Shown: positions 1 through 64,000 of the stretch, one piece after another
How positions within the stretch are numbered: position 1 is the stretch's first letter
Layout of the letters: each line of letters starts with the position of its first letter
Assembly (NCBI RefSeq): GCF_001046635.1
Contig: NZ_KQ130453.1
Location: forward strand, 825,772 to 889,771
From: Novosphingobium barchaimii LL02
Lineage (GTDB): Bacteria; Pseudomonadota; Alphaproteobacteria; Sphingomonadales; Sphingomonadaceae
Length of the DNA stretch: 64,000 nt
Direction of reading: 5' to 3'
Made by a program: the position numbers and the translations under genes
The notes under the pieces: generated by a model
What the model was told of the DNA's origin: nothing
Seen by the model: the letters and a program-made list of their open reading frames with translations, nothing else
The model's database searches: none

Positions 1-26
1 TCCTGCAGCGTATCACCGGCAAATAA
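1..26 (+). CDS. 3' end of an unidentified gene (partial)
   Basis: The first bases can be read as the codons Leu-Gln-Arg-Ile-Thr-Gly-Lys followed by a TAA stop at 24-26. A strong bidirectional hairpin follows directly, which fits the end of a plus-strand gene facing the minus-strand gene at 80-1165. Too little is visible to name a product. It could also be non-coding. Confidence 0.35.
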
Positions 27-58
27 AAAGGCCGCGCCCTGACCGGCGCGGCCTTTTT
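25..58. terminator. bidirectional rho-independent terminator
   Basis: A 9-bp GC-rich stem (GGCCGCGCC / GGCGCGGCC) with a 6-nt loop is flanked by five A's on the left and five T's on the right. It can terminate transcription in both directions between two converging genes. Confidence 0.85.
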
Positions 59-79
59 ACCAGATCGACCAGGCGCGGG

Positions 80-1165
80 TCAGGCCATTGCAGTTGCCAG
101 TTCGGCATCACGCTCCGCCACTTTTGCACGCACAAGCGGGATGAGATCACGCCCGATGGCGATGACGTCCTCCACTGGGTCGAAGCCGCGCAGGATGAAG
201 GCGGAAACTCCGGCGTCGTAATAATCCATCAGCGCATCGGCAAGTTGCTCGGGTGTCCCGACCAGCGTGCCGGAATTGCTCTGCCCGCCGCGAAGCTGGT
301 TGATGCCGTTCCAGAAACATTTTTCCAGCCGGTCGCCCCTCGCCGCGAGTTCGGCGGTCCGTTTGAAACCATCAGCCTTCACCGCGGCGGTGTTCGGCGC
401 CAGCTTGCCCATGTTGGCAGCCACCGCCTCGCGGATCTCGTCGGCGCGGGCCCAGGCCGCTTCCTCGGTATCGGCGATGACGATGCGGATCGACATCAGG
501 AAGCGCGGGCTGCGATCATAAGGCGCGGCGGCCTCGCGGACTTTGCCGACCACTTCCGTCATGCCCGCGACCGTATCGGACAGGGTGGCGAACGTGTCGC
601 AATATTCGCCCGCCACTTCCAGCGCGGCCGGGCTCATGCCGCCGAAATAGACCGGGACTGTGCCCTGCGTGGGCTTGATCGCCGCGAAGCCACCGTTGAA
701 CCGAAACCACTTGCCCTCATGGTCGATGGGCTTGTCGCTGGTCCACATCCGGCGCAGCACCGCGATATATTCCTTCGCACGGTCATAGCGCTCGACTTTG
801 GTCCGGTAATCGCCGTCGGCCTGGGTTTCCTCGTCGCTGGCTGCGGTGATGATATGAACACCGACCCGGCCCGGCATTAGCCGATCAAGCGTGGCGAGCA
901 TGCGTGCCGCCATCGTCGGCGGAATGAAGCCGGGGCGGTGCGCCAGCATGACGCCAAGCCGCTTGGTATGGGCAGCGACATATCCGGCGATTGTGAAGTT
1001 GTCGGGCATGATCGCGGCATTGGCGACCAGTACCTTGTCGTAGCCCCAGGCGTCGTGAAGCTTGGCCATCTCGGCGATGCCTTCGGGATCGAATATTTCG
1101 AAGGGAACGGGATGCGTCTCGCTCGAAATGTTGTGGTTGAGCAGACCGTTGATCTCGACCGGCAT
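80..1165 (-). CDS. LLM-class flavin-dependent monooxygenase (SsuD-like)
   Basis: This 361-aa protein has the layout of bacterial luciferase-like, FMNH2-dependent monooxygenases of the alkanesulfonate (SsuD) branch: an early GLLNHN strand, the HRPGFIPPTMAARM segment near residue 75, GVHIITAASDEE near residue 100, and a C-terminal TPEQLADALMDYYDAGV stretch. Such enzymes use reduced flavin from a partner reductase to oxygenate small substrates in the cytoplasm. No reductase gene is visible nearby. It is clearly paralogous to the protein at 14835-16028, which shares the same HRPGFI-PTMAARM block. The substrate is unknown, and a sulfonate is not implied by the neighbours. It lies downstream of the methyltransferase gene but behind a terminator, so it probably has its own promoter. 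Confidence 0.85.
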   Translation of the reverse strand: MPVEINGLLNHNISSETHPVPFEIFDPEGIAEMAKLHDAWGYDKVLVANAAIMPDNFTIAGYVAAHTKRLGVMLAHRPGFIPPTMAARMLATLDRLMPGRVGVHIITAASDEETQADGDYRTKVERYDRAKEYIAVLRRMWTSDKPIDHEGKWFRFNGGFAAIKPTQGTVPVYFGGMSPAALEVAGEYCDTFATLSDTVAGMTEVVGKVREAAAPYDRSPRFLMSIRIVIADTEEAAWARADEIREAVAANMGKLAPNTAAVKADGFKRTAELAARGDRLEKCFWNGINQLRGGQSNSGTLVGTPEQLADALMDYYDAGVSAFILRGFDPVEDVIAIGRDLIPLVRAKVAERDAELATAMA

Positions 1166-1313
1166 GAGCGCGAGGCCCTCCCTGATGCTTGTTGAAGGCC
1201 CAAGTCTATGCTGGGTGAGACGCGCAGAAAATCGCGGTTTGCGAGTATCCGACAGGTGGACCGCAGCCGCTGAAGAACGCTTTGCCCTGGTTCATTACGG
1301 GGAACAAAACGAA

Positions 1314-1342
1314 ACAACCCAGGGCAGCTTGCCCTGGGTTGT
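1314..1342 (-). terminator. rho-independent terminator after the methyltransferase gene
   Basis: A perfect 12-bp stem (ACAACCCAGGGC / GCCCTGGGTTGT) with a 5-nt loop lies just past the stop of the gene at 1420-2604. On the minus strand it is followed by a T-rich stretch (complement of 1295-1313), as expected for termination in that direction. Confidence 0.8.
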
Positions 1343-1419
1343 CGCGCGGCTTCGCCGTCCGCAAAGACGAATCTTTCGTGGCCATGCGCCCGATTAGAAC
1401 GAGCGGGCAGCGATTTATC

Positions 1420-2604
1420 CTACTTCGTCGCCGAGCAGGCGTACCAGCTGCCGATCATCGCCCGTCCTTCGGGGTGGCCTTCGGTGAAGAAGTCCGACCG
1501 GTCCGGCTTCAGGAAGAACGTGCCCTTGCGGTAACCCACCAGCACGCCTTCAGCATCGAACCCGGCATCGAGGGCAACCTTCATCCAGTCCGTCCGGGCC
1601 AGCGAGGTCATGAACGGTTCGTTGTTGTAATGGCTCTCGAAATCGCAGCGCATCTGGTCCCAGAGCGACATGTGCTCATGGCGCGGCGGGACGTCGACGT
1701 GGCACATCACCCCGCCCTCTCGCAGCAGGCGGTGGCATTCCTTGAAGATGCCGCGCATGCCCTTGGCCGAAGTCTCGTGAAGCACCGCCGACGAGCAGAC
1801 GAGGTCGAAGCTGCCGTCCTCGAAATCGGTATGTTCGGCGTCCTGCTGGCTGAAGTGGATCGGCGCGCCCATCGCCTCGGCGCGGGCGTGGCCGTAGCGC
1901 AGCATCGGCGCGCCGACATCCAGCGCGAAGACTTCGGCATCGGGGAAAGCCTGAGCGATCGCCACGGTGGAATGGCCCACCGAGCAGCCGAGGTCCAGGA
2001 TGCGCTTCGGCTTGAAGTCCGGGTAGAAGTCCTGGACATGGCTGGCCAGCGTATGGCCGCGCCCGTCATTCTTCCAGCCGCCGTTGAGGTTGCGCAGGTA
2101 CGTGGAAGCGAAACGGTCGTACAGCGCGCCGGCGCGGAAATCGCCCACGGCGGTGTCGACGGTGTAGCTGCCGGGCATCCGATGATGGTCGAAGGCGGAG
2201 ATATAGCGCGGGATCGCAAGCTCCGGGTTCAAGCGAAGGCTGCCTTTCGGCTCGGACACCTGCGCCTCGACCTTAGCCGAAAGCTCCTCGAACTGGCGGT
2301 CGATGGCACCGTCGAGCGAAAGCCAGATGCGGTCCTGGTAGAACAGCGACAGCGTCAACCAGTACTGATGCAGCGGATGCGCTTCCAGCGCCTGGCGGAC
2401 CTGGGTGCTGGACGTGGGCTTGCGGCCGGTCTTCTTCTCGATGCCGGGTACGATCACTTCGTCCAGCAGTCGGCGGTCGAGCGGGTCCATGTTCTTGCTG
2501 GTCCACGCGCGCATGGAGAGGAAGTGATCCTCCATCGCCTGCTCGTCATGATTGGACTGCGGCATGACGGCATGACCGAAATGTTCCTGGCGGTACTGTT
2601 CCAT
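1420..2604 (-). CDS. class I SAM-dependent methyltransferase
   Basis: This 394-aa protein carries a Rossmann methyltransferase domain in its second half. Motif I is ILDLGCSVGHSTVAIAQ near residue 200, the acidic ribose-binding strand is VFALDVG, and motif IV-like FDLVCSSAVLHE follows. The first 190 residues form a charged helical extension with no motif that I recognise, longer than in minimal methyltransferases. It is the last of three minus-strand genes (3578 to 1420) with gaps of 4 and 22 bp, so it is probably co-transcribed with the AllA-like protein and the small coiled-coil protein. The acceptor is unknown; an O- or C-methylation step in the surrounding catabolic island is possible. Confidence 0.8.
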   Translation of the reverse strand: MEQYRQEHFGHAVMPQSNHDEQAMEDHFLSMRAWTSKNMDPLDRRLLDEVIVPGIEKKTGRKPTSSTQVRQALEAHPLHQYWLTLSLFYQDRIWLSLDGAIDRQFEELSAKVEAQVSEPKGSLRLNPELAIPRYISAFDHHRMPGSYTVDTAVGDFRAGALYDRFASTYLRNLNGGWKNDGRGHTLASHVQDFYPDFKPKRILDLGCSVGHSTVAIAQAFPDAEVFALDVGAPMLRYGHARAEAMGAPIHFSQQDAEHTDFEDGSFDLVCSSAVLHETSAKGMRGIFKECHRLLREGGVMCHVDVPPRHEHMSLWDQMRCDFESHYNNEPFMTSLARTDWMKVALDAGFDAEGVLVGYRKGTFFLKPDRSDFFTEGHPEGRAMIGSWYACSATK

Positions 2605-2626
2605 GGCTTAGGGCTCCCGTTTCAGG

Positions 2627-2983
2627 TCAATCGCGGGTGACGGCGTCAAGCACGCCTTCGTAATCGTGCTGGTCGGCCAGTGCCTCGGGCATCAGCTTGT
2701 CGCGGGCAGAGCCCAGCACGCGGTCGTAGATACCTTGCCGGTAGGCCGCGCGGTGCGCGCGCGCTTCGTCATCGGGGGCGAATGTGTCGATATCCGCGGG
2801 TCCATGCAAGTCCGCAGCCTTCAACAGCCGCTCGTTCGCATCGAGCCGGTCCTTGAGCACGACCACTTCGCCCAGCAGCGCCAACACCAGCCCGGCGAGG
2901 GCATCGACCGTTTCGCTCTCGAAAACCACCGGCTGGCTGCCCTTGGACCGCGCTTTGCGATCGAGGTTCATGCGCTCTGCCAT
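2627..2983 (-). CDS. small hypothetical protein, helical
   Basis: This encodes 118 residues from ATG at 2983; a TTG directly upstream is a less likely start. The protein is charged and helical, with a central Leu/Val-rich segment (LAGLVLALLGEVVVLKDRL) that could form a coiled coil, and an Asp/Arg-rich second half. There is no signal peptide or enzymatic motif, and I do not recognise a family. It is separated by 4 bp from the upstream AllA-like gene and by 22 bp from the downstream methyltransferase, so it is very likely translated from one mRNA with them and may be an accessory subunit. Confidence 0.6.
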   Translation of the reverse strand: MAERMNLDRKARSKGSQPVVFESETVDALAGLVLALLGEVVVLKDRLDANERLLKAADLHGPADIDTFAPDDEARAHRAAYRQGIYDRVLGSARDKLMPEALADQHDYEGVLDAVTRD

Positions 2984-2987
2984 CAAC

Positions 2988-3578
2988 TCACTCCATCAAT
3001 TCGAAACGGAACACGTTGCCGGTGCGGGCGACGATATCCTTCTTGTCGAGATCCGGGCCGTGGGCCTCCTCGGTCAGGGCGTCCTTCGCCTTGAGGTCGT
3101 AGCCGGTCTGGCTGGACAGGATCACCACAAGGTCGGTCCCATCCTCAACCGCGAAGGGAAATTCATGCCAGGTGCCAAGGTGCATGGCAAAGCCCGCAGT
3201 CCCGTCGAAACGAAAGGCGCGCACCTGTGAAAGGTCGGGAAGCTCACCATCCCCCGGCGGCGCCATGACCGCAACGAAAGGTTTGCCGCCCAACGGCACG
3301 AAGGCCTGAGTGTGCTGGAAGTGGCGCTCCATATAGCGCACTTCGCCGGGGCGCCGGTCCATCTGCGCCAGCGTGACTTCTACCGGATGCTCGCACAGGA
3401 ACCGAGCCGGGTAGCTCATTTTAACCGCGCCTTTGTAGAAATCGACCGAAACGGGCTTCACCGGCGCCTCGCGTCCGATCACGGCACCGAAAGGCGCCAG
3501 CGCCTCGGGCGTCGCCGGTTCGACCGTGAGATCGATCACCTTGCATTCAGCCATGGAATTGCCGCCAACCTTGGTCAT
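2988..3578 (-). CDS. ureidoglycolate lyase (AllA)-family protein
   Basis: This 196-aa cupin-fold protein resembles ureidoglycolate lyase/hydrolase: an early PFGAVI segment, then RHFQHTQAFVPLGGKPFVAVMAPP in the middle (the conserved His and Gln lie in its first half) and HLGTWHEFPF further on. True AllA releases glyoxylate and urea from ureidoglycolate. No other allantoin or ureide gene is present here, so the local function may be a related lyase reaction. ATG 3578 is chosen because GAGGGGG lies 3 nt upstream; ATG 3554 is the alternative. It is the first gene of a three-gene operon and is divergent from the FAD oxidoreductase across a 215-bp gap that must hold both promoters. Confidence 0.75.
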   Translation of the reverse strand: MTKVGGNSMAECKVIDLTVEPATPEALAPFGAVIGREAPVKPVSVDFYKGAVKMSYPARFLCEHPVEVTLAQMDRRPGEVRYMERHFQHTQAFVPLGGKPFVAVMAPPGDGELPDLSQVRAFRFDGTAGFAMHLGTWHEFPFAVEDGTDLVVILSSQTGYDLKAKDALTEEAHGPDLDKKDIVARTGNVFRFELME

Positions 3579-3793
3579 GGACCCCCTCGTGGGTATTCGC
3601 TCCGACCGGGCTGCACCTTTGCAACCTCTGTCTTGCCCGGTCATGCGCGGAGGATTGCGGATTCGAGCGGGGATCGAACTGTTTGATCGCTGGCCGGATA
3701 GCCGCAGAGTGGATAGCTTCCTCCCGGCGGTCGCCCTGGCCCGCCATATTGGCCAAGCCTTGGTGTTCGATACCAAGAATTTCAGGTGTTTTG

Positions 3794-5353
3794 ATGAGCA
3801 GCGCGATTGTCGAGAAACAGTTGGTTTCGGCCCTGACCGAGGCTCTGGGGGCCAATGCGGTCATCCATGAGGGCGATGCCCTCGCCTACTTCTCGAACGA
3901 CGTCTACCGCGGCGGCGGTGCCCCGCAGGCGGTCGTTCGCCCGGCCAGCATCGAGGCGCTTCAGGACACCGTGCGCATCTGCGCAGCAGCGGGCGCCGCC
4001 ATGGTCCCGCGCGGCGGCGGCGCATCCTATACAGATGCCTACCTCGTCCCCGCAGGCGGCCATGTGCTGTTCGACACCGGCGCACTGGATACGATCGAGA
4101 TCGACGAGCAGAACGCCGTCGTCACCGTCGAGGCCGGAGTTACATGGATGGCGCTCAAGACCGCGCTCGACGCCAAGGGGCTGCGCACGCCGTTCTGGGG
4201 GCCGTTCTCCGGCATAGCCGCCACCGTTGGCGGCAGCGTGAGCCAGAACACCCTCAGCCATGGCAGCACCGCACACGGTATCTCTGCGCAGTCGGTCCTG
4301 TCGATGGACGTCGTCCTGGCCAGCGGCGAGGTCCTCTCGACCAGCGCCAGTTCGGCCATGCGCTTTTACGGGCCCGACCTCACCGGCCTGTTCACCGGAG
4401 ACTGCGGCATCTTCGGGATCAAGGCCCGCATCCGCCTGCCCCTGCTGCCGGTGCTGCCGCATTTCGAATGCCTCAGCTTCGCCTTCGACAGTTTCGCCGA
4501 CTACCACGCCGCTTCGCGCAAGGCGGCGATGGCGCGGCTCGACGATTCGCACTTCGGCCTCGACCTGGCGCTGTCGCAGGGCCAGATCGGACGGCAGGAC
4601 GGTATGGGCGCACGCCTCAAGATCGCCGCCGAAGTGCTGCGAAAAGCGCCGGACAAGATGAAGGGCATTGCCCAGTTGGTCCGCATGGCATTGGCGGGCG
4701 AGAACCCGATGCGTGCGGGCGCCTATATGTGCCACTTCATGATCGAGGGGTTCGACGCCGACGAGGCCGCGCACAAGGCGAAGATCCTGCGCCGCCTGCT
4801 GTCCGGGCTGGGCCGCGAGATCGCCAATTCGATCCCCACGTTCGTCCACTCGGTGCCATTCGCGCCGCTGTTCAACGTGCTTGGCCCCGGCGGCGAGCGC
4901 TGGGTGCCGATCCACGGGGTGCTGGCCCATGATCAGGTGGTGGCGTTCGACACCGCCTACAAGGCGCTGATCGCCGGCCGCAAGGCGGAGATGGAGCAGC
5001 TTGGAGTGTGGACCGGCACGATGTTCTCGCCGGTGGGGGCTTCCGGCTTCCTCTACGAAGTGGCGCTCTACTGGCCGGATGATCGCACCGCCTACCACCG
5101 CACCACCTTGGGCGCGGAATACCTCGGCCAGCAGCCGCACTTCGACGCCAACGAACCATCGCGCGCCTATGCCGACGATCTCAAGCGCGCCATCGTCGCG
5201 CTGATGCAGGAGCACGGCGCGGGCCATTTCCAGCTCGGCCGCGCCTATCCCTACAAGCAGCGGCTCTCATCGCAGGCGATCTCGCTGCTGAGCGCGGTGA
5301 AGACCGAACTGGACCCCAAGGGACTGATGAACCCCGGCGCGCTGGGGTTCTGA
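3794..5353 (+). CDS. FAD-linked oxidoreductase (D-lactate dehydrogenase/VAO type)
   Basis: This 519-aa flavoprotein belongs to the PCMH-type FAD-binding family. The N-terminal FAD domain shows AVVRPASIEALQDTVRICAAAG, MVPRGGGASY, and GPFSGIAATVGGSVSQN around residues 130-145. The C-terminal cap ends in ELDPKGLMNPG, the usual end of DLD/GlcD-type oxidases. Such enzymes oxidise 2-hydroxy acids or phenolic alcohols and pass electrons to oxygen, quinone or cytochrome c. A c-type cytochrome is encoded 1 kb away on the other strand, which makes a flavocytochrome-like partnership possible. ATG 3794 follows CAGGTG, and there is no signal peptide. A terminator follows at 5386. Confidence 0.8.
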   Translation: MSSAIVEKQLVSALTEALGANAVIHEGDALAYFSNDVYRGGGAPQAVVRPASIEALQDTVRICAAAGAAMVPRGGGASYTDAYLVPAGGHVLFDTGALDTIEIDEQNAVVTVEAGVTWMALKTALDAKGLRTPFWGPFSGIAATVGGSVSQNTLSHGSTAHGISAQSVLSMDVVLASGEVLSTSASSAMRFYGPDLTGLFTGDCGIFGIKARIRLPLLPVLPHFECLSFAFDSFADYHAASRKAAMARLDDSHFGLDLALSQGQIGRQDGMGARLKIAAEVLRKAPDKMKGIAQLVRMALAGENPMRAGAYMCHFMIEGFDADEAAHKAKILRRLLSGLGREIANSIPTFVHSVPFAPLFNVLGPGGERWVPIHGVLAHDQVVAFDTAYKALIAGRKAEMEQLGVWTGTMFSPVGASGFLYEVALYWPDDRTAYHRTTLGAEYLGQQPHFDANEPSRAYADDLKRAIVALMQEHGAGHFQLGRAYPYKQRLSSQAISLLSAVKTELDPKGLMNPGALGF

Positions 5354-5385
5354 CCCTAGCCGAAGCTCTTACGGCACCGACAAAG

Positions 5386-5423
5386 AAAAACCCCGGCAGG
5401 AGCAATCCCGCCGGGGTTTTTTG
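5386..5423. terminator. bidirectional rho-independent terminator
   Basis: The stem CCCCGGC / GCCGGGG has a run of A's on its left and TTTTTT on its right. It sits between two converging genes, which stop at 5353 (plus) and 5440 (minus), so it can serve both. Confidence 0.85.
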
Positions 5424-5439
5424 TGCCGTATACGCCGGG

Positions 5440-6357
5440 TCAGCGCTTCATCAGGCGGGCCGGAAGAGCGTCCGTCAACAGGGCGTCAAGCTGCCGGCGC
5501 GCCTTGGCGCTGCCCGCGCCGTACCCTTCCAGAAACAGCCCCGCACGCTGGTTTGCAAGTTCCAAGGGCGCCAATTGCTGCGGGCCCGGCTGACCCGGAT
5601 CGCAGATCGCACCGCCGAAATAATGGTTCGCGCCTTCGAGAACGAGGCCATAGCGCTGGCTGCCCGGCGCGGCCGCCTCGAACGGGGTGAGGTGCGCCTT
5701 CCAGCCGTCGACCGTCTCGGCCGTCATGCCGGGCACGATGTCGAGCGTGCCGGTCTGGATCAGCGCCGGGACCGCAAGCGCGCCGTAACCCTGCTCGGTC
5801 ACCAGCACCGGGATCACCGGCGGCGGCGAAAAGGCGATCACCGCCTTGGCCAAGCGCGGCACCAGCGGCAGTTGCAGGCCTTCCGGCAGCACCGGCTGCG
5901 CCCCGCCCATCATAGTCGCCACAAGCCCACCATAGGAATGGCCTGCCGCCACGAATGGCGCATCGCCGATATGCCCGATGAGGGCGCGCATGTCCTCGAT
6001 CCGCGCTTTCCAGCTGGCAAGACCCTTGAACTGCGCGGTCTGGGGATGCTCGAGGGAATCGACATGAAGCGGCGCCAGCACCCGCCAGCCCGCCGTAACC
6101 CAAGGGCTAACGATCAGGCCGTAATACTTCGGCGCCGAAGCCGCCCCGTGCGAGAACAGGATCGTGCCGCGCGGCTTGCCCGCAGGCCGCCACTCGGTGA
6201 CCGAAACCGGGCGCGCTTCGGCAGTCTTGATTTCGATGACCGAGGATGCCGGCGCCGGCCCGGCAAGCGCCCGGCCCGCCACCAGCATGGCAGCAGCTGC
6301 GGAGCAACCGGCCAGCAGCGAGCGGCGCGAGAGCGAAAGACTGCCCGCCGCGATCAA
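5440..6357 (-). CDS. exported alpha/beta hydrolase (Tat/lipoprotein-like signal, TTG start)
   Basis: This 305-aa alpha/beta hydrolase has the nucleophile elbow GHSYGG, an oxyanion-type segment LFSHGAASAP, a late acid region around TGTLDIVPG and a catalytic His in EGANHYFGG. It resembles PET-hydrolase or dienelactone-type esterases. The N-terminus reads SRRSLLAGCSAAAAMLVAG, which looks like a twin-arginine signal that also contains a lipobox-like LAGC, so it is probably exported. TTG 6357 is preferred because it includes this signal and overlaps the cytochrome c stop as TTGA, implying translational coupling. Later starts would lose the signal. It likely hydrolyses an ester in the periplasm together with the other esterases in the island. 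Confidence 0.75.
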   Translation of the reverse strand: MIAAGSLSLSRRSLLAGCSAAAAMLVAGRALAGPAPASSVIEIKTAEARPVSVTEWRPAGKPRGTILFSHGAASAPKYYGLIVSPWVTAGWRVLAPLHVDSLEHPQTAQFKGLASWKARIEDMRALIGHIGDAPFVAAGHSYGGLVATMMGGAQPVLPEGLQLPLVPRLAKAVIAFSPPPVIPVLVTEQGYGALAVPALIQTGTLDIVPGMTAETVDGWKAHLTPFEAAAPGSQRYGLVLEGANHYFGGAICDPGQPGPQQLAPLELANQRAGLFLEGYGAGSAKARRQLDALLTDALPARLMKR

Positions 6358-6755
6358 GGCGCAGGCTTCTTGAGATAGGCGATCACGGCTTTGCGGTCTT
6401 CCGGCTTGGATAAGCCCGCGAATACCATCGACGTGCCTGGAACCACGCTGGCCGGGCGGGTCAGCCACTTGTCCAGCGTGGCCTCGTTCCAGGTGACGCC
6501 GGCCTTGGTCATCGCGGCGGAATACCGGAAGCCCTTCACCGAGGCGGCTTTCTTGCCGACGACGCCCGAAAGATTGGGGCCAACCTTGTTCGGTCCTCCC
6601 GCGTTCACCGTGTGGCAGGCCATGCAGCGCATGTACACGCGCTTGCCCGCTACAGCGTCGGTTGCCGGCGGCGCCGCCGAAACGATTCCCGGGACCGCCA
6701 TCATGCACGCAGCAGCTGCGATCGCGAGTGCCGGGACGATGATCTTTCTGGTCAT
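6354..6755 (-). CDS. class I c-type cytochrome, periplasmic
   Basis: This 133-aa protein begins with a clear Sec signal peptide (IIVPALAIAAAACMMAVPGIVSAA). It then shows the haem c motif CMACH near residue 45, GPNLSGVVG, and a distal Met ligand in GTSMVFAG near residue 108. This is the mitochondrial-type soluble cytochrome c fold. It should shuttle electrons in the periplasm. Its stop is coupled to the hydrolase start. The closest redox partner in the window is the FAD oxidoreductase at 3794-5353, although that protein lacks an export signal, so direct transfer is uncertain. Confidence 0.9.
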   Translation of the reverse strand: MTRKIIVPALAIAAAACMMAVPGIVSAAPPATDAVAGKRVYMRCMACHTVNAGGPNKVGPNLSGVVGKKAASVKGFRYSAAMTKAGVTWNEATLDKWLTRPASVVPGTSMVFAGLSKPEDRKAVIAYLKKPAP

Positions 6756-6941
6756 GTGTGAAGCCCACCCTTTGGAATTGTGTTTTGCCGCTCAGGCCTG
6801 GATTTTGCACCGCCTTCTCTGTCGGAAAGCTGTACCCGAGGCCCACGCGGCCCCTTATGTCCAGTCACTTTCAAATCTAGTTCGCCGCGCCGGGCTTGCC
6901 CGGTCGGCACCGCCGATTATCCGCCTTGCGGACAGCACCCG

Positions 6942-8027
6942 TCAGCGATGCGCCTTGAGCCAGGCGGCCGCGCGCAAGGCGGCATTGGCCCGAATGTCGG
7001 CGTAAAAAAGTCCGATATCATGATAATGCAGGCTTCCGCCCGGCAGCGGCTTGAGGTCCAGCCCCGGCGCCAGATAGCTGACCGCAAGGCCGCGTTCGCA
7101 GCTTACGGCGACGGCGCCTGCGCGCAGCGGCCTCAACGCACCGGCACCAGGGTCGCCCGGGACCGTGCCTTTTGCCTCGGAGGAAAGCGAAGCGGGGCGG
7201 CTCCTGTCGAACGTCACCGGGTTGATGCAGAGCGGCTGCCTGCCTGGAACATCGCCGTATTTCTCGACGAAGCCCTTTTCAAACGCCGCGACGACGGGAG
7301 CCAGATCCGCGCCCGCCTCGATCGCGTTCCACTGCAATGCACATCCCGTCTGCGCGGGTTTATCGCAGATCGGAACGTGCTTGTAGCGCAGCCCGAACTC
7401 ACCCTCGGACAGATTGATGCCGACGATATAGGCCGCCACCATGCGCTTCTGTAGCGGCGTGCCATCGATACGCTGCTCCAGCAGGTCGGCGATGTGTTTG
7501 GCGCCCTGGCTATGCCCGGCGATGATGAAGGGCCGGCCCTTGCTAACGTTCGCCAGGAACCAGTCGAAAGCCCGCTCGACATCTGCATAGGCGAAGGCAT
7601 AGGCCGCGTCGCGGTAAGCCGGGTCTCTGAGCGCCTTGTAGCTGGCGGCTCTGTAACGCGGCGCCCATATCCGGCAGCACGCGCCGAAAACGCTGGCCTG
7701 CCGGGCCATCACGCTTTCGTCCACCCAGGCATTGGCCTTTACGTCGCGGGGGTCCTGGCTCCACTGCGTCTCGCTGCGGAACGTAGTGGGGTGGACGTAA
7801 AACACGTCGACACCGGGATCGCGCGCTGCCGGGCTCGCGCCTTCAGGCAAGGCGCTTGCCGCTCCCGCGCCGCCTGGCCCTGCTGCCCAGCTGGCAGGAT
7901 CGGCGTAGTCGGGCGCGGGCGCAGCGCTAGCGGCGATGTTCTCCTGCGGCGTTGCTGCCGATACATTGGGGGAACCTAAAAGCGCCGAAGCAGCCAATAG
8001 AAGCATCCGAGCCGCCGCCATCGTCAT
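6942..8027 (-). CDS. DUF3089 family alpha/beta hydrolase, exported
   Basis: This 361-aa protein starts with a signal peptide (RMLLLAASALLGSPNVSAA). It contains DVFYVHPTTF near residue 75, typical of DUF3089 lipase-like proteins, and the nucleophile elbow GHSQGAKHIADLL near residue 170. Members of this family are predicted esterases of unknown substrate. ATG 8027 overlaps the stop of the MFS transporter gene (ATGA), so the two are translated together. The link suggests that the hydrolase frees a product that the transporter imports. The 186 bp between its stop and the cytochrome gene hold nothing that I recognise. Confidence 0.8.
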   Translation of the reverse strand: MTMAAARMLLLAASALLGSPNVSAATPQENIAASAAPAPDYADPASWAAGPGGAGAASALPEGASPAARDPGVDVFYVHPTTFRSETQWSQDPRDVKANAWVDESVMARQASVFGACCRIWAPRYRAASYKALRDPAYRDAAYAFAYADVERAFDWFLANVSKGRPFIIAGHSQGAKHIADLLEQRIDGTPLQKRMVAAYIVGINLSEGEFGLRYKHVPICDKPAQTGCALQWNAIEAGADLAPVVAAFEKGFVEKYGDVPGRQPLCINPVTFDRSRPASLSSEAKGTVPGDPGAGALRPLRAGAVAVSCERGLAVSYLAPGLDLKPLPGGSLHYHDIGLFYADIRANAALRAAAWLKAHR

Positions 8028-9427
8028 GCGGCCGGCAGCCGATAGCGCGAAAACACCACCAGGCTGACAAGCTGGGTCGCCGCCGGGATCAGGCTGTAAA
8101 GCAGCACGATGCCGGTTATCGCATGCGGCGTTTGCGTCACCGCCCCGCCGGTCGAGGATACGAAGCCGAACGCGCTCATCACCAACCCTGCCACGACCGG
8201 GCCGAGCGCAAAGGATAATTTTTCCATGGCCGAGAAGAGGCCCGCGAACACGCCCTCGTTGGCGATGCCCTTGCGGCGGCGTTCATAATCAATTGTGTCC
8301 GTCAGCATCGACAGCGAGAGCATCACGAAGGCAGAGTTCACCACGCCAATCACCGCGCCGCGCACCAGCACCAGCACATGCTGCGTACCAAGCGCCCCGA
8401 CGCCGGGTATTGTCAGCAGCACATCGGTGGCTGGGTGGACGAAGAACCACGTCACCGTCACCAATGCCCAGGCGGCGGAGGCCACCACGTAGGTCCGTTC
8501 CTTGCCCCAGCGGCGCGAAAGCGAAAGCCAAAGCGGCTGCGCGAGAATGCCGGTGATCGCCATGATCAGGATGAATAGCGGGATGATCCAGATCGCCTGG
8601 ATCGCATAGAGGTAGATGAAGCCGATCACCGTATAGCCCGATGCCTGCCCGATGTTCTGGATCAGGCAGGTCGCCAGCAGCACGAGATAAGGACGGTTGC
8701 CCTTGATCGCGCCAAGCTGTTCGCGCAGGCTGCCGGGCGCGGTATCGTCACGGATCATCGGTACCCGGGCCAGCCCCAGCGCGGTGACCAGCATAGTGAC
8801 AAGGCAGATCACGCCCAGCACCGCCGCCATCACCGTCCAGCCATGCGCGCCGCCGCCCAGCGCGTAGATCAGCGGCTGCGCCACGCCCACGCCGACCAGC
8901 ACGCCCAGGGTCGAGAACACCATGCGGTAGACCATGATCCGCGTGCGTTCGTGCGGGTCATGGGACAGCGCTGCCGAAATCGCGAGATAGGGCACCGAGA
9001 ACATCGAGAATGCGGTGGAGGCAAGGAAGAACAGGAAGCACGTGATCGCCGCCGAAACCAACGGGCTGGCGCTTTGGGTCAGGGTGAACAGCGCTAAGAA
9101 GCCCAGGCTCGTCAGCACCGCGCCGGCCACGAGGAACGGCGTACGCCCATGCCGCCCGCGCAGCCGGTCGGACCATGCGCCCACCAGAGGATCGCAGACG
9201 ATCAGCCACAGCTTGGGTATCAGCACCACAAGGCCCGCCAGCCAGGCCTCTACGCCAAGCATGGTGGTCAGGAACAGGGGCAGCAACACCGCTGGGGTAT
9301 CGCGGAAAATCTGCGCGCCAAGCTGGCCGGTGCCGTAGCGCAGCAGGACAGAAGTCCGCACCCGGTCGTCATGGACCGACCCCGGCCGGTCATGCGGAAG
9401 AATTGTCGTATCGATCATGGTGGCCAT
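8024..9427 (-). CDS. MFS transporter, GPH (glycoside-pentoside-hexuronide:cation) type
   Basis: This roughly 467-aa protein has 12 predicted hydrophobic segments. It shows GPH-family features: LVVLIPKLWLIVCDPLVGAWSDR in the first loop region, and FSVPYLAISAALSHDPHERT, a MelB-like loop. It probably imports a sugar or glycoside with a cation at the inner membrane. ATG 9427 is preferred over a start 39 bp upstream since the extra residues are polar and atypical. It is divergent from the GH3 glucosidase across 216 bp, and a second GPH paralogue is encoded at 18799-20187. The neighbouring hydrolases support uptake of a hydrolysis product. Confidence 0.85.
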   Translation of the reverse strand: MATMIDTTILPHDRPGSVHDDRVRTSVLLRYGTGQLGAQIFRDTPAVLLPLFLTTMLGVEAWLAGLVVLIPKLWLIVCDPLVGAWSDRLRGRHGRTPFLVAGAVLTSLGFLALFTLTQSASPLVSAAITCFLFFLASTAFSMFSVPYLAISAALSHDPHERTRIMVYRMVFSTLGVLVGVGVAQPLIYALGGGAHGWTVMAAVLGVICLVTMLVTALGLARVPMIRDDTAPGSLREQLGAIKGNRPYLVLLATCLIQNIGQASGYTVIGFIYLYAIQAIWIIPLFILIMAITGILAQPLWLSLSRRWGKERTYVVASAAWALVTVTWFFVHPATDVLLTIPGVGALGTQHVLVLVRGAVIGVVNSAFVMLSLSMLTDTIDYERRRKGIANEGVFAGLFSAMEKLSFALGPVVAGLVMSAFGFVSSTGGAVTQTPHAITGIVLLYSLIPAATQLVSLVVFSRYRLPAA

Positions 9428-9643
9428 GCGCTTTTTTTCCGAATCTTTTATGCCGCACCGCAGCATGTGTCACGGCGATCACCCCGTCGACAGAATATTC
9501 ATGCGATTGGCTACCTCCCGCCTCGGCCCGCGCAAAGTTTATCCACCAGACGGATGCAGGAGTTCGCCGCATGGACAGAGTGGAGCCACCGGCCATGTTG
9601 CAGCGCAACGCCAACGGGCGGATTTTCCGGAGATTTCTGCGCG

Positions 9644-11857
9644 ATGAACCCTCGCCTGTTTGCCTGCACCGCCCTTGCGCTTGCCTTTGCCGCCCCGATC
9701 TCGGCGGCGGAAAGTCAGGACAACACCATCGACCTTGCTGCTGCGCAAAAACGTGCGGATGCAACCGTCGCGCAGATGTCCGCCCAAGAAAAGACCGTCA
9801 TCACTCACGGCATCATGCCGCTTCCCGGCGGCGGCCCCAAGGTCGACATTCCCAAGGACGCCATCATCGGCGCCGGTTACGTCGCCGGGATCGAGCGGCT
9901 GGGCATTCCGGCCCTGCGCGAAACCGACGCGAGCCTGGGCGTCACCTGGGTTTCGGGGGCTCGCGGCGACTGGGCGACGGCGCTGCCTTCCGCCGTTTCC
10001 CAGGCGGCCAGCTGGAACCCCGCACTGATCCGGCGCGGCGGCGCGATGATCGGCGCCGAAGCGCGGGCCAAGGGCTTCAACGTGCTGCTCGCCGGCGGCG
10101 TCAACCTTGCCCGCGATCCGCGCAACGGGCGGACTTTCGAATATTTCTCGGAAGACCCGCTGCTATCGGGCGTGCTCGCGGGCGCGGCGATCCGCGGCGT
10201 GCAGTCGAACCACGTCATCTCCACCATCAAGCACTTCGCGCTTAACGGGCAGGAAACCGGGCGCAAGTACGTGGACGTCAAGATCGCCCCGGGCGCCGCG
10301 CACGAAAGCGACCTGCTGGCCTTCCAGATCGGTATCGAGCAGGGCCAGCCCGCGTCCGTCATGTGCGCGTACAACCGCGTCCACGGCGCGCAGGCCTGCG
10401 ACAGCGACTGGCTGCTCAACAAGGTGCTCAAGCAAGAGTGGGGCTACAAGGGCTTCGTCATGTCCGACTGGGGCGCGGTGCCCTCGATCCAGACGGCTAT
10501 CAACGGCCTCGACCATCAATCGGGCGAACAGCTCGATCCGGGCGTGTTCTTCGGATCGCAGATCGCCGGAAAGGCGGCCGCAGACAAGGCGTGGTCCGCC
10601 CGGCTAGACGACATGAACCGCCGCATCCTCACCGCGATCTACGCGGCCGGGCTGGACAAGTACCCCGCCCCTCCCGGCGGCGCCATCGACTGGGACGCCC
10701 ACGCCCTGGTTGCCGAGGATGTGGCGAAACAGGGCATCGTGCTGCTCAAGAACGAAGGCGGCGTGCTGCCACTGGCCAGGACCGCAAAGTCAATCGCGGT
10801 GATCGGCGGTTATGCAGACGGCGGCGTACTGTCTGGCGCAGGTTCAAGTCAGGTCATGGGCAAGGGCGGCCCGGCCGTGAAACTGCCGGTAGCGGGCTCC
10901 GGCATCTGGGCCGGATTCATCTCCGAATCCTATCACCGCTCCAGCCCGATGGCCGCGATCAAGGCGCAGGCGCCCGGTGCCACCGTGCTCTACCGGCAGG
11001 GGCAGTACATAAAGGACGCCGCCGAACTCGCCGCGCGATCGGAAGTGGCGGTGGTCTTCGCCACGCAGTGGATGACCGAGGGACTGGACGTGCCCGATCT
11101 CTCGCTGCCGCGCGGGCAGGACGCGCTGATTGAAGCCGTCGCCGCGGCCAATCCCAATACGATCGTCGTGCTGGAAACCGGCGGGCCGGTGAAGATGCCG
11201 TGGCTGGGCAAGGTCAAGGCCGTGGTCGAGGCCTGGTATTCCGGCGCGCGCGGCGGCGAGGCGCTCGCCTCGGTGCTGTTCGGTGACACCAATCCTTCAG
11301 GCCGCCTGCCGGTCTCGTTCCCGGCCGACGAAAGCCAGCTGCCCCGCCCCCGCCTGGACGGCAGCGACTGGGTGGAACCGGACTTCGGCGGCAATCCGAA
11401 GGGCGGCAAGGACAATCTGCCTACCGACTACGACATCGAAGGCTCGGACATCGGCTACCGCTGGTATGCGCGCACGGGTGCGAAGCCGCTGTTCCCGTTC
11501 GGCTATGGCCTCAGCTACACCACCTTCACGCAGGAAAAACCGGCGGTGAAGGGCCTGTCGGCCAGCGTCACCGTGACCAACACCGGCCAGCGGGCCGGCG
11601 CGGATGTGGTCCAACTATACCTCATCAGCCGAGCGGGTGAGAACAAGCGCCGCCTTGTCGGCTTTGGCCGGGTGGAACTGGCGCCGGGCGCATCGCGCAA
11701 GGTCGCCATGACCATCGATGCGCGTTTGCTGGCGGACTGGAAGGACGGCGGCTGGACGGTCCCTGCGGGCGATTACGCCTTCGCGGTCGGCAGCGACGCC
11801 GAGCATCTCGGCGCCGCTGTTTCGGTGAAGATGAAGTCGCGCCGCTGGAAGGACTGA
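9644..11857 (+). CDS. beta-glucosidase, glycoside hydrolase family 3, exported
   Basis: This 737-aa protein has a Sec signal (LFACTALALAFAAPISAAE) followed by the GH3 TIM barrel. KHFALNGQETGRKY and the nucleophile segment GFVMSDWGA (Asp about residue 275) are visible. The second alpha/beta domain contains QGIVLLKNEGGVLPL and DVPDLSLPRGQDALI, and a fibronectin-III-like domain closes the protein (FGYGLSYTTF, then VTVTNTGQRAGADVVQLYL). It should cleave beta-glucosides or related glycosides in the periplasm. ATG 9644 is preceded by GGAG about 11 nt upstream, and any extension lacks a signal peptide. It faces away from the GPH transporter gene and converges on two esterase genes. Confidence 0.92.
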   Translation: MNPRLFACTALALAFAAPISAAESQDNTIDLAAAQKRADATVAQMSAQEKTVITHGIMPLPGGGPKVDIPKDAIIGAGYVAGIERLGIPALRETDASLGVTWVSGARGDWATALPSAVSQAASWNPALIRRGGAMIGAEARAKGFNVLLAGGVNLARDPRNGRTFEYFSEDPLLSGVLAGAAIRGVQSNHVISTIKHFALNGQETGRKYVDVKIAPGAAHESDLLAFQIGIEQGQPASVMCAYNRVHGAQACDSDWLLNKVLKQEWGYKGFVMSDWGAVPSIQTAINGLDHQSGEQLDPGVFFGSQIAGKAAADKAWSARLDDMNRRILTAIYAAGLDKYPAPPGGAIDWDAHALVAEDVAKQGIVLLKNEGGVLPLARTAKSIAVIGGYADGGVLSGAGSSQVMGKGGPAVKLPVAGSGIWAGFISESYHRSSPMAAIKAQAPGATVLYRQGQYIKDAAELAARSEVAVVFATQWMTEGLDVPDLSLPRGQDALIEAVAAANPNTIVVLETGGPVKMPWLGKVKAVVEAWYSGARGGEALASVLFGDTNPSGRLPVSFPADESQLPRPRLDGSDWVEPDFGGNPKGGKDNLPTDYDIEGSDIGYRWYARTGAKPLFPFGYGLSYTTFTQEKPAVKGLSASVTVTNTGQRAGADVVQLYLISRAGENKRRLVGFGRVELAPGASRKVAMTIDARLLADWKDGGWTVPAGDYAFAVGSDAEHLGAAVSVKMKSRRWKD

Positions 11858-11881
11858 CAGGCCAGCAAGGCCTGCCACCCG

Positions 11882-11906
11882 GGGCTCACCGCGCGGCGGT
11901 GAGCCC
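11882..11906. terminator. hairpin between the converging GH3 and esterase genes
   Basis: A perfect 11-bp stem (GGGCTCACCGC / GCGGTGAGCCC) with a 3-nt loop covers the last codons and stop of the minus-strand esterase gene, 25 bp past the GH3 stop. It has no strong T run, so it may be a bidirectional, less efficient terminator. Confidence 0.55.
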
Positions 11907-12905
11907 TTCGCCCTCGATCCACCAGAGGAACTCGTCCATCCAGTGGTCGGTCGTGCCGCCCAGCGGTTTCGCGCCGAAACCGTGGCCGCCGCGCTGGTAC
12001 AGGTGCATTTCGGGCCGATATCCTGTCTCATACAGCTTGTCGTAGAAGGCCCGGAAGCCCAGTTGCACCACCACATCGTCCTGCGCGGATGCCATGAACA
12101 ACGGCGGCAGGCGGCCCGGAGCCGGAGTGGCCGGGGGCTGGAGCCAGGGCTCCTTCGGCGTGCCGGGAGGATAAGGCAGATTGGCTGGGGGCAGCGCCGG
12201 CAAGGGCGAGACGAACGGCATGCCGTAGATCAGCCCTGCGAAATTCGGGCGATCCTCGGGCTTTTTCGCCAGCGCCATCATGCCGGCGACATGCCCTCCC
12301 GCCGAAAAGCCGACCACGCCGATACGCTGCGGATCGATGCCGTACTCTGCGGCGCGCGACCGCAGCAGGCGCAAGGTTTCCAGCCCGTCCGCCACGCCGG
12401 GAATGCCGCCCTCACCGGGCTTTATCGTGGCATTCACACGGGCGCGCATCGCCTCGTTGGTTTCACCCGGCGGGGTCTGGATCAGGCGGTACTTGAGCAC
12501 GAAGGCGGCAATGCCGCGCGCCGCCAGCCACTGCGCAACGAAGCTGCCTTCATGTTCGATCGCAAGCAGGCGAAAGCCTCCGCCTGGCGCGATGATGACC
12601 GCCGAGCCGGTTGCCTTGCCGGGCGGCGGCAGGAAGGCCTGGTAGGTCGGCACGGTGACGTTCCACAGCGTCCTGTCGCCCGGCACCTGCCCCCCGCGCG
12701 CTTCTTCGGTGACCGGAACCGCCAGCTTGCCCGGCCACCCCTGCAGATCGGGCACCCCGCGCGGCCAGATTGCTACCGGCGCACGGGTGCGCACGCCCTC
12801 TGCCCCGGCGCTTTCTCCGGCAGCCGGGGCCGCCTGGACGCAAGGCGCGGCCACAACCGCCGCAGCCCCGAGCAGCGCCGCAGCCATGGTAATGGTCATG
12901 GTCAT
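11886..12905 (-). CDS. exported alpha/beta hydrolase (BD-FAE/acetylxylan-esterase type)
   Basis: This roughly 339-aa protein carries a signal peptide and an alpha/beta hydrolase fold with IIAPGGGFRLLAIEHEG (HGGG-like oxyanion region), the elbow GFSAGGH, SAQDDVVV (acid) and GGHGFG (catalytic His). It matches the BD-FAE/carbohydrate esterase group, which removes acetyl or feruloyl groups from plant glycans or glycosides. ATG 12905 has GAGGGG 7 nt upstream. The alternative ATG 12920 overlaps the upstream esterase stop as ATGA. It is second in an operon behind another esterase, next to the GH3 gene, which suits joint debranching and deglycosylation. Confidence 0.82.
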   Translation of the reverse strand: MTMTITMAAALLGAAAVVAAPCVQAAPAAGESAGAEGVRTRAPVAIWPRGVPDLQGWPGKLAVPVTEEARGGQVPGDRTLWNVTVPTYQAFLPPPGKATGSAVIIAPGGGFRLLAIEHEGSFVAQWLAARGIAAFVLKYRLIQTPPGETNEAMRARVNATIKPGEGGIPGVADGLETLRLLRSRAAEYGIDPQRIGVVGFSAGGHVAGMMALAKKPEDRPNFAGLIYGMPFVSPLPALPPANLPYPPGTPKEPWLQPPATPAPGRLPPLFMASAQDDVVVQLGFRAFYDKLYETGYRPEMHLYQRGGHGFGAKPLGGTTDHWMDEFLWWIEGEGLTAAR

Positions 12906-12916
12906 GTGCAAACCCC

Positions 12917-14140
12917 TCATCGGAACAACCGGGGCGCAAAGTCCGCGAAGTAGCGGCGCCAGTTGGGCCATTCGTGGCCGCCTCCGCTCTCATTATAGAG
13001 GTGGGCGATATGATAGCGATTAAACAGTCCGCGCGTAGGGGCGACAGTGGCGTGGAGGAAATCCTGGCGGCCCATCGCGAAGTAGAGCAGCTTCAGCTCC
13101 TGCGCGCTGCGGCGCAAGCGAGCGTCGTATTTCGCGGCATAGGTATCCACCCCGTTGAACGCGTTGCCCTCGGTCAAACCCATCGAGAACACACCGATCC
13201 AGCGGAACAGGTCCGGATGCGTCAGCCCGTTTCGCAAAGTATGCGATCCGCCCATCGACAGCCCCGCCATTGCCCGGGCTTCTGCCCGCGCATCGCTGCG
13301 ATAATTGGTGTCGACATAGGGGATCAAGTCCTTGACGAGATCATCGCCGAAATCCGGATTATCGAGCGTCATCACCCCTTCGCGCAGCGGCGTGTGACCA
13401 TCGGGCATCACCACGATCATCGGCATCGCCTTGCCGCTGGCGATCAGGTTGTCGAGGATCAGGTTGGCATGGCCCACGCTGGTCCAGCTATCGTCGCTGT
13501 CACCCGCGCCGTGGACGAGATAGAGCACCGGGTACTTGCGCGCGTCCTTCGTATAACCCGGCGGCGTGTAGACGTGGGCGCGCCGCGCCATGCCCAGCGA
13601 CCTCGACCAGTATTCCACGGTGGAGACAGCGCCGTGCGCGACCTCGGCATTCCAGCTCTGGAACTCGCCTTCGGGACCCTTGACCTCGAACGTGGAATCG
13701 ATGCCCTTGAGTTCCTCGGAGAACGTCTTGCCCAGCGGGTCGACGGTCTTCACGCCGTCCACTCTGAAGGCGAAGCGATAGGTATCGGCCGGTACGGGCT
13801 GCGGTGTGGTGACGCTCCACAGCCCGGTCTTGTCCTTCGTCATCTCCAAGCCCGGCGGCGTGCCCGGCGGGAAGCCCATGGGGATGATCTTCGCGATGTC
13901 AGTGCTGGTCAGCAGCACTTCATTGGCAGCCGGGGCGCAGAGGCGGAACGTCATGCGCTGGTCGGGAAGCTGTTCGACCGACTTGAAGGGGGCGGGGCCG
14001 GAATAGAACGGCGGCGTCACGCAGGTCGACGGATCGAGCTTGGGGGGCTGCATCTGCGCCATGACGGGGAGCGGCGCGGCAAACGAGGCGGCAAGCCCCG
14101 CCATCAGCGCCGACACGGAAACGAACCTGCTGCGAACCAT
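12917..14140 (-). CDS. enterochelin-esterase/feruloyl-esterase-like protein (esterase D family)
   Basis: This 407-aa exported protein starts at ATG 14140, preceded by GAAGGGGG. A signal peptide (FVSVSALMAGLAASFAAPLPVMA) is followed by an E-set/CBM48-like domain (MTFRLCAPAANEVLLTSTD) and an esterase D domain with VLYLVHGAGDSDDSW, the elbow GLSMGGSHT, and a late His in SGGGHEWPNW. This is the architecture of bacterial feruloyl and acetyl esterases in polysaccharide utilisation loci. It is the first gene of an overlapping pair with the esterase at 11886-12905. Ferulic-type or acetyl esters are the likely substrates, but the sequence does not decide which. Confidence 0.85.
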   Translation of the reverse strand: MVRSRFVSVSALMAGLAASFAAPLPVMAQMQPPKLDPSTCVTPPFYSGPAPFKSVEQLPDQRMTFRLCAPAANEVLLTSTDIAKIIPMGFPPGTPPGLEMTKDKTGLWSVTTPQPVPADTYRFAFRVDGVKTVDPLGKTFSEELKGIDSTFEVKGPEGEFQSWNAEVAHGAVSTVEYWSRSLGMARRAHVYTPPGYTKDARKYPVLYLVHGAGDSDDSWTSVGHANLILDNLIASGKAMPMIVVMPDGHTPLREGVMTLDNPDFGDDLVKDLIPYVDTNYRSDARAEARAMAGLSMGGSHTLRNGLTHPDLFRWIGVFSMGLTEGNAFNGVDTYAAKYDARLRRSAQELKLLYFAMGRQDFLHATVAPTRGLFNRYHIAHLYNESGGGHEWPNWRRYFADFAPRLFR

Positions 14141-14265
14141 GAAACCCCCTTCGCACGAACGGCACATGCCGCCTCTGCGAAAAGGTCACCGCCTATGGCC
14201 CGGGAACAAATACCGGACTGACGGCTATCCGACTGGCAGCTATCCGAACAGGGCGCGCGGTCGGT

Positions 14266-14838
14266 TCACTTGTGCGGCCCGGCCTGACCCTGAAGCCGCG
14301 CGGCAACGCACTGGTCGGCCGGCATCCCATCCGGGCAACTGCTGCTTTTGGGCGCCAGCGGACTGTCCTTGGGGAGACGGACGGTGAGAATGCGCACCGG
14401 CTCGGTCCCGATCATCCGCGAGGTATGACCGCGCCCGGTCACGTCGTCGGCCAGCACGATGTCCCCTTTGGACAGGATGTGCTTCGATCCATCGCCCAGT
14501 CCGACTTCCAGCTGGCCCGCCAGCACGATCAGGAAACGCGGGGTGGAGACACCGTGGAAATCGATGAAATCGCCCGGCAGGGTGTCGCCGATCTCGACAT
14601 CGGTGGCCCGCAACCGGGACTGTACCGAGTGCCCGTCGCCCCCGCCGGTCAACGGGAGGTCGATGATCTCGAGATGCGATTCTCCGTCGGCGCCGCCGGA
14701 CATATGCATAACCCGCATGGCCTTGCCGGTTGGCGAGAGCGGCGAGACCGGCGGCGGATCGCCTGCCTGCTTTGCCGATGCAGGCCCGTAAGACATGCCG
14801 ATCATGGCGGCTGCGGCAAAGAGATGGCGGGCCTTCAT
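14266..14838 (-). CDS. exported small cupin-domain protein (paralogue A)
   Basis: This 190-aa protein has a signal peptide (LFAAAAMIGMSYGPASA) and a single cupin barrel: PGDFIDFHGVSTPRFLIVLAGQLEVGLGDG, then KGDIVLADDVTGRGHTS. The last motif, GD-x-V/A-A-D/E-D-x-T-G-K/R-G-H-x-S, is also present in the cupin at 18162-18755, so the two are paralogues on either side of the LysR gene. A C-terminal Cys pair may form a disulfide. The family function is unknown; such periplasmic cupins may be isomerases or metal-dependent oxygenases. Its start overlaps the LLM monooxygenase stop (ATGA), making a two-gene operon. Confidence 0.75.
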   Translation of the reverse strand: MKARHLFAAAAMIGMSYGPASAKQAGDPPPVSPLSPTGKAMRVMHMSGGADGESHLEIIDLPLTGGGDGHSVQSRLRATDVEIGDTLPGDFIDFHGVSTPRFLIVLAGQLEVGLGDGSKHILSKGDIVLADDVTGRGHTSRMIGTEPVRILTVRLPKDSPLAPKSSSCPDGMPADQCVAARLQGQAGPHK

Positions 14839-16028
14839 GCCTCGGCTCCCACAGGCTCGGCACCTACCGGGCGAGCGATACCCGCTGCTTCATCATGGCG
14901 CGCGGCCAGTTCGCGAAGGCGCGGGATCAGTTCGCGGCCCTGCACCGCGATATCGCCAAGCAGATCGAAACCGCGCAGCAGGAACCCGCCGATGCCCATC
15001 GCATAGTAATCCATCAGCGCATCGGCCACCTGCTCCGCCGTTCCCACCAGCGCCGGAGGCAGCATCGGCGTGGAGAAATCCACCGAGGCCCGCGTGATCC
15101 CCGTCCACAGCCGTTTGTCGACCATTTCGCTGCCGTTCGCCAATGCCTCCAGTTCCGCGCGGCCGGAACCGCCGCGCGAAGTGGCCAGCCTGGGGTCGAG
15201 CCGCATCGCGGTGCCGGTCGCCTCGGCCTTGCCGGTTTCGGCAGCGGCGATCTTTGCTTGCTGCTCCGCCGCCGTTTCGCGCAGAGCCTCGATAACCTCG
15301 CTTGCGGCCTTCCAGGCCTGTTCCTCGGTATCGCCCAGGATTACCCGCGCCGAGGTCTGCAGGCGCAGCGGACGGCCGGTTCTGGCCCAGGCGCCCTGCA
15401 CCTGCGCCACCGTTTCGGCCATCTGCGCCAAGGGCTTGAGCCCGCCGATGGCATAGACGTCCGCCACCCGCGCGCCCGTTTCGAGCGCCAGCGGCGAGGC
15501 TCCGCCCCAGTAGACCGGTACGGCGCCGTGCACCGGCCGTATCTCCGACAGCGCACGGTCGAAACGATACCACTCACCTGCATGGCTTACCGGCTCGCGC
15601 GCTTCCCAGATCGAGCGCATGATTTCCACGTATTCGCCGCTGCGCAAATAGCGCTCATCCTTCGTGTGGTAATCGCCGTCGCAAGCCAGTTCGAGATCGT
15701 TAGCGCCTGTGATGATATGGACCCCTGCCCGGCCGCCGCTCATCTGGTCAAGCGTGGCGAACATACGCGCGGCCATGGTCGGCGCGATGAAGCCAGGCCG
15801 GTGCGCCACCATGAACGAGAGCCGGCGCGTAATTCCCGCGGCATAGCTGGCGATCGCGAAGGGATCGGGCGCATAAGAATTCTGCAGGATCAGCACCCGA
15901 TCGAACCCGTTCTCGTCGAAGGCGCGGGCCAGCGTACCGATCATCTGCGCATCGAACGGCGGGCCGCCGTCGCGGGATATCTCCGAGGCGTTACGGTGGA
16001 GCAGAACTCCGAGAATTTCGAGCGGCAT
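14835..16028 (-). CDS. LLM-class flavin-dependent monooxygenase (second copy)
   Basis: This 397-aa SsuD-like monooxygenase is paralogous to the protein at 80-1165. It shares HRPGFIAPTMAARMFATLD near residue 80, GVHIITGAND near residue 105, VPVYWGGASPLALE near residue 180 and VADALMDYYAMGI near the end. It has an extra Ala/Glu-rich helical insert around residues 240-290. It likely uses FMNH2 from a reductase encoded elsewhere. The upstream extension to 16142 lacks family residues, so MPLEILGVLL at 16028 is taken as the start. It is divergent from the LysR gene across 171 bp, the usual arrangement of a LysR target operon. Confidence 0.85.
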   Translation of the reverse strand: MPLEILGVLLHRNASEISRDGGPPFDAQMIGTLARAFDENGFDRVLILQNSYAPDPFAIASYAAGITRRLSFMVAHRPGFIAPTMAARMFATLDQMSGGRAGVHIITGANDLELACDGDYHTKDERYLRSGEYVEIMRSIWEAREPVSHAGEWYRFDRALSEIRPVHGAVPVYWGGASPLALETGARVADVYAIGGLKPLAQMAETVAQVQGAWARTGRPLRLQTSARVILGDTEEQAWKAASEVIEALRETAAEQQAKIAAAETGKAEATGTAMRLDPRLATSRGGSGRAELEALANGSEMVDKRLWTGITRASVDFSTPMLPPALVGTAEQVADALMDYYAMGIGGFLLRGFDLLGDIAVQGRELIPRLRELAARHDEAAGIARPVGAEPVGAEA

Positions 16029-16199
16029 GGCGGGGGCTGTCTCCCTGAACCGGCCCAGAACATCGCTCCGGCCGGCTGATTGAACGCGGAAACTGCCAGC
16101 TGACCGCAGAGCGAATAATTCAAGAAATCTATTACCGTGCAAGATAACCTTGATCGACGCCTAGCAGCGTCTCCCGGCCATAACGGAAAAGCGCCCAAA

Positions 16200-17156
16200 A
16201 TGAACATCGTCAAGCTCGAACGCATGATCGCGGTCTATGAGGCCGGAAGCTTCCGCAAGGCAGCGCGCGGCTTCGGCATGTCCCAGCCCGCGCTTACCTG
16301 GAGCATCCGCCAGTTGGAGGAAAGCCTGGGTCTTTCGCTGTTCGAACGCGGGCCGTCCGGCATCCGCCCGACCGAGGTGTGTGAAACACTGATCGTCCGC
16401 GCCCGCCTGATCGTCAACGAACACAACCGCCTGCTCGCTGAAGTGGAGCGTACCAACCGCTCTCAGGTGATCGTCGTGGGGGTGCATCCAGTACTGCTGA
16501 ACAGCCAGTTCGCCCATACCGTGGCCACCTTCCGGGCACAGGAACCTACGGTCACCCTCCGCGTGGTGGAGGCCTATAGCGCTGACCTTATCGCCCTGCT
16601 GCGGCGCGGAGAGCTGGACCTTGCATTCTCCGCCGCGCCGGAGGGCGAGGAAGAGGAAGTCGCCTTCGAACCGTTGCTCCGCCAGTATTATTCGGTGTTC
16701 GGGCGCGCGGATCACAAGATTTTCGGCGAGATCGCGGGCGGCGGCGAGATCACCCAACATGCCTGGGCCCAGGCGGACGCCCCCAATGTCGCAGCAGGAC
16801 GGGCAGCCGGCGCCATGCAGCACGACAATGCAAACCTGGTGCTGGAACTGCTTGCTCGCTTCGGAATGACGGAAAGCACGGTAGCGGTGCGTTCGGCCTC
16901 CATGCACCTGATCCGCCGCATGGTTCTGGACGGCGGCCTGCTCGGGATGATCCCGGAAAGCCAGTTCGCCACCGAACTGCACGACGGCACCGTGCGGCAG
17001 GTGCCCGGATCGAACATCGAAGGCCCCCCGCTGGGTCTGCTGTGGATCGACGGCGGTTATGAGACGGTGGCCCGCCGCCGGCTGAAATCGGCCCTGCGCA
17101 TCATGCAGGCCCCGGAACGGCTCGAAATTATCCCTGTGCCGGATATCGCCGCATGA
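16200..17156 (+). CDS. LysR-family transcriptional regulator
   Basis: This 318-aa protein starts MNIVKLERM. The N-terminal winged helix-turn-helix is typical of LysR proteins (AVYEAGSFRKAARGFGMSQPALTWSIRQLEESLGLSLFERG, residues 10-47), and the effector-binding domain follows. ATG 16200 is preceded by GGAAAA about 10 nt upstream. It is divergent from the LLM/cupin operon and 151 bp upstream of the oxygenase/cupin/MFS operon, so it sits between its two likely targets. The co-inducer is probably the island's substrate or an intermediate of its breakdown. Confidence 0.9.
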   Translation: MNIVKLERMIAVYEAGSFRKAARGFGMSQPALTWSIRQLEESLGLSLFERGPSGIRPTEVCETLIVRARLIVNEHNRLLAEVERTNRSQVIVVGVHPVLLNSQFAHTVATFRAQEPTVTLRVVEAYSADLIALLRRGELDLAFSAAPEGEEEEVAFEPLLRQYYSVFGRADHKIFGEIAGGGEITQHAWAQADAPNVAAGRAAGAMQHDNANLVLELLARFGMTESTVAVRSASMHLIRRMVLDGGLLGMIPESQFATELHDGTVRQVPGSNIEGPPLGLLWIDGGYETVARRRLKSALRIMQAPERLEIIPVPDIAA

Positions 17157-17171
17157 CCATGGGCGCCGAGC

Positions 17172-17188
17172 GATAAAGTCTCCTTATC
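17172..17188. promoter_or_regulatory. candidate LysR operator (GATAA-N7-TTATC)
   Basis: The inverted repeat GATAA-N7-TTATC contains a T-N11-A core, the general form of LysR binding sites. It lies between the LysR stop and the oxygenase start at 17308. This is one motif match only, with no second copy found in the 16029-16199 gap. Confidence 0.35.
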
Positions 17189-17307
17189 ACGGTTCAATAT
17201 TAGTTCTCTGTTCCCGCCCCGAACCTAGTCGCAGGATAGGCGAACTGGTTGGGATGGGTATCCAGTCTCCCATCCCGGCCCCTTTTCCCCTTCAGGCGAG
17301 ACCGACG

Positions 17308-18165
17308 ATGAACGAACGTCCCCTCAACCCGATCACCGCCGAGCACATCGAGGCCTACCGCGCCGACGGCGTGGTCTGCCTGCGCCAGATGTTCGATGCG
17401 GAATGGATCGAGCGTCTTCAACAGGCCGCGCTCGAAGTTGCCGCCGATCCAGCCGCGCATGGCCTGACCGGCCCTTCGCACGGCGCCATGATCTCGGTCT
17501 CGCACTTATGGCACAAGCCGGGCATCTTCCGCGACTTCGTCTTCAATTCTCCGGCGGGAGAGATCGTCGGCCGGGTGATCGAGGCGGACAATGTGCAGAT
17601 GTTCCACGACCATTTGTTTCGCAAGCCGCCGAAGTCGCCCTCGATCATGCAGTGGCATGCCGACCATCTCTGGCCCTTCACCGGCACCATGATCCCCAAC
17701 CTGTGGGTCGCCCTGTCGCCGGTGAACGAGGAGAACGGCCGCATCGAATTTGTCGCAGGCTATCACCGCTTCTGTATCGATACGGGATCGCGTTTCGGTC
17801 CGGCGGGTGACGGCACTTTCCGTTTCCCCGATTTCGAGACGGAGCGCGGCAATCCCGATTTCCCCTTCCGCTTCGTCACCTGGGATCTCCAGCCGGGGGA
17901 TGCGGTGCTGTTCCACGTCGACATCCCGCATTATTCCAAGGGCAACGATTCCGAGATGCTGGCCCGCACCGGCCTCGCCATGCGGATGATCGGCGATGAC
18001 TGCTACTGGTGCCCGCGCGAAGGCCTGATGCCGGTGCAGGGCATGGACCTGCTCAGCCAGCCGGACGGCGTCCATCCCGAGCCCGGCGAACTGCTGCCGC
18101 TGATCTGGCGCCGTCCTGAAGACGAACCGCGCGCCTTCACCCCGTGCAAGGAGCAGTTCGCATGA
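17308..18165 (+). CDS. phytanoyl-CoA dioxygenase (PhyH)-family Fe(II)/2-oxoglutarate oxygenase
   Basis: This 285-aa protein has the PhyH layout. The early helix YRADGVVCLRQMFDAEWIERL is followed by the iron-binding HxD in MQWHADHLWPF near residue 115 and a distal region FHVDIPHYSKGND near residue 210 that supplies the second His. These enzymes hydroxylate aliphatic or secondary-metabolite substrates using 2-oxoglutarate and oxygen. ATG 17308 has GGCGAG 7 nt upstream. Its stop overlaps the start of the cupin gene (ATGA), and the MFS gene follows, giving a three-gene operon probably under the LysR protein. Confidence 0.85.
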   Translation: MNERPLNPITAEHIEAYRADGVVCLRQMFDAEWIERLQQAALEVAADPAAHGLTGPSHGAMISVSHLWHKPGIFRDFVFNSPAGEIVGRVIEADNVQMFHDHLFRKPPKSPSIMQWHADHLWPFTGTMIPNLWVALSPVNEENGRIEFVAGYHRFCIDTGSRFGPAGDGTFRFPDFETERGNPDFPFRFVTWDLQPGDAVLFHVDIPHYSKGNDSEMLARTGLAMRMIGDDCYWCPREGLMPVQGMDLLSQPDGVHPEPGELLPLIWRRPEDEPRAFTPCKEQFA

Positions 18166-18755
18166 GCTTCACCTCCGATCCCGTCGACGCCGGCAAGCGT
18201 GGATTCCTTGGCGGCGGCGCGGCCCTGCTCGCCAGTCTTGGCCTTGTCGAAGCTGCGTGGCCTGGTGCTGCTCTGGCAGGCACCAGCGTCGAGCCGATCC
18301 AGGGCCCGGACCTGCCGATGGAATTCCCCGGAACCGGCGGTGAAATACCCTGGCTGAAGCGGGGATTTCACCTCTATTCCGGCGCCGACGGCCTCACCCG
18401 GGCCGAGCAGCTCGACGTGGTGGAACCGCGCGGCAAGGCCATTGCCACGCTGCTGCGCCGCACAGCCGCGCGCGTGACGCTGGGCGGATCACAGCCGGGC
18501 GCGGGCTTCGGCTTTCACGTCGCCAACCAGCCGACATTGCTGATCCCGATCTTCGGGTCGATGATGATCGGCCTGCACGATGGCACTCAATACGAACTGC
18601 GCCACGGTGACCTCGCCTATGCCGAGGACTGCACGGGCAAGGGCCATATCTCAAAGGCCGGCCCGGATGGATCGTTCATGGTCGCCGTCCAGTTGCCCAA
18701 GGGCGGATGCCCGGCGACCGGCAGTTCCGACATGACAAAAGTCTGGTCCGACTGA
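18162..18755 (+). CDS. exported small cupin-domain protein (paralogue B)
   Basis: This 197-aa protein has a long N-terminal signal resembling a twin-arginine leader but with Lys-Arg (GKRGFLGGGAALLASLG). A cupin barrel follows with PTLLIPIFGSMMIGLHDGT and the GDLAYAEDCTGKGHIS motif shared with the cupin at 14266-14838. The C-terminus keeps a Cys before ATGSSDM, similar in place to the Cys region of paralogue A. ATG 18162 overlaps the oxygenase stop as ATGA. It has no assigned reaction. Pairing of each cupin with an oxygenase gene (LLM or PhyH) suggests that it acts on the oxygenase substrate or product after export. Confidence 0.72.
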   Translation: MSFTSDPVDAGKRGFLGGGAALLASLGLVEAAWPGAALAGTSVEPIQGPDLPMEFPGTGGEIPWLKRGFHLYSGADGLTRAEQLDVVEPRGKAIATLLRRTAARVTLGGSQPGAGFGFHVANQPTLLIPIFGSMMIGLHDGTQYELRHGDLAYAEDCTGKGHISKAGPDGSFMVAVQLPKGGCPATGSSDMTKVWSD

Positions 18756-18798
18756 TCCAGCCCCAACCTTGCCCAGCCCTTCCATTTGAGGAAACCGC

Positions 18799-20187
18799 GT
18801 GAAGAAGAGTGCATATTTGGGTTGGGCGATCGGCTCCTTCACGTCCTCCGCGCTGGTGAGCGCGGTGGGCCTGCTGCACTTGCGCTTCATGACGGATTCG
18901 CTTGGCATCACCATCGGCCTGGCAGGCATGTTCACGGTTCTGGCCAAGATCTACGACGCGGCATGCGATCCGCTGATGGGCTATCTCGGCGACCGCACCC
19001 ATACCCGCTTCGGCAAGTATCGCCCCTATCTGCTGGGCGGCGGCCTGATGGCGGGGCTGTCTATGGTAATGCTGTTCAACGTGCCCGGCGCGTTGTCGGG
19101 CACAGCGCTCTGGGCCTGGGTGGTCATGACCCTGCTGGTCTTCTCCACCGCGTATACGGTGTTTCGCATCCCCTACCTTGCCTTGGGGCGGGCCATCACC
19201 ACGGACTTCGCGGAACGCTCGAAACTGATGACCTTCAGTGTCTATGGCTCCTCGCTCGGCAACATGGCCGCGACGGCCGCCGCGCCTTTCCTCCTCTCGC
19301 GGATCGGCAGCGACCGCGCCGGACACGGCGTGGTCGCCGTGATTCTGGGCGTGCTGATCGCGATGGGCGGCGTCGCATCGTTCCTGCTGCTGCGCGAACG
19401 CGAGGCGCCTGAACCCGCGAAAGCCGGCGAAGGGTCCCTGCGCGAGGCTTTCGCGGCGCTGCGCAGAAACCGCCCGTTCCTGTGCCTGATCGGGTTCAAA
19501 CTGGTGCTGTTCTCGGGCCTGACGGTGCACATGTCGGCGATACCCTTCTACACGCGCCACGTGCTGGGCGTGGCGGACAGCACACTGGGCTCGATCTTCC
19601 TCGTACAGACACTGGCGATGATGGGGTCGCAGTACCTGTGGGTCCGGCTGGCCGCGCGCCACGGCCGCCGCAATGCACTGCTCGGGGCCACCGCTTTGTG
19701 CGCGGTGGCCTACTTCAGTTGGCTGTTCATCCCCGCATCGCACCCTGAGCCTTACGTGCATATCTGCGCGTTGCTATCCGGGACGGCTACAGGTGGCGTA
19801 TTCCTCGGCCTCTATACCGTGCTGACCGACACGATGGACTATTCGCGCCAACTCCAGGGCGAAAACCGCGCGGGCATGTTGGCGGGCATCTTCGTGATGG
19901 TCGAAAAGGGCACGGCGGCATTCGGCACTTTCGTGTTCAGTATGGCCATGGCTTGGGTCGGCTTCATCTCCTCCACCGGCGACGGCGCAACCACGCAGCC
20001 TCCAGGCGTGCGCGTGGGCATCATGGCCGCACTTTCGCTGGTGCCCGCGCTGGCCGCCGTTGGCGCAGCGCTAATCATGCTGCGATACCGTATTCCGGGC
20101 GAAGCCGGTCCAGATGTTCGAAAGTCTGCTTCGAACGCACCAGTAATCAAAAACGAAAATCCAGTTATAAACAAAACTGTTTATTAG
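18799..20187 (+). CDS. MFS transporter, GPH type (second copy)
   Basis: This 462-aa inner-membrane protein has about 12 hydrophobic segments and GPH-family loops: VLAKIYDAACDPLMGYLGDR near residue 60, and FRIPYLALGRAITTDFAERS near residue 120. It resembles the transporter at 8024-9427 and melibiose-type symporters. GTG 18799 is the start, with GAGGAAA upstream. It closes the operon with the PhyH oxygenase and cupin genes. A hairpin follows at 20212. It probably imports the compound or fragment that the oxygenases act on. Confidence 0.85.
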   Translation: MKKSAYLGWAIGSFTSSALVSAVGLLHLRFMTDSLGITIGLAGMFTVLAKIYDAACDPLMGYLGDRTHTRFGKYRPYLLGGGLMAGLSMVMLFNVPGALSGTALWAWVVMTLLVFSTAYTVFRIPYLALGRAITTDFAERSKLMTFSVYGSSLGNMAATAAAPFLLSRIGSDRAGHGVVAVILGVLIAMGGVASFLLLREREAPEPAKAGEGSLREAFAALRRNRPFLCLIGFKLVLFSGLTVHMSAIPFYTRHVLGVADSTLGSIFLVQTLAMMGSQYLWVRLAARHGRRNALLGATALCAVAYFSWLFIPASHPEPYVHICALLSGTATGGVFLGLYTVLTDTMDYSRQLQGENRAGMLAGIFVMVEKGTAAFGTFVFSMAMAWVGFISSTGDGATTQPPGVRVGIMAALSLVPALAAVGAALIMLRYRIPGEAGPDVRKSASNAPVIKNENPVINKTVY

Positions 20188-20211
20188 CCAAATATTACGT
20201 CAAACTAATTG

Positions 20212-20243
20212 AACAACGGATTGCCAAACGGCAGTCCGTTGTT
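20212..20243 (+). terminator. hairpin terminator after the MFS gene
   Basis: A 14-bp stem (AACAACGGATTGCC / GGCAGTCCGTTGTT, one G-T pair) with an AAAC loop is followed by a short T-rich tract. It lies 25 bp past the MFS stop and ahead of the TonB receptor, in a 177-bp AT-rich gap. Confidence 0.6.
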
Positions 20244-20364
20244 TGTCGTATTCACGATACTGTTGAATGTCCGACCTACGGATACAGATAACGTCCATAA
20301 ATATAGATTGCGTTATTGCGTCATCATGACACCTCAAGAACAATACAACTTGAGGGAAACATCC

Positions 20365-22719
20365 ATGACCGGCCGAGTGAGAATTGCAAAACTGACAGGA
20401 AGCGCCATCTTTACAGCACTGGCCTTCACGGCAATCCCCGCGCTGGCACAGCAGGCGGACGAAAGCGAAAACGGCAACACCATCGTCGTCACCGCCAAGA
20501 ACCGTAAGGAAAGCCTGCAGGATGTTCCGCTGGCAATCACCGCGCTCAGCAACCAGGATCTTGCCAGCGCCCAGATCCGCGACGCACGCGACCTTCAGAA
20601 GATCACGCCCAACCTCAGCCTCTTCGCCGGATCGGGCCGCAACGATCCCTCTGCCTATTCACTGCGCGGACTGGCGCCCAACACTTCGGACGAACGCTAC
20701 CAGGGCATCTCGATCTTCATCGACGGTGTGGCGCTTTCCGGCCAGCTTGCCTCGCTTGACCTCGAAAACCTGCAGCGCGTGGAAATCATCAAGGGTCCGC
20801 AGAGCGCCACGTTCGGCCGCGCGACATACAGCGGCGCCATCAACTACGTCACCGCAGATCCCTCGGGCGACAGCATCACCGGCTTCGTCAAGGCGCGCGG
20901 CAGCCTGACCAACAACGCACCGGACGCCAGCTACTACTTCGGCGGCACCGTCACCGCGCCGATCGTCAAGGACGCGCTCTGGCTTTCGGTCTCGGGCTCA
21001 CTCATGCAGAACGGCGCCTTCGCCAAGTCGGTGGACGACCGCGCCCCGATCGGGCGCGAGCGCACCCAGGTCGTCTCCGGCACCCTGTTCTTCAAGCCGG
21101 ACGACACGTTTTCGGTCAAGCTGCGCGGCATGTACCAGCACGACCGGGATTCCTCCCCTTCACAGGCCGTCGAACATCCCCGCGAATGGCTGAACGCTGG
21201 CGTTCCGGTAGCGGCGTTCTCACGCGGTAGCGGCTCGTTCTTCCCCACCTACCTGCCCAGCGGCGACCTCGATTCGATCGGCACTCAGGGCGCCACCGGC
21301 TATGGCCGCGACCGCTATTTCGCCAGCGCCGTGGTCACCAAGCAGCTGGGCGATTACGAACTGAGCTACCGCGGTGGCTACTTCAAGGAATCGCGCTGGG
21401 CCAACGTGGCCACCGTCCCCCGCTCGCCGCGACCGGGAGTAGACCCGGTCTTCGGAGACCTCGTCACCACCGGCACCGTCACAGTGCGCAGTTCGGTGCT
21501 GGGCACGTTTCCCTCCACCGAGACGTTTGAGAACACCAGCCACCAGCTCATGCTGCTCTCTCCCGGCGACAAGCCCTTCCGCTGGCGCGCCGGGCTGTAT
21601 TACTTCTGGGAGAACGATCTGTCGGCCTTCACCGGCTACGGCACCGCCGCCAATCCAAAGGGCATCACCCGCAATGACAACCTTACCAACATGGCCGTTC
21701 TCGGCGGTTTCGACTGGGATTTCACGGATAAGCTGACGCTGAGCGGTGAAGGCCGCTATGCGCATGAAAAGGTGTCCTCACCCGCTTGCCCAAGCTGCGC
21801 ATTCTATCCCACGCTCACCGATTTCAACAACAAGTCGAACGACTTCAGCCCGCGCGTGACCTTGAGCTACAAGGTCACCAACGAGAACATGGTCTACGCT
21901 CTGTTCTCGAAAGGTGTGAAGAGCGCCCGGTTCAGCTTCGTCAATGTGGCGGGAACCTATGTCGGCCTCGCCGCCGATCCTGAGAAACTATTCAACTACG
22001 AGATCGGCAGCAAGAACTCGTTCTTTGGGGGGCGCCTGACAGTCAACCTCGCCGCGTTCTATGACGAAGTGAAGGACCAGCAGCTGGTTTCCACGCAGGA
22101 ACGCACGGTCAATGGCAACACGGTCAATATCGCCACGGTCGGCAATGTCGGCGCCTCGAAGATCCTGGGTTTCGAAGGCGAAGCCAGTCTGAAGGTCACG
22201 CCCAGCCTGACCCTGCGTGGATCGGTCGGCTATGCCCATCAGGAGTTCACTGCCAAGAACCCGATAATCATCAGCGCCAGTTCGACGTATGGTTTCCCGG
22301 CCAGCGCCAACAACTCGATCGTGCTCGACGGGCTGACCCAAGCAAACGTGCCCGACTGGAACGGCTTCATCGGCGGCGAGTACAAACTTCCGGAAATGGG
22401 CGGCTTTTCGCCCAGCCTTCGTGTCGACGGTGCCTATCGCGGCAGTTGGTACGCGAACCTCGCGAATACCGTGAAGGGCCGCTCGGCCTGGACGGTGGAT
22501 GCGCGGATCAACTTCGCCAGCGACATGATCGACTTCTCGCTGTTCGGCCGCAACATTCTGAACAACCAGCGCCCGACCGGTTCCGGCCTCGCCGGCGCGA
22601 CCGCGACCTGCATCTTCGTGGAGCGCGATACCGCTACTTACGGTGCGAACCAGCAGTGCCTCTACGCTTCGATTCCCCGCCCCGCCGAATGGGGGATGGA
22701 AGCCACGCTGCGGTTCTAA
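20365..22719 (+). CDS. TonB-dependent outer-membrane receptor
   Basis: This 784-aa protein has a signal peptide (IFTALAFTAIPALAQQ), a TonB box region (NTIVVTAKNRKESLQDVP) and a plug domain with YSLRGLAPN, IDGVALSG and VEIIKGPQSATFGRATYSGAINYVT. The C-terminal barrel ends in a typical aromatic residue (EATLRF). It is of the sphingomonad type that takes up organic substrates rather than siderophores. ATG 20365 has GAGGGAAA upstream. Its place next to the GPH transporter, oxygenase and hydrolase genes suggests that it brings the island's substrate across the outer membrane. Confidence 0.92.
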   Translation: MTGRVRIAKLTGSAIFTALAFTAIPALAQQADESENGNTIVVTAKNRKESLQDVPLAITALSNQDLASAQIRDARDLQKITPNLSLFAGSGRNDPSAYSLRGLAPNTSDERYQGISIFIDGVALSGQLASLDLENLQRVEIIKGPQSATFGRATYSGAINYVTADPSGDSITGFVKARGSLTNNAPDASYYFGGTVTAPIVKDALWLSVSGSLMQNGAFAKSVDDRAPIGRERTQVVSGTLFFKPDDTFSVKLRGMYQHDRDSSPSQAVEHPREWLNAGVPVAAFSRGSGSFFPTYLPSGDLDSIGTQGATGYGRDRYFASAVVTKQLGDYELSYRGGYFKESRWANVATVPRSPRPGVDPVFGDLVTTGTVTVRSSVLGTFPSTETFENTSHQLMLLSPGDKPFRWRAGLYYFWENDLSAFTGYGTAANPKGITRNDNLTNMAVLGGFDWDFTDKLTLSGEGRYAHEKVSSPACPSCAFYPTLTDFNNKSNDFSPRVTLSYKVTNENMVYALFSKGVKSARFSFVNVAGTYVGLAADPEKLFNYEIGSKNSFFGGRLTVNLAAFYDEVKDQQLVSTQERTVNGNTVNIATVGNVGASKILGFEGEASLKVTPSLTLRGSVGYAHQEFTAKNPIIISASSTYGFPASANNSIVLDGLTQANVPDWNGFIGGEYKLPEMGGFSPSLRVDGAYRGSWYANLANTVKGRSAWTVDARINFASDMIDFSLFGRNILNNQRPTGSGLAGATATCIFVERDTATYGANQQCLYASIPRPAEWGMEATLRF

Positions 22720-22744
22720 AATCTTTCAAGACATCCCGTAAAAC

Positions 22745-22773
22745 AGGTCCGGCAGGCACGTCCTGCCGGACCT
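22745..22773. terminator. bidirectional hairpin between the TonB receptor and cobF
   Basis: A perfect 12-bp stem (AGGTCCGGCAGG / CCTGCCGGACCT) with a 5-nt loop begins 25 bp past the receptor stop. Its right arm overlaps the cobF stop codon, so the minus-strand cob transcript also ends here. Confidence 0.7.
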
Positions 22774-23524
22774 AGGCGGGCCCCCGCCGCAGCAGATAGA
22801 CGTCCATCACCCAGCCGTTCTCCCGCCGTAGCCGGGGTTTCAGCTGGGCGATGACAGGACCTGCTTCGGCAAGCGGGCCCGACACCAGGGCTTCATTCGG
22901 CATACCCAGATAGGCGCCCCACCAGATGCGGATGTCCTGATCCGCCAACTCCTCGAACGCACACGCCGGGTCCAGCATGACGACCATCGTATCCGCATTT
23001 TCCGGCCATCCGTGATCGCGCAGGAGGCGCCCCGTCATAATGGTCACGGGCCGGGCAAGCCGGTTCAGAGGAATGCGGTGGGCGGCCGTCAGTGCCTGTA
23101 TGCTGGTGATGCCTGGAACCACCCGAAGGTCGATCTCCAGACCGCCGCGTTGCAATCGCTCGGTGATGCGCAGCGTGCTGTCGTAAAGTGATGGATCTCC
23201 CCAGACGAGCAGGGCCAGCCTGCCACCCTCGGGCAGATGAAGCGCGATCTGCTCCCTCCAGACATCGGCGATGGCATCGTGCCATGCGTTCACCGCGCCG
23301 AGGTAGTCGCCTTGCGCATCGCGCGTCGGCAGATCGAATTCGACCACGCGCACCGGCCGGGTGAGGACCGCGTCGCAGATGCCCCGCCGCAAATCGAGCA
23401 GATCCGACTTGGCTTCACCCTTGCGCGGCAGCAGGATCACGTCAGCATCGTTCATTGCTCGGATCGCCTGCAGCGTGAGGTGATCGGGGTTGCCGGTGCC
23501 GATACCGATAAGGCTCAGTTCCAT
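22772..23524 (-). CDS. cobF: precorrin-6A synthase (deacetylating) CobF
   Basis: This 250-aa SAM-dependent tetrapyrrole methylase opens with LIGIGTGNPDHLTLQAIRAM, shows LLVWGDPSLYDST near residue 110 and VVPGITSIQALTAAHRIPLNR near residue 135. It methylates C-1 and removes the acetyl group at the precorrin-5 to precorrin-6A step of aerobic cobalamin synthesis. CobF is specific to the oxygen-dependent route, matching the CobG found upstream. ATG 23524 matches the usual CobF length; it has no clear ribosome site and follows cobM by 31 bp. It is the last gene of the minus-strand block, with a terminator at its stop. Confidence 0.92.
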   Translation of the reverse strand: MELSLIGIGTGNPDHLTLQAIRAMNDADVILLPRKGEAKSDLLDLRRGICDAVLTRPVRVVEFDLPTRDAQGDYLGAVNAWHDAIADVWREQIALHLPEGGRLALLVWGDPSLYDSTLRITERLQRGGLEIDLRVVPGITSIQALTAAHRIPLNRLARPVTIMTGRLLRDHGWPENADTMVVMLDPACAFEELADQDIRIWWGAYLGMPNEALVSGPLAEAGPVIAQLKPRLRRENGWVMDVYLLRRGPA

Positions 23525-23555
23525 CACAGCGACGGCGCGGCGCGGGACGGGCGGT

Positions 23556-24341
23556 TCATTCCGCCGACCCTGCATAACGGGAATCCGCGTGCTGCGGCCG
23601 GAAACGGCGGTCGTAGCCTTTGGCGTAGAGGCTGCTTTCGGCGAAATCCTGCGCCTCAAGAACACGGCCGACCAGGATCAGCGCCGTGCGCTCCATGCTG
23701 CCTGCAACGGCCTCGGCGATGGTGTCCAGCGTGGCCCGAACGATCCGCTGGTCCGGCCAGCTTGCCCGCCATACCACGGCGACGGGGCAATCCGCGCCGT
23801 AAAGCGGGCTAAGGTCTGCAACGACCTGCGCCAGATTGTGTACCGAAAGGTGGATCGCCAGCGTCGCCCCGGTCGCCGCGAAATTGGCCAGGCTCTCGGC
23901 GGGCGGCATCGTGCTGGCGCGGCCCGGCGTGCGGGTGAGGACCACGGACTGCGCCAGCGCCGGCAGCGTCAGTTCCGCCTCCAGCGCGGCGGCAGCGGCG
24001 GCAAAGGCGGGGACGCCGGGGGTCACGGTAAAAGGAATGCCGAGCGCGCGAAGGCGGCGCACCTGCTCCCCCATCGCCGACCACACCGAAAGGTCGCCGG
24101 AATGCAGCCGCGCCACGTCCTGACCGGCGGCATGGGCCGCGCTGATCTCGCCAATGATCGCATCGAGGTCCATTGGCGCGGTATTGACGATGCGCGCATC
24201 CGCCGGGCAATGGCCCAGCACGGCCGGCGGGATCAGTGATCCGGCATAAAGGCATACCGGGCTGGCCGCGATCAGGTCGCGTCCGCGCAGGGTGAGAAGG
24301 TCTGGTGCGCCCGGTCCGGCGCCGATGAAGTGGACCGTCAT
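23556..24341 (-). CDS. cobM: precorrin-4 C11-methyltransferase CobM
   Basis: This 261-aa protein starts [20 protein letters not shown], the standard CobM/CbiF N-terminus, followed by [26 protein letters not shown], and [22 protein letters not shown]. It adds the C-11 methyl group to precorrin-4. ATG 24341 has GGGAGC 7 nt upstream and overlaps the cobE stop (ATGA), so it is translationally coupled. The product passes to CobF, encoded next. Confidence 0.95.
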
Positions 24342-24718
24342 TGCGATGCTCCCTGTGCGATGTCTTGTGCGATGGCGCAGGTCGCCATGCGATCTTGTGA
24401 AATCCGGCGCGGGGCCAGCAGGCGGGCTTCCCGTCCCCGCAGCGCCGCAAGCGCGCAGGCTTCGGCCACGCTGCCCACGCCGCGCGCTGCCAACGAAGAT
24501 TTGGACAGGGTCAGTGTCTGCAAACCGACGACCTGTTCCGGGGCAACGGCGATCACCGGCAGAAACAGCAGGTTCGCCAGTTCGGCCAGATCGTCGGCCT
24601 TGTCGGCAAAGGTCGCCAGATGGGTCACCGGCGGGGCACCCTCCCGCGCGAGTTGATACGCCGAGCACAGCGAAAAGACGCTGGCCCCCGCCCGGAACCC
24701 GAAGCCGGCAACGATCAC
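24338..24718 (-). CDS. cobE: cobalamin biosynthesis protein CobE (CbiG C-terminal-like)
   Basis: This 126-aa protein starts with GTG 24718, which overlaps the cobL stop (GTGA). The N-terminus [12 protein letters not shown] and the later [22 protein letters not shown] match the C-terminal domain of CbiG/CobE. The protein is thought to assist corrin synthesis in the aerobic route, with an uncertain role. Longer upstream starts would read antisense to normal coding bias inside cobL. It is coupled to cobM at its 3' end (ATGA). Confidence 0.88.
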
Positions 24719-25917
24719 AGCGCCGTGCTCCACTGCACCACCGGATAACGCGAACGCCAGCCCCGGCGGCTCCCCAGCGGTGCAGCGTCGGCCAGTTCGA
24801 TCCGCATCAGATTGCCGCCGAGCTGGCCATGCCATGCGGCGAGCAAGGCTTCGGATTCAAGCGTCACCGCATTCGCCACCAGCCGGGTTCCGGCAGGAAG
24901 CTGCGCCCACAAAGCCTCAAGCATCGCCTGTGACAGCCCGCCGCCGACGAAGACCGCAGACGGCGACGGGCCTTGCGGGAGGGTCTGCGGCGCGCGGCCA
25001 AGGATAACTTCCAGCTTGTCCGTGCCCAGGGCCAGGGCATTGGCCCTCGCCCGCCCTGCCCTCTGCGCATCCGCTTCCACGGCGCAGGCCGAATTTGCGG
25101 GATGCGCAAGCAGCCACTCGATCGCGATGGAACCAGAACCCGCGCCGATGTCCCATAGCAATTCGCCGGGGCGCGGGGCAAGGGCGGAGAGGGTGAGCGC
25201 GCGTATCGGCGCCTTGGTGATCTGGCCGTCGTGGTCGAACAGGCTGTCGGGCAGGCCGCAGGTCGCAGGCAGCACCGCCCCCTCGCCCCGCACCTCGATA
25301 CCGGCGGCCACGGGATGAGCCACGTCCGCAAGCCCCGGCGCGGCGGCGGTCACAGTGCGCAGCCGTTCGCGCGGCCCGCCCAGTGCTTCCAGCACGTGGA
25401 TGGTGGAAGCCCCGAAGCCCTGTTTGGCAAGGTAGGCCATGAGCGGCCCCACTGCCTCGCCGCCGCGCAGCAATGCCAGAATGCGCCGCCCCGGCCAAAG
25501 GTAGGGTCGCAGCCGATGCACCGGGGCCGCATGAAGGCCAAGGCAAGCTGTGTCCTGGATCGCCCAGCCAAGCCGCGCCGCCGCCAAGGCGAAGGTGGAG
25601 AGCGCCGGATATGCCGTCCACTCGCCCACTTGAAGATGGCGCGTCACGCTGCTTCCCGCGCCGAACCAGAACGGATCGCCTGATGCCAGCATCACCACCT
25701 TGCGGTCCCGGTGGGCAAGCACTTGCGCGACCCCCTCGGCGAAGGGCACTGGCCATTCGATGCAGGCAGCGCTAACCGGCCCCAGAAGCGCAAGGTGGCG
25801 CGGCGGCCCGATCACCAGATCGGCCTGCGCCAGTGCCGCCCGGCTCGCCGTGCAAAGACCGGAGGCGCCATCCTCGCCGATGCCGACGATCGTCAACCAG
25901 GGGGAGGGGGAATTCAT
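24715..25917 (-). CDS. cobL: precorrin-6Y C5,15-methyltransferase (decarboxylating) CobL
   Basis: This 400-aa bifunctional enzyme has an N-terminal CbiE-like methylase domain ([29 protein letters not shown]) and a C-terminal CbiT-like domain ([35 protein letters not shown]). It methylates C-5 and C-15 and decarboxylates the C-12 acetate of the corrin. ATG 25917 shares its CATG tetranucleotide with the ATG of the divergent cobK gene. A TTG 24 bp downstream (ahead of TIVGIG) is an alternative start that would remove the overlap. It overlaps cobE at its 3' end. Confidence 0.93.
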
Positions 25918-26686
25918 GTCAGTCAAACCCAACGTCCTGCTGCTGGGCGGTACAACCGAGGCAAGCAGGCTTGCCCTGCTGCTGGCGGAACGCGGGATAA
26001 CCGCAATCTTCAGCTACGCGGGCCGCACCGAAAGCCCGCGACCGCAGCCCATTCCCACGCGCATCGGCGGCTTCGGCGGAGTAGCCGGGCTGGCGGCGTA
26101 CCTGCGCGAGCACCGCATAACCCACCTCGTCGACGCCACGCATCCTTTCGCGGCGATGATGAGCGCCAATGCCGTAGCCGCCGCAGGGCTGACCGGCACG
26201 GCCCTTGCCGCGCTCACCCGGCCCGGCTGGCAACCCGAGGCGGGCGATCGCTGGACGCGCGTGTCCGGGCTTGACGATGCCGTCGAGGCGCTTGCCGGGC
26301 CGCGCCGCCGCATCATGCTGGCGCTGGGCCGGATGCACGTCGATGCTTTCGCCGCGCAGCCCCAGCACCACTACCTGCTCCGCTTTGTCGACGCGCCGGA
26401 GCATCCCCCCGCGCTGCCCTACCACAGCCTGGTGGTGGACCGCGGTCCGTTCGCGGCCAGGACTGATCGCGATCTGCTGCGGGCGCACGCCATCGATCTC
26501 GTCGTGAGCAAGAACGCAGGCGGCAGCGGCGCCAGCGCCAAACTGGTCGCGGCGCGCCAGCTGGGCCTGCCGGTACTGATGATTGACCGCCCCGCCCTGC
26601 CCGACAGGCGCGAATTTCACTTTCCGCAGGACGTCCTGCACTGGCTCGGTCACGATCCCTCCCCCGGCACCGAGCGCGGCGTATAG
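25916..26686 (+). CDS. cobK: precorrin-6A reductase CobK, encoded opposite to the rest of the cob block
   Basis: This 256-aa protein starts [20 protein letters not shown], the usual CobK N-terminus, and shows HLVDATHPFAAMMSANA and LVVSKNAGGSGASAKLVAARQLGLPVLMI. It reduces precorrin-6A with NADPH. ATG 25916 has a very strong GGGAGGGGG ribosome site 5 nt upstream, which lies inside the cobL coding region. Its ATG and that of cobL overlap as CATG, and its 3' end overlaps cobJ by 37 bp. Its promoter must lie within cobL, and it is antisense to any transcript running from cobJ to cobL. Confidence 0.94.
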   Translation: MSVKPNVLLLGGTTEASRLALLLAERGITAIFSYAGRTESPRPQPIPTRIGGFGGVAGLAAYLREHRITHLVDATHPFAAMMSANAVAAAGLTGTALAALTRPGWQPEAGDRWTRVSGLDDAVEALAGPRRRIMLALGRMHVDAFAAQPQHHYLLRFVDAPEHPPALPYHSLVVDRGPFAARTDRDLLRAHAIDLVVSKNAGGSGASAKLVAARQLGLPVLMIDRPALPDRREFHFPQDVLHWLGHDPSPGTERGV

Positions 26687-27411
26687 AGGATGGGCCCCGC
26701 CGGCCGTTCGATGATCCGGGTCCGGCTCGAACCAACGATCACCATCGTGCGCATGTCGGCCATTTCCGGCCGCGCCTCGCCCAGCGAGACGATCCGCAGG
26801 GTTTCGTCGGGCGTAGTCACCGCGCGGGCGAAAAGGATCGGTCGCTCGTCCCCGCAAACCTCTCGCAGGACCGCCAGCGTGTGAGCAAACCCGTCCGGCC
26901 GCGCTTTCGAACGCGGGTTGTAGAACGCCATCGCAAAGTCCGCCTCAGCCGCCAGGCGCAAGCGTTTCTCGATCACCGGCCACGGCTTGAGATTGTCGGA
27001 CAGATTGATCGCGCAGAAATCATGGCCCAGCGGCGCACCTGCGCGGGCAGATGCCGCCAGCATCGCGGTGATGCCCGGCAGGACCTGGATGTCCAGCGCG
27101 CGCCAATGCTCCGGCCCGGCCTCCAGCGCCTCGAACACGGCGGCGGCCATGGCGAAGACCCCCGGATCGCCCGACGAGGCGACGACCACGCGCCGTCCCC
27201 GCGCCGCCAGATCGAGCGCCAGCGCGGCCCGGTCCAGTTCGACCCGGTTGTCCGACGGGTGCAGCACCAGGCCTTCGCGCGGCCTTACCCGCGCGACGTA
27301 AGGGCCATAACCGACCACATCGGTCGCCTCTGCCAGCGCTGCATCGACCTGCGGCGTCACCAGCGCCTCGTCGCCCGGACCAAGACCGGCGATGGCGATC
27401 CAGCCGCTCAT
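26650..27411 (-). CDS. cobJ: precorrin-3B C17-methyltransferase CobJ
   Basis: This 253-aa protein starts MSGWIAIAGLGPGDEALVTPQV, followed by VVGYGPYVARV, VVVASSGDPGVFAMAAAVFEAL and INLSDNLKPWPVIEKRL, all CobJ signatures. It contracts the ring and methylates C-17, giving precorrin-4. ATG 27411 overlaps the cobI stop (ATGA). The last 37 bp overlap the 3' end of the convergent cobK gene. Confidence 0.95.
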   Translation of the reverse strand: MSGWIAIAGLGPGDEALVTPQVDAALAEATDVVGYGPYVARVRPREGLVLHPSDNRVELDRAALALDLAARGRRVVVASSGDPGVFAMAAAVFEALEAGPEHWRALDIQVLPGITAMLAASARAGAPLGHDFCAINLSDNLKPWPVIEKRLRLAAEADFAMAFYNPRSKARPDGFAHTLAVLREVCGDERPILFARAVTTPDETLRIVSLGEARPEMADMRTMVIVGSSRTRIIERPAGPILYTPRSVPGEGS

Positions 27412-28145
27412 GGTCGGCGCCCCTGCCCGTGGATCAGCAGGATTGCGAAGTAGGGCGTCACGCTTTGTGCGTCGGCAAGGCGGGTTACGCTTTGGCCGGG
27501 CATGGCGGCATGTTCGACCAGCCAAGCTCCGTCCTCGCGCCCGGCAGCGGCGACGGCGCGGCGCAGCTTGGGCAGGTTGCGGCCGATCTTCATCACCACC
27601 AGCGCATCGGTATCGCGGATGCGCCGTACCAGTTCTTCCTCTGGAAGTGTCGCCATGGCCACGGTCAATACATCGTCGCCCCAGGTGATCGGCAGGCCGG
27701 TGGCGTTCCAGGCCCCGGCCATGCCGGTGATGCCGGGCACCACCTCCACCGGAGTACGCCCCGCGAGGCGGCTGTGGAGGTGCATGAAGGACCCGTAAAA
27801 GAAGGGGTCTCCCTCGCATAAGACCACAACGTCCTCGCCGTTGCCGGCGGCGGCCACCAACTGCTCGGTGCAGCGGGCATAAAAGGCCGAAAGGCAGGCG
27901 TTGTATTCCGGATGGGAAAACGGGATTTCCGTCGTTACCGGGTATTCCATGGGAATTTCGACGACATCGGGCCGCAGCATCCCTTCGGCGGTGCGCCGCG
28001 CGTGGCCAAACCGGCCCGCCTTGCGGAAATAGGCCACCTGCCGGGCACCCCGCACAAGCCGGTCGGCCCGCACGCTCATCAGGTCCATGGCGCCGGGCCC
28101 CAGCCCCACGCCGTGGATCGTGCCGATCGTTCCCGCGTCCTTCAT
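27408..28145 (-). CDS. cobI: precorrin-2 C20-methyltransferase CobI
   Basis: This 245-aa protein shows IHGVGLGPGAMDLMSVRADRL, a VEIPMEYPVT segment, VVLCEGDPFFYGSFMHLHSRL, and VVPGITGMAGAWNATGLPI, matching CobI/CbiL. It methylates C-20 of precorrin-2. ATG 28145 overlaps the cobH stop (ATGA). It lies between cobH and cobJ in the riboswitch-controlled operon. Confidence 0.95.
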   Translation of the reverse strand: MKDAGTIGTIHGVGLGPGAMDLMSVRADRLVRGARQVAYFRKAGRFGHARRTAEGMLRPDVVEIPMEYPVTTEIPFSHPEYNACLSAFYARCTEQLVAAAGNGEDVVVLCEGDPFFYGSFMHLHSRLAGRTPVEVVPGITGMAGAWNATGLPITWGDDVLTVAMATLPEEELVRRIRDTDALVVMKIGRNLPKLRRAVAAAGREDGAWLVEHAAMPGQSVTRLADAQSVTPYFAILLIHGQGRRP

Positions 28146-28771
28146 TCCGCGCGGCTCGCCAGGGCGTTGACCGCCGCCACCGTCACCGCGCTGCCGCCCA
28201 ACCGCCCCTCGACGATACAGCCGGGTACCGGCAGCGCCTGCCACAAGGCGTCCTTGGATTCTGCCGCGCCGACGAAGCCCACCGGGCAGCCGATGATGGC
28301 GGCGGGGCGGGGGCAAGTGGGGTCCTCCAGCATGTTGAGCAGGTGGAACAGGGCAGTCGGCGCGTTGCCGATGGCCACAAGCGCGCCGGAAAGATGAGGC
28401 CGCCACAGCTCCAGCGCGGCGGCGGAACGGGTATTGCCCATCGTCTGCGCCATCCGTGGAACCGCCTCGTCGCTCAAGGTGCAGATTACCCGGTTGTCTG
28501 CGGGCAGGCGAGCGCGGGTAATACCCTCGCCCACCATTCGCGCATCGCACAGAACTGGGGCACCGGCGGCCAGCGCGGCGCGCGCGGCCACGGCGAAACC
28601 GGGCGAGAAACGGATATGCCGCGCCAGTTCCACCATGCCCGCTGCATGTATCATCCGTACCGCAACGGATTCTTCCTCGGCGTCAAAGTGCGCCAGATCG
28701 GCCTCGGCGCGGATGATGGCGAACGACTGGCGGTAGATCGCCGCGCCGTCCTTTTCGTAGTCATGAGGCAT
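28142..28771 (-). CDS. cobH: precorrin-8X methylmutase CobH
   Basis: This 209-aa protein starts MPHDYEKDGAAIYRQSFAII. The catalytic His lies in MVELARHIRFSPG near residue 52, and PTALFHLLNMLEDP and IIGCPVGFVGAAESKDAL follow, both family signatures. It moves a methyl group from C-11 to C-12, yielding hydrogenobyrinate. ATG 28771 shares one base with the cobG stop (TGATG), and its 3' end overlaps cobI. Confidence 0.95.
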   Translation of the reverse strand: MPHDYEKDGAAIYRQSFAIIRAEADLAHFDAEEESVAVRMIHAAGMVELARHIRFSPGFAVAARAALAAGAPVLCDARMVGEGITRARLPADNRVICTLSDEAVPRMAQTMGNTRSAAALELWRPHLSGALVAIGNAPTALFHLLNMLEDPTCPRPAAIIGCPVGFVGAAESKDALWQALPVPGCIVEGRLGGSAVTVAAVNALASRAE

Positions 28772-29922
28772 CAGACGGCTCCGAAGTGAGCGATAAGGCT
28801 GTCGATATCCAGGCCCGCACGAAGCGGCGGGGCACCGGCACGCTGGCCAAGGGAAAGATCGTAAGCGCCGCGGCGTCCGGTCAGCACCACATCGGCCACG
28901 CCGGAATGGGCGCATCCCTTCGCGCAGCCGGAGACGTGAAGCCGGCCCACGACATGCGGCGCCAGCCTACGGGCCAGCATCCGCGTCTCGACGCTGGACT
29001 GCGGGCATTCAGGCATACCGGGGCAGGCGTCTACGCGCAGCAGCGGTTCGTTCGGGTCGAGAGAAAGACCGTCGAGCTGACCTGGCATCCCGCCTTCCGT
29101 CAGCAGGATGCGCCAGGGTGTGGTGCGTATTCCCGTGATACCCGGCGTCTGTGCCAGTTGGATAAGGGTCGGCGCTTTCAGCCGGCCGAAGGGCAGCCCA
29201 TAGGCCGTGCCTAGTTCGCGCTGACCGGGAGCGGGAGCGGCTTTCGGCTGCGCGGGCTGCACGCTTCCCCGGGCCCAGTCGGGCAGGGGTGCGGCATGTC
29301 GTCCCATGCGGCCTGCAGCAGCCCCGCCGCTCTTGGCGAACCAATGCGCGAGGTCGATCAGCGCCTCTACCTCAGCCCCATGCCCAAGCGGCACACCGAC
29401 CGCGCGGCCCTCTGCGCGTAGCAGGAGAACGCCCTCGCTGCCGCGCTCGATCCTGAAATCGCCGCTCTCTGCGCTCAGGGCAGGCTCAGCGCCGGCATCA
29501 ATGACGAAACCCACCTTGCCCGGCAGCGCGGGCAATTCACCTAGCCGGTCGTGAAGCGCGGCGGCGATGCGGTGGGTATCGTCGCCAGGCTTCCAGTCGG
29601 GCGAAACGAGGATGTTGCGGCGCCCTTCTCGACCACCATCTGCGTCGACAAGGCCAAGTGCCAGCAGGCGGTCCAGCAGGTCCGGCCACGCTGCTTCGGT
29701 CACGCCACGAATTTGCAGGTTGGCGCGGCGCGTAACGTCTAGCGAGCCTGATCCGTGGGCAACCGCCGCCTCGCCCAGACCGACAGCCTGCGCGGGTGTC
29801 AGGCGGCCAAGGCGCGGCTTTACGCGGACCAAAAGCCCGTCTCCCGCCATCATCGGGCGCCAGGCATCAGGGCACCAGCCCCTGACCTTGCCGCCGCTGC
29901 TGCCACCTTGCGGCGTGCTCAC
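28771..29922 (-). CDS. cobG: precorrin-3B synthase CobG
   Basis: This 383-aa haemoprotein of the nitrite/sulfite reductase fold carries the N-terminal RGWCPDAWRPMMAGDGLLVRV and the C-terminal [4Fe-4S]/ligand region CPGMPECPQSS with HVSGCAKGCAHSG. It is the oxygen-dependent monooxygenase that makes precorrin-3B, so this is the aerobic route. GTG 29922 is chosen because GGAGAG lies 5 nt upstream; the frame stays open to a GTG at 30039 that has no ribosome site. It is the first gene of cobG-H-I-J and lies about 185 nt behind the cobalamin riboswitch. Confidence 0.9.
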   Translation of the reverse strand: MSTPQGGSSGGKVRGWCPDAWRPMMAGDGLLVRVKPRLGRLTPAQAVGLGEAAVAHGSGSLDVTRRANLQIRGVTEAAWPDLLDRLLALGLVDADGGREGRRNILVSPDWKPGDDTHRIAAALHDRLGELPALPGKVGFVIDAGAEPALSAESGDFRIERGSEGVLLLRAEGRAVGVPLGHGAEVEALIDLAHWFAKSGGAAAGRMGRHAAPLPDWARGSVQPAQPKAAPAPGQRELGTAYGLPFGRLKAPTLIQLAQTPGITGIRTTPWRILLTEGGMPGQLDGLSLDPNEPLLRVDACPGMPECPQSSVETRMLARRLAPHVVGRLHVSGCAKGCAHSGVADVVLTGRRGAYDLSLGQRAGAPPLRAGLDIDSLIAHFGAV

Positions 29923-29957
29923 AGTCGCTCTCCACGCGCCGGGCGAGAAGGCTGGGC

Positions 29958-30074
29958 TTACCGACACCTCGGCCGCCGCGCACCACTGGGCAGGCGCAAA
30001 AGCACCCAACGCCACGCGGCCGTGCAGCCCCAGCCACACAGCTTCGTCGCCCAGACGGAGAAGTACCGTGCCAT
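29958..30074 (-). CDS. possible 38-codon leader ORF between the riboswitch and cobG
   Basis: ATG 30074 has AGGGG with a 6-nt spacer, a better ribosome site than most genes here, and the frame ends 35 nt before cobG. The product starts MARYFSVWATK and resembles nothing known to me. It may be a leader peptide, a coupling ORF or chance. A one-base shift joins it to the open frame that continues into cobG. Confidence 0.3.
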   Translation of the reverse strand: MARYFSVWATKLCGWGCTAAWRWVLLRLPSGARRPRCR

Positions 30075-30107
30075 GACCAACCCCTGGGTCAGGGCAAGAG
30101 CGACCGG

Positions 30108-30310
30108 TGCGCCGGCAGGTCTCCTGGCTCGCGGGTCAAAGCTTGATGCACGCCTTCCCAGATGGGCAAATGGGCCCTTCCAGTGGCTGCCTCCGAATGG
30201 AGGCATGTGCATCGCGCTATCCGCTCACAGTTGCAGGGACAGCCACGGAATTGGGAGCCAAGGCTCCCGCACCGCATTCCCGATTAAGCCCGTTAGGGCA
30301 CCGGCACGAT
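30108..30310 (-). promoter_or_regulatory. cobalamin (AdoCbl) riboswitch upstream of cobG
   Basis: Read on the minus strand, the B12 box AGCCAGGAGACCTGCC lies at 30129-30114 and the conserved core CTGTCCCTGCAACTGT near 30242-30227. GCCACTGG and GGGAA-type elements lie between them, and a GCCGGTGCC segment marks the 5' side near 30305. This is the standard cobalamin aptamer. High B12 should lower expression of cobG and the genes behind it. The cobG ribosome site is 180 nt downstream, leaving room for an expression platform. Confidence 0.95.
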
Positions 30311-30584
30311 CATGTCTGGCGACAGGCAAGCCTGCCGCCTCGCCACCGCCCTATCGAATTCGCCTCCCTAAGCCAATAGACGAACGGACTTTACCGGACG
30401 CCCTAAGCTGAAAACGAACGGTCGACAAACAACCGGCACCGTTTTGGCATTATCGGAATCACGGCACACCTATGCCCCGCTGTGGTTCATGGCGAACGGG
30501 AACTGGTGCACTGCAACGCTCCTCACCATCCGCATTTCCCCGATCCCGAATGCGCGTGGCTTACAATAAGTCAGATGGGTCGTG
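30311..30584. other. intergenic stretch upstream of the riboswitch and the GlsB gene
   Basis: This stretch has no convincing gene. It must contain the minus-strand promoter of the riboswitch transcript. The plus-strand side leads into the EcfG-like promoter at 30585. No repeat was noticed. Confidence 0.5.
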
Positions 30585-30610
30585 GGAACGTTGTACGGTC
30601 TAGGAGGTTT
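30585..30610 (+). promoter_or_regulatory. EcfG-like general stress promoter of the GlsB/YeaQ gene
   Basis: GGAAC at 30585-30589 is followed after 16 nt by GGTTT. This is close to the GGAAC-N16/17-GTT promoter of the alphaproteobacterial EcfG sigma factor. The start codon is 62 nt downstream. GlsB/YeaQ proteins are typical stress-regulon members, which supports the call. Confidence 0.45.
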
Positions 30611-30671
30611 ACGTGGCTTCGATGTCGTCAAGGCCAAGATGGTTTCTTACGACCGGAAAACAGGAGGATTT

Positions 30672-30929
30672 ATGGGAATTATCATGTGGCTTATAGTCGG
30701 GGGCGTCATCGGCTGGCTGGCCAGTTTGATCATGCGGACAGATGGGCAGCAGGGTATCTTCCTCAATATCATCGTCGGGATCGTCGGTTCGTTTATTGGT
30801 AGCCTGATCTTCTCTGGCGGCAGCATCAACAATGCCCCTCTGACGCTTGGCACGTTCCTCGTTTCGTTGATCGGCGCGGTCGTCCTGCTGGCGATTGTCA
30901 ATCTCGTACGCCGTGGTTCCGTACGCTAG
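30672..30929 (+). CDS. GlsB/YeaQ/YmgE family stress-response membrane protein
   Basis: This 85-aa inner-membrane protein has three hydrophobic segments. The Gly-rich first helix (IIMWLIVGGVIGWLASLIM) and LNIIVGIVGSFIGSLIF are the family hallmark. ATG 30672 follows a consensus AGGAGG with a 5-nt spacer. The family is induced by osmotic, acid or stationary-phase stress, with an unclear molecular role. The upstream EcfG-like motif fits. It stands alone, ending near a hairpin at 30957. Confidence 0.92.
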   Translation: MGIIMWLIVGGVIGWLASLIMRTDGQQGIFLNIIVGIVGSFIGSLIFSGGSINNAPLTLGTFLVSLIGAVVLLAIVNLVRRGSVR

Positions 30930-30956
30930 AACTACCTCTTGATATCTAGAGTAATA

Positions 30957-30989
30957 CCGGGGCGGCAGCTGATAAGCTGACCGCCCCGG
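30957..30989. terminator. GC-rich hairpin after the GlsB/YeaQ gene
   Basis: CCGGGGCGG pairs with CCGCCCCGG around an inner CAGCT/AGCTG stem. It lies 27 bp past the stop. No T run follows, so termination strength is uncertain. Confidence 0.5.
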
Positions 30990-31045
30990 CTCTATGCGCG
31001 GTGAGATGGTTTGCGCATCGCCGCGAAACTTTTCGATCTGAGAAT

Positions 31046-31126
31046 CTCTGAGAGCCCGTTTGAAAATGCGCAGAAGAGCGCATTTTGAATGCGGCACCAG
31101 CCCATTCTCAAACGGTCTCTAAGAGT
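31046..31126. repeat. 81-bp palindromic, MITE-like element
   Basis: The outer arms CTCTGAGAGCCCGTTTGA(A)AATG and, read from the other end, CTCTTAGAGACCGTTTGAGAATG match at about 20 of 23 positions. An inner perfect stem AAAATGCGC / GCGCATTTT lies near 31064-31086. There is no ORF. Size and long terminal inverted repeats fit a non-autonomous element mobilised by an IS, or a large intergenic palindrome. The rest of the 30930-31257 gap is unremarkable. Confidence 0.5.
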
Positions 31127-31257
31127 GCGATCACCGAAGCCTTCCGGCGCATGGGAAGTGCGCATGGGTGAGTTTCCGGTCAGTGCAGACCGTCCCCTGC
31201 GCAACGAAGCTAGTAAGCCGGCCATCCGCGTTCTGAAGGCGCTATATACTTACCGCT

Positions 31258-33366
31258 TCAGGAACCCGTCTTTGCCTTTTCATCACCTAGATCGGTCCGG
31301 GGCGTGCCCTTGGTGGTGCGCTGAGCCGCAGCCCTAGCGCCTGACAGGACAGGACCGCAGGCGGCTGACTTCGCGTCGCCCACGTCAACGAACGCAAGCA
31401 AGCCTGCCACCGGTGATGCCAACACTGCCAGCCCCAGCCCAGCTCCAGCGCGCCCCAGCAGTTCGGGGCTGATCACTTGCAGCGATGGGCTGGCAAAATG
31501 CCCGCCCAAGCGCACTGGCGACTGCCCGGACAGCAAGCTGAACTTCTTTCCATCTGCACGAAACGCCAGATCAACAGCTTCGGTAGCAAAGTTAAAGCCT
31601 CCGCGCGCGGTGACTACATTTTTGCTAGTGTCGATGAGAATCGGATCTGAGGCCGCCCTGCCACCGCGAACGGTGAAAGCGAGCAGACCGCAATTGATCT
31701 CGATCGGCTTCTTCAACTTGCCTTCGAACATCTTGTAGACGAAGGTCCCAAGGTCGAGTTCGGCCAGCTGCGCGTTCTGGGTCCACAGCGTGCCCTGCGG
31801 CATTACAAAAGCGATGCGCCCGGACGAAGTCGCAAGCGAATCGTGGAGGGTGTCGCCGCGCCCATCCAGCTTGATGCGCCCGTGAACCGATCCGGTGGTG
31901 CCCGAATCCGCAACCCCGTACCCTGCAAGCAGGCGCCCCATCGGCGTCGAACCGAGGCGGATGTCGTAACTGATGGCCGATGGACGCTGACGGGTGTCGA
32001 AAATCAGGTCGGAAGAAACATCACCCCTCGCCATCGAAAAGGTCAGTGGCGACAGCGCCAGCCGCCCGCGTTCGAGCGACAGCTTCATCGCGACGTTTGA
32101 AACCGGCACATTCTTCGACCGAATGATACCTATCTTCCAATCCAGTCCGGCATCAAAGCGTTGCATCGACGCCACCGGCAACTCCGCATCGGGCAGCACT
32201 CGTTGCGCCCCTGCGCCCGTCGCCGCTGCGGCCGCCACCGCGCCATCCGCGGCGACGATATCAGGATTGTACCCGATGAAGGGCGCTGCATCGATGATGT
32301 CCAGTCGGCGTGTCGTCAACGTAGCGTCCAGGCGTAGCCGATCCGCATTATTGACGGTAAAGCCGCCCGAAAGATCAGACTGGCCGAAGGTACCGGTCAT
32401 GCCGGTGAAGCGATACGCCTGCCCATCCTTCACCATCTGCGCCTTTAGAGCGTATCGCCGCGTTTGCGGAATAGTGACGTCGATCACCCCCAGCAGCTGC
32501 GACAGGTCTTTACCCTGGGCACCGACGCGGAGCGGCACATTTTCGAACTCGGTCAGCGCCGGGAGCGTTCCGGCGACGTCGATCACGCTGTTCACGGCCC
32601 AAGCGCGCAGTTCCAGCTTGTTCGTCCCTCCAGCGACGCTCGCATCGGGCGAAAGCAGGCGCGCGGCTACCCGGAACGGCGTATCGCGAAACCGTCCGTC
32701 GCCGTTCACTCCAACTGACTTGCCAATCCGGGTATCAGTCGAAACGATGGGATCGATCCTGAGGTTCGCCAGCAGCGGCATTTTCGGATCGACATAGCGA
32801 ATGCGCGTGCCCGCCACGCTGGCGCGGTCGATGAGCGGCAGTTCGAATGGTTTGCCTTCACCGCTGCTGCCAAAAGTCCAGGTATTGCGCTTGTGCTGCG
32901 CATCCCATTCAAGATTGGCGTTTCCATCCACCAGATCGAGCGAATAAGCGTGCTTGCGACCGAAGATCATCGAAAACGGCGCGATGCGTGCCTCGATCCG
33001 CCGCGCAGCGAAAAGAGTATCGCGGGACGCCCACTGCGGATTAGAAACGGTGAGCTTCTCTGCCACAAACTTGATGCGGAACGGTGCGAAATAAAGCTGG
33101 AAGTCTCCTCCCACGGTAATTTTGCGATCCGCCAGCGACCCTGCGACATTTTCGAATGGGTGTTTTAGAAAACGCCCTTTCGTGATGAAAAGCACCAGCC
33201 AGATCGCAAAAATCACGCCAATCAAGATCAACACTGCGTTGCGTATGATTTTCAGAATATGCCGCCGCCGCCGCACGTCTGCAGGCGTTGCTGGGCTATC
33301 CGCATCGGCAGGTGTATTTGCGTCCATCATATGCCGTAGCGCACGAAGGTAGCGTTTGGTTTCCAT
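31258..33366 (-). CDS. AsmA-family protein
   Basis: This 702-aa protein has a short cytoplasmic tail rich in Arg (DVRRRRHILK), one N-terminal membrane helix (NAVLILIGVIFAIWLVLFI, about residues 44-62) and a long periplasmic part of repeated beta strands. PFENVAGSLADRKITVGGDFQL and VSNPQWAS are typical of the AsmA N-terminal domain, and the AsmA-like C-terminal segment GRGDTLHDSLATSSGRIAFVMPQG lies near residue 510. AsmA-like proteins bridge the periplasm and take part in outer-membrane lipid homeostasis. The start may be 33366 or the ATG pair at 33330/33327. It is divergent from the L,D-transpeptidase-type genes. Confidence 0.85.
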   Translation of the reverse strand: METKRYLRALRHMMDANTPADADSPATPADVRRRRHILKIIRNAVLILIGVIFAIWLVLFITKGRFLKHPFENVAGSLADRKITVGGDFQLYFAPFRIKFVAEKLTVSNPQWASRDTLFAARRIEARIAPFSMIFGRKHAYSLDLVDGNANLEWDAQHKRNTWTFGSSGEGKPFELPLIDRASVAGTRIRYVDPKMPLLANLRIDPIVSTDTRIGKSVGVNGDGRFRDTPFRVAARLLSPDASVAGGTNKLELRAWAVNSVIDVAGTLPALTEFENVPLRVGAQGKDLSQLLGVIDVTIPQTRRYALKAQMVKDGQAYRFTGMTGTFGQSDLSGGFTVNNADRLRLDATLTTRRLDIIDAAPFIGYNPDIVAADGAVAAAAATGAGAQRVLPDAELPVASMQRFDAGLDWKIGIIRSKNVPVSNVAMKLSLERGRLALSPLTFSMARGDVSSDLIFDTRQRPSAISYDIRLGSTPMGRLLAGYGVADSGTTGSVHGRIKLDGRGDTLHDSLATSSGRIAFVMPQGTLWTQNAQLAELDLGTFVYKMFEGKLKKPIEINCGLLAFTVRGGRAASDPILIDTSKNVVTARGGFNFATEAVDLAFRADGKKFSLLSGQSPVRLGGHFASPSLQVISPELLGRAGAGLGLAVLASPVAGLLAFVDVGDAKSAACGPVLSGARAAAQRTTKGTPRTDLGDEKAKTGS

Positions 33367-33596
33367 CCAACCAACGCGCCGCTCTAGGTAACTCGCAAAT
33401 GACAGTCACGGTCGTTCACGGAAAACAAACCGGTGCTCAAATAGATATCGTCATACTCAGCCAATTATTCGGCAAGATTCACCCGGAACCGCCACCAGGC
33501 AGCTCATCGTAAAAATTGAATGAAGTGTGTAAAAGTGAACTAAGAAACCCGCTGTCAACATCTTTAAATAGACCAACATATTTCCATAATGGGGCC

Positions 33597-34289
33597 ATGG
33601 ATAAAATGTCCCTTCAAACCTCCAGACGTGCCGCCATGTTTGCCGGTGTTGCTGCGGCTGTTGGCGCCGCAGCATGTTCAACTCGCGTACCATTTATGGC
33701 GGAGTCCGCCCCGCCTATGCCTCTACCGGCCCGCCCTCCGATCGCGCCCGCCGCAATTGCTCCGGCAACCACGCGGTTTACCGTCGACCCAAAGATCCTC
33801 CAAAAGGCGCTGGCCGCGCTCGACGAGCATTCGAAGACCATCACCGCGCGCGATCGCATCGCCATTGTTGACTTTTCGGCACCGTCTTCCGAGCAGAGGC
33901 TTCACTTTCTCGATGTTGAAAGTGGCAAAGCCACTCGGCTGCTCGTTGCACACGGGTCCGGCTCGGACCCGGGCCATACCGGCTTCCTCAAAAGTTTCTC
34001 GAATGCGTTTGGATCCAATGCCTCCAGCGAAGGGGCTTTCATGACCGATACCTATTACGCCGGCAAGCACGGCCGCTCGCAACGCCTGATCGGGCTCGAC
34101 GCGACGAATAATAACGCCCTCGACCGGGCTATCGTTATACACAGCGCATGGTATGCCAATGACGAAATGGTAGCCGCTCACGGCAAGTTAGGCCGTAGCC
34201 AGGGCTGTTTCGCGGTGGGTGAGAACAGGCTGGACGACGTGTTCGGGTTTTTGGGGAAAGGTCGGCTCGTCTACGCAGTCCGCGCGTGA
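33597..34289 (+). CDS. murein L,D-transpeptidase-family protein (YkuD_2 type)
   Basis: This 230-aa exported protein has a twin-arginine-like leader with a lipobox-like Cys (TSRRAAMFAGVAAAVGAAACS). The mature part shows RIAIVDFSAPSSEQRLHFLD, HGSGSDPGHTGFLKSFSN, IVIHSAWYAN and the catalytic-type GRSQGCFAV near residue 203. This is the YkuD_2 (PF13645) layout, in which the Cys acts in peptidoglycan cross-link chemistry. It is followed 59 bp later by a second L,D-transpeptidase gene, so both probably act together on the cell wall. Confidence 0.88.
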   Translation: MDKMSLQTSRRAAMFAGVAAAVGAAACSTRVPFMAESAPPMPLPARPPIAPAAIAPATTRFTVDPKILQKALAALDEHSKTITARDRIAIVDFSAPSSEQRLHFLDVESGKATRLLVAHGSGSDPGHTGFLKSFSNAFGSNASSEGAFMTDTYYAGKHGRSQRLIGLDATNNNALDRAIVIHSAWYANDEMVAAHGKLGRSQGCFAVGENRLDDVFGFLGKGRLVYAVRA

Positions 34290-34348
34290 CGCTGTGAAAC
34301 TCTCAGCGCTGCCACCTGTTGTTGTAAGGGTCTTTTAGGGAGATCCGT

Positions 34349-35794
34349 GTGCGCAAAAGTGTGATCGCTGGTTCGCTGTTGGTTCTGACGTTCACATTGG
34401 CCGGATGCAATTTCCTTGCCGGAGAAACTGACAAGGCGGCAGTCGCGACCAGAATTGAGCAAGTGCACTGGAACGAAGCATCGGTACGCCAGCTTCGCAA
34501 AGCCGTCGACAGCCGCGCTGCACACGGCCTCGATCGCATGCAATTTGTCGTCGAAGGCCAACCCGGCAGCGCAGAGGGCCAGGAGGCGCTAACCCGCAGC
34601 GCTCTTCGCTATGCAGCAGCCTTGGCACGCGGCGCCACCGACCCTGCCGAGTTATACGACATCTACACAGTGCGCCGTCCAAAGCCCGATCTGCTGCGCG
34701 GGCTTGCCGGGGCGCTTTCCACCGGCGAGGTCGGGGACTGGATCGATGGCCTCGCGCCGAAGGACGAGGGTTATGACACCTTGTCCAGGGCCTATCTAGC
34801 GCTTCGCAAACAGACTGATGCGCCGACACCCGCTATCCCGGACAGGGATGAGCCGCTGAAGCCCGGCACTGCCGACCCGCGCATTCCCGCAATCGCCCGC
34901 CAGCTGGTGGCATCCGACTATCTTGACCGCTCTGCAGCGCAAGGCGGTAGCTACAGCCCGGCAATGGTTCAGGCTGTCCAGCACATGCAGGCCGATTACG
35001 GGATCAAGCCGGACGGCATCATCGGGAGCGATGCGCTCGAAATCCTCAATTTGTCCGATGCGGACCGTGCCACGACGATCGCAGTCGCCATGGAGCGGAT
35101 GCGCTGGCTGGATCGCAATGCCCCGCCGACCCGCATTGACGTGAATATCGCCGCAGGGAGGCTGCTGTACTGGCGCGACGGGAAAATCGCCGACAGCCGC
35201 AAGGTCGTGGTCGGCGAACCGGCGAACGAAACGCCGCAGCTGGGATCGCCGATCTACCGGCTGGTTGCCAATCCAACGTGGACCGTGCCGCGCTCCATCC
35301 AGAGCAAGGAAATCGCCGGCAAGGGCGGTGACTATCTGCGCCGCAACAATATGGCTTGGAAAAATGGCTGGGTCGTCCAGCAGCCAGGTCCGAAAAATTC
35401 GCTTGGTCTGGTCAAGTTCGATATGAAGAACGAGCACCAGATTTACCTTCATGACACGCCCGCCAAGCAGCTGTTCCAGGAAGTTCAGCGCCAGCGCAGC
35501 CACGGCTGCGTACGGGTTGACGATGCGCTGGACTTTGCGGAAATGCTGGCGCGCGATGAAGGCGTGATCGACGAATGGCACCGCGCCCGGGCAACTGGCA
35601 AGGAAACCTTCGTTTCGTTGCCGAGAGAGATCCCCGTCAGGCTCATCTACCAGACGGTGGGGTTCGGCGAAGACGGTGAGCCGGTTATCCGCTCCGATCC
35701 TTACGGATGGAACGACGGTGTCGCAGCTGCACTGAGCTTTCCTGCGCGCCAGACTTACCGTCTGAAGACTTCAGGCAACGATGTCGGCCCTTGA
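34349..35794 (+). CDS. L,D-transpeptidase, YcbB/LdtD family lipoprotein
   Basis: This 481-aa protein starts at GTG 34349 with AGGGAGA upstream. It has a lipoprotein signal (VLTFTLAGC, Cys about residue 20), a scaffold region, a peptidoglycan-binding-like helix bundle (YSPAMVQAVQHMQADYGIKPDGIIG) and a YkuD catalytic domain ending in HDTPAKQLFQ and RSHGCVRVDDALDFAEML near residue 385. It should form 3-3 cross-links in peptidoglycan from the outer-membrane side. It follows the YkuD_2 gene and precedes pldA, suggesting an envelope-remodelling cluster. Confidence 0.92.
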   Translation: MRKSVIAGSLLVLTFTLAGCNFLAGETDKAAVATRIEQVHWNEASVRQLRKAVDSRAAHGLDRMQFVVEGQPGSAEGQEALTRSALRYAAALARGATDPAELYDIYTVRRPKPDLLRGLAGALSTGEVGDWIDGLAPKDEGYDTLSRAYLALRKQTDAPTPAIPDRDEPLKPGTADPRIPAIARQLVASDYLDRSAAQGGSYSPAMVQAVQHMQADYGIKPDGIIGSDALEILNLSDADRATTIAVAMERMRWLDRNAPPTRIDVNIAAGRLLYWRDGKIADSRKVVVGEPANETPQLGSPIYRLVANPTWTVPRSIQSKEIAGKGGDYLRRNNMAWKNGWVVQQPGPKNSLGLVKFDMKNEHQIYLHDTPAKQLFQEVQRQRSHGCVRVDDALDFAEMLARDEGVIDEWHRARATGKETFVSLPREIPVRLIYQTVGFGEDGEPVIRSDPYGWNDGVAAALSFPARQTYRLKTSGNDVGP

Positions 35795-35901
35795 GGTGCT
35801 GAACGGTGCGTCCGGGTTGACTGAACGCAAACTCCTGTTGCCTACAGTAGCATAAGCCCTATTGGTCATGCCCCAATCCATGCCGGGGAGCAGTTGCTCG
35901 T

Positions 35902-37122
35902 ATGAAAAGACCGCTCACGTTTGTGTCCGCGCTGGCTCTAGCAGCCGCGCTGCCCGGCAACGCATTCGCCCAGAGCGTGATCGAAACATTGATAGGCAAT
36001 GTCGAACCAGGCGCGGATGGCGGCGCAGAGCTTGATATCCGCTTGCTCAACACCGGTACGGCGACGGCCGAAGCAAGCCTTCCGGATGCCGTCGAGGCAC
36101 GACTGGCCCGGCCTGGGGCATTGGGCGCAGGGCGCACCGTCATGCTGCACCGCGCGCCGGCGACGCCTGCCACGGTCACCATCACTCCCGGCAGCTTCGC
36201 TTCCGCCCACTACCAATTGGCGCCGGGCAGTTTCCAGAACGGGGCATTGCTTTCGGTGCCCGTCTGGGGCGGGCAGACCGTGGCGCTCGCAGCGTTGGAT
36301 CCCGTACCGGCAGCCGCACCGTCAGGCGCGGCGCGTGACACCGGCGTGCAGATAGCCGCAGCCCTCCCGGCAACCCCGCCGCCGACCGATCGCACCGTAG
36401 GCAATGCTTTCCTTGAGAATCTGAGCGCCTACGATCCGATCTATGCTGTTTATGGGCCCGGCACCAACAGCGAGGCCCGCATACAACTGAGCTTCAAGTA
36501 CCAGTTGTTCGGTAGTCGCGCCCGAGAGGGCAGGCCCGCAATGGGCGACGGATTCTACTTCGCCTATACCCAGCGCATGTTCTGGGATTTGGGGGCCGAC
36601 TCCTCTCCTTTCCGCAACATCGATTTTCAACCGGAACTGTTCTACGTAACTCCGCCCAAGGCGCTGTCCGACAAAACTACGTTGAGCGCGCAGATCGGCA
36701 TGCGTCACGAATCGAACGGGCGCGACGGCGACTTTTCGCGCAGCCTCAACACGGTTTACATCGCACCGATGGCCGCCTTCTCGCTAGGCGGCGGCACCCG
36801 CCTTACGGTTGCCCCCCGCGCCTGGCTGTATGCGGGCGACCTGTCGGACAACCCGGATATCCGCCGTTATCGTGGGAATACCGGTTTATCCGTAGAGATC
36901 GGCCAAGAAAACGGCCTGCGCCTTTCCACCTCTAGCCGCTTCAACTTCGGCAGCGGGAAAGGTTCGATCGCAGCAGACTTGTCTTATCCGCTACGCCGCA
37001 TTCTAGGCGGCGGCCCGGACTTCTACCTCTTCGGTCAAACTTTTACAGGCTATGGCGAAAACCTGCTGGACTACAACCGGCGCACCACCCGCCTTCGCAT
37101 CGGCGTAGCTCTGGTAAGGTGA
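35902..37122 (+). CDS. pldA: outer-membrane phospholipase A (PldA)
   Basis: This 406-aa protein has a signal peptide (FVSALALAAALPGNAFA) and an N-terminal domain of about 150 residues longer than in the E. coli enzyme. The C-terminal barrel starts at YGPGTNSEARIQLSFKYQLFG. The catalytic motif HESNGRDG (His about residue 269, Ser two further) and SRSLNTVYIAP are the PldA signature. It hydrolyses phospholipids that reach the outer leaflet. It lies 107 bp after the transpeptidase gene, and a hairpin follows at 37223. Confidence 0.92.
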   Translation: MKRPLTFVSALALAAALPGNAFAQSVIETLIGNVEPGADGGAELDIRLLNTGTATAEASLPDAVEARLARPGALGAGRTVMLHRAPATPATVTITPGSFASAHYQLAPGSFQNGALLSVPVWGGQTVALAALDPVPAAAPSGAARDTGVQIAAALPATPPPTDRTVGNAFLENLSAYDPIYAVYGPGTNSEARIQLSFKYQLFGSRAREGRPAMGDGFYFAYTQRMFWDLGADSSPFRNIDFQPELFYVTPPKALSDKTTLSAQIGMRHESNGRDGDFSRSLNTVYIAPMAAFSLGGGTRLTVAPRAWLYAGDLSDNPDIRRYRGNTGLSVEIGQENGLRLSTSSRFNFGSGKGSIAADLSYPLRRILGGGPDFYLFGQTFTGYGENLLDYNRRTTRLRIGVALVR

Positions 37123-37222
37123 CGGCTGCGGCCCCCGTGACAAATCTATCCCGCAATGCTTCCGTCTCGCACCACCAAACCCGGAGTTCAAACATCTAGG
37201 GGCTATTGAAGGGCAAATCGCT

Positions 37223-37241
37223 GGGAGCCAAAGCGGCTCCC
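37223..37241. terminator. hairpin between pldA and the histidine kinase gene
   Basis: GGGAGCC pairs with GGCTCCC around a 5-nt loop in the 131-bp gap between two converging stops (37122 and 37254). There is no T run; it may serve both genes. Confidence 0.5.
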
Positions 37242-37253
37242 GACGCACCCGCA

Positions 37254-40200
37254 TCATCCCTCGATGATTTCGCGAACGCGCGTGGCCAGCGCCTCCATTG
37301 CAAATGGCTTTGTAATCATGCTCATCCCGTGCTCAAGAAAGCCTGACGCCAGCGCCGCGTTCTCGGCATATCCGGTCATAAACAGCACCTTGAGATCAGG
37401 CCGAAGCAGCCGCCCTGCCTCGACGACTTGGCGACCGTTGAGCCCGGGCAGCCCGATGTCGGTGATCAACAGGTCAATACGCTTGTCCGACTGCAGCATC
37501 TGCAACCCCTTTGGCCCGTCGTTCGCCTCGATCGCGCGGTAGCCCAGTTCGGTCAGAACCTCGATGATAAGGTCGCGAACGACTGACTCGTCCTCGACGA
37601 CAAGCACGACCTCACCGGAATCGGAAACATGCTCGTCGCCGAGGGCTGGAATATCCTCTTCCCATTCTGCTTCCCCGAGGTGCCGCGGAAGGTAGAGCTT
37701 GAATGTGGTGCCATGGCCAAGTTCGCTATAAATCTTGGCATAGCCTTCCGACTGCTGGGCGAATCCGTAGATCATGGACAAGCCAAGGCCGGTGCCCTGG
37801 CCAATCGGCTTGGTGGTGAAGAAAGGTTCGAATGCCTTGGCAATTGTATCCTTACTCATCCCGGTGCCGGTATCGGTGACGCTGATGCAGACGTATTGCC
37901 CAGGTTTAACGCCGCTCTTTCTTGCAGCGTAAGCCTGATCAAGATGCGCGTTGCCAGTTTCAATCGTCAGTTTGCCGCCATCGGGCATCGCATCGCGCGC
38001 GTTGATTACAAGATTAAGCACCGCGCTTTCAAGTTGATTGGGGTCGCACAGCGTGGGCCACAGACCGCCAGCGAGCACCAGTTCCAGTTCGATATGCTCA
38101 CCGATCGTCCGCCTAAGCAGATCTTCCACCGAAGCGAGTAGCTTGTTGGACCGGACCGCCTTGGGGTCGAGCGGTTGACGGCGCGAGAAGGCAAGAAGGC
38201 GGTGCGTCAAAGCTGCCGCACGATTGGCCGCGGTAGTGGCGCCGGTGATGAACCGACTGATATCGGCATGGCGCCCCTGTTCCACGCGGCGCTGTATGAT
38301 CTCGAGACTGCCTGTAATGCCCTGAAGAAGATTGTTGAAATCGTGGGCAATGCCGCCGGTCAGTTGGCCGACCGCTTCCATCTTTTGGGATTGGCGGAGC
38401 GCCTCTTCGGCGGCCATTAATTCCTGTGTCCGGACGCTGACCTGCTCCTCCAGAGTTGCATTGAGCTGCGCTAGTTCCTCGGTCTGCCGCTTGCGCTCCG
38501 TTGCCCCGCGCACGCGCTCGGCAACATCGCGCATGAAAAACACATCCTCATTGCTCCATACGCGCGGCCCGGCATTGTTTACGTATGCAAGTGCTACAAA
38601 GTCGCCCTGCTCGACCAGAGGCATGTTGATGAACGATCGGGCGCTGATCGCTTCCAGAACGTCAGCGGTAGAGTGCGTGCGGTCGTCGAGCCTGACGTCA
38701 CCGATTGCGACAGTCTCGCCTCGCTTCAGATTCTCGATGTAGGAGCCATGCTCGCGGAAGTTGAGTGTACCGGCAATCGTCTTGATGCCGGGCGCGTTCC
38801 AGTCTCGCTGGACAGTGATCGTTTCCAGGACCTTGTCCACGGTGCCGTAGCCAGCGCGGCTCACGCCCAGACCAAGCGCGAGTGCGGTCGCGCCGGCAAA
38901 TTCCATCTCGGCAATCTCGCCAATCGATCTCAGCTTGTCGCTCAGATCGAGCAGTGCGGACTTGCGCTGCTCGGCGGTCTTGCGCTCGGTGATATCGTAG
39001 CTGACACCGGGAAAGTGCAGTGGCTCACCGGCGTCCGACAGGATGCAACGACCCTGCGCCACGAGCCACACGATCGCGCCGTTGTCCTGCACAAGGCGAT
39101 ATTCCTCGTAGAACATGCAGCCACTGTTCAGCGCGTTGGCAATGGCGGCCTGCACTCTGTCCATATCGGCGGGATGCAGACGCCGGAAGAACAGCTCAAT
39201 GGGCGCCCCGCGTTGGGCCATTTGGGGATCGACACCGTAAAGCCGCGCGAACCTGGAATCCGTGCGAACGAAATTGGCGGCGACGTCCCAATCCCAGGTG
39301 CCGATGCCTTCTCCCGCAGAAAGCGCCTGCTCGAGCCGCTCCTGGCTTTCGCGCAGCGCAACATCGGCATTCACCCGTTCGGTCACGTCGACGCCCTCCA
39401 CGAAGATACCCGTGACGACATCGTTTGCGTCTTTAACCGGCTGAAATACAAAATCGACAAGATGGTTAGTAACTGGCCCCCCCGCGACCGGTTCAACGGC
39501 GTAGAGCGCCGCATCCGCTTTGTATGCCTTGCCTGAGCGAAACACCTCGTCGAGGGTGGCAACATATCCTTGTGCCGCAGCATCGGGGAGCGCCTGAGCG
39601 ACAGTCTGGCCGACAAGAGCGCTTCGGCCGGTCAATCGAAGGTAGGCCGGATTGGCCAGCGCGAAACGATGTTCGGGGCCTTCCAGTAAAGCCATAAAGC
39701 TGGGGGCCTGCGCGAACAACTGCGCAAGCCGGTCCCTCTCGCTTGCCGACTCGCCTTCTGCCTGGACCTGCGCGGTGATCTCGATACCTTGATGAAGCAG
39801 GCCAGCGATGGCGCCATCCTCGCCACGGATAGGGGCCGCCGTGAAGTCCCACCAAGTGACTTCACGCTCGCCATTCCGGACCAATTCCAGGCGAACCATC
39901 TTCGCCGAAAAACCCTCACCGGTTTCCATCGCCCGGTAATATGATGGTGCGAGCAGGGTCCAAGCCTCGCCCCAGCCGTCGCCCGCCGGACGGCCCAGTG
40001 CATGGGGATGCCCGCCCGCGAGTGCCGGGATGTATGCATCGTTATAGAGCAATATCAGATCTTGCCCCCACAGGACCGCGCCCAGGATTGGCGAGTTGAT
40101 GCAGGCCGAGACGATCGAGCGCAGCGATTGTGGCCATGTCCCGGGATCACCGAGAGGCGTGGCGCTCCAGTCAAATGCCCGCATCAACGCCCCGATTTCC

Positions 40201-40259
40201 CCACCCCCGGTTAGAAACGAAGGCGCAGCGCGGTCTTGATCTTCACTCAGAATGGTCAT
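37254..40259 (-). CDS. hybrid sensor histidine kinase, PAS-PAS-PAS-GAF-HisKA-HATPase-REC
   Basis: This 1001-aa cytoplasmic protein lacks membrane helices. In order it has a PAS domain (about 30-165), a second PAS (about 175-300), a PAS_3 domain (about 310-425, ending [12 protein letters not shown]), a GAF domain (about 440-600), a HisKA domain with the phospho-acceptor in [11 protein letters not shown] (His about 639), a HATPase domain ([35 protein letters not shown]) and a C-terminal receiver with [13 protein letters not shown] (Asp about 934). It senses an internal signal, possibly redox or light. No partner response regulator is adjacent. An EcfG-like motif lies 65-90 nt upstream. Confidence 0.93.
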
Positions 40260-40619
40260 TCGCGACGACGTTCCCTTGCCGATGCGTCATCAATTCGCGC
40301 CGCATCCCTCGGCTTTCGATAGAAACTGCCGTTTTGTTGATACGTTCCCCTTTTCCGCTGGATACGACGTTACGCACCAGCGGGCTTGGCTATGATGTCG
40401 AGCCCACCCCCCCGGAGGCCTCGCGGACGGCTGCAGGATGCACCTGCCGGCAATGCAAGCACCGTCGCTTCGGCAAAGGGATCGTTTACTGCCGAAACCC
40501 CGGCCGCTTCACCCTCACCCCAGATACGTGAGAGGAATGTGAGGCCCCTGGCGATGCTCGGTCTTTTGCCGGCCGGGAGGCGACCGTGAATAATGACGCA
40601 GAGGTCTCACGCAGCGCGA
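40260..40619. other. 360-bp intergenic region between kinase and DUF2252 genes
   Basis: This holds the kinase promoter region on its left side. The remainder reads open in several frames, but no product looks like a protein. A run of C's near 40408 and GC-rich segments are visible, with no clear repeat or terminator. Confidence 0.5.
40323..40348 (-). promoter_or_regulatory. EcfG-like promoter of the hybrid kinase gene
   Basis: On the minus strand GGAAC (40348-40344) is followed after 16 nt by AGTTT (40327-40323). This matches the GGAAC-N16-GTT form of general stress promoters. The kinase ATG is about 64 nt downstream. Confidence 0.45.
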
Positions 40620-41933
40620 TCAGGCGGCCAGAGCATAACGGCGGCAGTGATCAAGGTATCCCGCTTCATGCCGCCCTGCCAAAGCGACGACGCTCTCCCA
40701 CAACCAGGACGGCGCATCGATGGAGGTGCGGCGATCGGCTTCCAGCCGTTCGCGCCACTCGTGCCGGGTTATGTGATCCATCTGCCTGGCATGGCCCTTG
40801 CCCACCACGAACGCCAAATAACGAGCGGCCCGGGCAGCTTGGCTTTCGGTGAACTGGTCGATTTCCAGTTTGAGGTCTTGCGGTGCCAGTTCGCGAATGA
40901 ACAAAGAGCGGGCCATCATCTGTACTGGAATCATCCGCTCCCCCAAATGCGGAGACAGCGCCTTGGCGGCGGCAAAAACGCGATGGGCGTTGTCTTCAGG
41001 CATGGTCGCATCCCGGTAAGCGGGCGCTACCGGAGCGGTCGCCTCCTTTATGTCTACCAGCGCATAGGAGGGGCGGCCCTTGGCGCTTCGGATTTCGATG
41101 AGCACGGCATACCTCAAAAGACCCAGCGAACTACATCCCTTCATCCAGTATGCGGCATCGATCATGCGCACCGTTCGGTCTTCGTCGTGCCGTTCGAACG
41201 CGAGGATGCGTTGCATCACGTCTTCGTCATTGAACAGGGCGTCCAGAGCGTCATGTTCTTCGGGCGTCAGCGGCCAGAACTTGCGGCCCATAGGGATTCG
41301 GGGTTCGTTGCCGTCCAGTCGGTCCTTGGCGAGATGGCGCCACCTGCGGTTCCACGCCTTGCGGCGAACGCTGCGCACGGCATCCGGTTCGGTGCCGGGA
41401 TCGCCGCTCGTCGGATCATTCATCGCCGAGGCATAGCCTTCGACCATCTCCTGAACCATCAAGGCAGTTGTCACGCCGGGCAGGTCCGAGCCCCGGGCCG
41501 CTGTCGCAAGCGAGAGGCCGAGGCGGACGAGATCGTGCGCCGGATTGCCGATAACGGCCTGGTCGAGGTCGCGGATCTGGATATCGACCTGCCCGCCGCC
41601 GCTGACGATCGGCCCCAGATTGCCGAGATGGCAATCGCCGCAGATCCATACTGACGGCCCTTCCGGCACCCGGGCCGCAGCGGGCGACTGAGCCAGCCAT
41701 TCATAGAACTTTGCCGTATTGCCCCGGACATAGGCATGAGCGGAACGCGCCATCTTAAGAGTGCGGGTGGCATCGAGAACTCTTGTCCGCTCGGCGGCAA
41801 TCGGAATTGGCATTGGCGATGATGTTCCACGCGGAAGATACCGGGGTAAACGCAACAGGCGGCGATTTGTAACGAAGCGTTGCCAAAGAAATTTGGAAGG
41901 ATCGGCGGCGATATCGGCCATCATCATCGCCAA
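40620..41933 (-). CDS. DUF2252 family protein
   Basis: This 437-aa protein has the kinase-like fold segments of DUF2252: KMARSAHAYVRGNTAKFYEWL near residue 65, VWICGDCHLGNLGPIVS near residue 98, DIQIRDLDQAVIGNPAHDLVRLGLSLA, and a C-terminal RQMDHITRHEWRERLEADR. The GDCHLGN and RDLDQ motifs recall aminoglycoside-phosphotransferase-like catalytic loops, but the substrate is unknown. Alternative starts exist at 41813 and in between. It lies 57 bp downstream of a small ORF and the Crp-type regulator gene and is probably co-transcribed with them. Confidence 0.82.
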   Translation of the reverse strand: MAMMMADIAADPSKFLWQRFVTNRRLLRLPRYLPRGTSSPMPIPIAAERTRVLDATRTLKMARSAHAYVRGNTAKFYEWLAQSPAAARVPEGPSVWICGDCHLGNLGPIVSGGGQVDIQIRDLDQAVIGNPAHDLVRLGLSLATAARGSDLPGVTTALMVQEMVEGYASAMNDPTSGDPGTEPDAVRSVRRKAWNRRWRHLAKDRLDGNEPRIPMGRKFWPLTPEEHDALDALFNDEDVMQRILAFERHDEDRTVRMIDAAYWMKGCSSLGLLRYAVLIEIRSAKGRPSYALVDIKEATAPVAPAYRDATMPEDNAHRVFAAAKALSPHLGERMIPVQMMARSLFIRELAPQDLKLEIDQFTESQAARAARYLAFVVGKGHARQMDHITRHEWRERLEADRRTSIDAPSWLWESVVALAGRHEAGYLDHCRRYALAA

Positions 41934-41990
41934 AATCCGGGATGTGCTCAGCGCCTGAGCGACCTCGTTCGCACCCTCCAGTACGATGGA

Positions 41991-42203
41991 TCAATCAACC
42001 GTCGACCCTGGTCGGTCCGCAATCTGGCGGTCGGCGACAATCGATGCGTCGATGAGGTTGCGACCGGTTTGGGCTGCAGCCTTCGCAGTCATGGTGACCG
42101 CGACGCCGTTGGGTCCGTCCAGCATGACCAGACCATCTTCGGCACTTGCGATCCCGGGGTCGGACCTGGGTTGCGGCGGATTGGGTGACGATGGTGCGGT
42201 CAT
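41991..42203 (-). CDS. small hypothetical protein coupled to the Crp-type regulator
   Basis: This 70-aa protein has a Pro-rich start and a compact core, DGLVMLDGPNGVAVTMTAKAA followed by GRNLIDASIVADRQ. Such short proteins occur in sphingomonads, but I know of no function. ATG 42203 overlaps the stop of the regulator gene (ATGA), which supports real translation. There are no membrane segments or Cys. Confidence 0.6.
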   Translation of the reverse strand: MTAPSSPNPPQPRSDPGIASAEDGLVMLDGPNGVAVTMTAKAAAQTGRNLIDASIVADRQIADRPGSTVD

Positions 42204-42949
42204 GACGGGGCTTTCGTGCTTTCGTGAAAATGTGTCTGCGTCTCGTCGATATAGAGATAGGCAGGGTCGAACTGGCCCCGCACCGCCAGCCGCTTGGGAT
42301 CGGGTATCTCAACAAGTGAGGAACGGAACACGCAAAGGCCCTCCTCGCGCAATTGCCGCAGCACGCGGTTGACGTGAATGTTGGTGAGGCCGCAGATTTC
42401 TGCAAGGTCAGTCTGGGTCAGGCCAAGCGCAAAGCGATGTCCATCGCTGAGATCTGCGGATATCAGCCTGGCGTTCGTTTCGCACAAAAAATGCGCGACG
42501 CGACCCATTGCGTCGAGCCGGCCGAGCCGGAACAGCCATGCCCGGTGGATCGCGGCATCGATTAGAGTGGAAAACCACAGCTTACGGCCAAGCTGCGGGC
42601 GCTCGGCAATGATCGCGTCCAGTTCGGCGTGCGGGATAATCGCAACGGTGGCAGCGGTCATGGTCGCCACGTCGTGGTCGAGAACCTTCAAGGGATAGGC
42701 GTGGAGATCGACGAAGTCGCCCGGTACGTGAACGGCGACCAGTTGCCTCAGCCCCTTGCGATCATCGATATAGCGCGACAGGATACCTTCGACCAGCAAC
42801 GTGCTGTGATCCAGTTCCCGCCCCGCGCGGATGACGATCTTACGCGGATCGAGCGTTTGCACTTCCGTAATCGAAGCCTCCAGCCGGGCACGCTCCTCGA
42901 GCGACAGACTGACACCTCGTTTATATCGCAGGAAGCGGTCGGTGAACAC
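42200..42949 (-). CDS. Crp/Fnr-family transcriptional regulator
   Basis: This 249-aa protein has a cyclic-nucleotide-binding-like beta roll (VIRAGRELDHSTLLVEGILSRY, VHVPGDFVDLHAYPL) and a C-terminal helix-turn-helix (LTQTDLAEICGLTNIHVNRVLRQLREEGL, about residues 175-205). The N-terminus lacks the Cys cluster of true FNR. GTG 42949 is used because AAGGAC lies 6 nt upstream. It is divergent from katE across 241 bp, so it may control that catalase gene. Confidence 0.88.
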   Translation of the reverse strand: MFTDRFLRYKRGVSLSLEERARLEASITEVQTLDPRKIVIRAGRELDHSTLLVEGILSRYIDDRKGLRQLVAVHVPGDFVDLHAYPLKVLDHDVATMTAATVAIIPHAELDAIIAERPQLGRKLWFSTLIDAAIHRAWLFRLGRLDAMGRVAHFLCETNARLISADLSDGHRFALGLTQTDLAEICGLTNIHVNRVLRQLREEGLCVFRSSLVEIPDPKRLAVRGQFDPAYLYIDETQTHFHESTKAPS

Positions 42950-43190
42950 GCATAAGTCCTTCAATGGCGGCAGGGGTAGGCTTCGATCCCGGCATAACCC
43001 TTCGCGCGCGGGCGCGTTGCACCTGCACATTCCGAAACGTGCTGATGCAGGTTAATATCCAAACCGCCTGCGCAACTGAACGATCGCGGCCTCCGTTACC
43101 GTAATACCAGCCCACCGATGCCGCCATTCGCGCGCCGTCACTGCGCCGGCCCGACGTTTCCGCATGACTTTTGACCAGAAGGAAAACCTC

Positions 43191-45413
43191 ATGGCGAAAA
43201 CGCCACCGAAATCGCGTGCACAACAATCAGCCAAGCTGAGATCGCCAGATCTTGGAGCTGCTGACATGGGCGGCGAATCTCCGCAAAAAGCAACCCCGGT
43301 CCCCGCCGAGACTGACATTTCGTTCACCTATGCCGATCCACAGGCTGCAGGCGGTGAAACCCATCAAGTCGCCGGGGGTGACATCCCGACGCTAACTACC
43401 CAGCAGGGAATTCCGGTCGCCGACGACCAGAACAGCCTAAAGCAAGGTGCACGTGGACCGACCCTGCTCGAGGACTTCCATTTTCGCGAAAAGATGTTCC
43501 ATTTCGATCACGAACGCATTCCGGAGAGGGTCGTTCATGCGCGTGGATATGGCGCCCACGGCTACTTCGAACTGACCGACAGCCTCTCCGACGTCACTCG
43601 CGCCGACGTCTTCCAGCGGGTAGGCGAACGGACACCCGCCTTCGTGCGCTTCTCCACGGTCGCGGGTTCTAAAGGGTCCGTCGATCTGGCCCGCGACGTG
43701 CGGGGCTTTGCGGTCAAGCTCTATACCCAGGAAGGCAACTGGGATCTGGTGGGAAACAATATTCCCGTGTTCTTCATCCAGGATGCGATCAAATTTCCCG
43801 ACCTCATCCACGCTGCGAAGCCGGAGCCTGATCGTGCCTTTCCGCAGGCCCAGACCGCACACGATAATTTCTGGGACTTCGTCAGCCTGACGCCTGAAGC
43901 GTTCCACATGATTATGTGGACCATGTCCGACCGCGCCCTCCCGCGTTCGTTTCGGACGATGGAAGGGTTTGGTGTTCATACGTTCCGGCTGGTCGACGCC
44001 AAGGGTAAGTCCACTTTCGTCAAGTTCCACTGGAAACCCAAGCAGGGTCTGCAATCGGTGGTGTGGAACGAGGCGGTCAAGATCAATGGCGCCGACCCGG
44101 ACTTCCATCGTCGTGACTTGTGGGACGCGATCAATGCGGGCGATTTTCCCGAATGGGATCTCGGCGTCCAGTTGTTCGACGATGCCTTCGCTGACAGCTT
44201 CGATTTCGATGTACTCGATGCGACGAAGTTGATCCCCGAGGAACTGGTGCCGATCCGCGTAGTGGGGCGCCTGGTTCTGGATCGGGTGGTCGACAATTTC
44301 TTCGCCGAGACGGAGCAGGTTGCCTTTTGCACTCAAAACGTGCCGCCGGGCATCGACTTTTCCAATGACCCGCTGTTGCAGGGTCGTAATTTCTCGTATC
44401 TCGACACTCAGATCAAGCGTCTGGGCGGGCCCAACTTCACGCATATCCCGATCAACGCGCCCAAGTGCCCCATGCACCACTTCCAGCAGGATGGGCACAT
44501 GGCGATGCACAACCCCAAGGGCCGCGTGAATTACGAGCCCAATAGCTGGGGGGCCACGCAGGGAGGCCCACGCGAGGATCCCGCGCGAGGCTTCATCAGC
44601 TTTGCGGAAGAAGCCGATGGTCCCAAGCAACGGGTGCGTTCGGAAACCTTTGCCGACCATTACAGCCAGGCGCGGCAGTTCTTCGTCAGTCAGGTCCAGA
44701 TCGAACAGAAGCACATAAGTGACGCGCTGGTGTTCGAGCTTTCGAAAGTGGAGCGTCCCGACATCCGCTCACGGACGGTTTCGCACCTGCTGCACATCGA
44801 TCCCGGCCTTGCCGCGACTGTTGCGGATGGACTGGGTATCTCATTGCCGGATGGGGCTGTCGCCGCGCGGCAGCCTATCACCGATCTTCCCGCTTCAGAT
44901 CCTCTCAGCATCGTCAAGAACGGGCCGGACAGCTTCAAGGGCCGCAAGCTTGGCATCCTACTCAGCGATGGCGCAGATGCGGCGATCTTCAAGGCGCTGG
45001 TAGCGGCAGTTGAAGCGGACGAGGCCGTCTACGAAGTCATCGCTCCCAAGATCGCCGGCGTTACCTTGTCCGATGGCACAACCGTTGCAGCAAAGCACAA
45101 GATAGATGGAGGTCCTTCCGTGCTGTTCGATGCGGTGGCGATCGTGGTCGCGAAAGAAGGTGCCGCTCTGCTTGCCCTCGACGCGCCCACGAAGGACTTC
45201 GTCGCCGACGCCTTCGCACATTGCAAGTTCATCGGCTTCACCGCAGAAGCCCGGTCGATCTTCGCCAAAGCCGGCATGACGGACGATCTCGATGAGGCAT
45301 GCCTCCTGCTGGAGGATGAGGAGGATGCGGTCATGTTCCTGGCCGCCTGCCGCCAACTGCGCCATTGGGCGCGCGAACTGGAGGTCGACCTGGATGCACG
45401 GCCCACAGCTTGA
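43191..45413 (+). CDS. katE: large-subunit catalase (HPII/KatE type)
   Basis: This 740-aa monofunctional haem catalase has the catalytic His in [19 protein letters not shown] (about residue 116), the haem Tyr region [17 protein letters not shown] and the C-terminal DJ-1/PfpI-like domain of large-subunit catalases ([20 protein letters not shown]). It removes hydrogen peroxide in the cytoplasm. ATG 43191 has AAGGA upstream; the ATG at 43164 lacks a ribosome site. It starts a string of plus-strand genes, with the glycan operon only 40 bp downstream. Confidence 0.95.
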
Positions 45414-45453
45414 ACGATCGATCTTCGGGATCCGTCATGACGAGGGCGGCACT

Positions 45454-46650
45454 GTGTCTCCCTTGGGTAATGGGCGGGCTAGTCAGCGAAGCTTGAAAAT
45501 TGGCATCATTGCCCACTTGCGCCATCCCATCGCCGAACCCTTTGCCGGTGGACTGGAGATGCACACCCACCTTCTCGCGCGCCTCTTGCGCGATCGTGGT
45601 CACGCGGTGACGGTTTTTGCTTCGGTTCATTCGGAGCCCGCGCTCGAACTCGAGGCGATTTGCAGCGAGACGGCGCTGGCCGGTGTGGGGACGGCCGAGG
45701 CAAGCGACATAGCCTTCTTCAAGGAACATCACGCCTATCTCAGTCTGATGACCGACCTGCGCCTCCGTGACTTCGACGTCATCCATAACAACTCGCTGCA
45801 TTACCTGCCGGTCACGCTGGCCGATACTCTGCCAATGCCGATGATCACGACCTTGCACACGCCGCCATTTTGCTGGCTGGAAAGCGGAGTTCGTCTATGC
45901 TCGGGAAAGGATCATGCCTTCGTCGCAGTTTCGCAATCGGTGGCGAAATTATGGAACCCCGTCGCGAAGGCGGACGAGGTGATCCTGAACGGCATCGACC
46001 TCCATAAATTCGCTTTCCATCCTTTGCCGGACGATGCCAGTTACCTCGTGTGGTATGGACGGATCGTCCCTGAAAAGGGGTTGCATTACGCAATCGAGGC
46101 GGCACGCAAGATAGGTCTGCCGCTGCGCATCGCTGGCCCCATTTTGGACCAGGATTATTATCGCACAAAGATCGCACCTGAACTGGGCGCCGATGCCCTC
46201 CACGTCGGTCACTTGGCGCACTCCGAACTGGCACGGCTTGTCGGCGGTGCGCGGGCATTCCTATGCACGCCGATGTGGGACGAGCCTTACGGTCTCGTCG
46301 TGGCCGAGGCGCTGGCCTGCGGCGTGCCAGTGGCGGCGTTCGCGCGCGGAGCTATTCCGGAAATCCTCGATGAAAGCTGCGGCGTACTGGCCACCCCTGA
46401 TGATGTGGCATCGCTTGCCGACGCCGGCCTCGCGGCGCTTGCTCTTGACCGGCGCGCATGTCGCAGGCGGGCAGAACGGGTCTGCGATGCAGGTCGTATG
46501 GTCGATGGCTATCAGGCGCTGTACCGCGGCATGATTGCACGCGCGAGCGGATGCGGGAGCAACCTCGTTCCCATGCAGCAAGGCGAGCCAACGCCTCCTC
46601 GCATAACTGCTTATGAATTGCCTGTCCGGAACGTGCAGCAGCATGCCTGA
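45454..46650 (+). CDS. glycosyltransferase family 4 (GT-B fold)
   Basis: This 398-aa protein starts at GTG 45454 with GAGGG 7 nt upstream. It has an N-terminal GT-B domain (LKIGIIAHLRHPIAEPFAGGLEMHTHLLA) and a nucleotide-sugar domain (YLVWYGRIVPEKGLHYAIEAA, then CTPMWDEPYGLVVAEALACGVPVAAF, with the E-x7-E motif). It probably transfers a sugar from a nucleotide donor to a lipid or glycan acceptor in the cytoplasm. It is first of seven genes joined by short overlaps, and may be partly read through from katE. Confidence 0.88.
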   Translation: MSPLGNGRASQRSLKIGIIAHLRHPIAEPFAGGLEMHTHLLARLLRDRGHAVTVFASVHSEPALELEAICSETALAGVGTAEASDIAFFKEHHAYLSLMTDLRLRDFDVIHNNSLHYLPVTLADTLPMPMITTLHTPPFCWLESGVRLCSGKDHAFVAVSQSVAKLWNPVAKADEVILNGIDLHKFAFHPLPDDASYLVWYGRIVPEKGLHYAIEAARKIGLPLRIAGPILDQDYYRTKIAPELGADALHVGHLAHSELARLVGGARAFLCTPMWDEPYGLVVAEALACGVPVAAFARGAIPEILDESCGVLATPDDVASLADAGLAALALDRRACRRRAERVCDAGRMVDGYQALYRGMIARASGCGSNLVPMQQGEPTPPRITAYELPVRNVQQHA

Positions 46651-47599
46651 AAGCGGAACCGACGACGGCAATCCGTCAGATATCGATATCTGCGTGTGCG
46701 TGCCCGCCCGCAACGAGGCTGCAAGGCTGCCGGTCCTGTTCGCGGCGCTGGCGGCACAGACCTGTCGCGGTCCGGTGCTTTTGGCGGTCGCGGTCAACAA
46801 TTCAAATGACGACAGCTTCGCAGTGATCGAGCAGGCACGGGTTCGATATGCGGGGCAATTGGTCATTCATGTCGAACAGGTGACCTTTGCACCGGAAATG
46901 GCGCACGCCGGTTCCGCACGCCGTCTGGCGATGGACACTGGCCTCGGCCTGACGCCAGCGAGCGAACGCGGGGTTTTGGTAAGCACAGATGCCGACACCC
47001 GGCCGCCCCCTGAATGGCTGGACAACATCGCTTCAGCTATCGCGCGCGGCGCGGATATCGTCGGCGGGCGGATCGAGATCGAGCCTGGCGAACCTCTGCC
47101 TGAAGGCGTGCTGCGCCTGCGCTCGGCATGGGACCGCTATTGGGAGGCAGTCCGCGCAATCGAAGATACGGAGGATCCTTTGCCGTGGGATGAAGCCCCT
47201 CGCCATGGCGATCATACCGGGGCGTCTCTCGCCATCCGGACTGTTCTCTACCAACAGTGCGGAGGGGTGCCTTTGCTGCGTACCGGGGAAGACCGTGCGC
47301 TGGTGAACGCCGCGCTGGTTCAGGGTGGCCGTCTTTCCCATCCGACGAACGTATTTACCCGTGTCTCGCCCCGCCGCGATGGCCGGGCCGAAACGGGAAT
47401 GGCAGCCGCCATGCAGGAAATGTTCGATCTGGCAGCAGCGGGCACCAGCCCGCGCGCACCTGCCCTGCATCACTGGCAGAAAAGGGCGGCGTGGCGGCGT
47501 ACCCTGCGCGCCCTGCCCGGTGGTCAAGCCATGATCGCGCAGCAAGAGCCGCTGCTGGCTCCGATGCCCCACGACATGGTGCTGGAGATCGGGACATGA
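46643..47599 (+). CDS. glycosyltransferase family 2 (GT-A fold)
   Basis: This roughly 318-aa protein opens with CVCVPARNEAARLPVLFAAL, shows the DxD-type metal site in VLVSTDADTRPPPEWL near residue 115, and a late acceptor-side region (RHGDHTGASLAIRTVLYQQCGG, GEDRALVNAA). These are GT2 marks. The start is probably ATG 46643, which overlaps the GT4 stop by 8 bp. It has no membrane helices, so it is likely a soluble, non-processive transferase. It is coupled to the next gene by ATGA. Confidence 0.82.
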   Translation: MPESGTDDGNPSDIDICVCVPARNEAARLPVLFAALAAQTCRGPVLLAVAVNNSNDDSFAVIEQARVRYAGQLVIHVEQVTFAPEMAHAGSARRLAMDTGLGLTPASERGVLVSTDADTRPPPEWLDNIASAIARGADIVGGRIEIEPGEPLPEGVLRLRSAWDRYWEAVRAIEDTEDPLPWDEAPRHGDHTGASLAIRTVLYQQCGGVPLLRTGEDRALVNAALVQGGRLSHPTNVFTRVSPRRDGRAETGMAAAMQEMFDLAAAGTSPRAPALHHWQKRAAWRRTLRALPGGQAMIAQQEPLLAPMPHDMVLEIGT

Positions 47600-48639
47600 A
47601 GCCGCGCCCGATCGGCTATTATGTGCATCATCACGGAGCGGGCCACCGCGCCCGCGCAGACGCGATTGCCAAACACATCGACTGTCGTCTCGTCCTGATC
47701 GGCACCGGGATAGGCGCGGCAGGCCTCGATCTGCCTGACGACCGCCCGCTATCGGGTCATTTTCACGGGCGGGACAATGCGCCTTGCCGTCCCTCCGCTC
47801 TTCACTACGCACCCCTGGATCACGACGGCGTGCGCGAACGGGTTGCCGTTGTGGCTTCCTGGATCGCGTCCGAAAGGCCGGCCTTGATGGTCGTGGACGT
47901 TTCCGTCGAAATAGCGATGCTGGCGCGCTTGGCATCAGTGCCTACGGTCTACGTGCGTTTGAACGGGGAGCGTAACGATAGTGCCCATCTCGAAGCGTTT
48001 CGCGGTGCCACGGGCATCCTGGCGCCATTCCACAGCGGTCTCGAAAGCGAGGCAACGCCAGCCTGGGTTCGCGCAAAGAGCCACTATTTTCCCGGCATAA
48101 CTGCCACTGCTGCAATGAAAGCGCCCGCAGTTCGCCGGGTGCTCGTAGTGTTCGGCCGGGGCGGCTTGCCCGGTGACGGCGCGCTTGTTGCCGTTGCGGC
48201 CAGCAGTTGTCCCGATTGGCAATGGCGCGTCATCGGTCCAGCGACTGAAACTGCGAGCATCCCGGAAAACCTGACGTTTGCCGGGTGGGTTAGTTCGCCT
48301 GAATGCGAAATTGCCCGCGCCACCGTCATCGTCGGCGCGGCGGGAGACGGCCTCATCGGTGCAGTGATGGGTGCCGACCGCCCCTTCTTATGTATTCCCG
48401 AGAATCGTCCGTTCGCAGAGCAACAGGTGACGGCTGAAGGGCTGCGCTCGCTGGGCGCCGCGATCGTCGTGCCGGGCTGGCCCTCGGGGAAGCAATGGCC
48501 GGCGCTGCTCGAACGGACTTTAGCCTTGCCCCCGTGGGGGCGGCGCACTCTGCAGGATGCGGATGGTGCGCGAAAGGCCGCGGCATGGCTGGCCGCCCAG
48601 GCATTCCAAGCCTCGATTTGTCCGGAACATGCCCCATGA
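47596..48639 (+). CDS. GT-B glycosyltransferase (MurG/UGT-like)
   Basis: This 347-aa protein starts MKPRPIGYYVHHHGAGHRARADAIA, the glycine-rich HGxGHxxR opening of MurG/UGT-like enzymes. The later VLVVFGRGGLPGDG, LTFAGWVSS and GAAGDGLIGAVMGADRPFLCIPENRPFAEQQ form the nucleotide-sugar-binding C-domain. ATG 47596 overlaps the GT2 stop (ATGA). It is the third transferase of the operon, so the product should have at least three sugar linkages, or the enzymes act in sequence on one carrier. Confidence 0.8.
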   Translation: MKPRPIGYYVHHHGAGHRARADAIAKHIDCRLVLIGTGIGAAGLDLPDDRPLSGHFHGRDNAPCRPSALHYAPLDHDGVRERVAVVASWIASERPALMVVDVSVEIAMLARLASVPTVYVRLNGERNDSAHLEAFRGATGILAPFHSGLESEATPAWVRAKSHYFPGITATAAMKAPAVRRVLVVFGRGGLPGDGALVAVAASSCPDWQWRVIGPATETASIPENLTFAGWVSSPECEIARATVIVGAAGDGLIGAVMGADRPFLCIPENRPFAEQQVTAEGLRSLGAAIVVPGWPSGKQWPALLERTLALPPWGRRTLQDADGARKAAAWLAAQAFQASICPEHAP

Positions 48640-49766
48640 CACTCTGGGCGCCTGGAAAAAAAGATGCCGAAGGCCCGGTAGAACGGGCGTCGGCCATAGC
48701 TCCGCGGCTGGTGGACCTTGGCGCACGCTACGATGCCGCCCCGGTCTTTCCCGTCGAAAGCATCCGCTGCCTGGCGTCGGCGAGACTGCACCGCGACTTT
48801 GCGCCCCCGGCGAGCGGGGGCCTGCACTTTGCGCATCCGGCGGACCGTAACCTTGTGCTTATGGACGTGCTGCGCATCGTCGGACGGGCAGACCTCAGTC
48901 TTGGGCGGCTCTACGAAGGCCACGTCAATGCGCTCGCCCTGTTTGACTGGTACGGATCGCCGGCCCAGCACGCGCGACTGGCTCGCGACTTGGAACACGG
49001 AGCGTTCTACGGTGTATGGGCCACAGAACCGCAGCCAGGGGTTTCCATCGAACTCAGAGCGGACGGTTCGCGCATACTCAAAGGCGGCAAATCATTCGCG
49101 AGCGGAGCCGGGGGTCTCGCTTATGCAATCGTCACGGCGCAACACTGCGCTGACGAGCGGCACCTGGTGATTGTGCCGGCAGACGAACCGGCACGGGCGG
49201 ATGTCTCGCAATGGCGTGTGCGAGGAATGCGGGCGACCACCAGCGGGCTCTACGATCTCACGGGGCTTGTGATACAGGCAGCGGACCTGGTCGGCATAGC
49301 AGGCGATTATGATCGCGACCCTCGCTTCACCACGGGAGCATGGCGCTTCACCGCCGTGCAACTTGGGGGCATCGAAGCATTGCTAACCGAAACGCGGCTG
49401 GCCATGTCCGAAAGCGCACGCGAAGATCCCTTGCAGCGCGCCAAGTTCGCGGACGGCGTGGCGGCCATGCGTACCGCATACCTTTGGGTGCGTGAATGTG
49501 CATTGCGCGCCGCACGAGACGACGGGGATGGCCCGGCTTTCGCCCGAATGACGCGCGGAATCGTCGAGCATGCCGCACTTAAGGTGATGGAACTGGCAGC
49601 ACGGATCGTCGGGACTCGTAGCGCCATGGATGGCGAGCGCATCGACAAGATTACCCGCGATCTTTCGCTTTATCTACGGCAGGCGGGGCCGGATCATGCC
49701 CGTGACCAAGCAGCTCTCGCATGGCTTGATCACGATGCATGGGGCAGTGGAGACGCATTATGGTAG
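48636..49766 (+). CDS. acyl-CoA dehydrogenase-fold flavoprotein in the glycan operon
   Basis: This 376-aa protein has an ACAD-like helical N-domain (RIVGRADLSLGRLYEGHVNAL), a beta middle domain (FYGVWATEP, SFASGAGGLAYAIVTA) and a C-terminal helical bundle ending in RIDKITRDLSLYLRQAGPDHARD. That ending resembles the RD-x-x-x-x-x-x-H type seen in ACAD-fold flavin monooxygenases (DszC, HpaB and nitrososynthase group) more than the catalytic Glu segment of dehydrogenases. It overlaps the transferase stop (ATGA) and the deacetylase start. Either dehydrogenation of an acyl chain or N-oxidation of an amino sugar is possible. Confidence 0.7.
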   Translation: MTLWAPGKKDAEGPVERASAIAPRLVDLGARYDAAPVFPVESIRCLASARLHRDFAPPASGGLHFAHPADRNLVLMDVLRIVGRADLSLGRLYEGHVNALALFDWYGSPAQHARLARDLEHGAFYGVWATEPQPGVSIELRADGSRILKGGKSFASGAGGLAYAIVTAQHCADERHLVIVPADEPARADVSQWRVRGMRATTSGLYDLTGLVIQAADLVGIAGDYDRDPRFTTGAWRFTAVQLGGIEALLTETRLAMSESAREDPLQRAKFADGVAAMRTAYLWVRECALRAARDDGDGPAFARMTRGIVEHAALKVMELAARIVGTRSAMDGERIDKITRDLSLYLRQAGPDHARDQAALAWLDHDAWGSGDALW

Positions 49767-50440
49767 ATACCCTACTGTCGGCTCATCCGTGGCGGCATTT
49801 GCGCTGGCTCGTCCTGGCGCCACATCCAGATGACGAAACCCTGGGCGCAGGCGCGCTCATCGCGCAAGCGGCGGCTTATGGCCGACTTGCCGGCGTCGTC
49901 TACCTGACGGACGGTTCGGGCTCCCACGGCGACGATTGCCCCCCTGCGTGCAACCTGGTTTCCATGCGCAAGCGCGAGGCTGCGCACGCCATGTTCCGCC
50001 TTACCGGTAGCCGATCTTGCGGTCCTGTGCATCTGGGCTGGAAGGATGCCGCCCCCGCTGCGCCTGAAACTACAGCCTTCCTGGCCACGACCCGAAAGGT
50101 AGCCGCACTTTGCAATCGCCTCAAAGTCGACGCCATCGCTGTCACCGCCCTACATGAGCCGCATTGCGACCATGTCGCTGCCGCTATGCTCGCTTATGCT
50201 GTGCACGCCATGGCCAAGCGCTCCATCCTCGTCGCGGAATACGTGGTGTGGGCTGCTGCGCCCGAGCGACGGACGTGTCGTGTTCTGCGAACGGAGACAA
50301 TGCTGCCCGGTACACGCCGTCACGCCTTGCGCGCCCATCGCAGCCAACTGACCGCCTCGTACGGTCCAGGATTCCGGCTCGCCATCGCTCAACAGCGAAT
50401 GCCTGATCGCGATACGCTGTTCTTGCGGAGATCAAGATGA
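49760..50440 (+). CDS. PIG-L/LmbE family N-deacetylase
   Basis: This 226-aa protein carries the zinc site APHPDDETLGAGALIAQA near residue 20 and a second His motif in HEPHCDHVAAAMLAYA near residue 135. The family removes N-acetyl groups from GlcNAc-containing glycolipids or small molecules. ATG 49760 overlaps the flavoprotein stop by 7 bp, and its own stop overlaps the methyltransferase start (ATGA). In the operon it would expose a free amine on a sugar for the next enzyme. Confidence 0.88.
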   Translation: MVDTLLSAHPWRHLRWLVLAPHPDDETLGAGALIAQAAAYGRLAGVVYLTDGSGSHGDDCPPACNLVSMRKREAAHAMFRLTGSRSCGPVHLGWKDAAPAAPETTAFLATTRKVAALCNRLKVDAIAVTALHEPHCDHVAAAMLAYAVHAMAKRSILVAEYVVWAAAPERRTCRVLRTETMLPGTRRHALRAHRSQLTASYGPGFRLAIAQQRMPDRDTLFLRRSR

Positions 50441-51030
50441 CCCGTACCGAATCCAGCCTTGCACCCGATTATTTTGAAAGCATGTTTTTGAGCGACGAAG
50501 ACCCATGGAATCTGGAAAGTAGCGCGTACGAGCAGGCCAAATACGATCATACTATCCATGCTCTCGCCGGCCGGACTTACGCCCACGGCTTCGAGGTCGG
50601 TTGCGCCAAAGGCGTCTTGACCCGCAAATTAGCGCCCTGTTGCGATACGCTTTTTGCGATCGATGTCAGCGGTGTAGCTCTGAAGGCTGCGAGACAGCGT
50701 TGCACGCCGTTTGCGCATGTATCCTTCGCCAATATGATATTTCCGGAACAGACGCCGGATCATGTATTCGATCTCATCGTCCTGTCTGAGGTCGTCTATT
50801 ATTGGTCGGATCGCGACATCAGGCGGGCCGGCGAGTGGATTTACCAGCATCTCTTGCCGGGCGGCGACCTGCTGCTGGTGCACTGGACCGGCGAAACCGA
50901 TTACCCGCAAACCGGCGACGACGCCGTAGCCAAGCTGCACGACGCGCTGACGGCAAAAGCGGGCTTGATCACCGCGCAGCGACGCGAGCACTACCGGCTC
51001 GACTTATGGCGGCGATGCACATGCGCTTGA
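50437..51030 (+). CDS. NodS-like class I SAM-dependent methyltransferase
   Basis: This 197-aa methyltransferase begins with DPWNLESSAYEQAKYDHTIHAL, an N-terminal block typical of the NodS family, then motif I GFEVGCAKGVLTRKLAP near residue 55 and LIVLSEVVYYWSD. NodS of rhizobia N-methylates the free amine of the deacetylated Nod-factor backbone. Here the gene directly follows a PIG-L deacetylase, so methylation of the exposed sugar amine is a reasonable guess. It is coupled upstream by ATGA and overlaps the last GT gene by 10 bp. Confidence 0.85.
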   Translation: MTRTESSLAPDYFESMFLSDEDPWNLESSAYEQAKYDHTIHALAGRTYAHGFEVGCAKGVLTRKLAPCCDTLFAIDVSGVALKAARQRCTPFAHVSFANMIFPEQTPDHVFDLIVLSEVVYYWSDRDIRRAGEWIYQHLLPGGDLLLVHWTGETDYPQTGDDAVAKLHDALTAKAGLITAQRREHYRLDLWRRCTCA

Positions 51031-51857
51031 GCGTCCTGACCATAGTGAAGGACCGTCCAGGCCACCTCGCGCAGCTCATCGAAGGATTGGGCCGCAGTGG
51101 GATCATGCCGGACGAATTGATCGTCGTCGACATGGGGAGCGAACCACCGGTGGCGGTAGGGCAATTGCCTTTCCCGGGGCGCGTGGTTCGCATGGGCTGC
51201 GCAGGACTCCCCCTCGCGGCTGCCCGAAACGCTGCCGCCCGCGCTGCCAGCGGGGACACATTGCTGTTTCTCGATGTAGATTGCATTCCCACGCGCGGGT
51301 TGGTGGGGGCATATCGAGCTGTGCTCGCCGCCCAGGATGCCTTGGTCTGCGCGCAGGTTCTATACCTTGGCCCCGAGGACGCACGTGGAAACTGGGACGA
51401 GGCCGAACTGATCAAAAGCGCCGTCAGCCATCCGGCTCGTAGGTTTCCATCGGCAGGGGTTCGCGCTGAAGAAAATCCGGGGCTATTCTGGTCGCTGGTA
51501 TTCGGTATCTCTACCAAGCGCTTCTTCGAATTCGGTGGATTCGACGAAGAATTCGAAGGCTATGGTGCAGAAGATACCGATTTCGGGTTCCGATGCAAGG
51601 CGGGCGGGCTGCCTTTGCTGTTCATGAGCGGGCCCGGTGCGTTTCATCAACACCATGCGACATTCGACCCTCCGATCCAGCATCTTGCCGATATCGTCCG
51701 TAATGCCAGTACTTTTCATCGCAAGTGGGGGATCTGGCCGATGGAGGGCTGGCTGGCGGCATTTGCGGAAATGGGACTCATCGCATGGAGCGCGAACGCC
51801 ATTTTCCTGCTGCGGTCCGCCACCAGCGAAGAAATGACGCTGGCGCGCGTCTATTGA
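51021..51857 (+). CDS. glycosyltransferase family 2 (last gene of the glycan operon)
   Basis: This 278-aa GT-A protein opens with RLSVLTIVKDRPGHLAQLIEGL, has the DxD-type LLFLDVDCIPTRGLVGAY near residue 90, and the C-terminal galactosyl/GalNAc-type block FFEFGGFDEEFEGYGAEDTDFGFRC (the ED acceptor/catalytic motif). It is soluble, with no membrane helix. ATG 51021 overlaps the methyltransferase stop by 10 bp; ATGs at 51007 and 51015 are alternatives. It ends the seven-gene run. Confidence 0.83.
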   Translation: MRLSVLTIVKDRPGHLAQLIEGLGRSGIMPDELIVVDMGSEPPVAVGQLPFPGRVVRMGCAGLPLAAARNAAARAASGDTLLFLDVDCIPTRGLVGAYRAVLAAQDALVCAQVLYLGPEDARGNWDEAELIKSAVSHPARRFPSAGVRAEENPGLFWSLVFGISTKRFFEFGGFDEEFEGYGAEDTDFGFRCKAGGLPLLFMSGPGAFHQHHATFDPPIQHLADIVRNASTFHRKWGIWPMEGWLAAFAEMGLIAWSANAIFLLRSATSEEMTLARVY

Positions 51858-51927
51858 CCGGCGAACGAAGTTTGAGCGAATCGGATCGGCGAAGACGGCG
51901 CAAGGCATACCTCGCCGATCCGTTGCA

Positions 51928-52380
51928 TCAGCGTTGCATCGAATGCTTGATGTCGCGCATCTCGTCATGCCCAGCCTTTACCGAGCCGTAGCAAGTTTCG
52001 ATCAACTGAAGGACTTCGGGGGAAAGCGCGCGATCGGCCAGCGCATCCTCGTACTTTGCCTTGATATGGTCTTCGCCGGCCTCGACCTCGTCGATGATTG
52101 CCTTATCGTCCTGGCCGGTCACGGCGGATTTAAGGTTCAGGAACATGCGGTGCGCCCCGGCGAGAACAGTTCCATCGTCCTCCGCCTTGCCACCTAGCCG
52201 GGTGACTTCCTGCTGCAAGCGCGAGGCGACTTCGCGCCTTTCGCTGGCTCGGCTCGTGAACAGCGACCCGAAACGACCGCTTTGGCTGTCCTTGGCCGCT
52301 TCGGTATACCCATCGACGCTGTCGATGGTGGTGGCGATCAGACCGTTGAGCGTAGAAATATCGTGGCTGGTGTCGGACAT
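51928..52380 (-). CDS. PA2169-like four-helix-bundle protein (DUF2383)
   Basis: This 150-aa helical protein has the DUF2383 pattern ISTLNGLIATTIDSVDGYTEAAK at the start and SRASERREVASRLQQEV, GHDEMRDIKH later. It is ferritin-like in fold, without an obvious metal site. ATG 52380 has AGGA 6 nt upstream. The family is common in stress regulons of proteobacteria and its role is unknown. It converges on the glycan operon with a 70-bp gap. Confidence 0.85.
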   Translation of the reverse strand: MSDTSHDISTLNGLIATTIDSVDGYTEAAKDSQSGRFGSLFTSRASERREVASRLQQEVTRLGGKAEDDGTVLAGAHRMFLNLKSAVTGQDDKAIIDEVEAGEDHIKAKYEDALADRALSPEVLQLIETCYGSVKAGHDEMRDIKHSMQR

Positions 52381-52804
52381 TGTCATTCCTGTCAAAAAGA
52401 GACGGTTAGCAACCCGAGTAATGATTTCCGGGATAAGGCATAAACGACGCTCACCGGCAAAAGCCCCCGCAAATGGCCAATACTAACTTGGATCAGTCCG
52501 ATTTTCGGGAAAAGGCTGTGAGAGGGGCACAAGGACCCCATCAGGATCGAAGGGGCCGGCAGCATCCATGGGCTATCTGGTCGCTCGTCTGGCGCCAGGC
52601 ACCACTGGTGCCATTTGTGCTCAGATGGCGGGAAGTTCCCATACTTGCCGCCTGGCATTAGGTGCATTGCTGATTTTCGCCGCTTTTTTAGGTGGCGTGC
52701 CTTCAGGAACGCAATCCATCGTTTCCTGAGGTTGGCGGGCGCGTTGTTTGCGGAGACGGGCGCGCCCGCTTACTTTCTCGGTACTCCTCGTACGTCGCAT
52801 CATG

Positions 52805-52978
52805 ATGTCGGAGTCGGCGTTGAAATCCACCATAAGAAATTTGCTGCAAAGGTCGCGGCAGGAAGCTGACAAGGCCCATGACGCTCTTATGCGCGGGCAA
52901 TCGCTGGCATGCATCTATTTCCACCGCGAACGGGCCGTGGTGTATCAGGCACGAGCAATGCTCATGATGAGAGGATGA
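52805..52978 (+). CDS. possible 57-aa hypothetical protein
   Basis: The frame starts at an ATG pair (52802/52805) and encodes a charged helical peptide (SALKSTIRNLLQRSRQEADK). There is no clear ribosome site. The amino-acid composition looks natural, but no family is recognised. Confidence 0.35.
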   Translation: MSESALKSTIRNLLQRSRQEADKAHDALMRGQSLACIYFHRERAVVYQARAMLMMRG

Positions 52979-53006
52979 GCGATTTGGACGAACTCGACAC
53001 AGAGCG

Positions 53007-53231
53007 GTGCACATGGATGATGGCGGCGCGATCGTCGGAGCGGTCGATGGACACAACGCGTCGCCTGCGCAGTCCGGCACTGCCTACCGGGTGGGGCTGG
53101 TCGCGGCCCAGCTCTATACGCAGGCGGGTATTGATAATCACGACAAGACGGCTTTGGCGCTTTCGACCCCAGTGCCAAGTGAGCAAAGAATGCCGGAATT
53201 CTTGCTGGGTCATGCCCGTGACGCCCTGTAG
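53007..53231 (+). CDS. possible 74-aa hypothetical protein
   Basis: The frame starts at ATG 53007 and encodes a small soluble peptide (AYRVGLVAAQLYTQAGIDNH). The ribosome site is poor, and a minus-strand frame also covers the region. Kept as a low-confidence candidate only. Confidence 0.25.
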   Translation: MHMDDGGAIVGAVDGHNASPAQSGTAYRVGLVAAQLYTQAGIDNHDKTALALSTPVPSEQRMPEFLLGHARDAL

Positions 53232-53339
53232 CCAAAGCTGGCTTATCCCTCGGACCGATCGATTTTACTGTGCGACATGAAACTGAATCGTCGTGGATGA
53301 CTTAAACATTGGGAATCATCCCTCATTCAAGGTCACCAC

Positions 53340-55661
53340 ATGGTACGCTTGCCGTTTTACCGAGACCTTGAGTTTGGGCGCGAGGTCGCGGATGTTCATT
53401 CCATCTTCGAAGCCGGTGCCGCGAAACCCCAAAAACGCATGCGCATCGCACTGATCGGGAACTTTGCACCTCGCAAATGCGGCATCGCCACGTTTACCAC
53501 CGATGTGTTCGAGAAGCTTTCCCAATTCCATCCGGAAATCGCAGTTGACGTCTATGCCTTGGACGATCCGGAATGTCCCCTCTTCTACGAGAACATTGCA
53601 GACACGATCGCTCGAAGCGATCCTGAGGATTACGCCCGAGCCGCCCGCCGGATCAACGAGGACGGAGTGGACGCAGTCTGGCTCCAGCATGAGTACGGCA
53701 TTTTCGGCGGCATTGACGGCGAAATGGTCGTCCAGTTCGTCGATCGACTGGCGGCGCCGCTTGTGCTGACCCTTCACACGGTGCTGGGCGAGCCTTCCGA
53801 GCGTCAGCGTAGCATCTTGCGCCATCTTGTGACCCGCGCCTCTCGAATCATGGTGATGTCGCATCATTCGCGAAACCTGCTCGAAAGCTCGTACGGCGCA
53901 CCTAGTGACATCCTGAAAGTCATCGACCACGGCGCGCCGGACCGGCCCTTCGGTCGGCAGGACGAGTTCAAGGCGAGGCTGGGGCTATCCGGTCGCAAGG
54001 TGCTCATGACATTCGGCCTCCTCGGACCCGGCAAAGGGCTCGAGCACGCCATCCGTTCGCTCCCGGCGATAGTGGAACGACATCCACAGGTGCTATATCG
54101 TATTGTCGGCGCCACCCATCCAAACCTCGTGGCCGAGGAAGGCGAGGCCTATCGTGAAAAGCTCATGGTGCTCGCCGCGAGGCTTGGAGTTGCTGATCAT
54201 GTTGTGTGGGACAACCGTTTCCTCGACACGCCAGAGCTGCTTGACCAGCTGGAAGCCTGCGACATCTACCTCACGCCCTATCCGGGGCTGGAACAATCGG
54301 CATCCGGTACTCTGAGCTATGCAGTGGCACTGGGCAAGGCGGTTGTATCGACACCCTATGTCCACGCGCGCGAACTGCTTGCCCAAGACGTTGGCCGGCT
54401 GATCCCGCCACGCTCCAGCGAGGCCATCGCCGAAGCCGTAAATTCCCTGCTTGACGCGCCCGAGGCGATGGCCGCCATGCAGCGGCGCGCCTATGGTCGT
54501 GGGCGCACGACAATCTGGCCGCGCTTTGCCGAAGCCTCCGCGCGCCTCGTCGCCCAAGCCGTGGCGCCCAAGAGCACCACGCAGCCGGTCACCACTACGC
54601 CCGGCCTGGCGGCGGTGCTGGCGATGAGCGATGCGACCGGCATGCTCCAGCATTCGATCGGCGTCGTTCCTGACCGCCGTCATGGCTATTGCCTCGACGA
54701 CAACGCCCGCGCGCTCATGCTCATGAACGTGGCGCAGGGCCTGTCTACGGCCGAACGGATGAAGTGGACGCTGGCCTACGCTGCCTTCGTGCAGTCCGCT
54801 TGGAATCCCGACCTCGGCCGTTTTCGTAACTTCATGCGGTTCGACCGCAGCTGGTGCGAGGACGAGGGGTCCGAGGACTCAAATGGCCGCGCGGTATGGG
54901 CGCTGGGAGAAACACATGCACGCGCCTCCGATGCCGGCGTCGCGGACTGGGCGCTTCACCTCTACGACGACGTGACCAGGTCGATGGCGACGCTGGAGTC
55001 GCCTAGAGCGATCGCCTTTGCCATGCTTGGGGCCTGTGCTGTGCTGCGCCGCGATCCGGGGCATCAGGGCTCCCGCCAGACTGCCTCGCGGGGCGGCGAC
55101 ATCCTCATGCGGCTTCTCGGCGAAGGACGACGGCCCGGCTGGGCATGGTTCGAGGCCGTGCTGGGCTATGACAACCCGCGCCTGCCACAGGCACTGATCG
55201 AGGCCGGTACCCTGCTGGGGCAGGAACACTGGACCGCAGCCGGCCTGGAAACACTGGAATGGATATGCGCGCAGCAGGTCTCGGCGAAAGGCCAGTTCCG
55301 CCCGATCGGTTCGGAGAGTTTCCATATGGAGCTTCGCTATCTGCCCTTCGACCAGCAGCCCTTGGAAGCGCAGGCGGCGATCGAGGCTGCGGGATCTGCA
55401 TTGCGTGCAACCGGCAATCCATTCTGGCACGACCACGCGATGACCGCATGGCGCTGGTTCTTTGGTGAAAATGACCGCGGAGCCGTCTTAGCGGATATCG
55501 CGACGGGCCGTTGCCGGGATGGTGTGACCCCGCGCGGCGCCAACGCCAACTGCGGGGCTGAATCGTTACTGGCCTTTCAGTTGTCGCATTATGCGCTTAT
55601 GGAGATGCTCCCTCAATCCGCTCCCCTTTCGCGGGAAGGAGGAATGCTTGAACCGGCCTGA
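53340..55661 (+). CDS. large GT4 glycosyltransferase with a C-terminal helical domain
   Basis: This 773-aa protein has two parts. Residues about 35-415 form a GT-B/GT4 transferase (RIALIGNFAPRKCGIATFTTDV, WLQHEYGIFGG, MTFGLLGPGKGLEHAIRSLP, PYPGLEQSASGTLSYAVALGKAVV). Residues about 430-760 form a second domain rich in helices, with GVVPDRRHGYCLDDNARALMLM, FRNFMRFDRSW, EDSNGRAVWALGETHARA and RGANANCGAESLLAFQLSHYA, resembling an alpha/alpha-toroid carbohydrate domain. It overlaps the GH130 gene by 14 bp. The pair may build and trim, or phosphorolyse, a mannose-containing glycan. Confidence 0.82.
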   Translation: MVRLPFYRDLEFGREVADVHSIFEAGAAKPQKRMRIALIGNFAPRKCGIATFTTDVFEKLSQFHPEIAVDVYALDDPECPLFYENIADTIARSDPEDYARAARRINEDGVDAVWLQHEYGIFGGIDGEMVVQFVDRLAAPLVLTLHTVLGEPSERQRSILRHLVTRASRIMVMSHHSRNLLESSYGAPSDILKVIDHGAPDRPFGRQDEFKARLGLSGRKVLMTFGLLGPGKGLEHAIRSLPAIVERHPQVLYRIVGATHPNLVAEEGEAYREKLMVLAARLGVADHVVWDNRFLDTPELLDQLEACDIYLTPYPGLEQSASGTLSYAVALGKAVVSTPYVHARELLAQDVGRLIPPRSSEAIAEAVNSLLDAPEAMAAMQRRAYGRGRTTIWPRFAEASARLVAQAVAPKSTTQPVTTTPGLAAVLAMSDATGMLQHSIGVVPDRRHGYCLDDNARALMLMNVAQGLSTAERMKWTLAYAAFVQSAWNPDLGRFRNFMRFDRSWCEDEGSEDSNGRAVWALGETHARASDAGVADWALHLYDDVTRSMATLESPRAIAFAMLGACAVLRRDPGHQGSRQTASRGGDILMRLLGEGRRPGWAWFEAVLGYDNPRLPQALIEAGTLLGQEHWTAAGLETLEWICAQQVSAKGQFRPIGSESFHMELRYLPFDQQPLEAQAAIEAAGSALRATGNPFWHDHAMTAWRWFFGENDRGAVLADIATGRCRDGVTPRGANANCGAESLLAFQLSHYALMEMLPQSAPLSREGGMLEPA

Positions 55662-56958
55662 GAACGTGTGGTCTGAGCCGCTTCGTATTTTCGAGACGCG
55701 CTTGCACGCCGACCCGGCGCGCGTAGTCATTCGCCCCTTTCATCTCGGATGGCAGGCGAAGAATGCGCCTGGCGGCCGGGCGTTGGCATTGGTGGAGGAC
55801 ATCACCGCGCTTACCGAGGAACGCGCCGCGTTGGAGTATGAGCGTGTGCTGCGCGATTTCAAGGAGCGTCACTGGCAGACAGAGACAATCTTCGCATGTC
55901 GCTTCGGCGAGGTGGCGAACAATCTAGGCCTGGAACCGGCGCAGTTCTCGCAAACAAAGCAACGACTGATCGGCTCGTACTTCTGCCACGAATACACCTT
56001 CGCCGCTGCGGCGCTCATGAATCCGTCGATCGTGCCTTCGCCCGACCAGACGGGACTGGATGGTCGCTGCGTGCGCTTCATCATGAGCCTGCGCGCCGTC
56101 GGCGAAGGCCATATCAGCTCTATTGCCTTTCGCGAGGGCATCGCCGAATGCAACGGCGACTTCCAGCTCTGGCCACAGGCCGCCTTCGCGACATCGGTGG
56201 AACTGGACGAGGAAGACCAGTTCGATGCCGATTGCTCAGTATCGGTCCACCGCCATGCGGAATCGAGCCTGTCCAACACTGTGATCTTTCCCATTACCGA
56301 ACAGCAGCGCGGCGGACTGGAGGATTTGCGTCTGGTGCGCTTCGACCATGGCGGCGGTGATTTCGAGTGGATCGGCACCTACACCGCCTATTCCGGCAGT
56401 TCGATCCGGTCTGAACTTCTGCGCACCCGTGATTTCCAGCGTTTCGACCTCGAACCGATCCGAGGTGCGGCAGGGCGTAACAAGGGAATGGCATTGTTCC
56501 CCGAGAAAATCGGCGGGCAATTCGCCATGGTTGGACGGCAGGACGGCAAGAACCTGTTCCTGCTTAAATCAGATACGATAGATACCTGGGACGACGAAGG
56601 AGTCCTGTTGATGGAGCCCAGATATCCTTGGGAATTCATCCAGATCGGCAATTGCGGAAGTCCGATCCCAGTCGACGAAGGCTGGCTGATGTTCACGCAC
56701 GGGGTCGGTGCAATGCGCAAATACGCCCTTGGCTGTGCGCTGCTCGACCGCGCCGATCCCAGCAAGGTGCTTGCCCGTACGCCGGAGCCAGTACTGACGG
56801 CGGAGAATGCGGACCGTTCGGGTTATGTGCCCAATGTTATATACACTTGTGGCGCGCTCAAGGTCGAAGATCGGCTGCTGATCCCTTATGGCATATCAGA
56901 CAGCACGGTAGGATTTGCGACCTGCACCATCGATGCGCTTCTCGCCATGATGGAATAA
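55648..56958 (+). CDS. GH130-family mannoside phosphorylase/hydrolase-like protein (TTG start)
   Basis: This 436-aa five-bladed-propeller type protein starts at TTG 55648, which has AAGGAGG with a 7-nt spacer; any ATG further down would cut into the fold. Family features are GLEDLRLVRF near residue 225 (the E-D-x-R acid motif), RNKGMALFPEKIGGQFAMVGRQDG and IQIGNCGSPIPVDEGWLMFTHGVG. GH130 enzymes phosphorolyse or hydrolyse beta-1,2- or beta-1,4-mannosides. Translational overlap with the GT4 gene indicates joint action on one glycan. Confidence 0.82.
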   Translation: MNRPENVWSEPLRIFETRLHADPARVVIRPFHLGWQAKNAPGGRALALVEDITALTEERAALEYERVLRDFKERHWQTETIFACRFGEVANNLGLEPAQFSQTKQRLIGSYFCHEYTFAAAALMNPSIVPSPDQTGLDGRCVRFIMSLRAVGEGHISSIAFREGIAECNGDFQLWPQAAFATSVELDEEDQFDADCSVSVHRHAESSLSNTVIFPITEQQRGGLEDLRLVRFDHGGGDFEWIGTYTAYSGSSIRSELLRTRDFQRFDLEPIRGAAGRNKGMALFPEKIGGQFAMVGRQDGKNLFLLKSDTIDTWDDEGVLLMEPRYPWEFIQIGNCGSPIPVDEGWLMFTHGVGAMRKYALGCALLDRADPSKVLARTPEPVLTAENADRSGYVPNVIYTCGALKVEDRLLIPYGISDSTVGFATCTIDALLAMME

Positions 56959-57250
56959 CGACCCTTACAATTTGGTTCATCGTACCACCACTCGCTCCAT
57001 CGCTGGCCGAGCCGTTCTGCCTCGGCCGGCGACCGGGAGCCGTCCACCCGAACGTCTGATGAAAAAACCTGAGACGAAGCCCTGAAGGCTTGGTCGCAGC
57101 GCGTCGTCGATCCTCTAGCGCTCAAAAATTCCTCAATTTCTCCCCTTTTGGCCCTCGCCCCAAAAATCGAACATTATATTTCGTATACGGTATTTGACTC
57201 GTGGCCAAATGTGACGCATTCTTTGCGCAGTCATAAAGGGAGCCACGGCC

Positions 57251-58372
57251 ATGAGGGGTCACCACGGAAAATTGTACGGCGCGGTAGCTTTGGCTGCGCT
57301 GATCGCCGGGACGGCGCAGGCACAGGAAGCGCCCGTCGCCAACGGCGCAGAAGGCACCGCCAGCGACATCGTCGTTACCGGGACGCGTATCAAGCGCCCG
57401 GACCTTGCCAGTAACAGCCCGCAGACGATCGTCGGCGCCGAAGAATTCCGCTACCAGGGCGCAACTTCGGTGGAGCAGGTGCTCAACCGCCTGCCGCAGT
57501 TCACCGCCGACGCCAACGAGAACGTCTCCAACGGGTCGGACGGCACCTCCAAGATCAACTTGCGCAACCTCGGATCCAACCGTGTCCTGACGCTGATCGA
57601 TGGCCAGCGCATGATGCCTTCCCAAGCGATCAACCTTAGCTTCCTGCCCAGCAGCCTGATCGAGCGCGTTGACGTGATGTCGGGCGGTGCCTCGGCGGTC
57701 TACGGTTCCGACGCGCTTTCCGGCGTCGTCAACTTCGTGCTGAAGAAGGACCTCGACGGCCTGCGCGTCGACATGCAGACCGGCTTCGCCCAGCATGACA
57801 ACAACAATGGCGCCATGCGCGACCTGCTGAGCGCCAAGGGCTACGAACTGGCTCCATCGTCGGTCGCCGATGGCGGCAAGCAGGACATCACCGTATCGGC
57901 GGGAAAGAACTTCGCAGACGGCCGCGGCAACATCACCGTTTACGGCGGCTACCGCAGCTTCAGCCCGGTCCGCCAGTCCACCCGCGACGTGTCCTCGTGC
58001 GCGCTGCAGGACCAGAATGAGGGCACCGAACTGTTCTGCGGCGGTTCGAGCAACTCGCCCTTCGGCTCGTTCGTGCCCCTTTCCGACAAGTCCGCTTTCC
58101 AAGGCCAGACGCTGGTCAACAACCGCAGCGGCGACGGCACGCTGGTGCCTTACGACAATTCCTACGCCTACAACTACGCGCCCGACAGCTACTTCCAGCG
58201 TTCGGACGAGCGCATTACCGCGGGCGGTTTCGCGCACTTTGAATTCAGCAAGGCAGCCGAAGCATACGGCAGCTTCATGTACATGAACGACAAGACCTTC
58301 TCGCAGGTCGCCCCTTCCGCGATCTGGCTGGGTACCGCGTTCCCGATCTCTTGCAACCACCCCTATGTGTAG
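57251..58372 (+). pseudogene. TonB-dependent receptor, truncated by the transposon
   Basis: The frame encodes a signal peptide (GAVALAALIAGTAQAQE), the TonB box region SDIVVTGTRIKRPDLAS and a full plug (VEQVLNRLPQFTAD, NLRNLGSNRVLTLIDGQRM, VDVMSGGASAVYGSDALSGVVNFVLKK), then the first barrel strands. It stops after about 372 residues, whereas such receptors usually have 900 or more. The last host bases are CTATG (58363-58367), and the next bases TGTAG, the transposon end, create the stop. ATG 57251 has AGGGAG upstream. The 292-bp upstream gap holds its promoter and a GTATAC palindrome near 57183. Confidence 0.92.
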
Positions 58373-58532
58373 GCGATTGCAAAGATACTGGCCTCTGCTC
58401 GCAAACAGCGCGGATTTCTGCTCAGATTTGCTGACAGCAGGTGGGCCATGCTGCTCACGCTATGCGACAATGTGCTCGCCATCATCCGCGCCTGCTCGCA
58501 AACGGAGAAGGCCTGTTCTCGCTTTCTGCCAA
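58368..58532 (+). repeat. left terminal inverted repeat of the transposon
   Basis: It aligns without gaps to the reverse complement of 63836-64000. Strongly conserved blocks are the TGTAGGCG terminus, TCTGCTCGCAAACAGCGC at 58394-58411, a long block ending in CTGCTCGCAAACGG at 58492-58505, and TCTGCCAA at 58525-58532. TGCTCGC-like units recur, as expected for multiple transposase binding sites. Confidence 0.9.
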
Positions 58533-58593
58533 TAGCGAGGAGTGCCGGTGAGCGGTCTGGCAGCGATCGTTCCCGCCGGGTTTGCCGTAAGCA

Positions 58594-59163
58594 TCAGCGC
58601 TCCCACTTCCTCAGGCTAGCAACGGATTGATCGTATAATGCCTGGAGCGAGCCGACCTGATTGTCTCGGAAGTGAATCGTCAGCACGAGATTGTCATACG
58701 GCAGATTGGCCGTGCAGAGCCCCGGCCGCGAGCCTCCGCCCATGGCGGAGCAACTCGCCAGCGATGGAGGACGCTTCTGACCTGCTTCGGCTGGCAACTG
58801 GTATGTCCAGAAAACACCATCACTTACCTTGCGCAGTGTTCGGCCGCGCCATGAAAGCGGGCGACTTGCGCAGACAGTCGAGTTGACAAGCGCCTCTGTT
58901 CCCGCTGCGCGGGCACACATCCGCTTCTTGCTTGCCACGCCCACCAAGTTTCGCTCCGGCAAGCTTGCGCTCGGATTTAGGTAGAACGAGAACCCGTCGC
59001 TGGGATCGAGCGCTGGTAGAAAGAACGGCTTATCATTGTCGGATATGTCGTTGGCTCTCGGGATGTCGAAGACTCGTCCCTCCAACCTCCTCTCGGCCGA
59101 GGCCGAGCACGCGCTGAGCAAGCTGACGATCGATAAAGAAGCTGCGGTAAGATGCCTGTTCAT
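58594..59163 (-). CDS. transposon cargo: lipoprotein-like hypothetical protein
   Basis: This 189-aa protein has a short lipoprotein-type signal (LSIVSLLSACSAS, Cys about residue 19) and a soluble mature part with four more Cys (MCARAAG, TVCASRPLSWRG, ASCSAMGGG, LCTANLPYD), probably two disulfides. It has no recognised domain. It lies between the ATPase gene and the left end, on the same strand as the transposition genes but 100 bp downstream of them. It probably sits in the periplasm or on the outer membrane. Confidence 0.65.
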   Translation of the reverse strand: MNRHLTAASLSIVSLLSACSASAERRLEGRVFDIPRANDISDNDKPFFLPALDPSDGFSFYLNPSASLPERNLVGVASKKRMCARAAGTEALVNSTVCASRPLSWRGRTLRKVSDGVFWTYQLPAEAGQKRPPSLASCSAMGGGSRPGLCTANLPYDNLVLTIHFRDNQVGSLQALYDQSVASLRKWER

Positions 59164-59263
59164 GCCGGCAGGCTATGAGAGAAGCGCAACGTCCACAATC
59201 GGTGGCACAGACGACATGCGTTGCGTCCGCGTGCGGGAGATACCAAGGCGAGGACAGCCAGTA

Positions 59264-60241
59264 TCATATCGGCACACCGGCTTCGCGGAGCCGCTCGGTC
59301 AGGTCGCGGGTGTGTTCGGCGTCCAGCGTTCCGGCGAGGAACGCGCGTATGTCGGACGGCCGGGTGTTGAGCTGGCTGGCGAGCGCGCCCGCATCGTAAC
59401 CGTTGCGCGTCAGCGTGGGTTCGAGGTCGTCAATCGCCCGCGACAGCACCTGCTCGACGATCTCGGCCGTGACGGGCTTGGCAGCGAAGCGGAAGCCCTG
59501 CTCGAAGGCGAGTGTCAGGTGCATCTCGATCTGGAGCGGGGTGCGCAGGCGCTCGGCGATGAGGTCGATCGCGTCCTCGTTCATCAAGTCGGCAACCTTG
59601 ACCCCCTCGGCCGCACAGGCGCCGAGCAGCCAGGCAACATAGTCGCGGCGTTCGGCGCCGATGCCCTCATAGTCGAAGGTGGTCGTGCGGTAGCCGATCT
59701 CTTCCATTTGCGGGCGGCGCAGGTCGTTGCGTAGCCGAGGATGGCCGACCAGAAGGACCGACAGCAGCACGCCGGCATCAGCCACCACCTCCATCAACCG
59801 CTTGAGGCCGGTCAGCGTCTTGTGGTGCAGGTCATGCGCCTCGTCGACCACCAGTACGACCGGGCGCTTGCCCTTGCGCATGATGTCGCGCAGGTCGCGC
59901 TCGCGGCGCTCGGCCTGCTTGGGAATCTTCACCTGGGCACGGTCACCGGGCGAGAGATCGTAGAACAGCGCCTCGATCAGCGAGGGCAACGAGGTGCGGC
60001 GCTTGTCGACCGCAAGCGACTTGGCGACGGCGACCTTGCCCGCCCGGGCCAGCTCGTCCTCGATGCGGCGCAGCAGGTGCGTCTTGCCCGATCCGACCAG
60101 GCCGGAGACGACGATCAACCTGCCGGTCTGCACGGCCGCACAGACCTCGCGCACGAGGTTGCGCTGATGCTCTGTCTCGAAGTTGCCGACGCCTTGGAAC
60201 GGGCGGGCGAGCCCGTAGCTGGATTGAACGTCGGCGAGCAT
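59264..60241 (-). CDS. TniB/TnsC-like AAA ATPase (transposition target-selection protein)
   Basis: This 325-aa ATPase has Walker A GLVGSGKTH at residues 47-55 and Walker B PVVLVVDEAHDLHH at about 127-140, with the ExeA/TniB-type pattern VLLVGHPRLRNDLRR (sensor region) after it. It works with the DDE transposase, binding target DNA and activating strand transfer. The start shares one base with the transposase stop (TGATG), so the two are translated together. Confidence 0.9.
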   Translation of the reverse strand: MLADVQSSYGLARPFQGVGNFETEHQRNLVREVCAAVQTGRLIVVSGLVGSGKTHLLRRIEDELARAGKVAVAKSLAVDKRRTSLPSLIEALFYDLSPGDRAQVKIPKQAERRERDLRDIMRKGKRPVVLVVDEAHDLHHKTLTGLKRLMEVVADAGVLLSVLLVGHPRLRNDLRRPQMEEIGYRTTTFDYEGIGAERRDYVAWLLGACAAEGVKVADLMNEDAIDLIAERLRTPLQIEMHLTLAFEQGFRFAAKPVTAEIVEQVLSRAIDDLEPTLTRNGYDAGALASQLNTRPSDIRAFLAGTLDAEHTRDLTERLREAGVPI

Positions 60242-61893
60242 CAGCTTGTCCCCCGTCTTGACTGGAACCGCTCTCGGATGCGGTCAGCGATGATGGTCTT
60301 GTCGAGCGTTTCGCCCAGCAGCGCGTCGATGAAGGCGCGGTCTGCCTCAGGCAGCGAGCCGAGCGGTCGCCGGAGCTGGTCGACGATGGCGTGGCGCGCC
60401 GCGAGCCCGGTCGGGTATGCCGTCTCGACCGCCGGCTCCGGAAAAGGTGTTTGCCGCACCGCGAGCCCTGCGGTGGAGGGCGGCAGCGACGGCAGCGGCC
60501 GGTCGCCGCCCGTCACGGTCGCGCGGGGCAGCCCCAGCTGGTCAGCGAGCCGGACCACCTTGTCGAGCCGCTCCTCGGCGCGGCTCTTCTGATACTTGCG
60601 ATAGCGGTAGAGCGGCACGGCGCCGCGCGACGGCTCGTAAGGGCCATGCCGCTTGCCGTCATGCTCCACGAAGAGCTGCTGGTCGAACAGCCCCCAGAGC
60701 AGCGTCACCGTCTCGCCGGCGAGCTCGGGCTCGACCTCGTAGGAAGCGCCCTCAACCGAGACGGTCGCGTCGCCCGCAACGGTGCGCCGCTCGGGCTCAC
60801 GAGCGAAGGCGCAGAACCGCTCCCATGAACACATGGCCCGCACGCCATCGCCGGGCAGGTGCCGCAGCCAGTGCTCGATCCGCGCGTGTGGCTCGGAACG
60901 ATGGTCGCCGTTGTTGTAGGTGACCAGCGCACGCCGCATCCACAGATTGGCTTCCGCCTCGTCCTTGGGTTTGTGGAAGTGGTACAACGTCTCGTGCACC
61001 TCCTTCACCGTGCGGAACGGCCGCTCGACCTTGCCCTTGGCGCGGGCCGCGGTGTGCCGGTCGTCGGCCTTCGGCGGCAGATGGGTGAGGACGCGCACGC
61101 CGAGGCTGCCCATCACCGACTGGAACACGCGCGACCGGCTGACCGGGCCGTTGTCCATGTAGATCGTGACCGGCAGGCCCTGGAACGGCAGTTCGGGCTC
61201 AGGCTTGGCGGCGAAGGCGTTGAATAGAAAGCGCAGCGCGGACTCGGCATCCTCGCCATAGACGCTGCGATATTCCTGGTAGACCACGCCCGAGCAGTCA
61301 TCGACGGCCGAGAACAGCATCAGCGTGGGTTTGCCGCGACCCTGCTCGATCCAGAGCGGCGCCTCGACCTGCTTGAGGTCGGACGGGCTCATGTCGAAGT
61401 GCCACAGCTCGTTGGATCGCCGCGCCTGAAAACGAACGGCTGCGTGGGGGCGGGTCACGCGGGCATAGTCCAGCCCTGATGAGCGGAGCAGCCGGTCGAT
61501 GGTCGCCCGCTTCAGCAGGCCGGGTGCTACCTTGACCAGGCCCTCCGGCGTCTCGACGCCATCGGTTTCCAGGAACTCGATGGCGCGGGCGGTCGAAACG
61601 TGCCGGCCCTTCTTGTTGGTGGTCCTGATCTTCAGTGCGGCGACGATCTCGGCGTAGCGCTCCATCTCGGCCTGCGGGGCAACCCGCGTCGCACCATGGT
61701 CGGACCGGCGCACCGACTTGGGGCGGTTCAGCTCGCGCAACGCCCGGTAAAGGGTCCAGATGGAGATGCCATAGGCCTCGGCCGCACGGGCGATGATCTC
61801 GGTGCGACCGGGGTCGCGTGGGGGCAACAGCGACAACCGTCGGCGAAGATCGATCAGCGCCTCTCCAGGCGGTCGCTTCGCCCGGTCAGCCAT
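60241..61893 (-). CDS. TniA-like DDE transposase (integrase core, Mu-type C-terminus)
   Basis: This 550-aa transposase starts at ATG 61893, overlapping the resolvase stop by 8 bp. It has an N-terminal helix-turn-helix (IIARAAEAYGISIWTLYRALREL) and an rve integrase core with Asp in ELWHFDMSPSD (about 167), Asp in IYMDNGPVS (about 247) and Glu in AKGKVERPFRT (about 290). A Mu-type beta-barrel domain follows (VSVEGASYEVEPELAGETVTLL). All three catalytic residues are present, so the enzyme looks active. It should cut at the TGT/ACA ends and recognise the reiterated sites in the inverted repeats. Confidence 0.92.
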   Translation of the reverse strand: MADRAKRPPGEALIDLRRRLSLLPPRDPGRTEIIARAAEAYGISIWTLYRALRELNRPKSVRRSDHGATRVAPQAEMERYAEIVAALKIRTTNKKGRHVSTARAIEFLETDGVETPEGLVKVAPGLLKRATIDRLLRSSGLDYARVTRPHAAVRFQARRSNELWHFDMSPSDLKQVEAPLWIEQGRGKPTLMLFSAVDDCSGVVYQEYRSVYGEDAESALRFLFNAFAAKPEPELPFQGLPVTIYMDNGPVSRSRVFQSVMGSLGVRVLTHLPPKADDRHTAARAKGKVERPFRTVKEVHETLYHFHKPKDEAEANLWMRRALVTYNNGDHRSEPHARIEHWLRHLPGDGVRAMCSWERFCAFAREPERRTVAGDATVSVEGASYEVEPELAGETVTLLWGLFDQQLFVEHDGKRHGPYEPSRGAVPLYRYRKYQKSRAEERLDKVVRLADQLGLPRATVTGGDRPLPSLPPSTAGLAVRQTPFPEPAVETAYPTGLAARHAIVDQLRRPLGSLPEADRAFIDALLGETLDKTIIADRIRERFQSRRGTS

Positions 61894-62482
61894 GGGCTGT
61901 TGCAGCCTCCTTGATCGATGCACCGCTGCCGCGCTTGCCTGCATAGCGATAGAGGGTCGCGACCGACACGCCCATGCGCTTGGCGATGTCGCGCACCGGC
62001 AACGTGCCCTCCTTCATCATCGCCCGTGCCGCGGCGACGTCGCTCGGGCGCATTGCCGATGGGCGGCCACCCTTGCGACCCTGCCGGCGCGCCTCCACTA
62101 GCCCCGCGGTAGTTCGCTCGCGGATCAGGGCACGCTCGAACTGCGCGATGGCGCCGAACACGTGAAAGGTGAGCATGCCACCCGGCGTTGTCGTGTCGAT
62201 GCTCTCGGTCAGCGACACCAGCCCGATCTTCTCGCGCTCCAGATCCTCGGCCGTGGCGATCAACTTCTTGAGCGAGCGGGCGAGGCGGTCGAGCTTCCAA
62301 ACAACCAGCGTGTCGCCTGCGCGCAGCACGTCTTCCAGAATGCGCGCCAGTTCGGGCCGGTCATCGCGCGCGCCCGACGCCTTTTCGGTGAACACCCGCT
62401 CGCAGCCGGCCCGCCGCAGCGCATCGAGCTGGAGCTCGGGGTTCTGGTCGCTGGTGCTGACCCTGGCATAGCCGACCCGCAT
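61886..62482 (-). CDS. serine recombinase (resolvase), Tn3/TnpR type
   Basis: This 198-aa protein starts MRVGYARVSTSDQNP with the catalytic Ser about residue 9, then KLDRLARSLKKLI, GMLTFHVFGAIAQFERALIRERT and a C-terminal helix-turn-helix (VRDIAKRMGVSVATLYRYAG). It resolves cointegrates at a res site, which in such elements lies next to the gene; the gap at 62483-62647 is the obvious place. It is first of the overlapping resolvase-transposase-ATPase operon. Confidence 0.93.
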   Translation of the reverse strand: MRVGYARVSTSDQNPELQLDALRRAGCERVFTEKASGARDDRPELARILEDVLRAGDTLVVWKLDRLARSLKKLIATAEDLEREKIGLVSLTESIDTTTPGGMLTFHVFGAIAQFERALIRERTTAGLVEARRQGRKGGRPSAMRPSDVAAARAMMKEGTLPVRDIAKRMGVSVATLYRYAGKRGSGASIKEAATAHG

Positions 62483-62647
62483 GAGCGTCTGATCTTCTCC
62501 AAACTCGTGCGGGGCATACCGTTTTGCGACGCGGGTTTCCAGAACAGTTTTGACAAAGTGCGGCCCGCAGATTTACGTTGCCGGCCCAGCAAGGCGATCG
62601 GCTCGTCAGAAACGGTCGTTTTGCAGAACCGCTGAGGAGCCGGGTTC
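62483..62647. promoter_or_regulatory. probable res site and divergent promoters
   Basis: This 165-bp gap separates the divergent resolvase and cargo genes. It holds the repeated motif CGTTTTGC (near 62520 and 62610) and a CGTCAGAAACGG segment similar to subsites of known res regions. Assignment rests on position and these motifs only. Confidence 0.5.
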
Positions 62648-63340
62648 ATGCAGGTGCTCGATACGGTTGGCTGGGTCGGTGATGGCGACGACACCGACTT
62701 CTTCCTCGCAATCGAGCGCACCTTCGATCTGCGCCTGCGCTCGAACCTGCCTTGGACAACGTTCGGCGAGGTGCGTGACCATGTCGTCGCGCATGTCGCA
62801 GCCTACAGCGGGGGCGGCACGACATGCGCCACGCAGATGACGTTCTACAGGCTTCGACGCGCGCTCGGGCTTGGCCGGCACGTCGGGCCGGATGCGCCGT
62901 TGGCGCCGCTGATCGGTGGGAAGCTGCGCCAAGCGTTCAGCGACCTGGAAGCCGATACCGACCTCAAGATGCCGGCGACGCGAGCCGGATGGCTTGGGAT
63001 TGTCAGTGGTCTCTGCTTCGCTGTCGCGGTCGCGATCCTCGCCTTCACGACGCTGGCACCTCCCCTTCGCATCTTCGCTGCTGGAGCGAGCGCCTACGCG
63101 GGGCTATGGTTACGGCACCTCGACCGCCGGCGATTACCTCGGAGGTGCGACACTATCGGCGATCTCGCCCGACTGGTCACGGAGCAGAACCGTGGCAGGC
63201 TTGCCCGCGACGGCGCGCGCCTCACCGCCCCCGAGATTTGGCGGATCATCCAGCAACTGGCCGCCGAGGAGAGCGGGATCGACCCCGATCTGATTGGGTC
63301 GGAAACGACCTTCTTCCGAGCCAAAGTGCGAGCAGCCTGA
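62648..63340 (+). CDS. transposon cargo: membrane protein with two ACP-like halves
   Basis: This 230-aa protein has an N-terminal soluble part (residues about 10-95: FLAIERTFDLRLRSNLPW, TFGEVRDHVVAHV, CATQMTFYRLRRALGLG), two hydrophobic segments in the middle (about 115-160: GIVSGLCFAVAVAILAFTTL and IFAAGASAYAGLWL) and a C-terminal part with DTIGDLARLVTEQN, LTAPEIWRIIQQLAAEESGIDP. The two soluble parts share the order T-x-G/F-E/D-V/L-x-x-V ... F/IWR-x-x-x-x-L ... I/V-x-P, so they look like a duplicated acyl-carrier-like fold. No Ser-bearing DSL site is obvious. ATG 62648 has GAGGAG upstream. Confidence 0.6.
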   Translation: MQVLDTVGWVGDGDDTDFFLAIERTFDLRLRSNLPWTTFGEVRDHVVAHVAAYSGGGTTCATQMTFYRLRRALGLGRHVGPDAPLAPLIGGKLRQAFSDLEADTDLKMPATRAGWLGIVSGLCFAVAVAILAFTTLAPPLRIFAAGASAYAGLWLRHLDRRRLPRRCDTIGDLARLVTEQNRGRLARDGARLTAPEIWRIIQQLAAEESGIDPDLIGSETTFFRAKVRAA

Positions 63341-63368
63341 TCAATGGCTTACTGGATTGCATAGATTG

Positions 63369-63821
63369 ATGCCGAGACACGGGACATTGCGTGGCGTCGG
63401 ACTGACGGCTTTGGGTGCCGTTGTCGTCGCAGGCTCTTTCGTCGCTCTCGGATTGCGACCGGATGGGATCGCCAGCTACTATCGCGATACGCTGACTCCG
63501 GCAGGGTTTGCCATTTGGTTCTGCGGCTTCGTAGCCGCCACACTCGCTCCACCCGCCATAGCTGTACTCTGCTGGTTTGGCGCCATGCGGTTCCGCTACG
63601 GGTGGCTTCTCCACATCCTGCTTGTTCCTGCCACCTACGCCGCTGTGCGAGGATCAATCGCGCTCATGCTCGCGGTAGCAAGTGAGCCGGACAGCGATGG
63701 CCCAACGAGATGGGCTACCGATCCAGCAGTGATGCTGATGGTGGTTTGCCCCATCGTGTACTTTCTGATCTTGGGTTCCACAAAGCTGCGTGAGCATCGC
63801 GCATCAGCAAATGACTGCTAA
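63369..63821 (+). CDS. transposon cargo: small integral membrane protein
   Basis: This 150-aa protein has about four hydrophobic segments (GLTALGAVVVAGSFVALGL, FAIWFCGFVAATLAPPAIAVL, LLHILLVPATYAAVRGSIAL and VMLMVVCPIVYFLIL). No family is recognised. It starts 29 bp after the ACP-like gene and is probably co-transcribed with it. The start may lie further up at 63294, inside the preceding gene. Confidence 0.55.
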   Translation: MPRHGTLRGVGLTALGAVVVAGSFVALGLRPDGIASYYRDTLTPAGFAIWFCGFVAATLAPPAIAVLCWFGAMRFRYGWLLHILLVPATYAAVRGSIALMLAVASEPDSDGPTRWATDPAVMLMVVCPIVYFLILGSTKLREHRASANDC

Positions 63822-63835
63822 TCTCGACTTTGTAG

Positions 63836-64000
63836 TTGGCAGATACCATGAGCGGCCCTTTGCCGTTTGCGAGCAGACGCGGATGATGGCGAGCACATTG
63901 TCGGATAGCGTGAGCAGCATAGTCGGCTCGTTGTCAGGTAATCTGGGCAGGAAAAGGCGCTGTTTGCGAGCAGAAGCTGCTACGGTTGCAAGCGCCTACA
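63836..64000 (-). repeat. right terminal inverted repeat of the transposon
   Basis: This is the reverse-complement counterpart of 58368-58532, ending CGCCTACA. It keeps the same spacing of all blocks: TTGGCAGA at 63836-63843, CCGTTTGCGAGCAG at 63863-63876, GCGCTGTTTGCGAGCAGA at about 63958-63975 and the terminus. The window stops exactly at its last base. Confidence 0.9.

Follow-up and report, generated by a model that had tools for sequence, protein, structure and literature searches.

The seven-gene operon of Novosphingobium barchaimii LL02 described here is best read as an uncharacterised, stress-associated route to an amino-sugar glycoside that is N-methylated and possibly oxidised. It occupies positions 45454..51857 of the window, the whole 64,000-nucleotide stretch that was analysed, in which all seven ORFs are open and lie on the same (+) strand in the order GT4, GT2 (GT2a), GT1-like GT-B, ACAD-fold flavoprotein, PIG-L deacetylase, NodS-family methyltransferase and a further GT2 (GT2b). 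With starts matched to annotated relatives (ATG at 46643, 49760 and 51021), neighbouring genes share 8, 4, 4, 7, 4 and 10 bp at their six junctions; longer alternative starts would give first and last overlaps of 38 and 25 bp. The sequence-only reading had described seven overlapping genes of these enzyme families, and the open frames, the Pfam and fold assignments and the overlaps of 4-10 bp all agree with it. We put at roughly one in two the probability that this is a cytoplasmic pathway, probably switched on with KatE, which builds and tailors an amino-sugar glycoside. GT2a would attach an N-acetylhexosamine to an acceptor, the PIG-L enzyme would take off the acetyl group, the NodS-family enzyme would N-methylate the liberated amine, and the ACAD-fold flavoprotein, as an FMN-dependent monooxygenase, would oxidise the amine or an adjacent position; the sphingomonad operons would use their GT4, GT1-like GT-B and GT2b to attach more sugars. 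The product is proposed to support survival in oxidative or drying stress. Gene content and its conservation, the family assignments, the recurrent deacetylase/methyltransferase pair and the neighbouring stress-type genes are observed directly, whereas substrates, reaction order, oxidation, co-expression and the role in stress are inferred.

The gene set recurs widely. Using models from annotated proteins, the ACAD, PIG-L and methyltransferase genes co-occur in 77 of the 80 best relatives, and all seven genes are present in 50/80 loci by a loose count with stop-to-stop-frame models; the seven-gene set is thus not a product of chance. The same three genes also stand together in Deinococcus, Nostoc and Streptomyces, although proteins of loci L004-L007 contributed to the building of the search models. 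Among 299 Pseudomonadota genomes the ACAD gene was found in 20, with the methyltransferase adjoining in 18/20 (stop-to-stop-frame models). As the stop-to-stop-frame HMMs gave some spurious overlaps, such as PIG-L matches within ACAD frames, the counts were repeated with annotated-protein models, except for 50/80 and 18/20. A GT2a-type gene, the type usually accompanying the core, occurs in 76/80 scan loci; a GT4 relative occupies the same position in the seven-gene loci, where GT2b is also present, and most four-gene cores are without GT4. The seven-gene label does not correspond to one clade of the methyltransferase tree, since one locus with all seven genes in another arrangement (L123) sits among the four-gene rows. 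In the D. radiodurans copy, a helicase gene separates the deacetylase from the methyltransferase. The ACAD protein of that copy carries approximately 400 N-terminal residues that look glycosidase-like by eye and that gave no significant match in Pfam, NCBIfam or PDB sequences.

A PIG-L or CE4 gene was found within the stretch read at 33 of 38 NodS-family places in the 299 Pseudomonadota genomes; eight of these 33 are fusions with methyltransferase and CE4 domains in a single polypeptide, and Rubrobacter has a CE4 deacetylase where the other modules have PIG-L. Two unrelated deacetylase folds alternate as NodS-family partners. In the NodB/NodS system, GlcNAc is de-N-acetylated and the freed amine is then N-methylated, and N-methylation was observed only once deacetylation had occurred (PMC5080398). 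The deacetylase gene at 33/38 places supports the NodB/NodS-like logic first proposed for the operon as far as the recurrent pairing is concerned; the methyltransferase itself, however, falls outside the nodS clade.

The methyltransferase (50437..51030) matches Pfam NodS (PF05401) at 4.8e-22, with 79.2 bits against a cut-off of 24, in a family promiscuous enough to exceed its cut-off in 6/14 control genomes, and matches the NodS structure 3ofj at 6.9e-21. It scores below the NodS equivalog cut-off (NF041650, 88.8 vs 300 bits). In the tree, which is unrooted and whose bootstrap is not fully settled, nine nodS rows form a single clade (100/99) and the window methyltransferase belongs to a separate 10-row set (97/97). 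By sequence, it is thus a member of the wider family that contains NodS but is not NodS. Further differences from the NodB/NodS system are that PIG-L replaces CE4 and that a flavoprotein and more glycosyltransferases are added; NodA, NodC and NodU are absent among the operon's seven genes, and the earlier statement that no NodA or NodC-type gene is present holds for the seven in Pfam and NCBIfam. The protein named by NCBI as a trifunctional glycosyltransferase/class I SAM-dependent methyltransferase/polysaccharide deacetylase has the same GT2, NodS-family and deacetylase set and is sister to nodS in the unrooted tree (98/93). It differs in joining CE4 to the other two domains in one polypeptide, where the operon has separate genes and a PIG-L enzyme, and in lacking an ACAD gene in the stretches read.

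The PIG-L/LmbE-type de-N-acetylase (49760..50440; Pfam PIG-L 3.4e-18, 66.8 vs 28.2 bits) retains H29, D31, D32 and H145 (numbering from 49739), invariant in eight sequences; HPDD and a second histidine make up the PIG-L metal site. Its solved relatives act on GlcNAc compounds, among them TT1542, diacetylchitobiose deacetylase and the enzyme that deacetylates GlcNAc-malate in bacillithiol synthesis. Judging from these relatives and from the gene pairing, the substrate would be an N-acetylated sugar. As the BshA/BshB and MshA/MshB pathways also combine a GT4 with a PIG-L enzyme, as the solved PIG-L relatives include deacetylases of both thiols and as a catalase lies next door, the product could instead be an N-methylated redox cofactor or low-molecular-weight thiol resembling mycothiol or bacillithiol, with the GT4 and PIG-L acting as BshA/BshB. 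This is highly improbable, and the bacillithiol/mycothiol reading was rejected on scores far under the model cut-offs: 42.1/182.5 bits for BshB1 (TIGR04001), 21.5/195.25 for TIGR04000, 19/224.35 for MshB (TIGR03445), 35.1 vs 273.7 for BshA and 28.5 vs 462.5 for MshA. The deacetylase is accordingly very unlikely to be of the mycothiol/bacillithiol type, an identity that would have refuted the sequence-only reading; moreover, a cysteine-adding ligase is absent among the seven genes, and GT4 is missing from most four-gene cores.

The flavoprotein (48636..49766; Acyl-CoA_dh_1 2.4e-6; model pLDDT 86.2) has its closest solved sequences and folds among the flavin monooxygenases DszC/TdsC, MsuC and SfnB. 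DszC/TdsC are nearest in both respects. Identity to these monooxygenases in the fold alignment is 19-21%, and the flavoprotein's model leaves monooxygenase and dehydrogenase folds nearly tied. The dehydrogenase catalytic Glu is absent in nine aligned module rows at both the MCAD-type and the IVD-type position, placed in the alignment through the single ACAD-like row L041. An acyl-CoA dehydrogenase is therefore unlikely, given the nearest sequences and the missing Glu, and a monooxygenase-type flavoprotein appears the more likely assignment; the protein scores below the equivalog cut-offs of SfnB (55.2 vs 430.9 bits) and DszC (41.6 vs 850). In one case, L120, the module immediately follows a true SfnB gene. 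KijD3, an amino-sugar oxygenase, shares the ACAD fold (ranks 24 and 32 among fold matches), and one KijD3 entry contains a dTDP-amino-sugar together with FMN, which shows that an ACAD-type fold can accommodate an amino sugar. It is a weaker match than DszC, at 19% identity, and nucleotide-sugar genes are absent from the operon's seven.

KijD3 together with XiaF and ColB1, ACAD-fold enzymes tailoring natural products, are among the matches that would suit a secondary metabolite with acyl-protection logic. In such a pathway, some unrelated small molecule, such as an amino acid or a polyketide-like amine, would be the acceptor for both methyltransferase and flavoprotein, PIG-L would remove a protecting acyl group, and the glycosyltransferases would glycosylate the finished compound. 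Teicoplanin-type deacetylases among the PIG-L relatives point the same way, as does the third gene, the GT1-like GT-B (47596..48639), which has no Pfam match but a predicted fold (pLDDT 88.9) with best matches to macrolide glycosyltransferases and CalG3/CalG1, the nearest being antibiotic enzymes. We regard such a product as unlikely, as the NodS-family methyltransferase has partners alternating between two sugar-deacetylase folds, and neither the seven genes nor the incompletely annotated features of L001-L007 include a PKS, NRPS or carrier-protein gene.

The remaining glycosyltransferases are a GT4 with a GTG start (45454..46650; Glycos_transf_1 1.7e-20), GT2a (46643..47599; Pfam GT2 2.2e-7; longest ORF from 46613) and GT2b (51021..51857; Pfam GT2 1.8e-10; alternative start 51006). 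Four glycosyltransferases in one operon could indicate that the operon tailors a glycolipid or a surface polysaccharide, its sugars joined on a lipid at the inner membrane face, with export machinery encoded elsewhere and the N-methyl group as a decoration. GT2b matches the MftF, EpsD and HfsG models, each below its cut-off, and the R. leguminosarum relative with GT2, methyltransferase and CE4 domains adjoins an epimerase, more glycosyltransferases and an ABC transporter gene. On the other hand, no clear membrane segment is seen in any of the seven proteins, both GT2 included (top 19-residue hydropathy mean 1.75), none matched exporter, flippase, polymerase or initiating transferase families in Pfam or NCBIfam, and the four-gene cores have fewer glycosyltransferases; surface tailoring is thus possible but somewhat doubtful. 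The open-access literature search found no description of the pathway, in line with the earlier remark that no characterised pathway has this set. As to the N-methylated amino-sugar glycan or glycolipid predicted there, nothing points in particular to a secreted glycan, since the proteins have no clear membrane segment or exporter-family match.

The stress association of the amino-sugar glycoside route is drawn from its surroundings, a context absent from the sequence-only reading. Stress genes are often nearby: katE, trehalose, Ku/LigD or similar genes lie near 12 of 22 sampled modules, compared with 1/16 other NodS-family stretches, both counts depending on a biased gene list. In the window, a KatE (HPII-type) catalase is encoded at 43164..45413 (+; Pfam Catalase 3.4e-181; HPII 933.8 bits, under the 1102 cut-off), with its real start perhaps near 43191 (MAKTP), matching relatives. 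Its stop is 40 bp from the GT4 start, and the transcription unit may begin with this gene. Divergent from it is a Crp/Fnr-family regulator (42200..43030, -) whose matches to FnrL/FixK/Fnr models fall below the cut-offs; in 22 fetched loci a relative of this gene likewise diverges from the catalase. A candidate Crp/Fnr box, TGA-N6-TTA (43043..43054, +), recognised from its recurrence in relatives and an alignment of four, occurs in 17/22 regulator/catalase regions against 1.6 expected from mononucleotide shuffles, the loci being related and hence not independent; five of the 22 are without it.

Such a box would fit the operon better than an EcfG-type general stress promoter, which was rejected: the window has six copies of GGAAC-N15-18-GTT, where 5.2 would be expected. 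A stricter motif with CGTT at its end is absent ahead of the window's catalase and was found upstream of 0/23 catalase-first, 1/37 GT4-first and 2/71 other module loci, sets that count some places twice (the hits at L094 and L123 are one place). Across 42900-53400, sigma-70 promoter matches show no excess (2 vs 2.8 in shuffles), and of 14 terminator-like sites (9.4 in shuffles) none is clearly placed. Downstream, a convergent gene encodes a PA2169-family four-helix-bundle protein (51928..52395, -; TIGR02284 133.2 bits vs 44.8); this family is found near the operon in 7/80 scan loci (L024, L025, L027, L028, L030, L044 and L054) and also in L003.

More tentatively, the module may represent an undescribed, widespread class of stress metabolite, a cytoplasmic amino-sugar glycoside, N-methylated and oxidised, whose portable four-gene module is spread over at least four phyla. 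Nod factor synthesis would then have taken its deacetylate-then-methylate chemistry from this older, non-symbiotic family; the tree on which this ancestry would depend is unrooted. If true, sugar chemistry deemed typical of rhizobial plant signals would belong to a wider bacterial repertoire as one of its branches. That repertoire would be tied to survival of oxidative or drying stress and shared by sphingomonads, Deinococcus radiodurans, actinobacteria and a cyanobacterium, and its unseen metabolite would be directly searchable by mass spectrometry in genetically tractable strains.

The seven genes that the sequence-only reading had placed at 45454..51857 are all present there as open reading frames on the + strand (GT4, GT2a, GT-B, ACAD-fold flavoprotein, PIG-L, NodS-family methyltransferase and GT2b), and the 4-10 bp overlaps it described hold, the six junctions measuring 8, 4, 4, 7, 4 and 10 bp with start codons matched to annotated relatives. 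As a KatE-type catalase stops 40 bp before the GT4 start, and a Crp/Fnr-family gene lies upstream and divergent from the catalase, the transcription unit may comprise eight genes, the catalase included. The motif TGA-N6-TTA (43043 in the window) occurs in the Crp/Fnr-catalase region of 17 of the 22 relatives sharing this arrangement, where mononucleotide shuffles expect 1.6; because these loci are related to each other, the enrichment is suggestive only of a candidate Crp/Fnr-type element of the catalase region. Downstream, 53340-56958 (+) encodes a 773-aa protein of GT4 type and a GH130 protein (mannoside phosphorylase-type); one relative (L080) likewise has a GH130 gene close to its module. 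A TonB-dependent-receptor-like frame, recognized by eye at 57251-58372 (+), comprises only 373 aa, less than expected of a receptor of this type, and is possibly interrupted; a series of cobalamin-biosynthesis-like genes, likewise by eye from ORF translations, occupies 22772-30039 (-).

The module of ACAD, PIG-L and NodS-family methyltransferase genes is real and widespread. An ACAD-profile scan with one genome per species gave 417 relatives, the best 80 of which were analyzed, a set thereby biased to sphingomonads: 77 of these 80 carry the three core genes, 76 a GT2a-type gene, 34 a catalase and 50, by a loose count, all seven genes. In the three loci lacking the full core, the contig stops inside ACAD (L083), ACAD stands by itself (L086), or ACAD is split over two frames and PIG-L was not detected (L079). 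The nearest fetched relative is Novosphingobium sp. ST904 (80% nucleotide identity, 4.3 kb); a second form (L062-L085) has the core, and its GT2 gene is mostly encoded on the opposite strand. The core is also found on Deinococcus, Nostoc, Streptomyces, Methylobacterium, Sulfitobacter, Bradyrhizobium, Komagataeibacter, Jiella and Acinetobacter records; in Rubrobacter a CE4 polysaccharide deacetylase takes the place of PIG-L, and in D. radiodurans a helicase gene sets the methyltransferase apart. With models from annotated proteins, PIG-L was not found at a Cupriavidus locus, nor ACAD or PIG-L at a Paraburkholderia locus. Of 299 evenly sampled Pseudomonadota genomes, 20 carry ACAD (E 1e-20), with the methyltransferase beside it in 18; the other two have PIG-L only (L126) or distant ACAD paralogues only (L136). 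No description of the module was found in the open-access literature searched, within which it is undescribed, as the earlier claim of no characterized pathway had it.

The same 299 genomes hold 38 NodS-family places, in 33 genomes, and their neighborhoods (10 to 21 kb) were scanned with models from annotated proteins. ACAD and PIG-L accompany the methyltransferase at 19 (including L181, whose PIG-L scores a weak 35 bits), ACAD without a detected deacetylase at three, CE4 domains in a single open frame with it at eight, and a separate CE4 gene at six, four of nod type; in two of this last class (L185, L186) the nearby CE4 scores only 50 and 44 bits, a stronger one lying 6-8 kb away. Neither ACAD nor deacetylase was detected in the scanned stretches of the remaining two. 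The proposed pairing thus recurs, a deacetylase gene being present at 33 of 38 places, and the partners alternate between two unrelated folds, which together is the strongest support for NodB/NodS logic. In a rhizobium, according to one report (PMC5080398), N-methylation was observed only once deacetylation had occurred. Single proteins with methyltransferase and CE4 domains are encoded at L116:8498-11407 (where Pfam also shows a GT2 domain), L177:4408-7410 and L192-L199, rhizobial genomes being among the carriers; in the methyltransferase tree these proteins are the sister group of NodS. At L130:12473-13036 and L131:7110-7676 a second PIG-L gene adjoins the module, with TreY and GlgX genes in the same stretches.

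The NodB/NodS scheme is supported as regards this pairing, but not as regards close kinship to NodS: although NodS is the best named relative in sequence and profile searches, the window methyltransferase scores far under the NodS cut-off and lies apart from nod-operon NodS. In a 68-row tree (the short L185 and L186 left out, L126 having no methyltransferase; midpoint root for drawing only, bootstrap not settled), nod-operon NodS (9 rows) and trifunctional proteins (10 rows) each form one clade and are sisters (98/93), and the window protein falls in a separate seven-gene-type set (97/97). PF05401 by itself is a weak label: 6 of 14 control genomes contain a match above its threshold. The PIG-L site (H29, D31, D32, H145) is invariant across eight aligned relatives, and solved relatives with GlcNAc-compound substrates include diacetylchitobiose deacetylase and GlcNAc-malate deacetylase. 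Taken alone, a deacetylation followed by N-methylation is likely. The third gene is predicted to be a GT-B enzyme of the macrolide-glycosyltransferase/CalG kind (model pLDDT 88.9).

A PDB profile search with the flavoprotein places DszC, TdsC and MsuC on top, with acyl-CoA dehydrogenases after them. Its model (pLDDT 86.2) has TdsC as best Foldseek match and top Z (36.2, 2.5 A, 349 residues), but ACADSB follows at 35.0, so that fold alone does not decide between monooxygenase and dehydrogenase. The acyl-CoA dehydrogenase glutamate is absent from both of its known positions in nine aligned module rows. From these comparisons we take the flavoprotein to be probably a monooxygenase-type enzyme. 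KijD3, an amino-sugar oxygenase, is also among the fold matches; that the flavoprotein oxidizes the amine is a speculative guess, and rather unlikely. In one genome (L120:9027-11585) a module-type ACAD directly follows a genuine SfnB gene (528 bits), which is itself preceded by an SfnG-like gene (by eye). In D. radiodurans (L005:8543-9742) some 400 residues of unknown family are fused N-terminal to ACAD; searched against Pfam, NCBIfam and PDB sequences, this extension matches nothing significantly.

At least one stress marker (KatE, OtsA/B, TreY/GlgX, Ku, LigD or four-helix families) accompanies 12 of 22 ACAD-module stretches in the 299-genome sample vs 1 of 16 other NodS-family stretches (Fisher p = 0.002), a biased test as the list was drawn partly from module loci and total lengths differ (about 420 kb vs 263 kb). 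In the tree, the methyltransferase of the sole marker-bearing non-module stretch (L187) clusters with module rows. TreY, GlgX and trehalose-phosphatase score above model cut-offs, and an OtsA-like protein below (433.7/564.85). A stress role is about as likely as the deacetylation and N-methylation step. None of the seven operon proteins has a clear membrane segment. In its broad form, that the operon would encode a cytoplasmic, stress-linked pathway to an N-methylated, possibly oxidized amino-sugar glycoside, the mechanism is given a probability of roughly 0.5.
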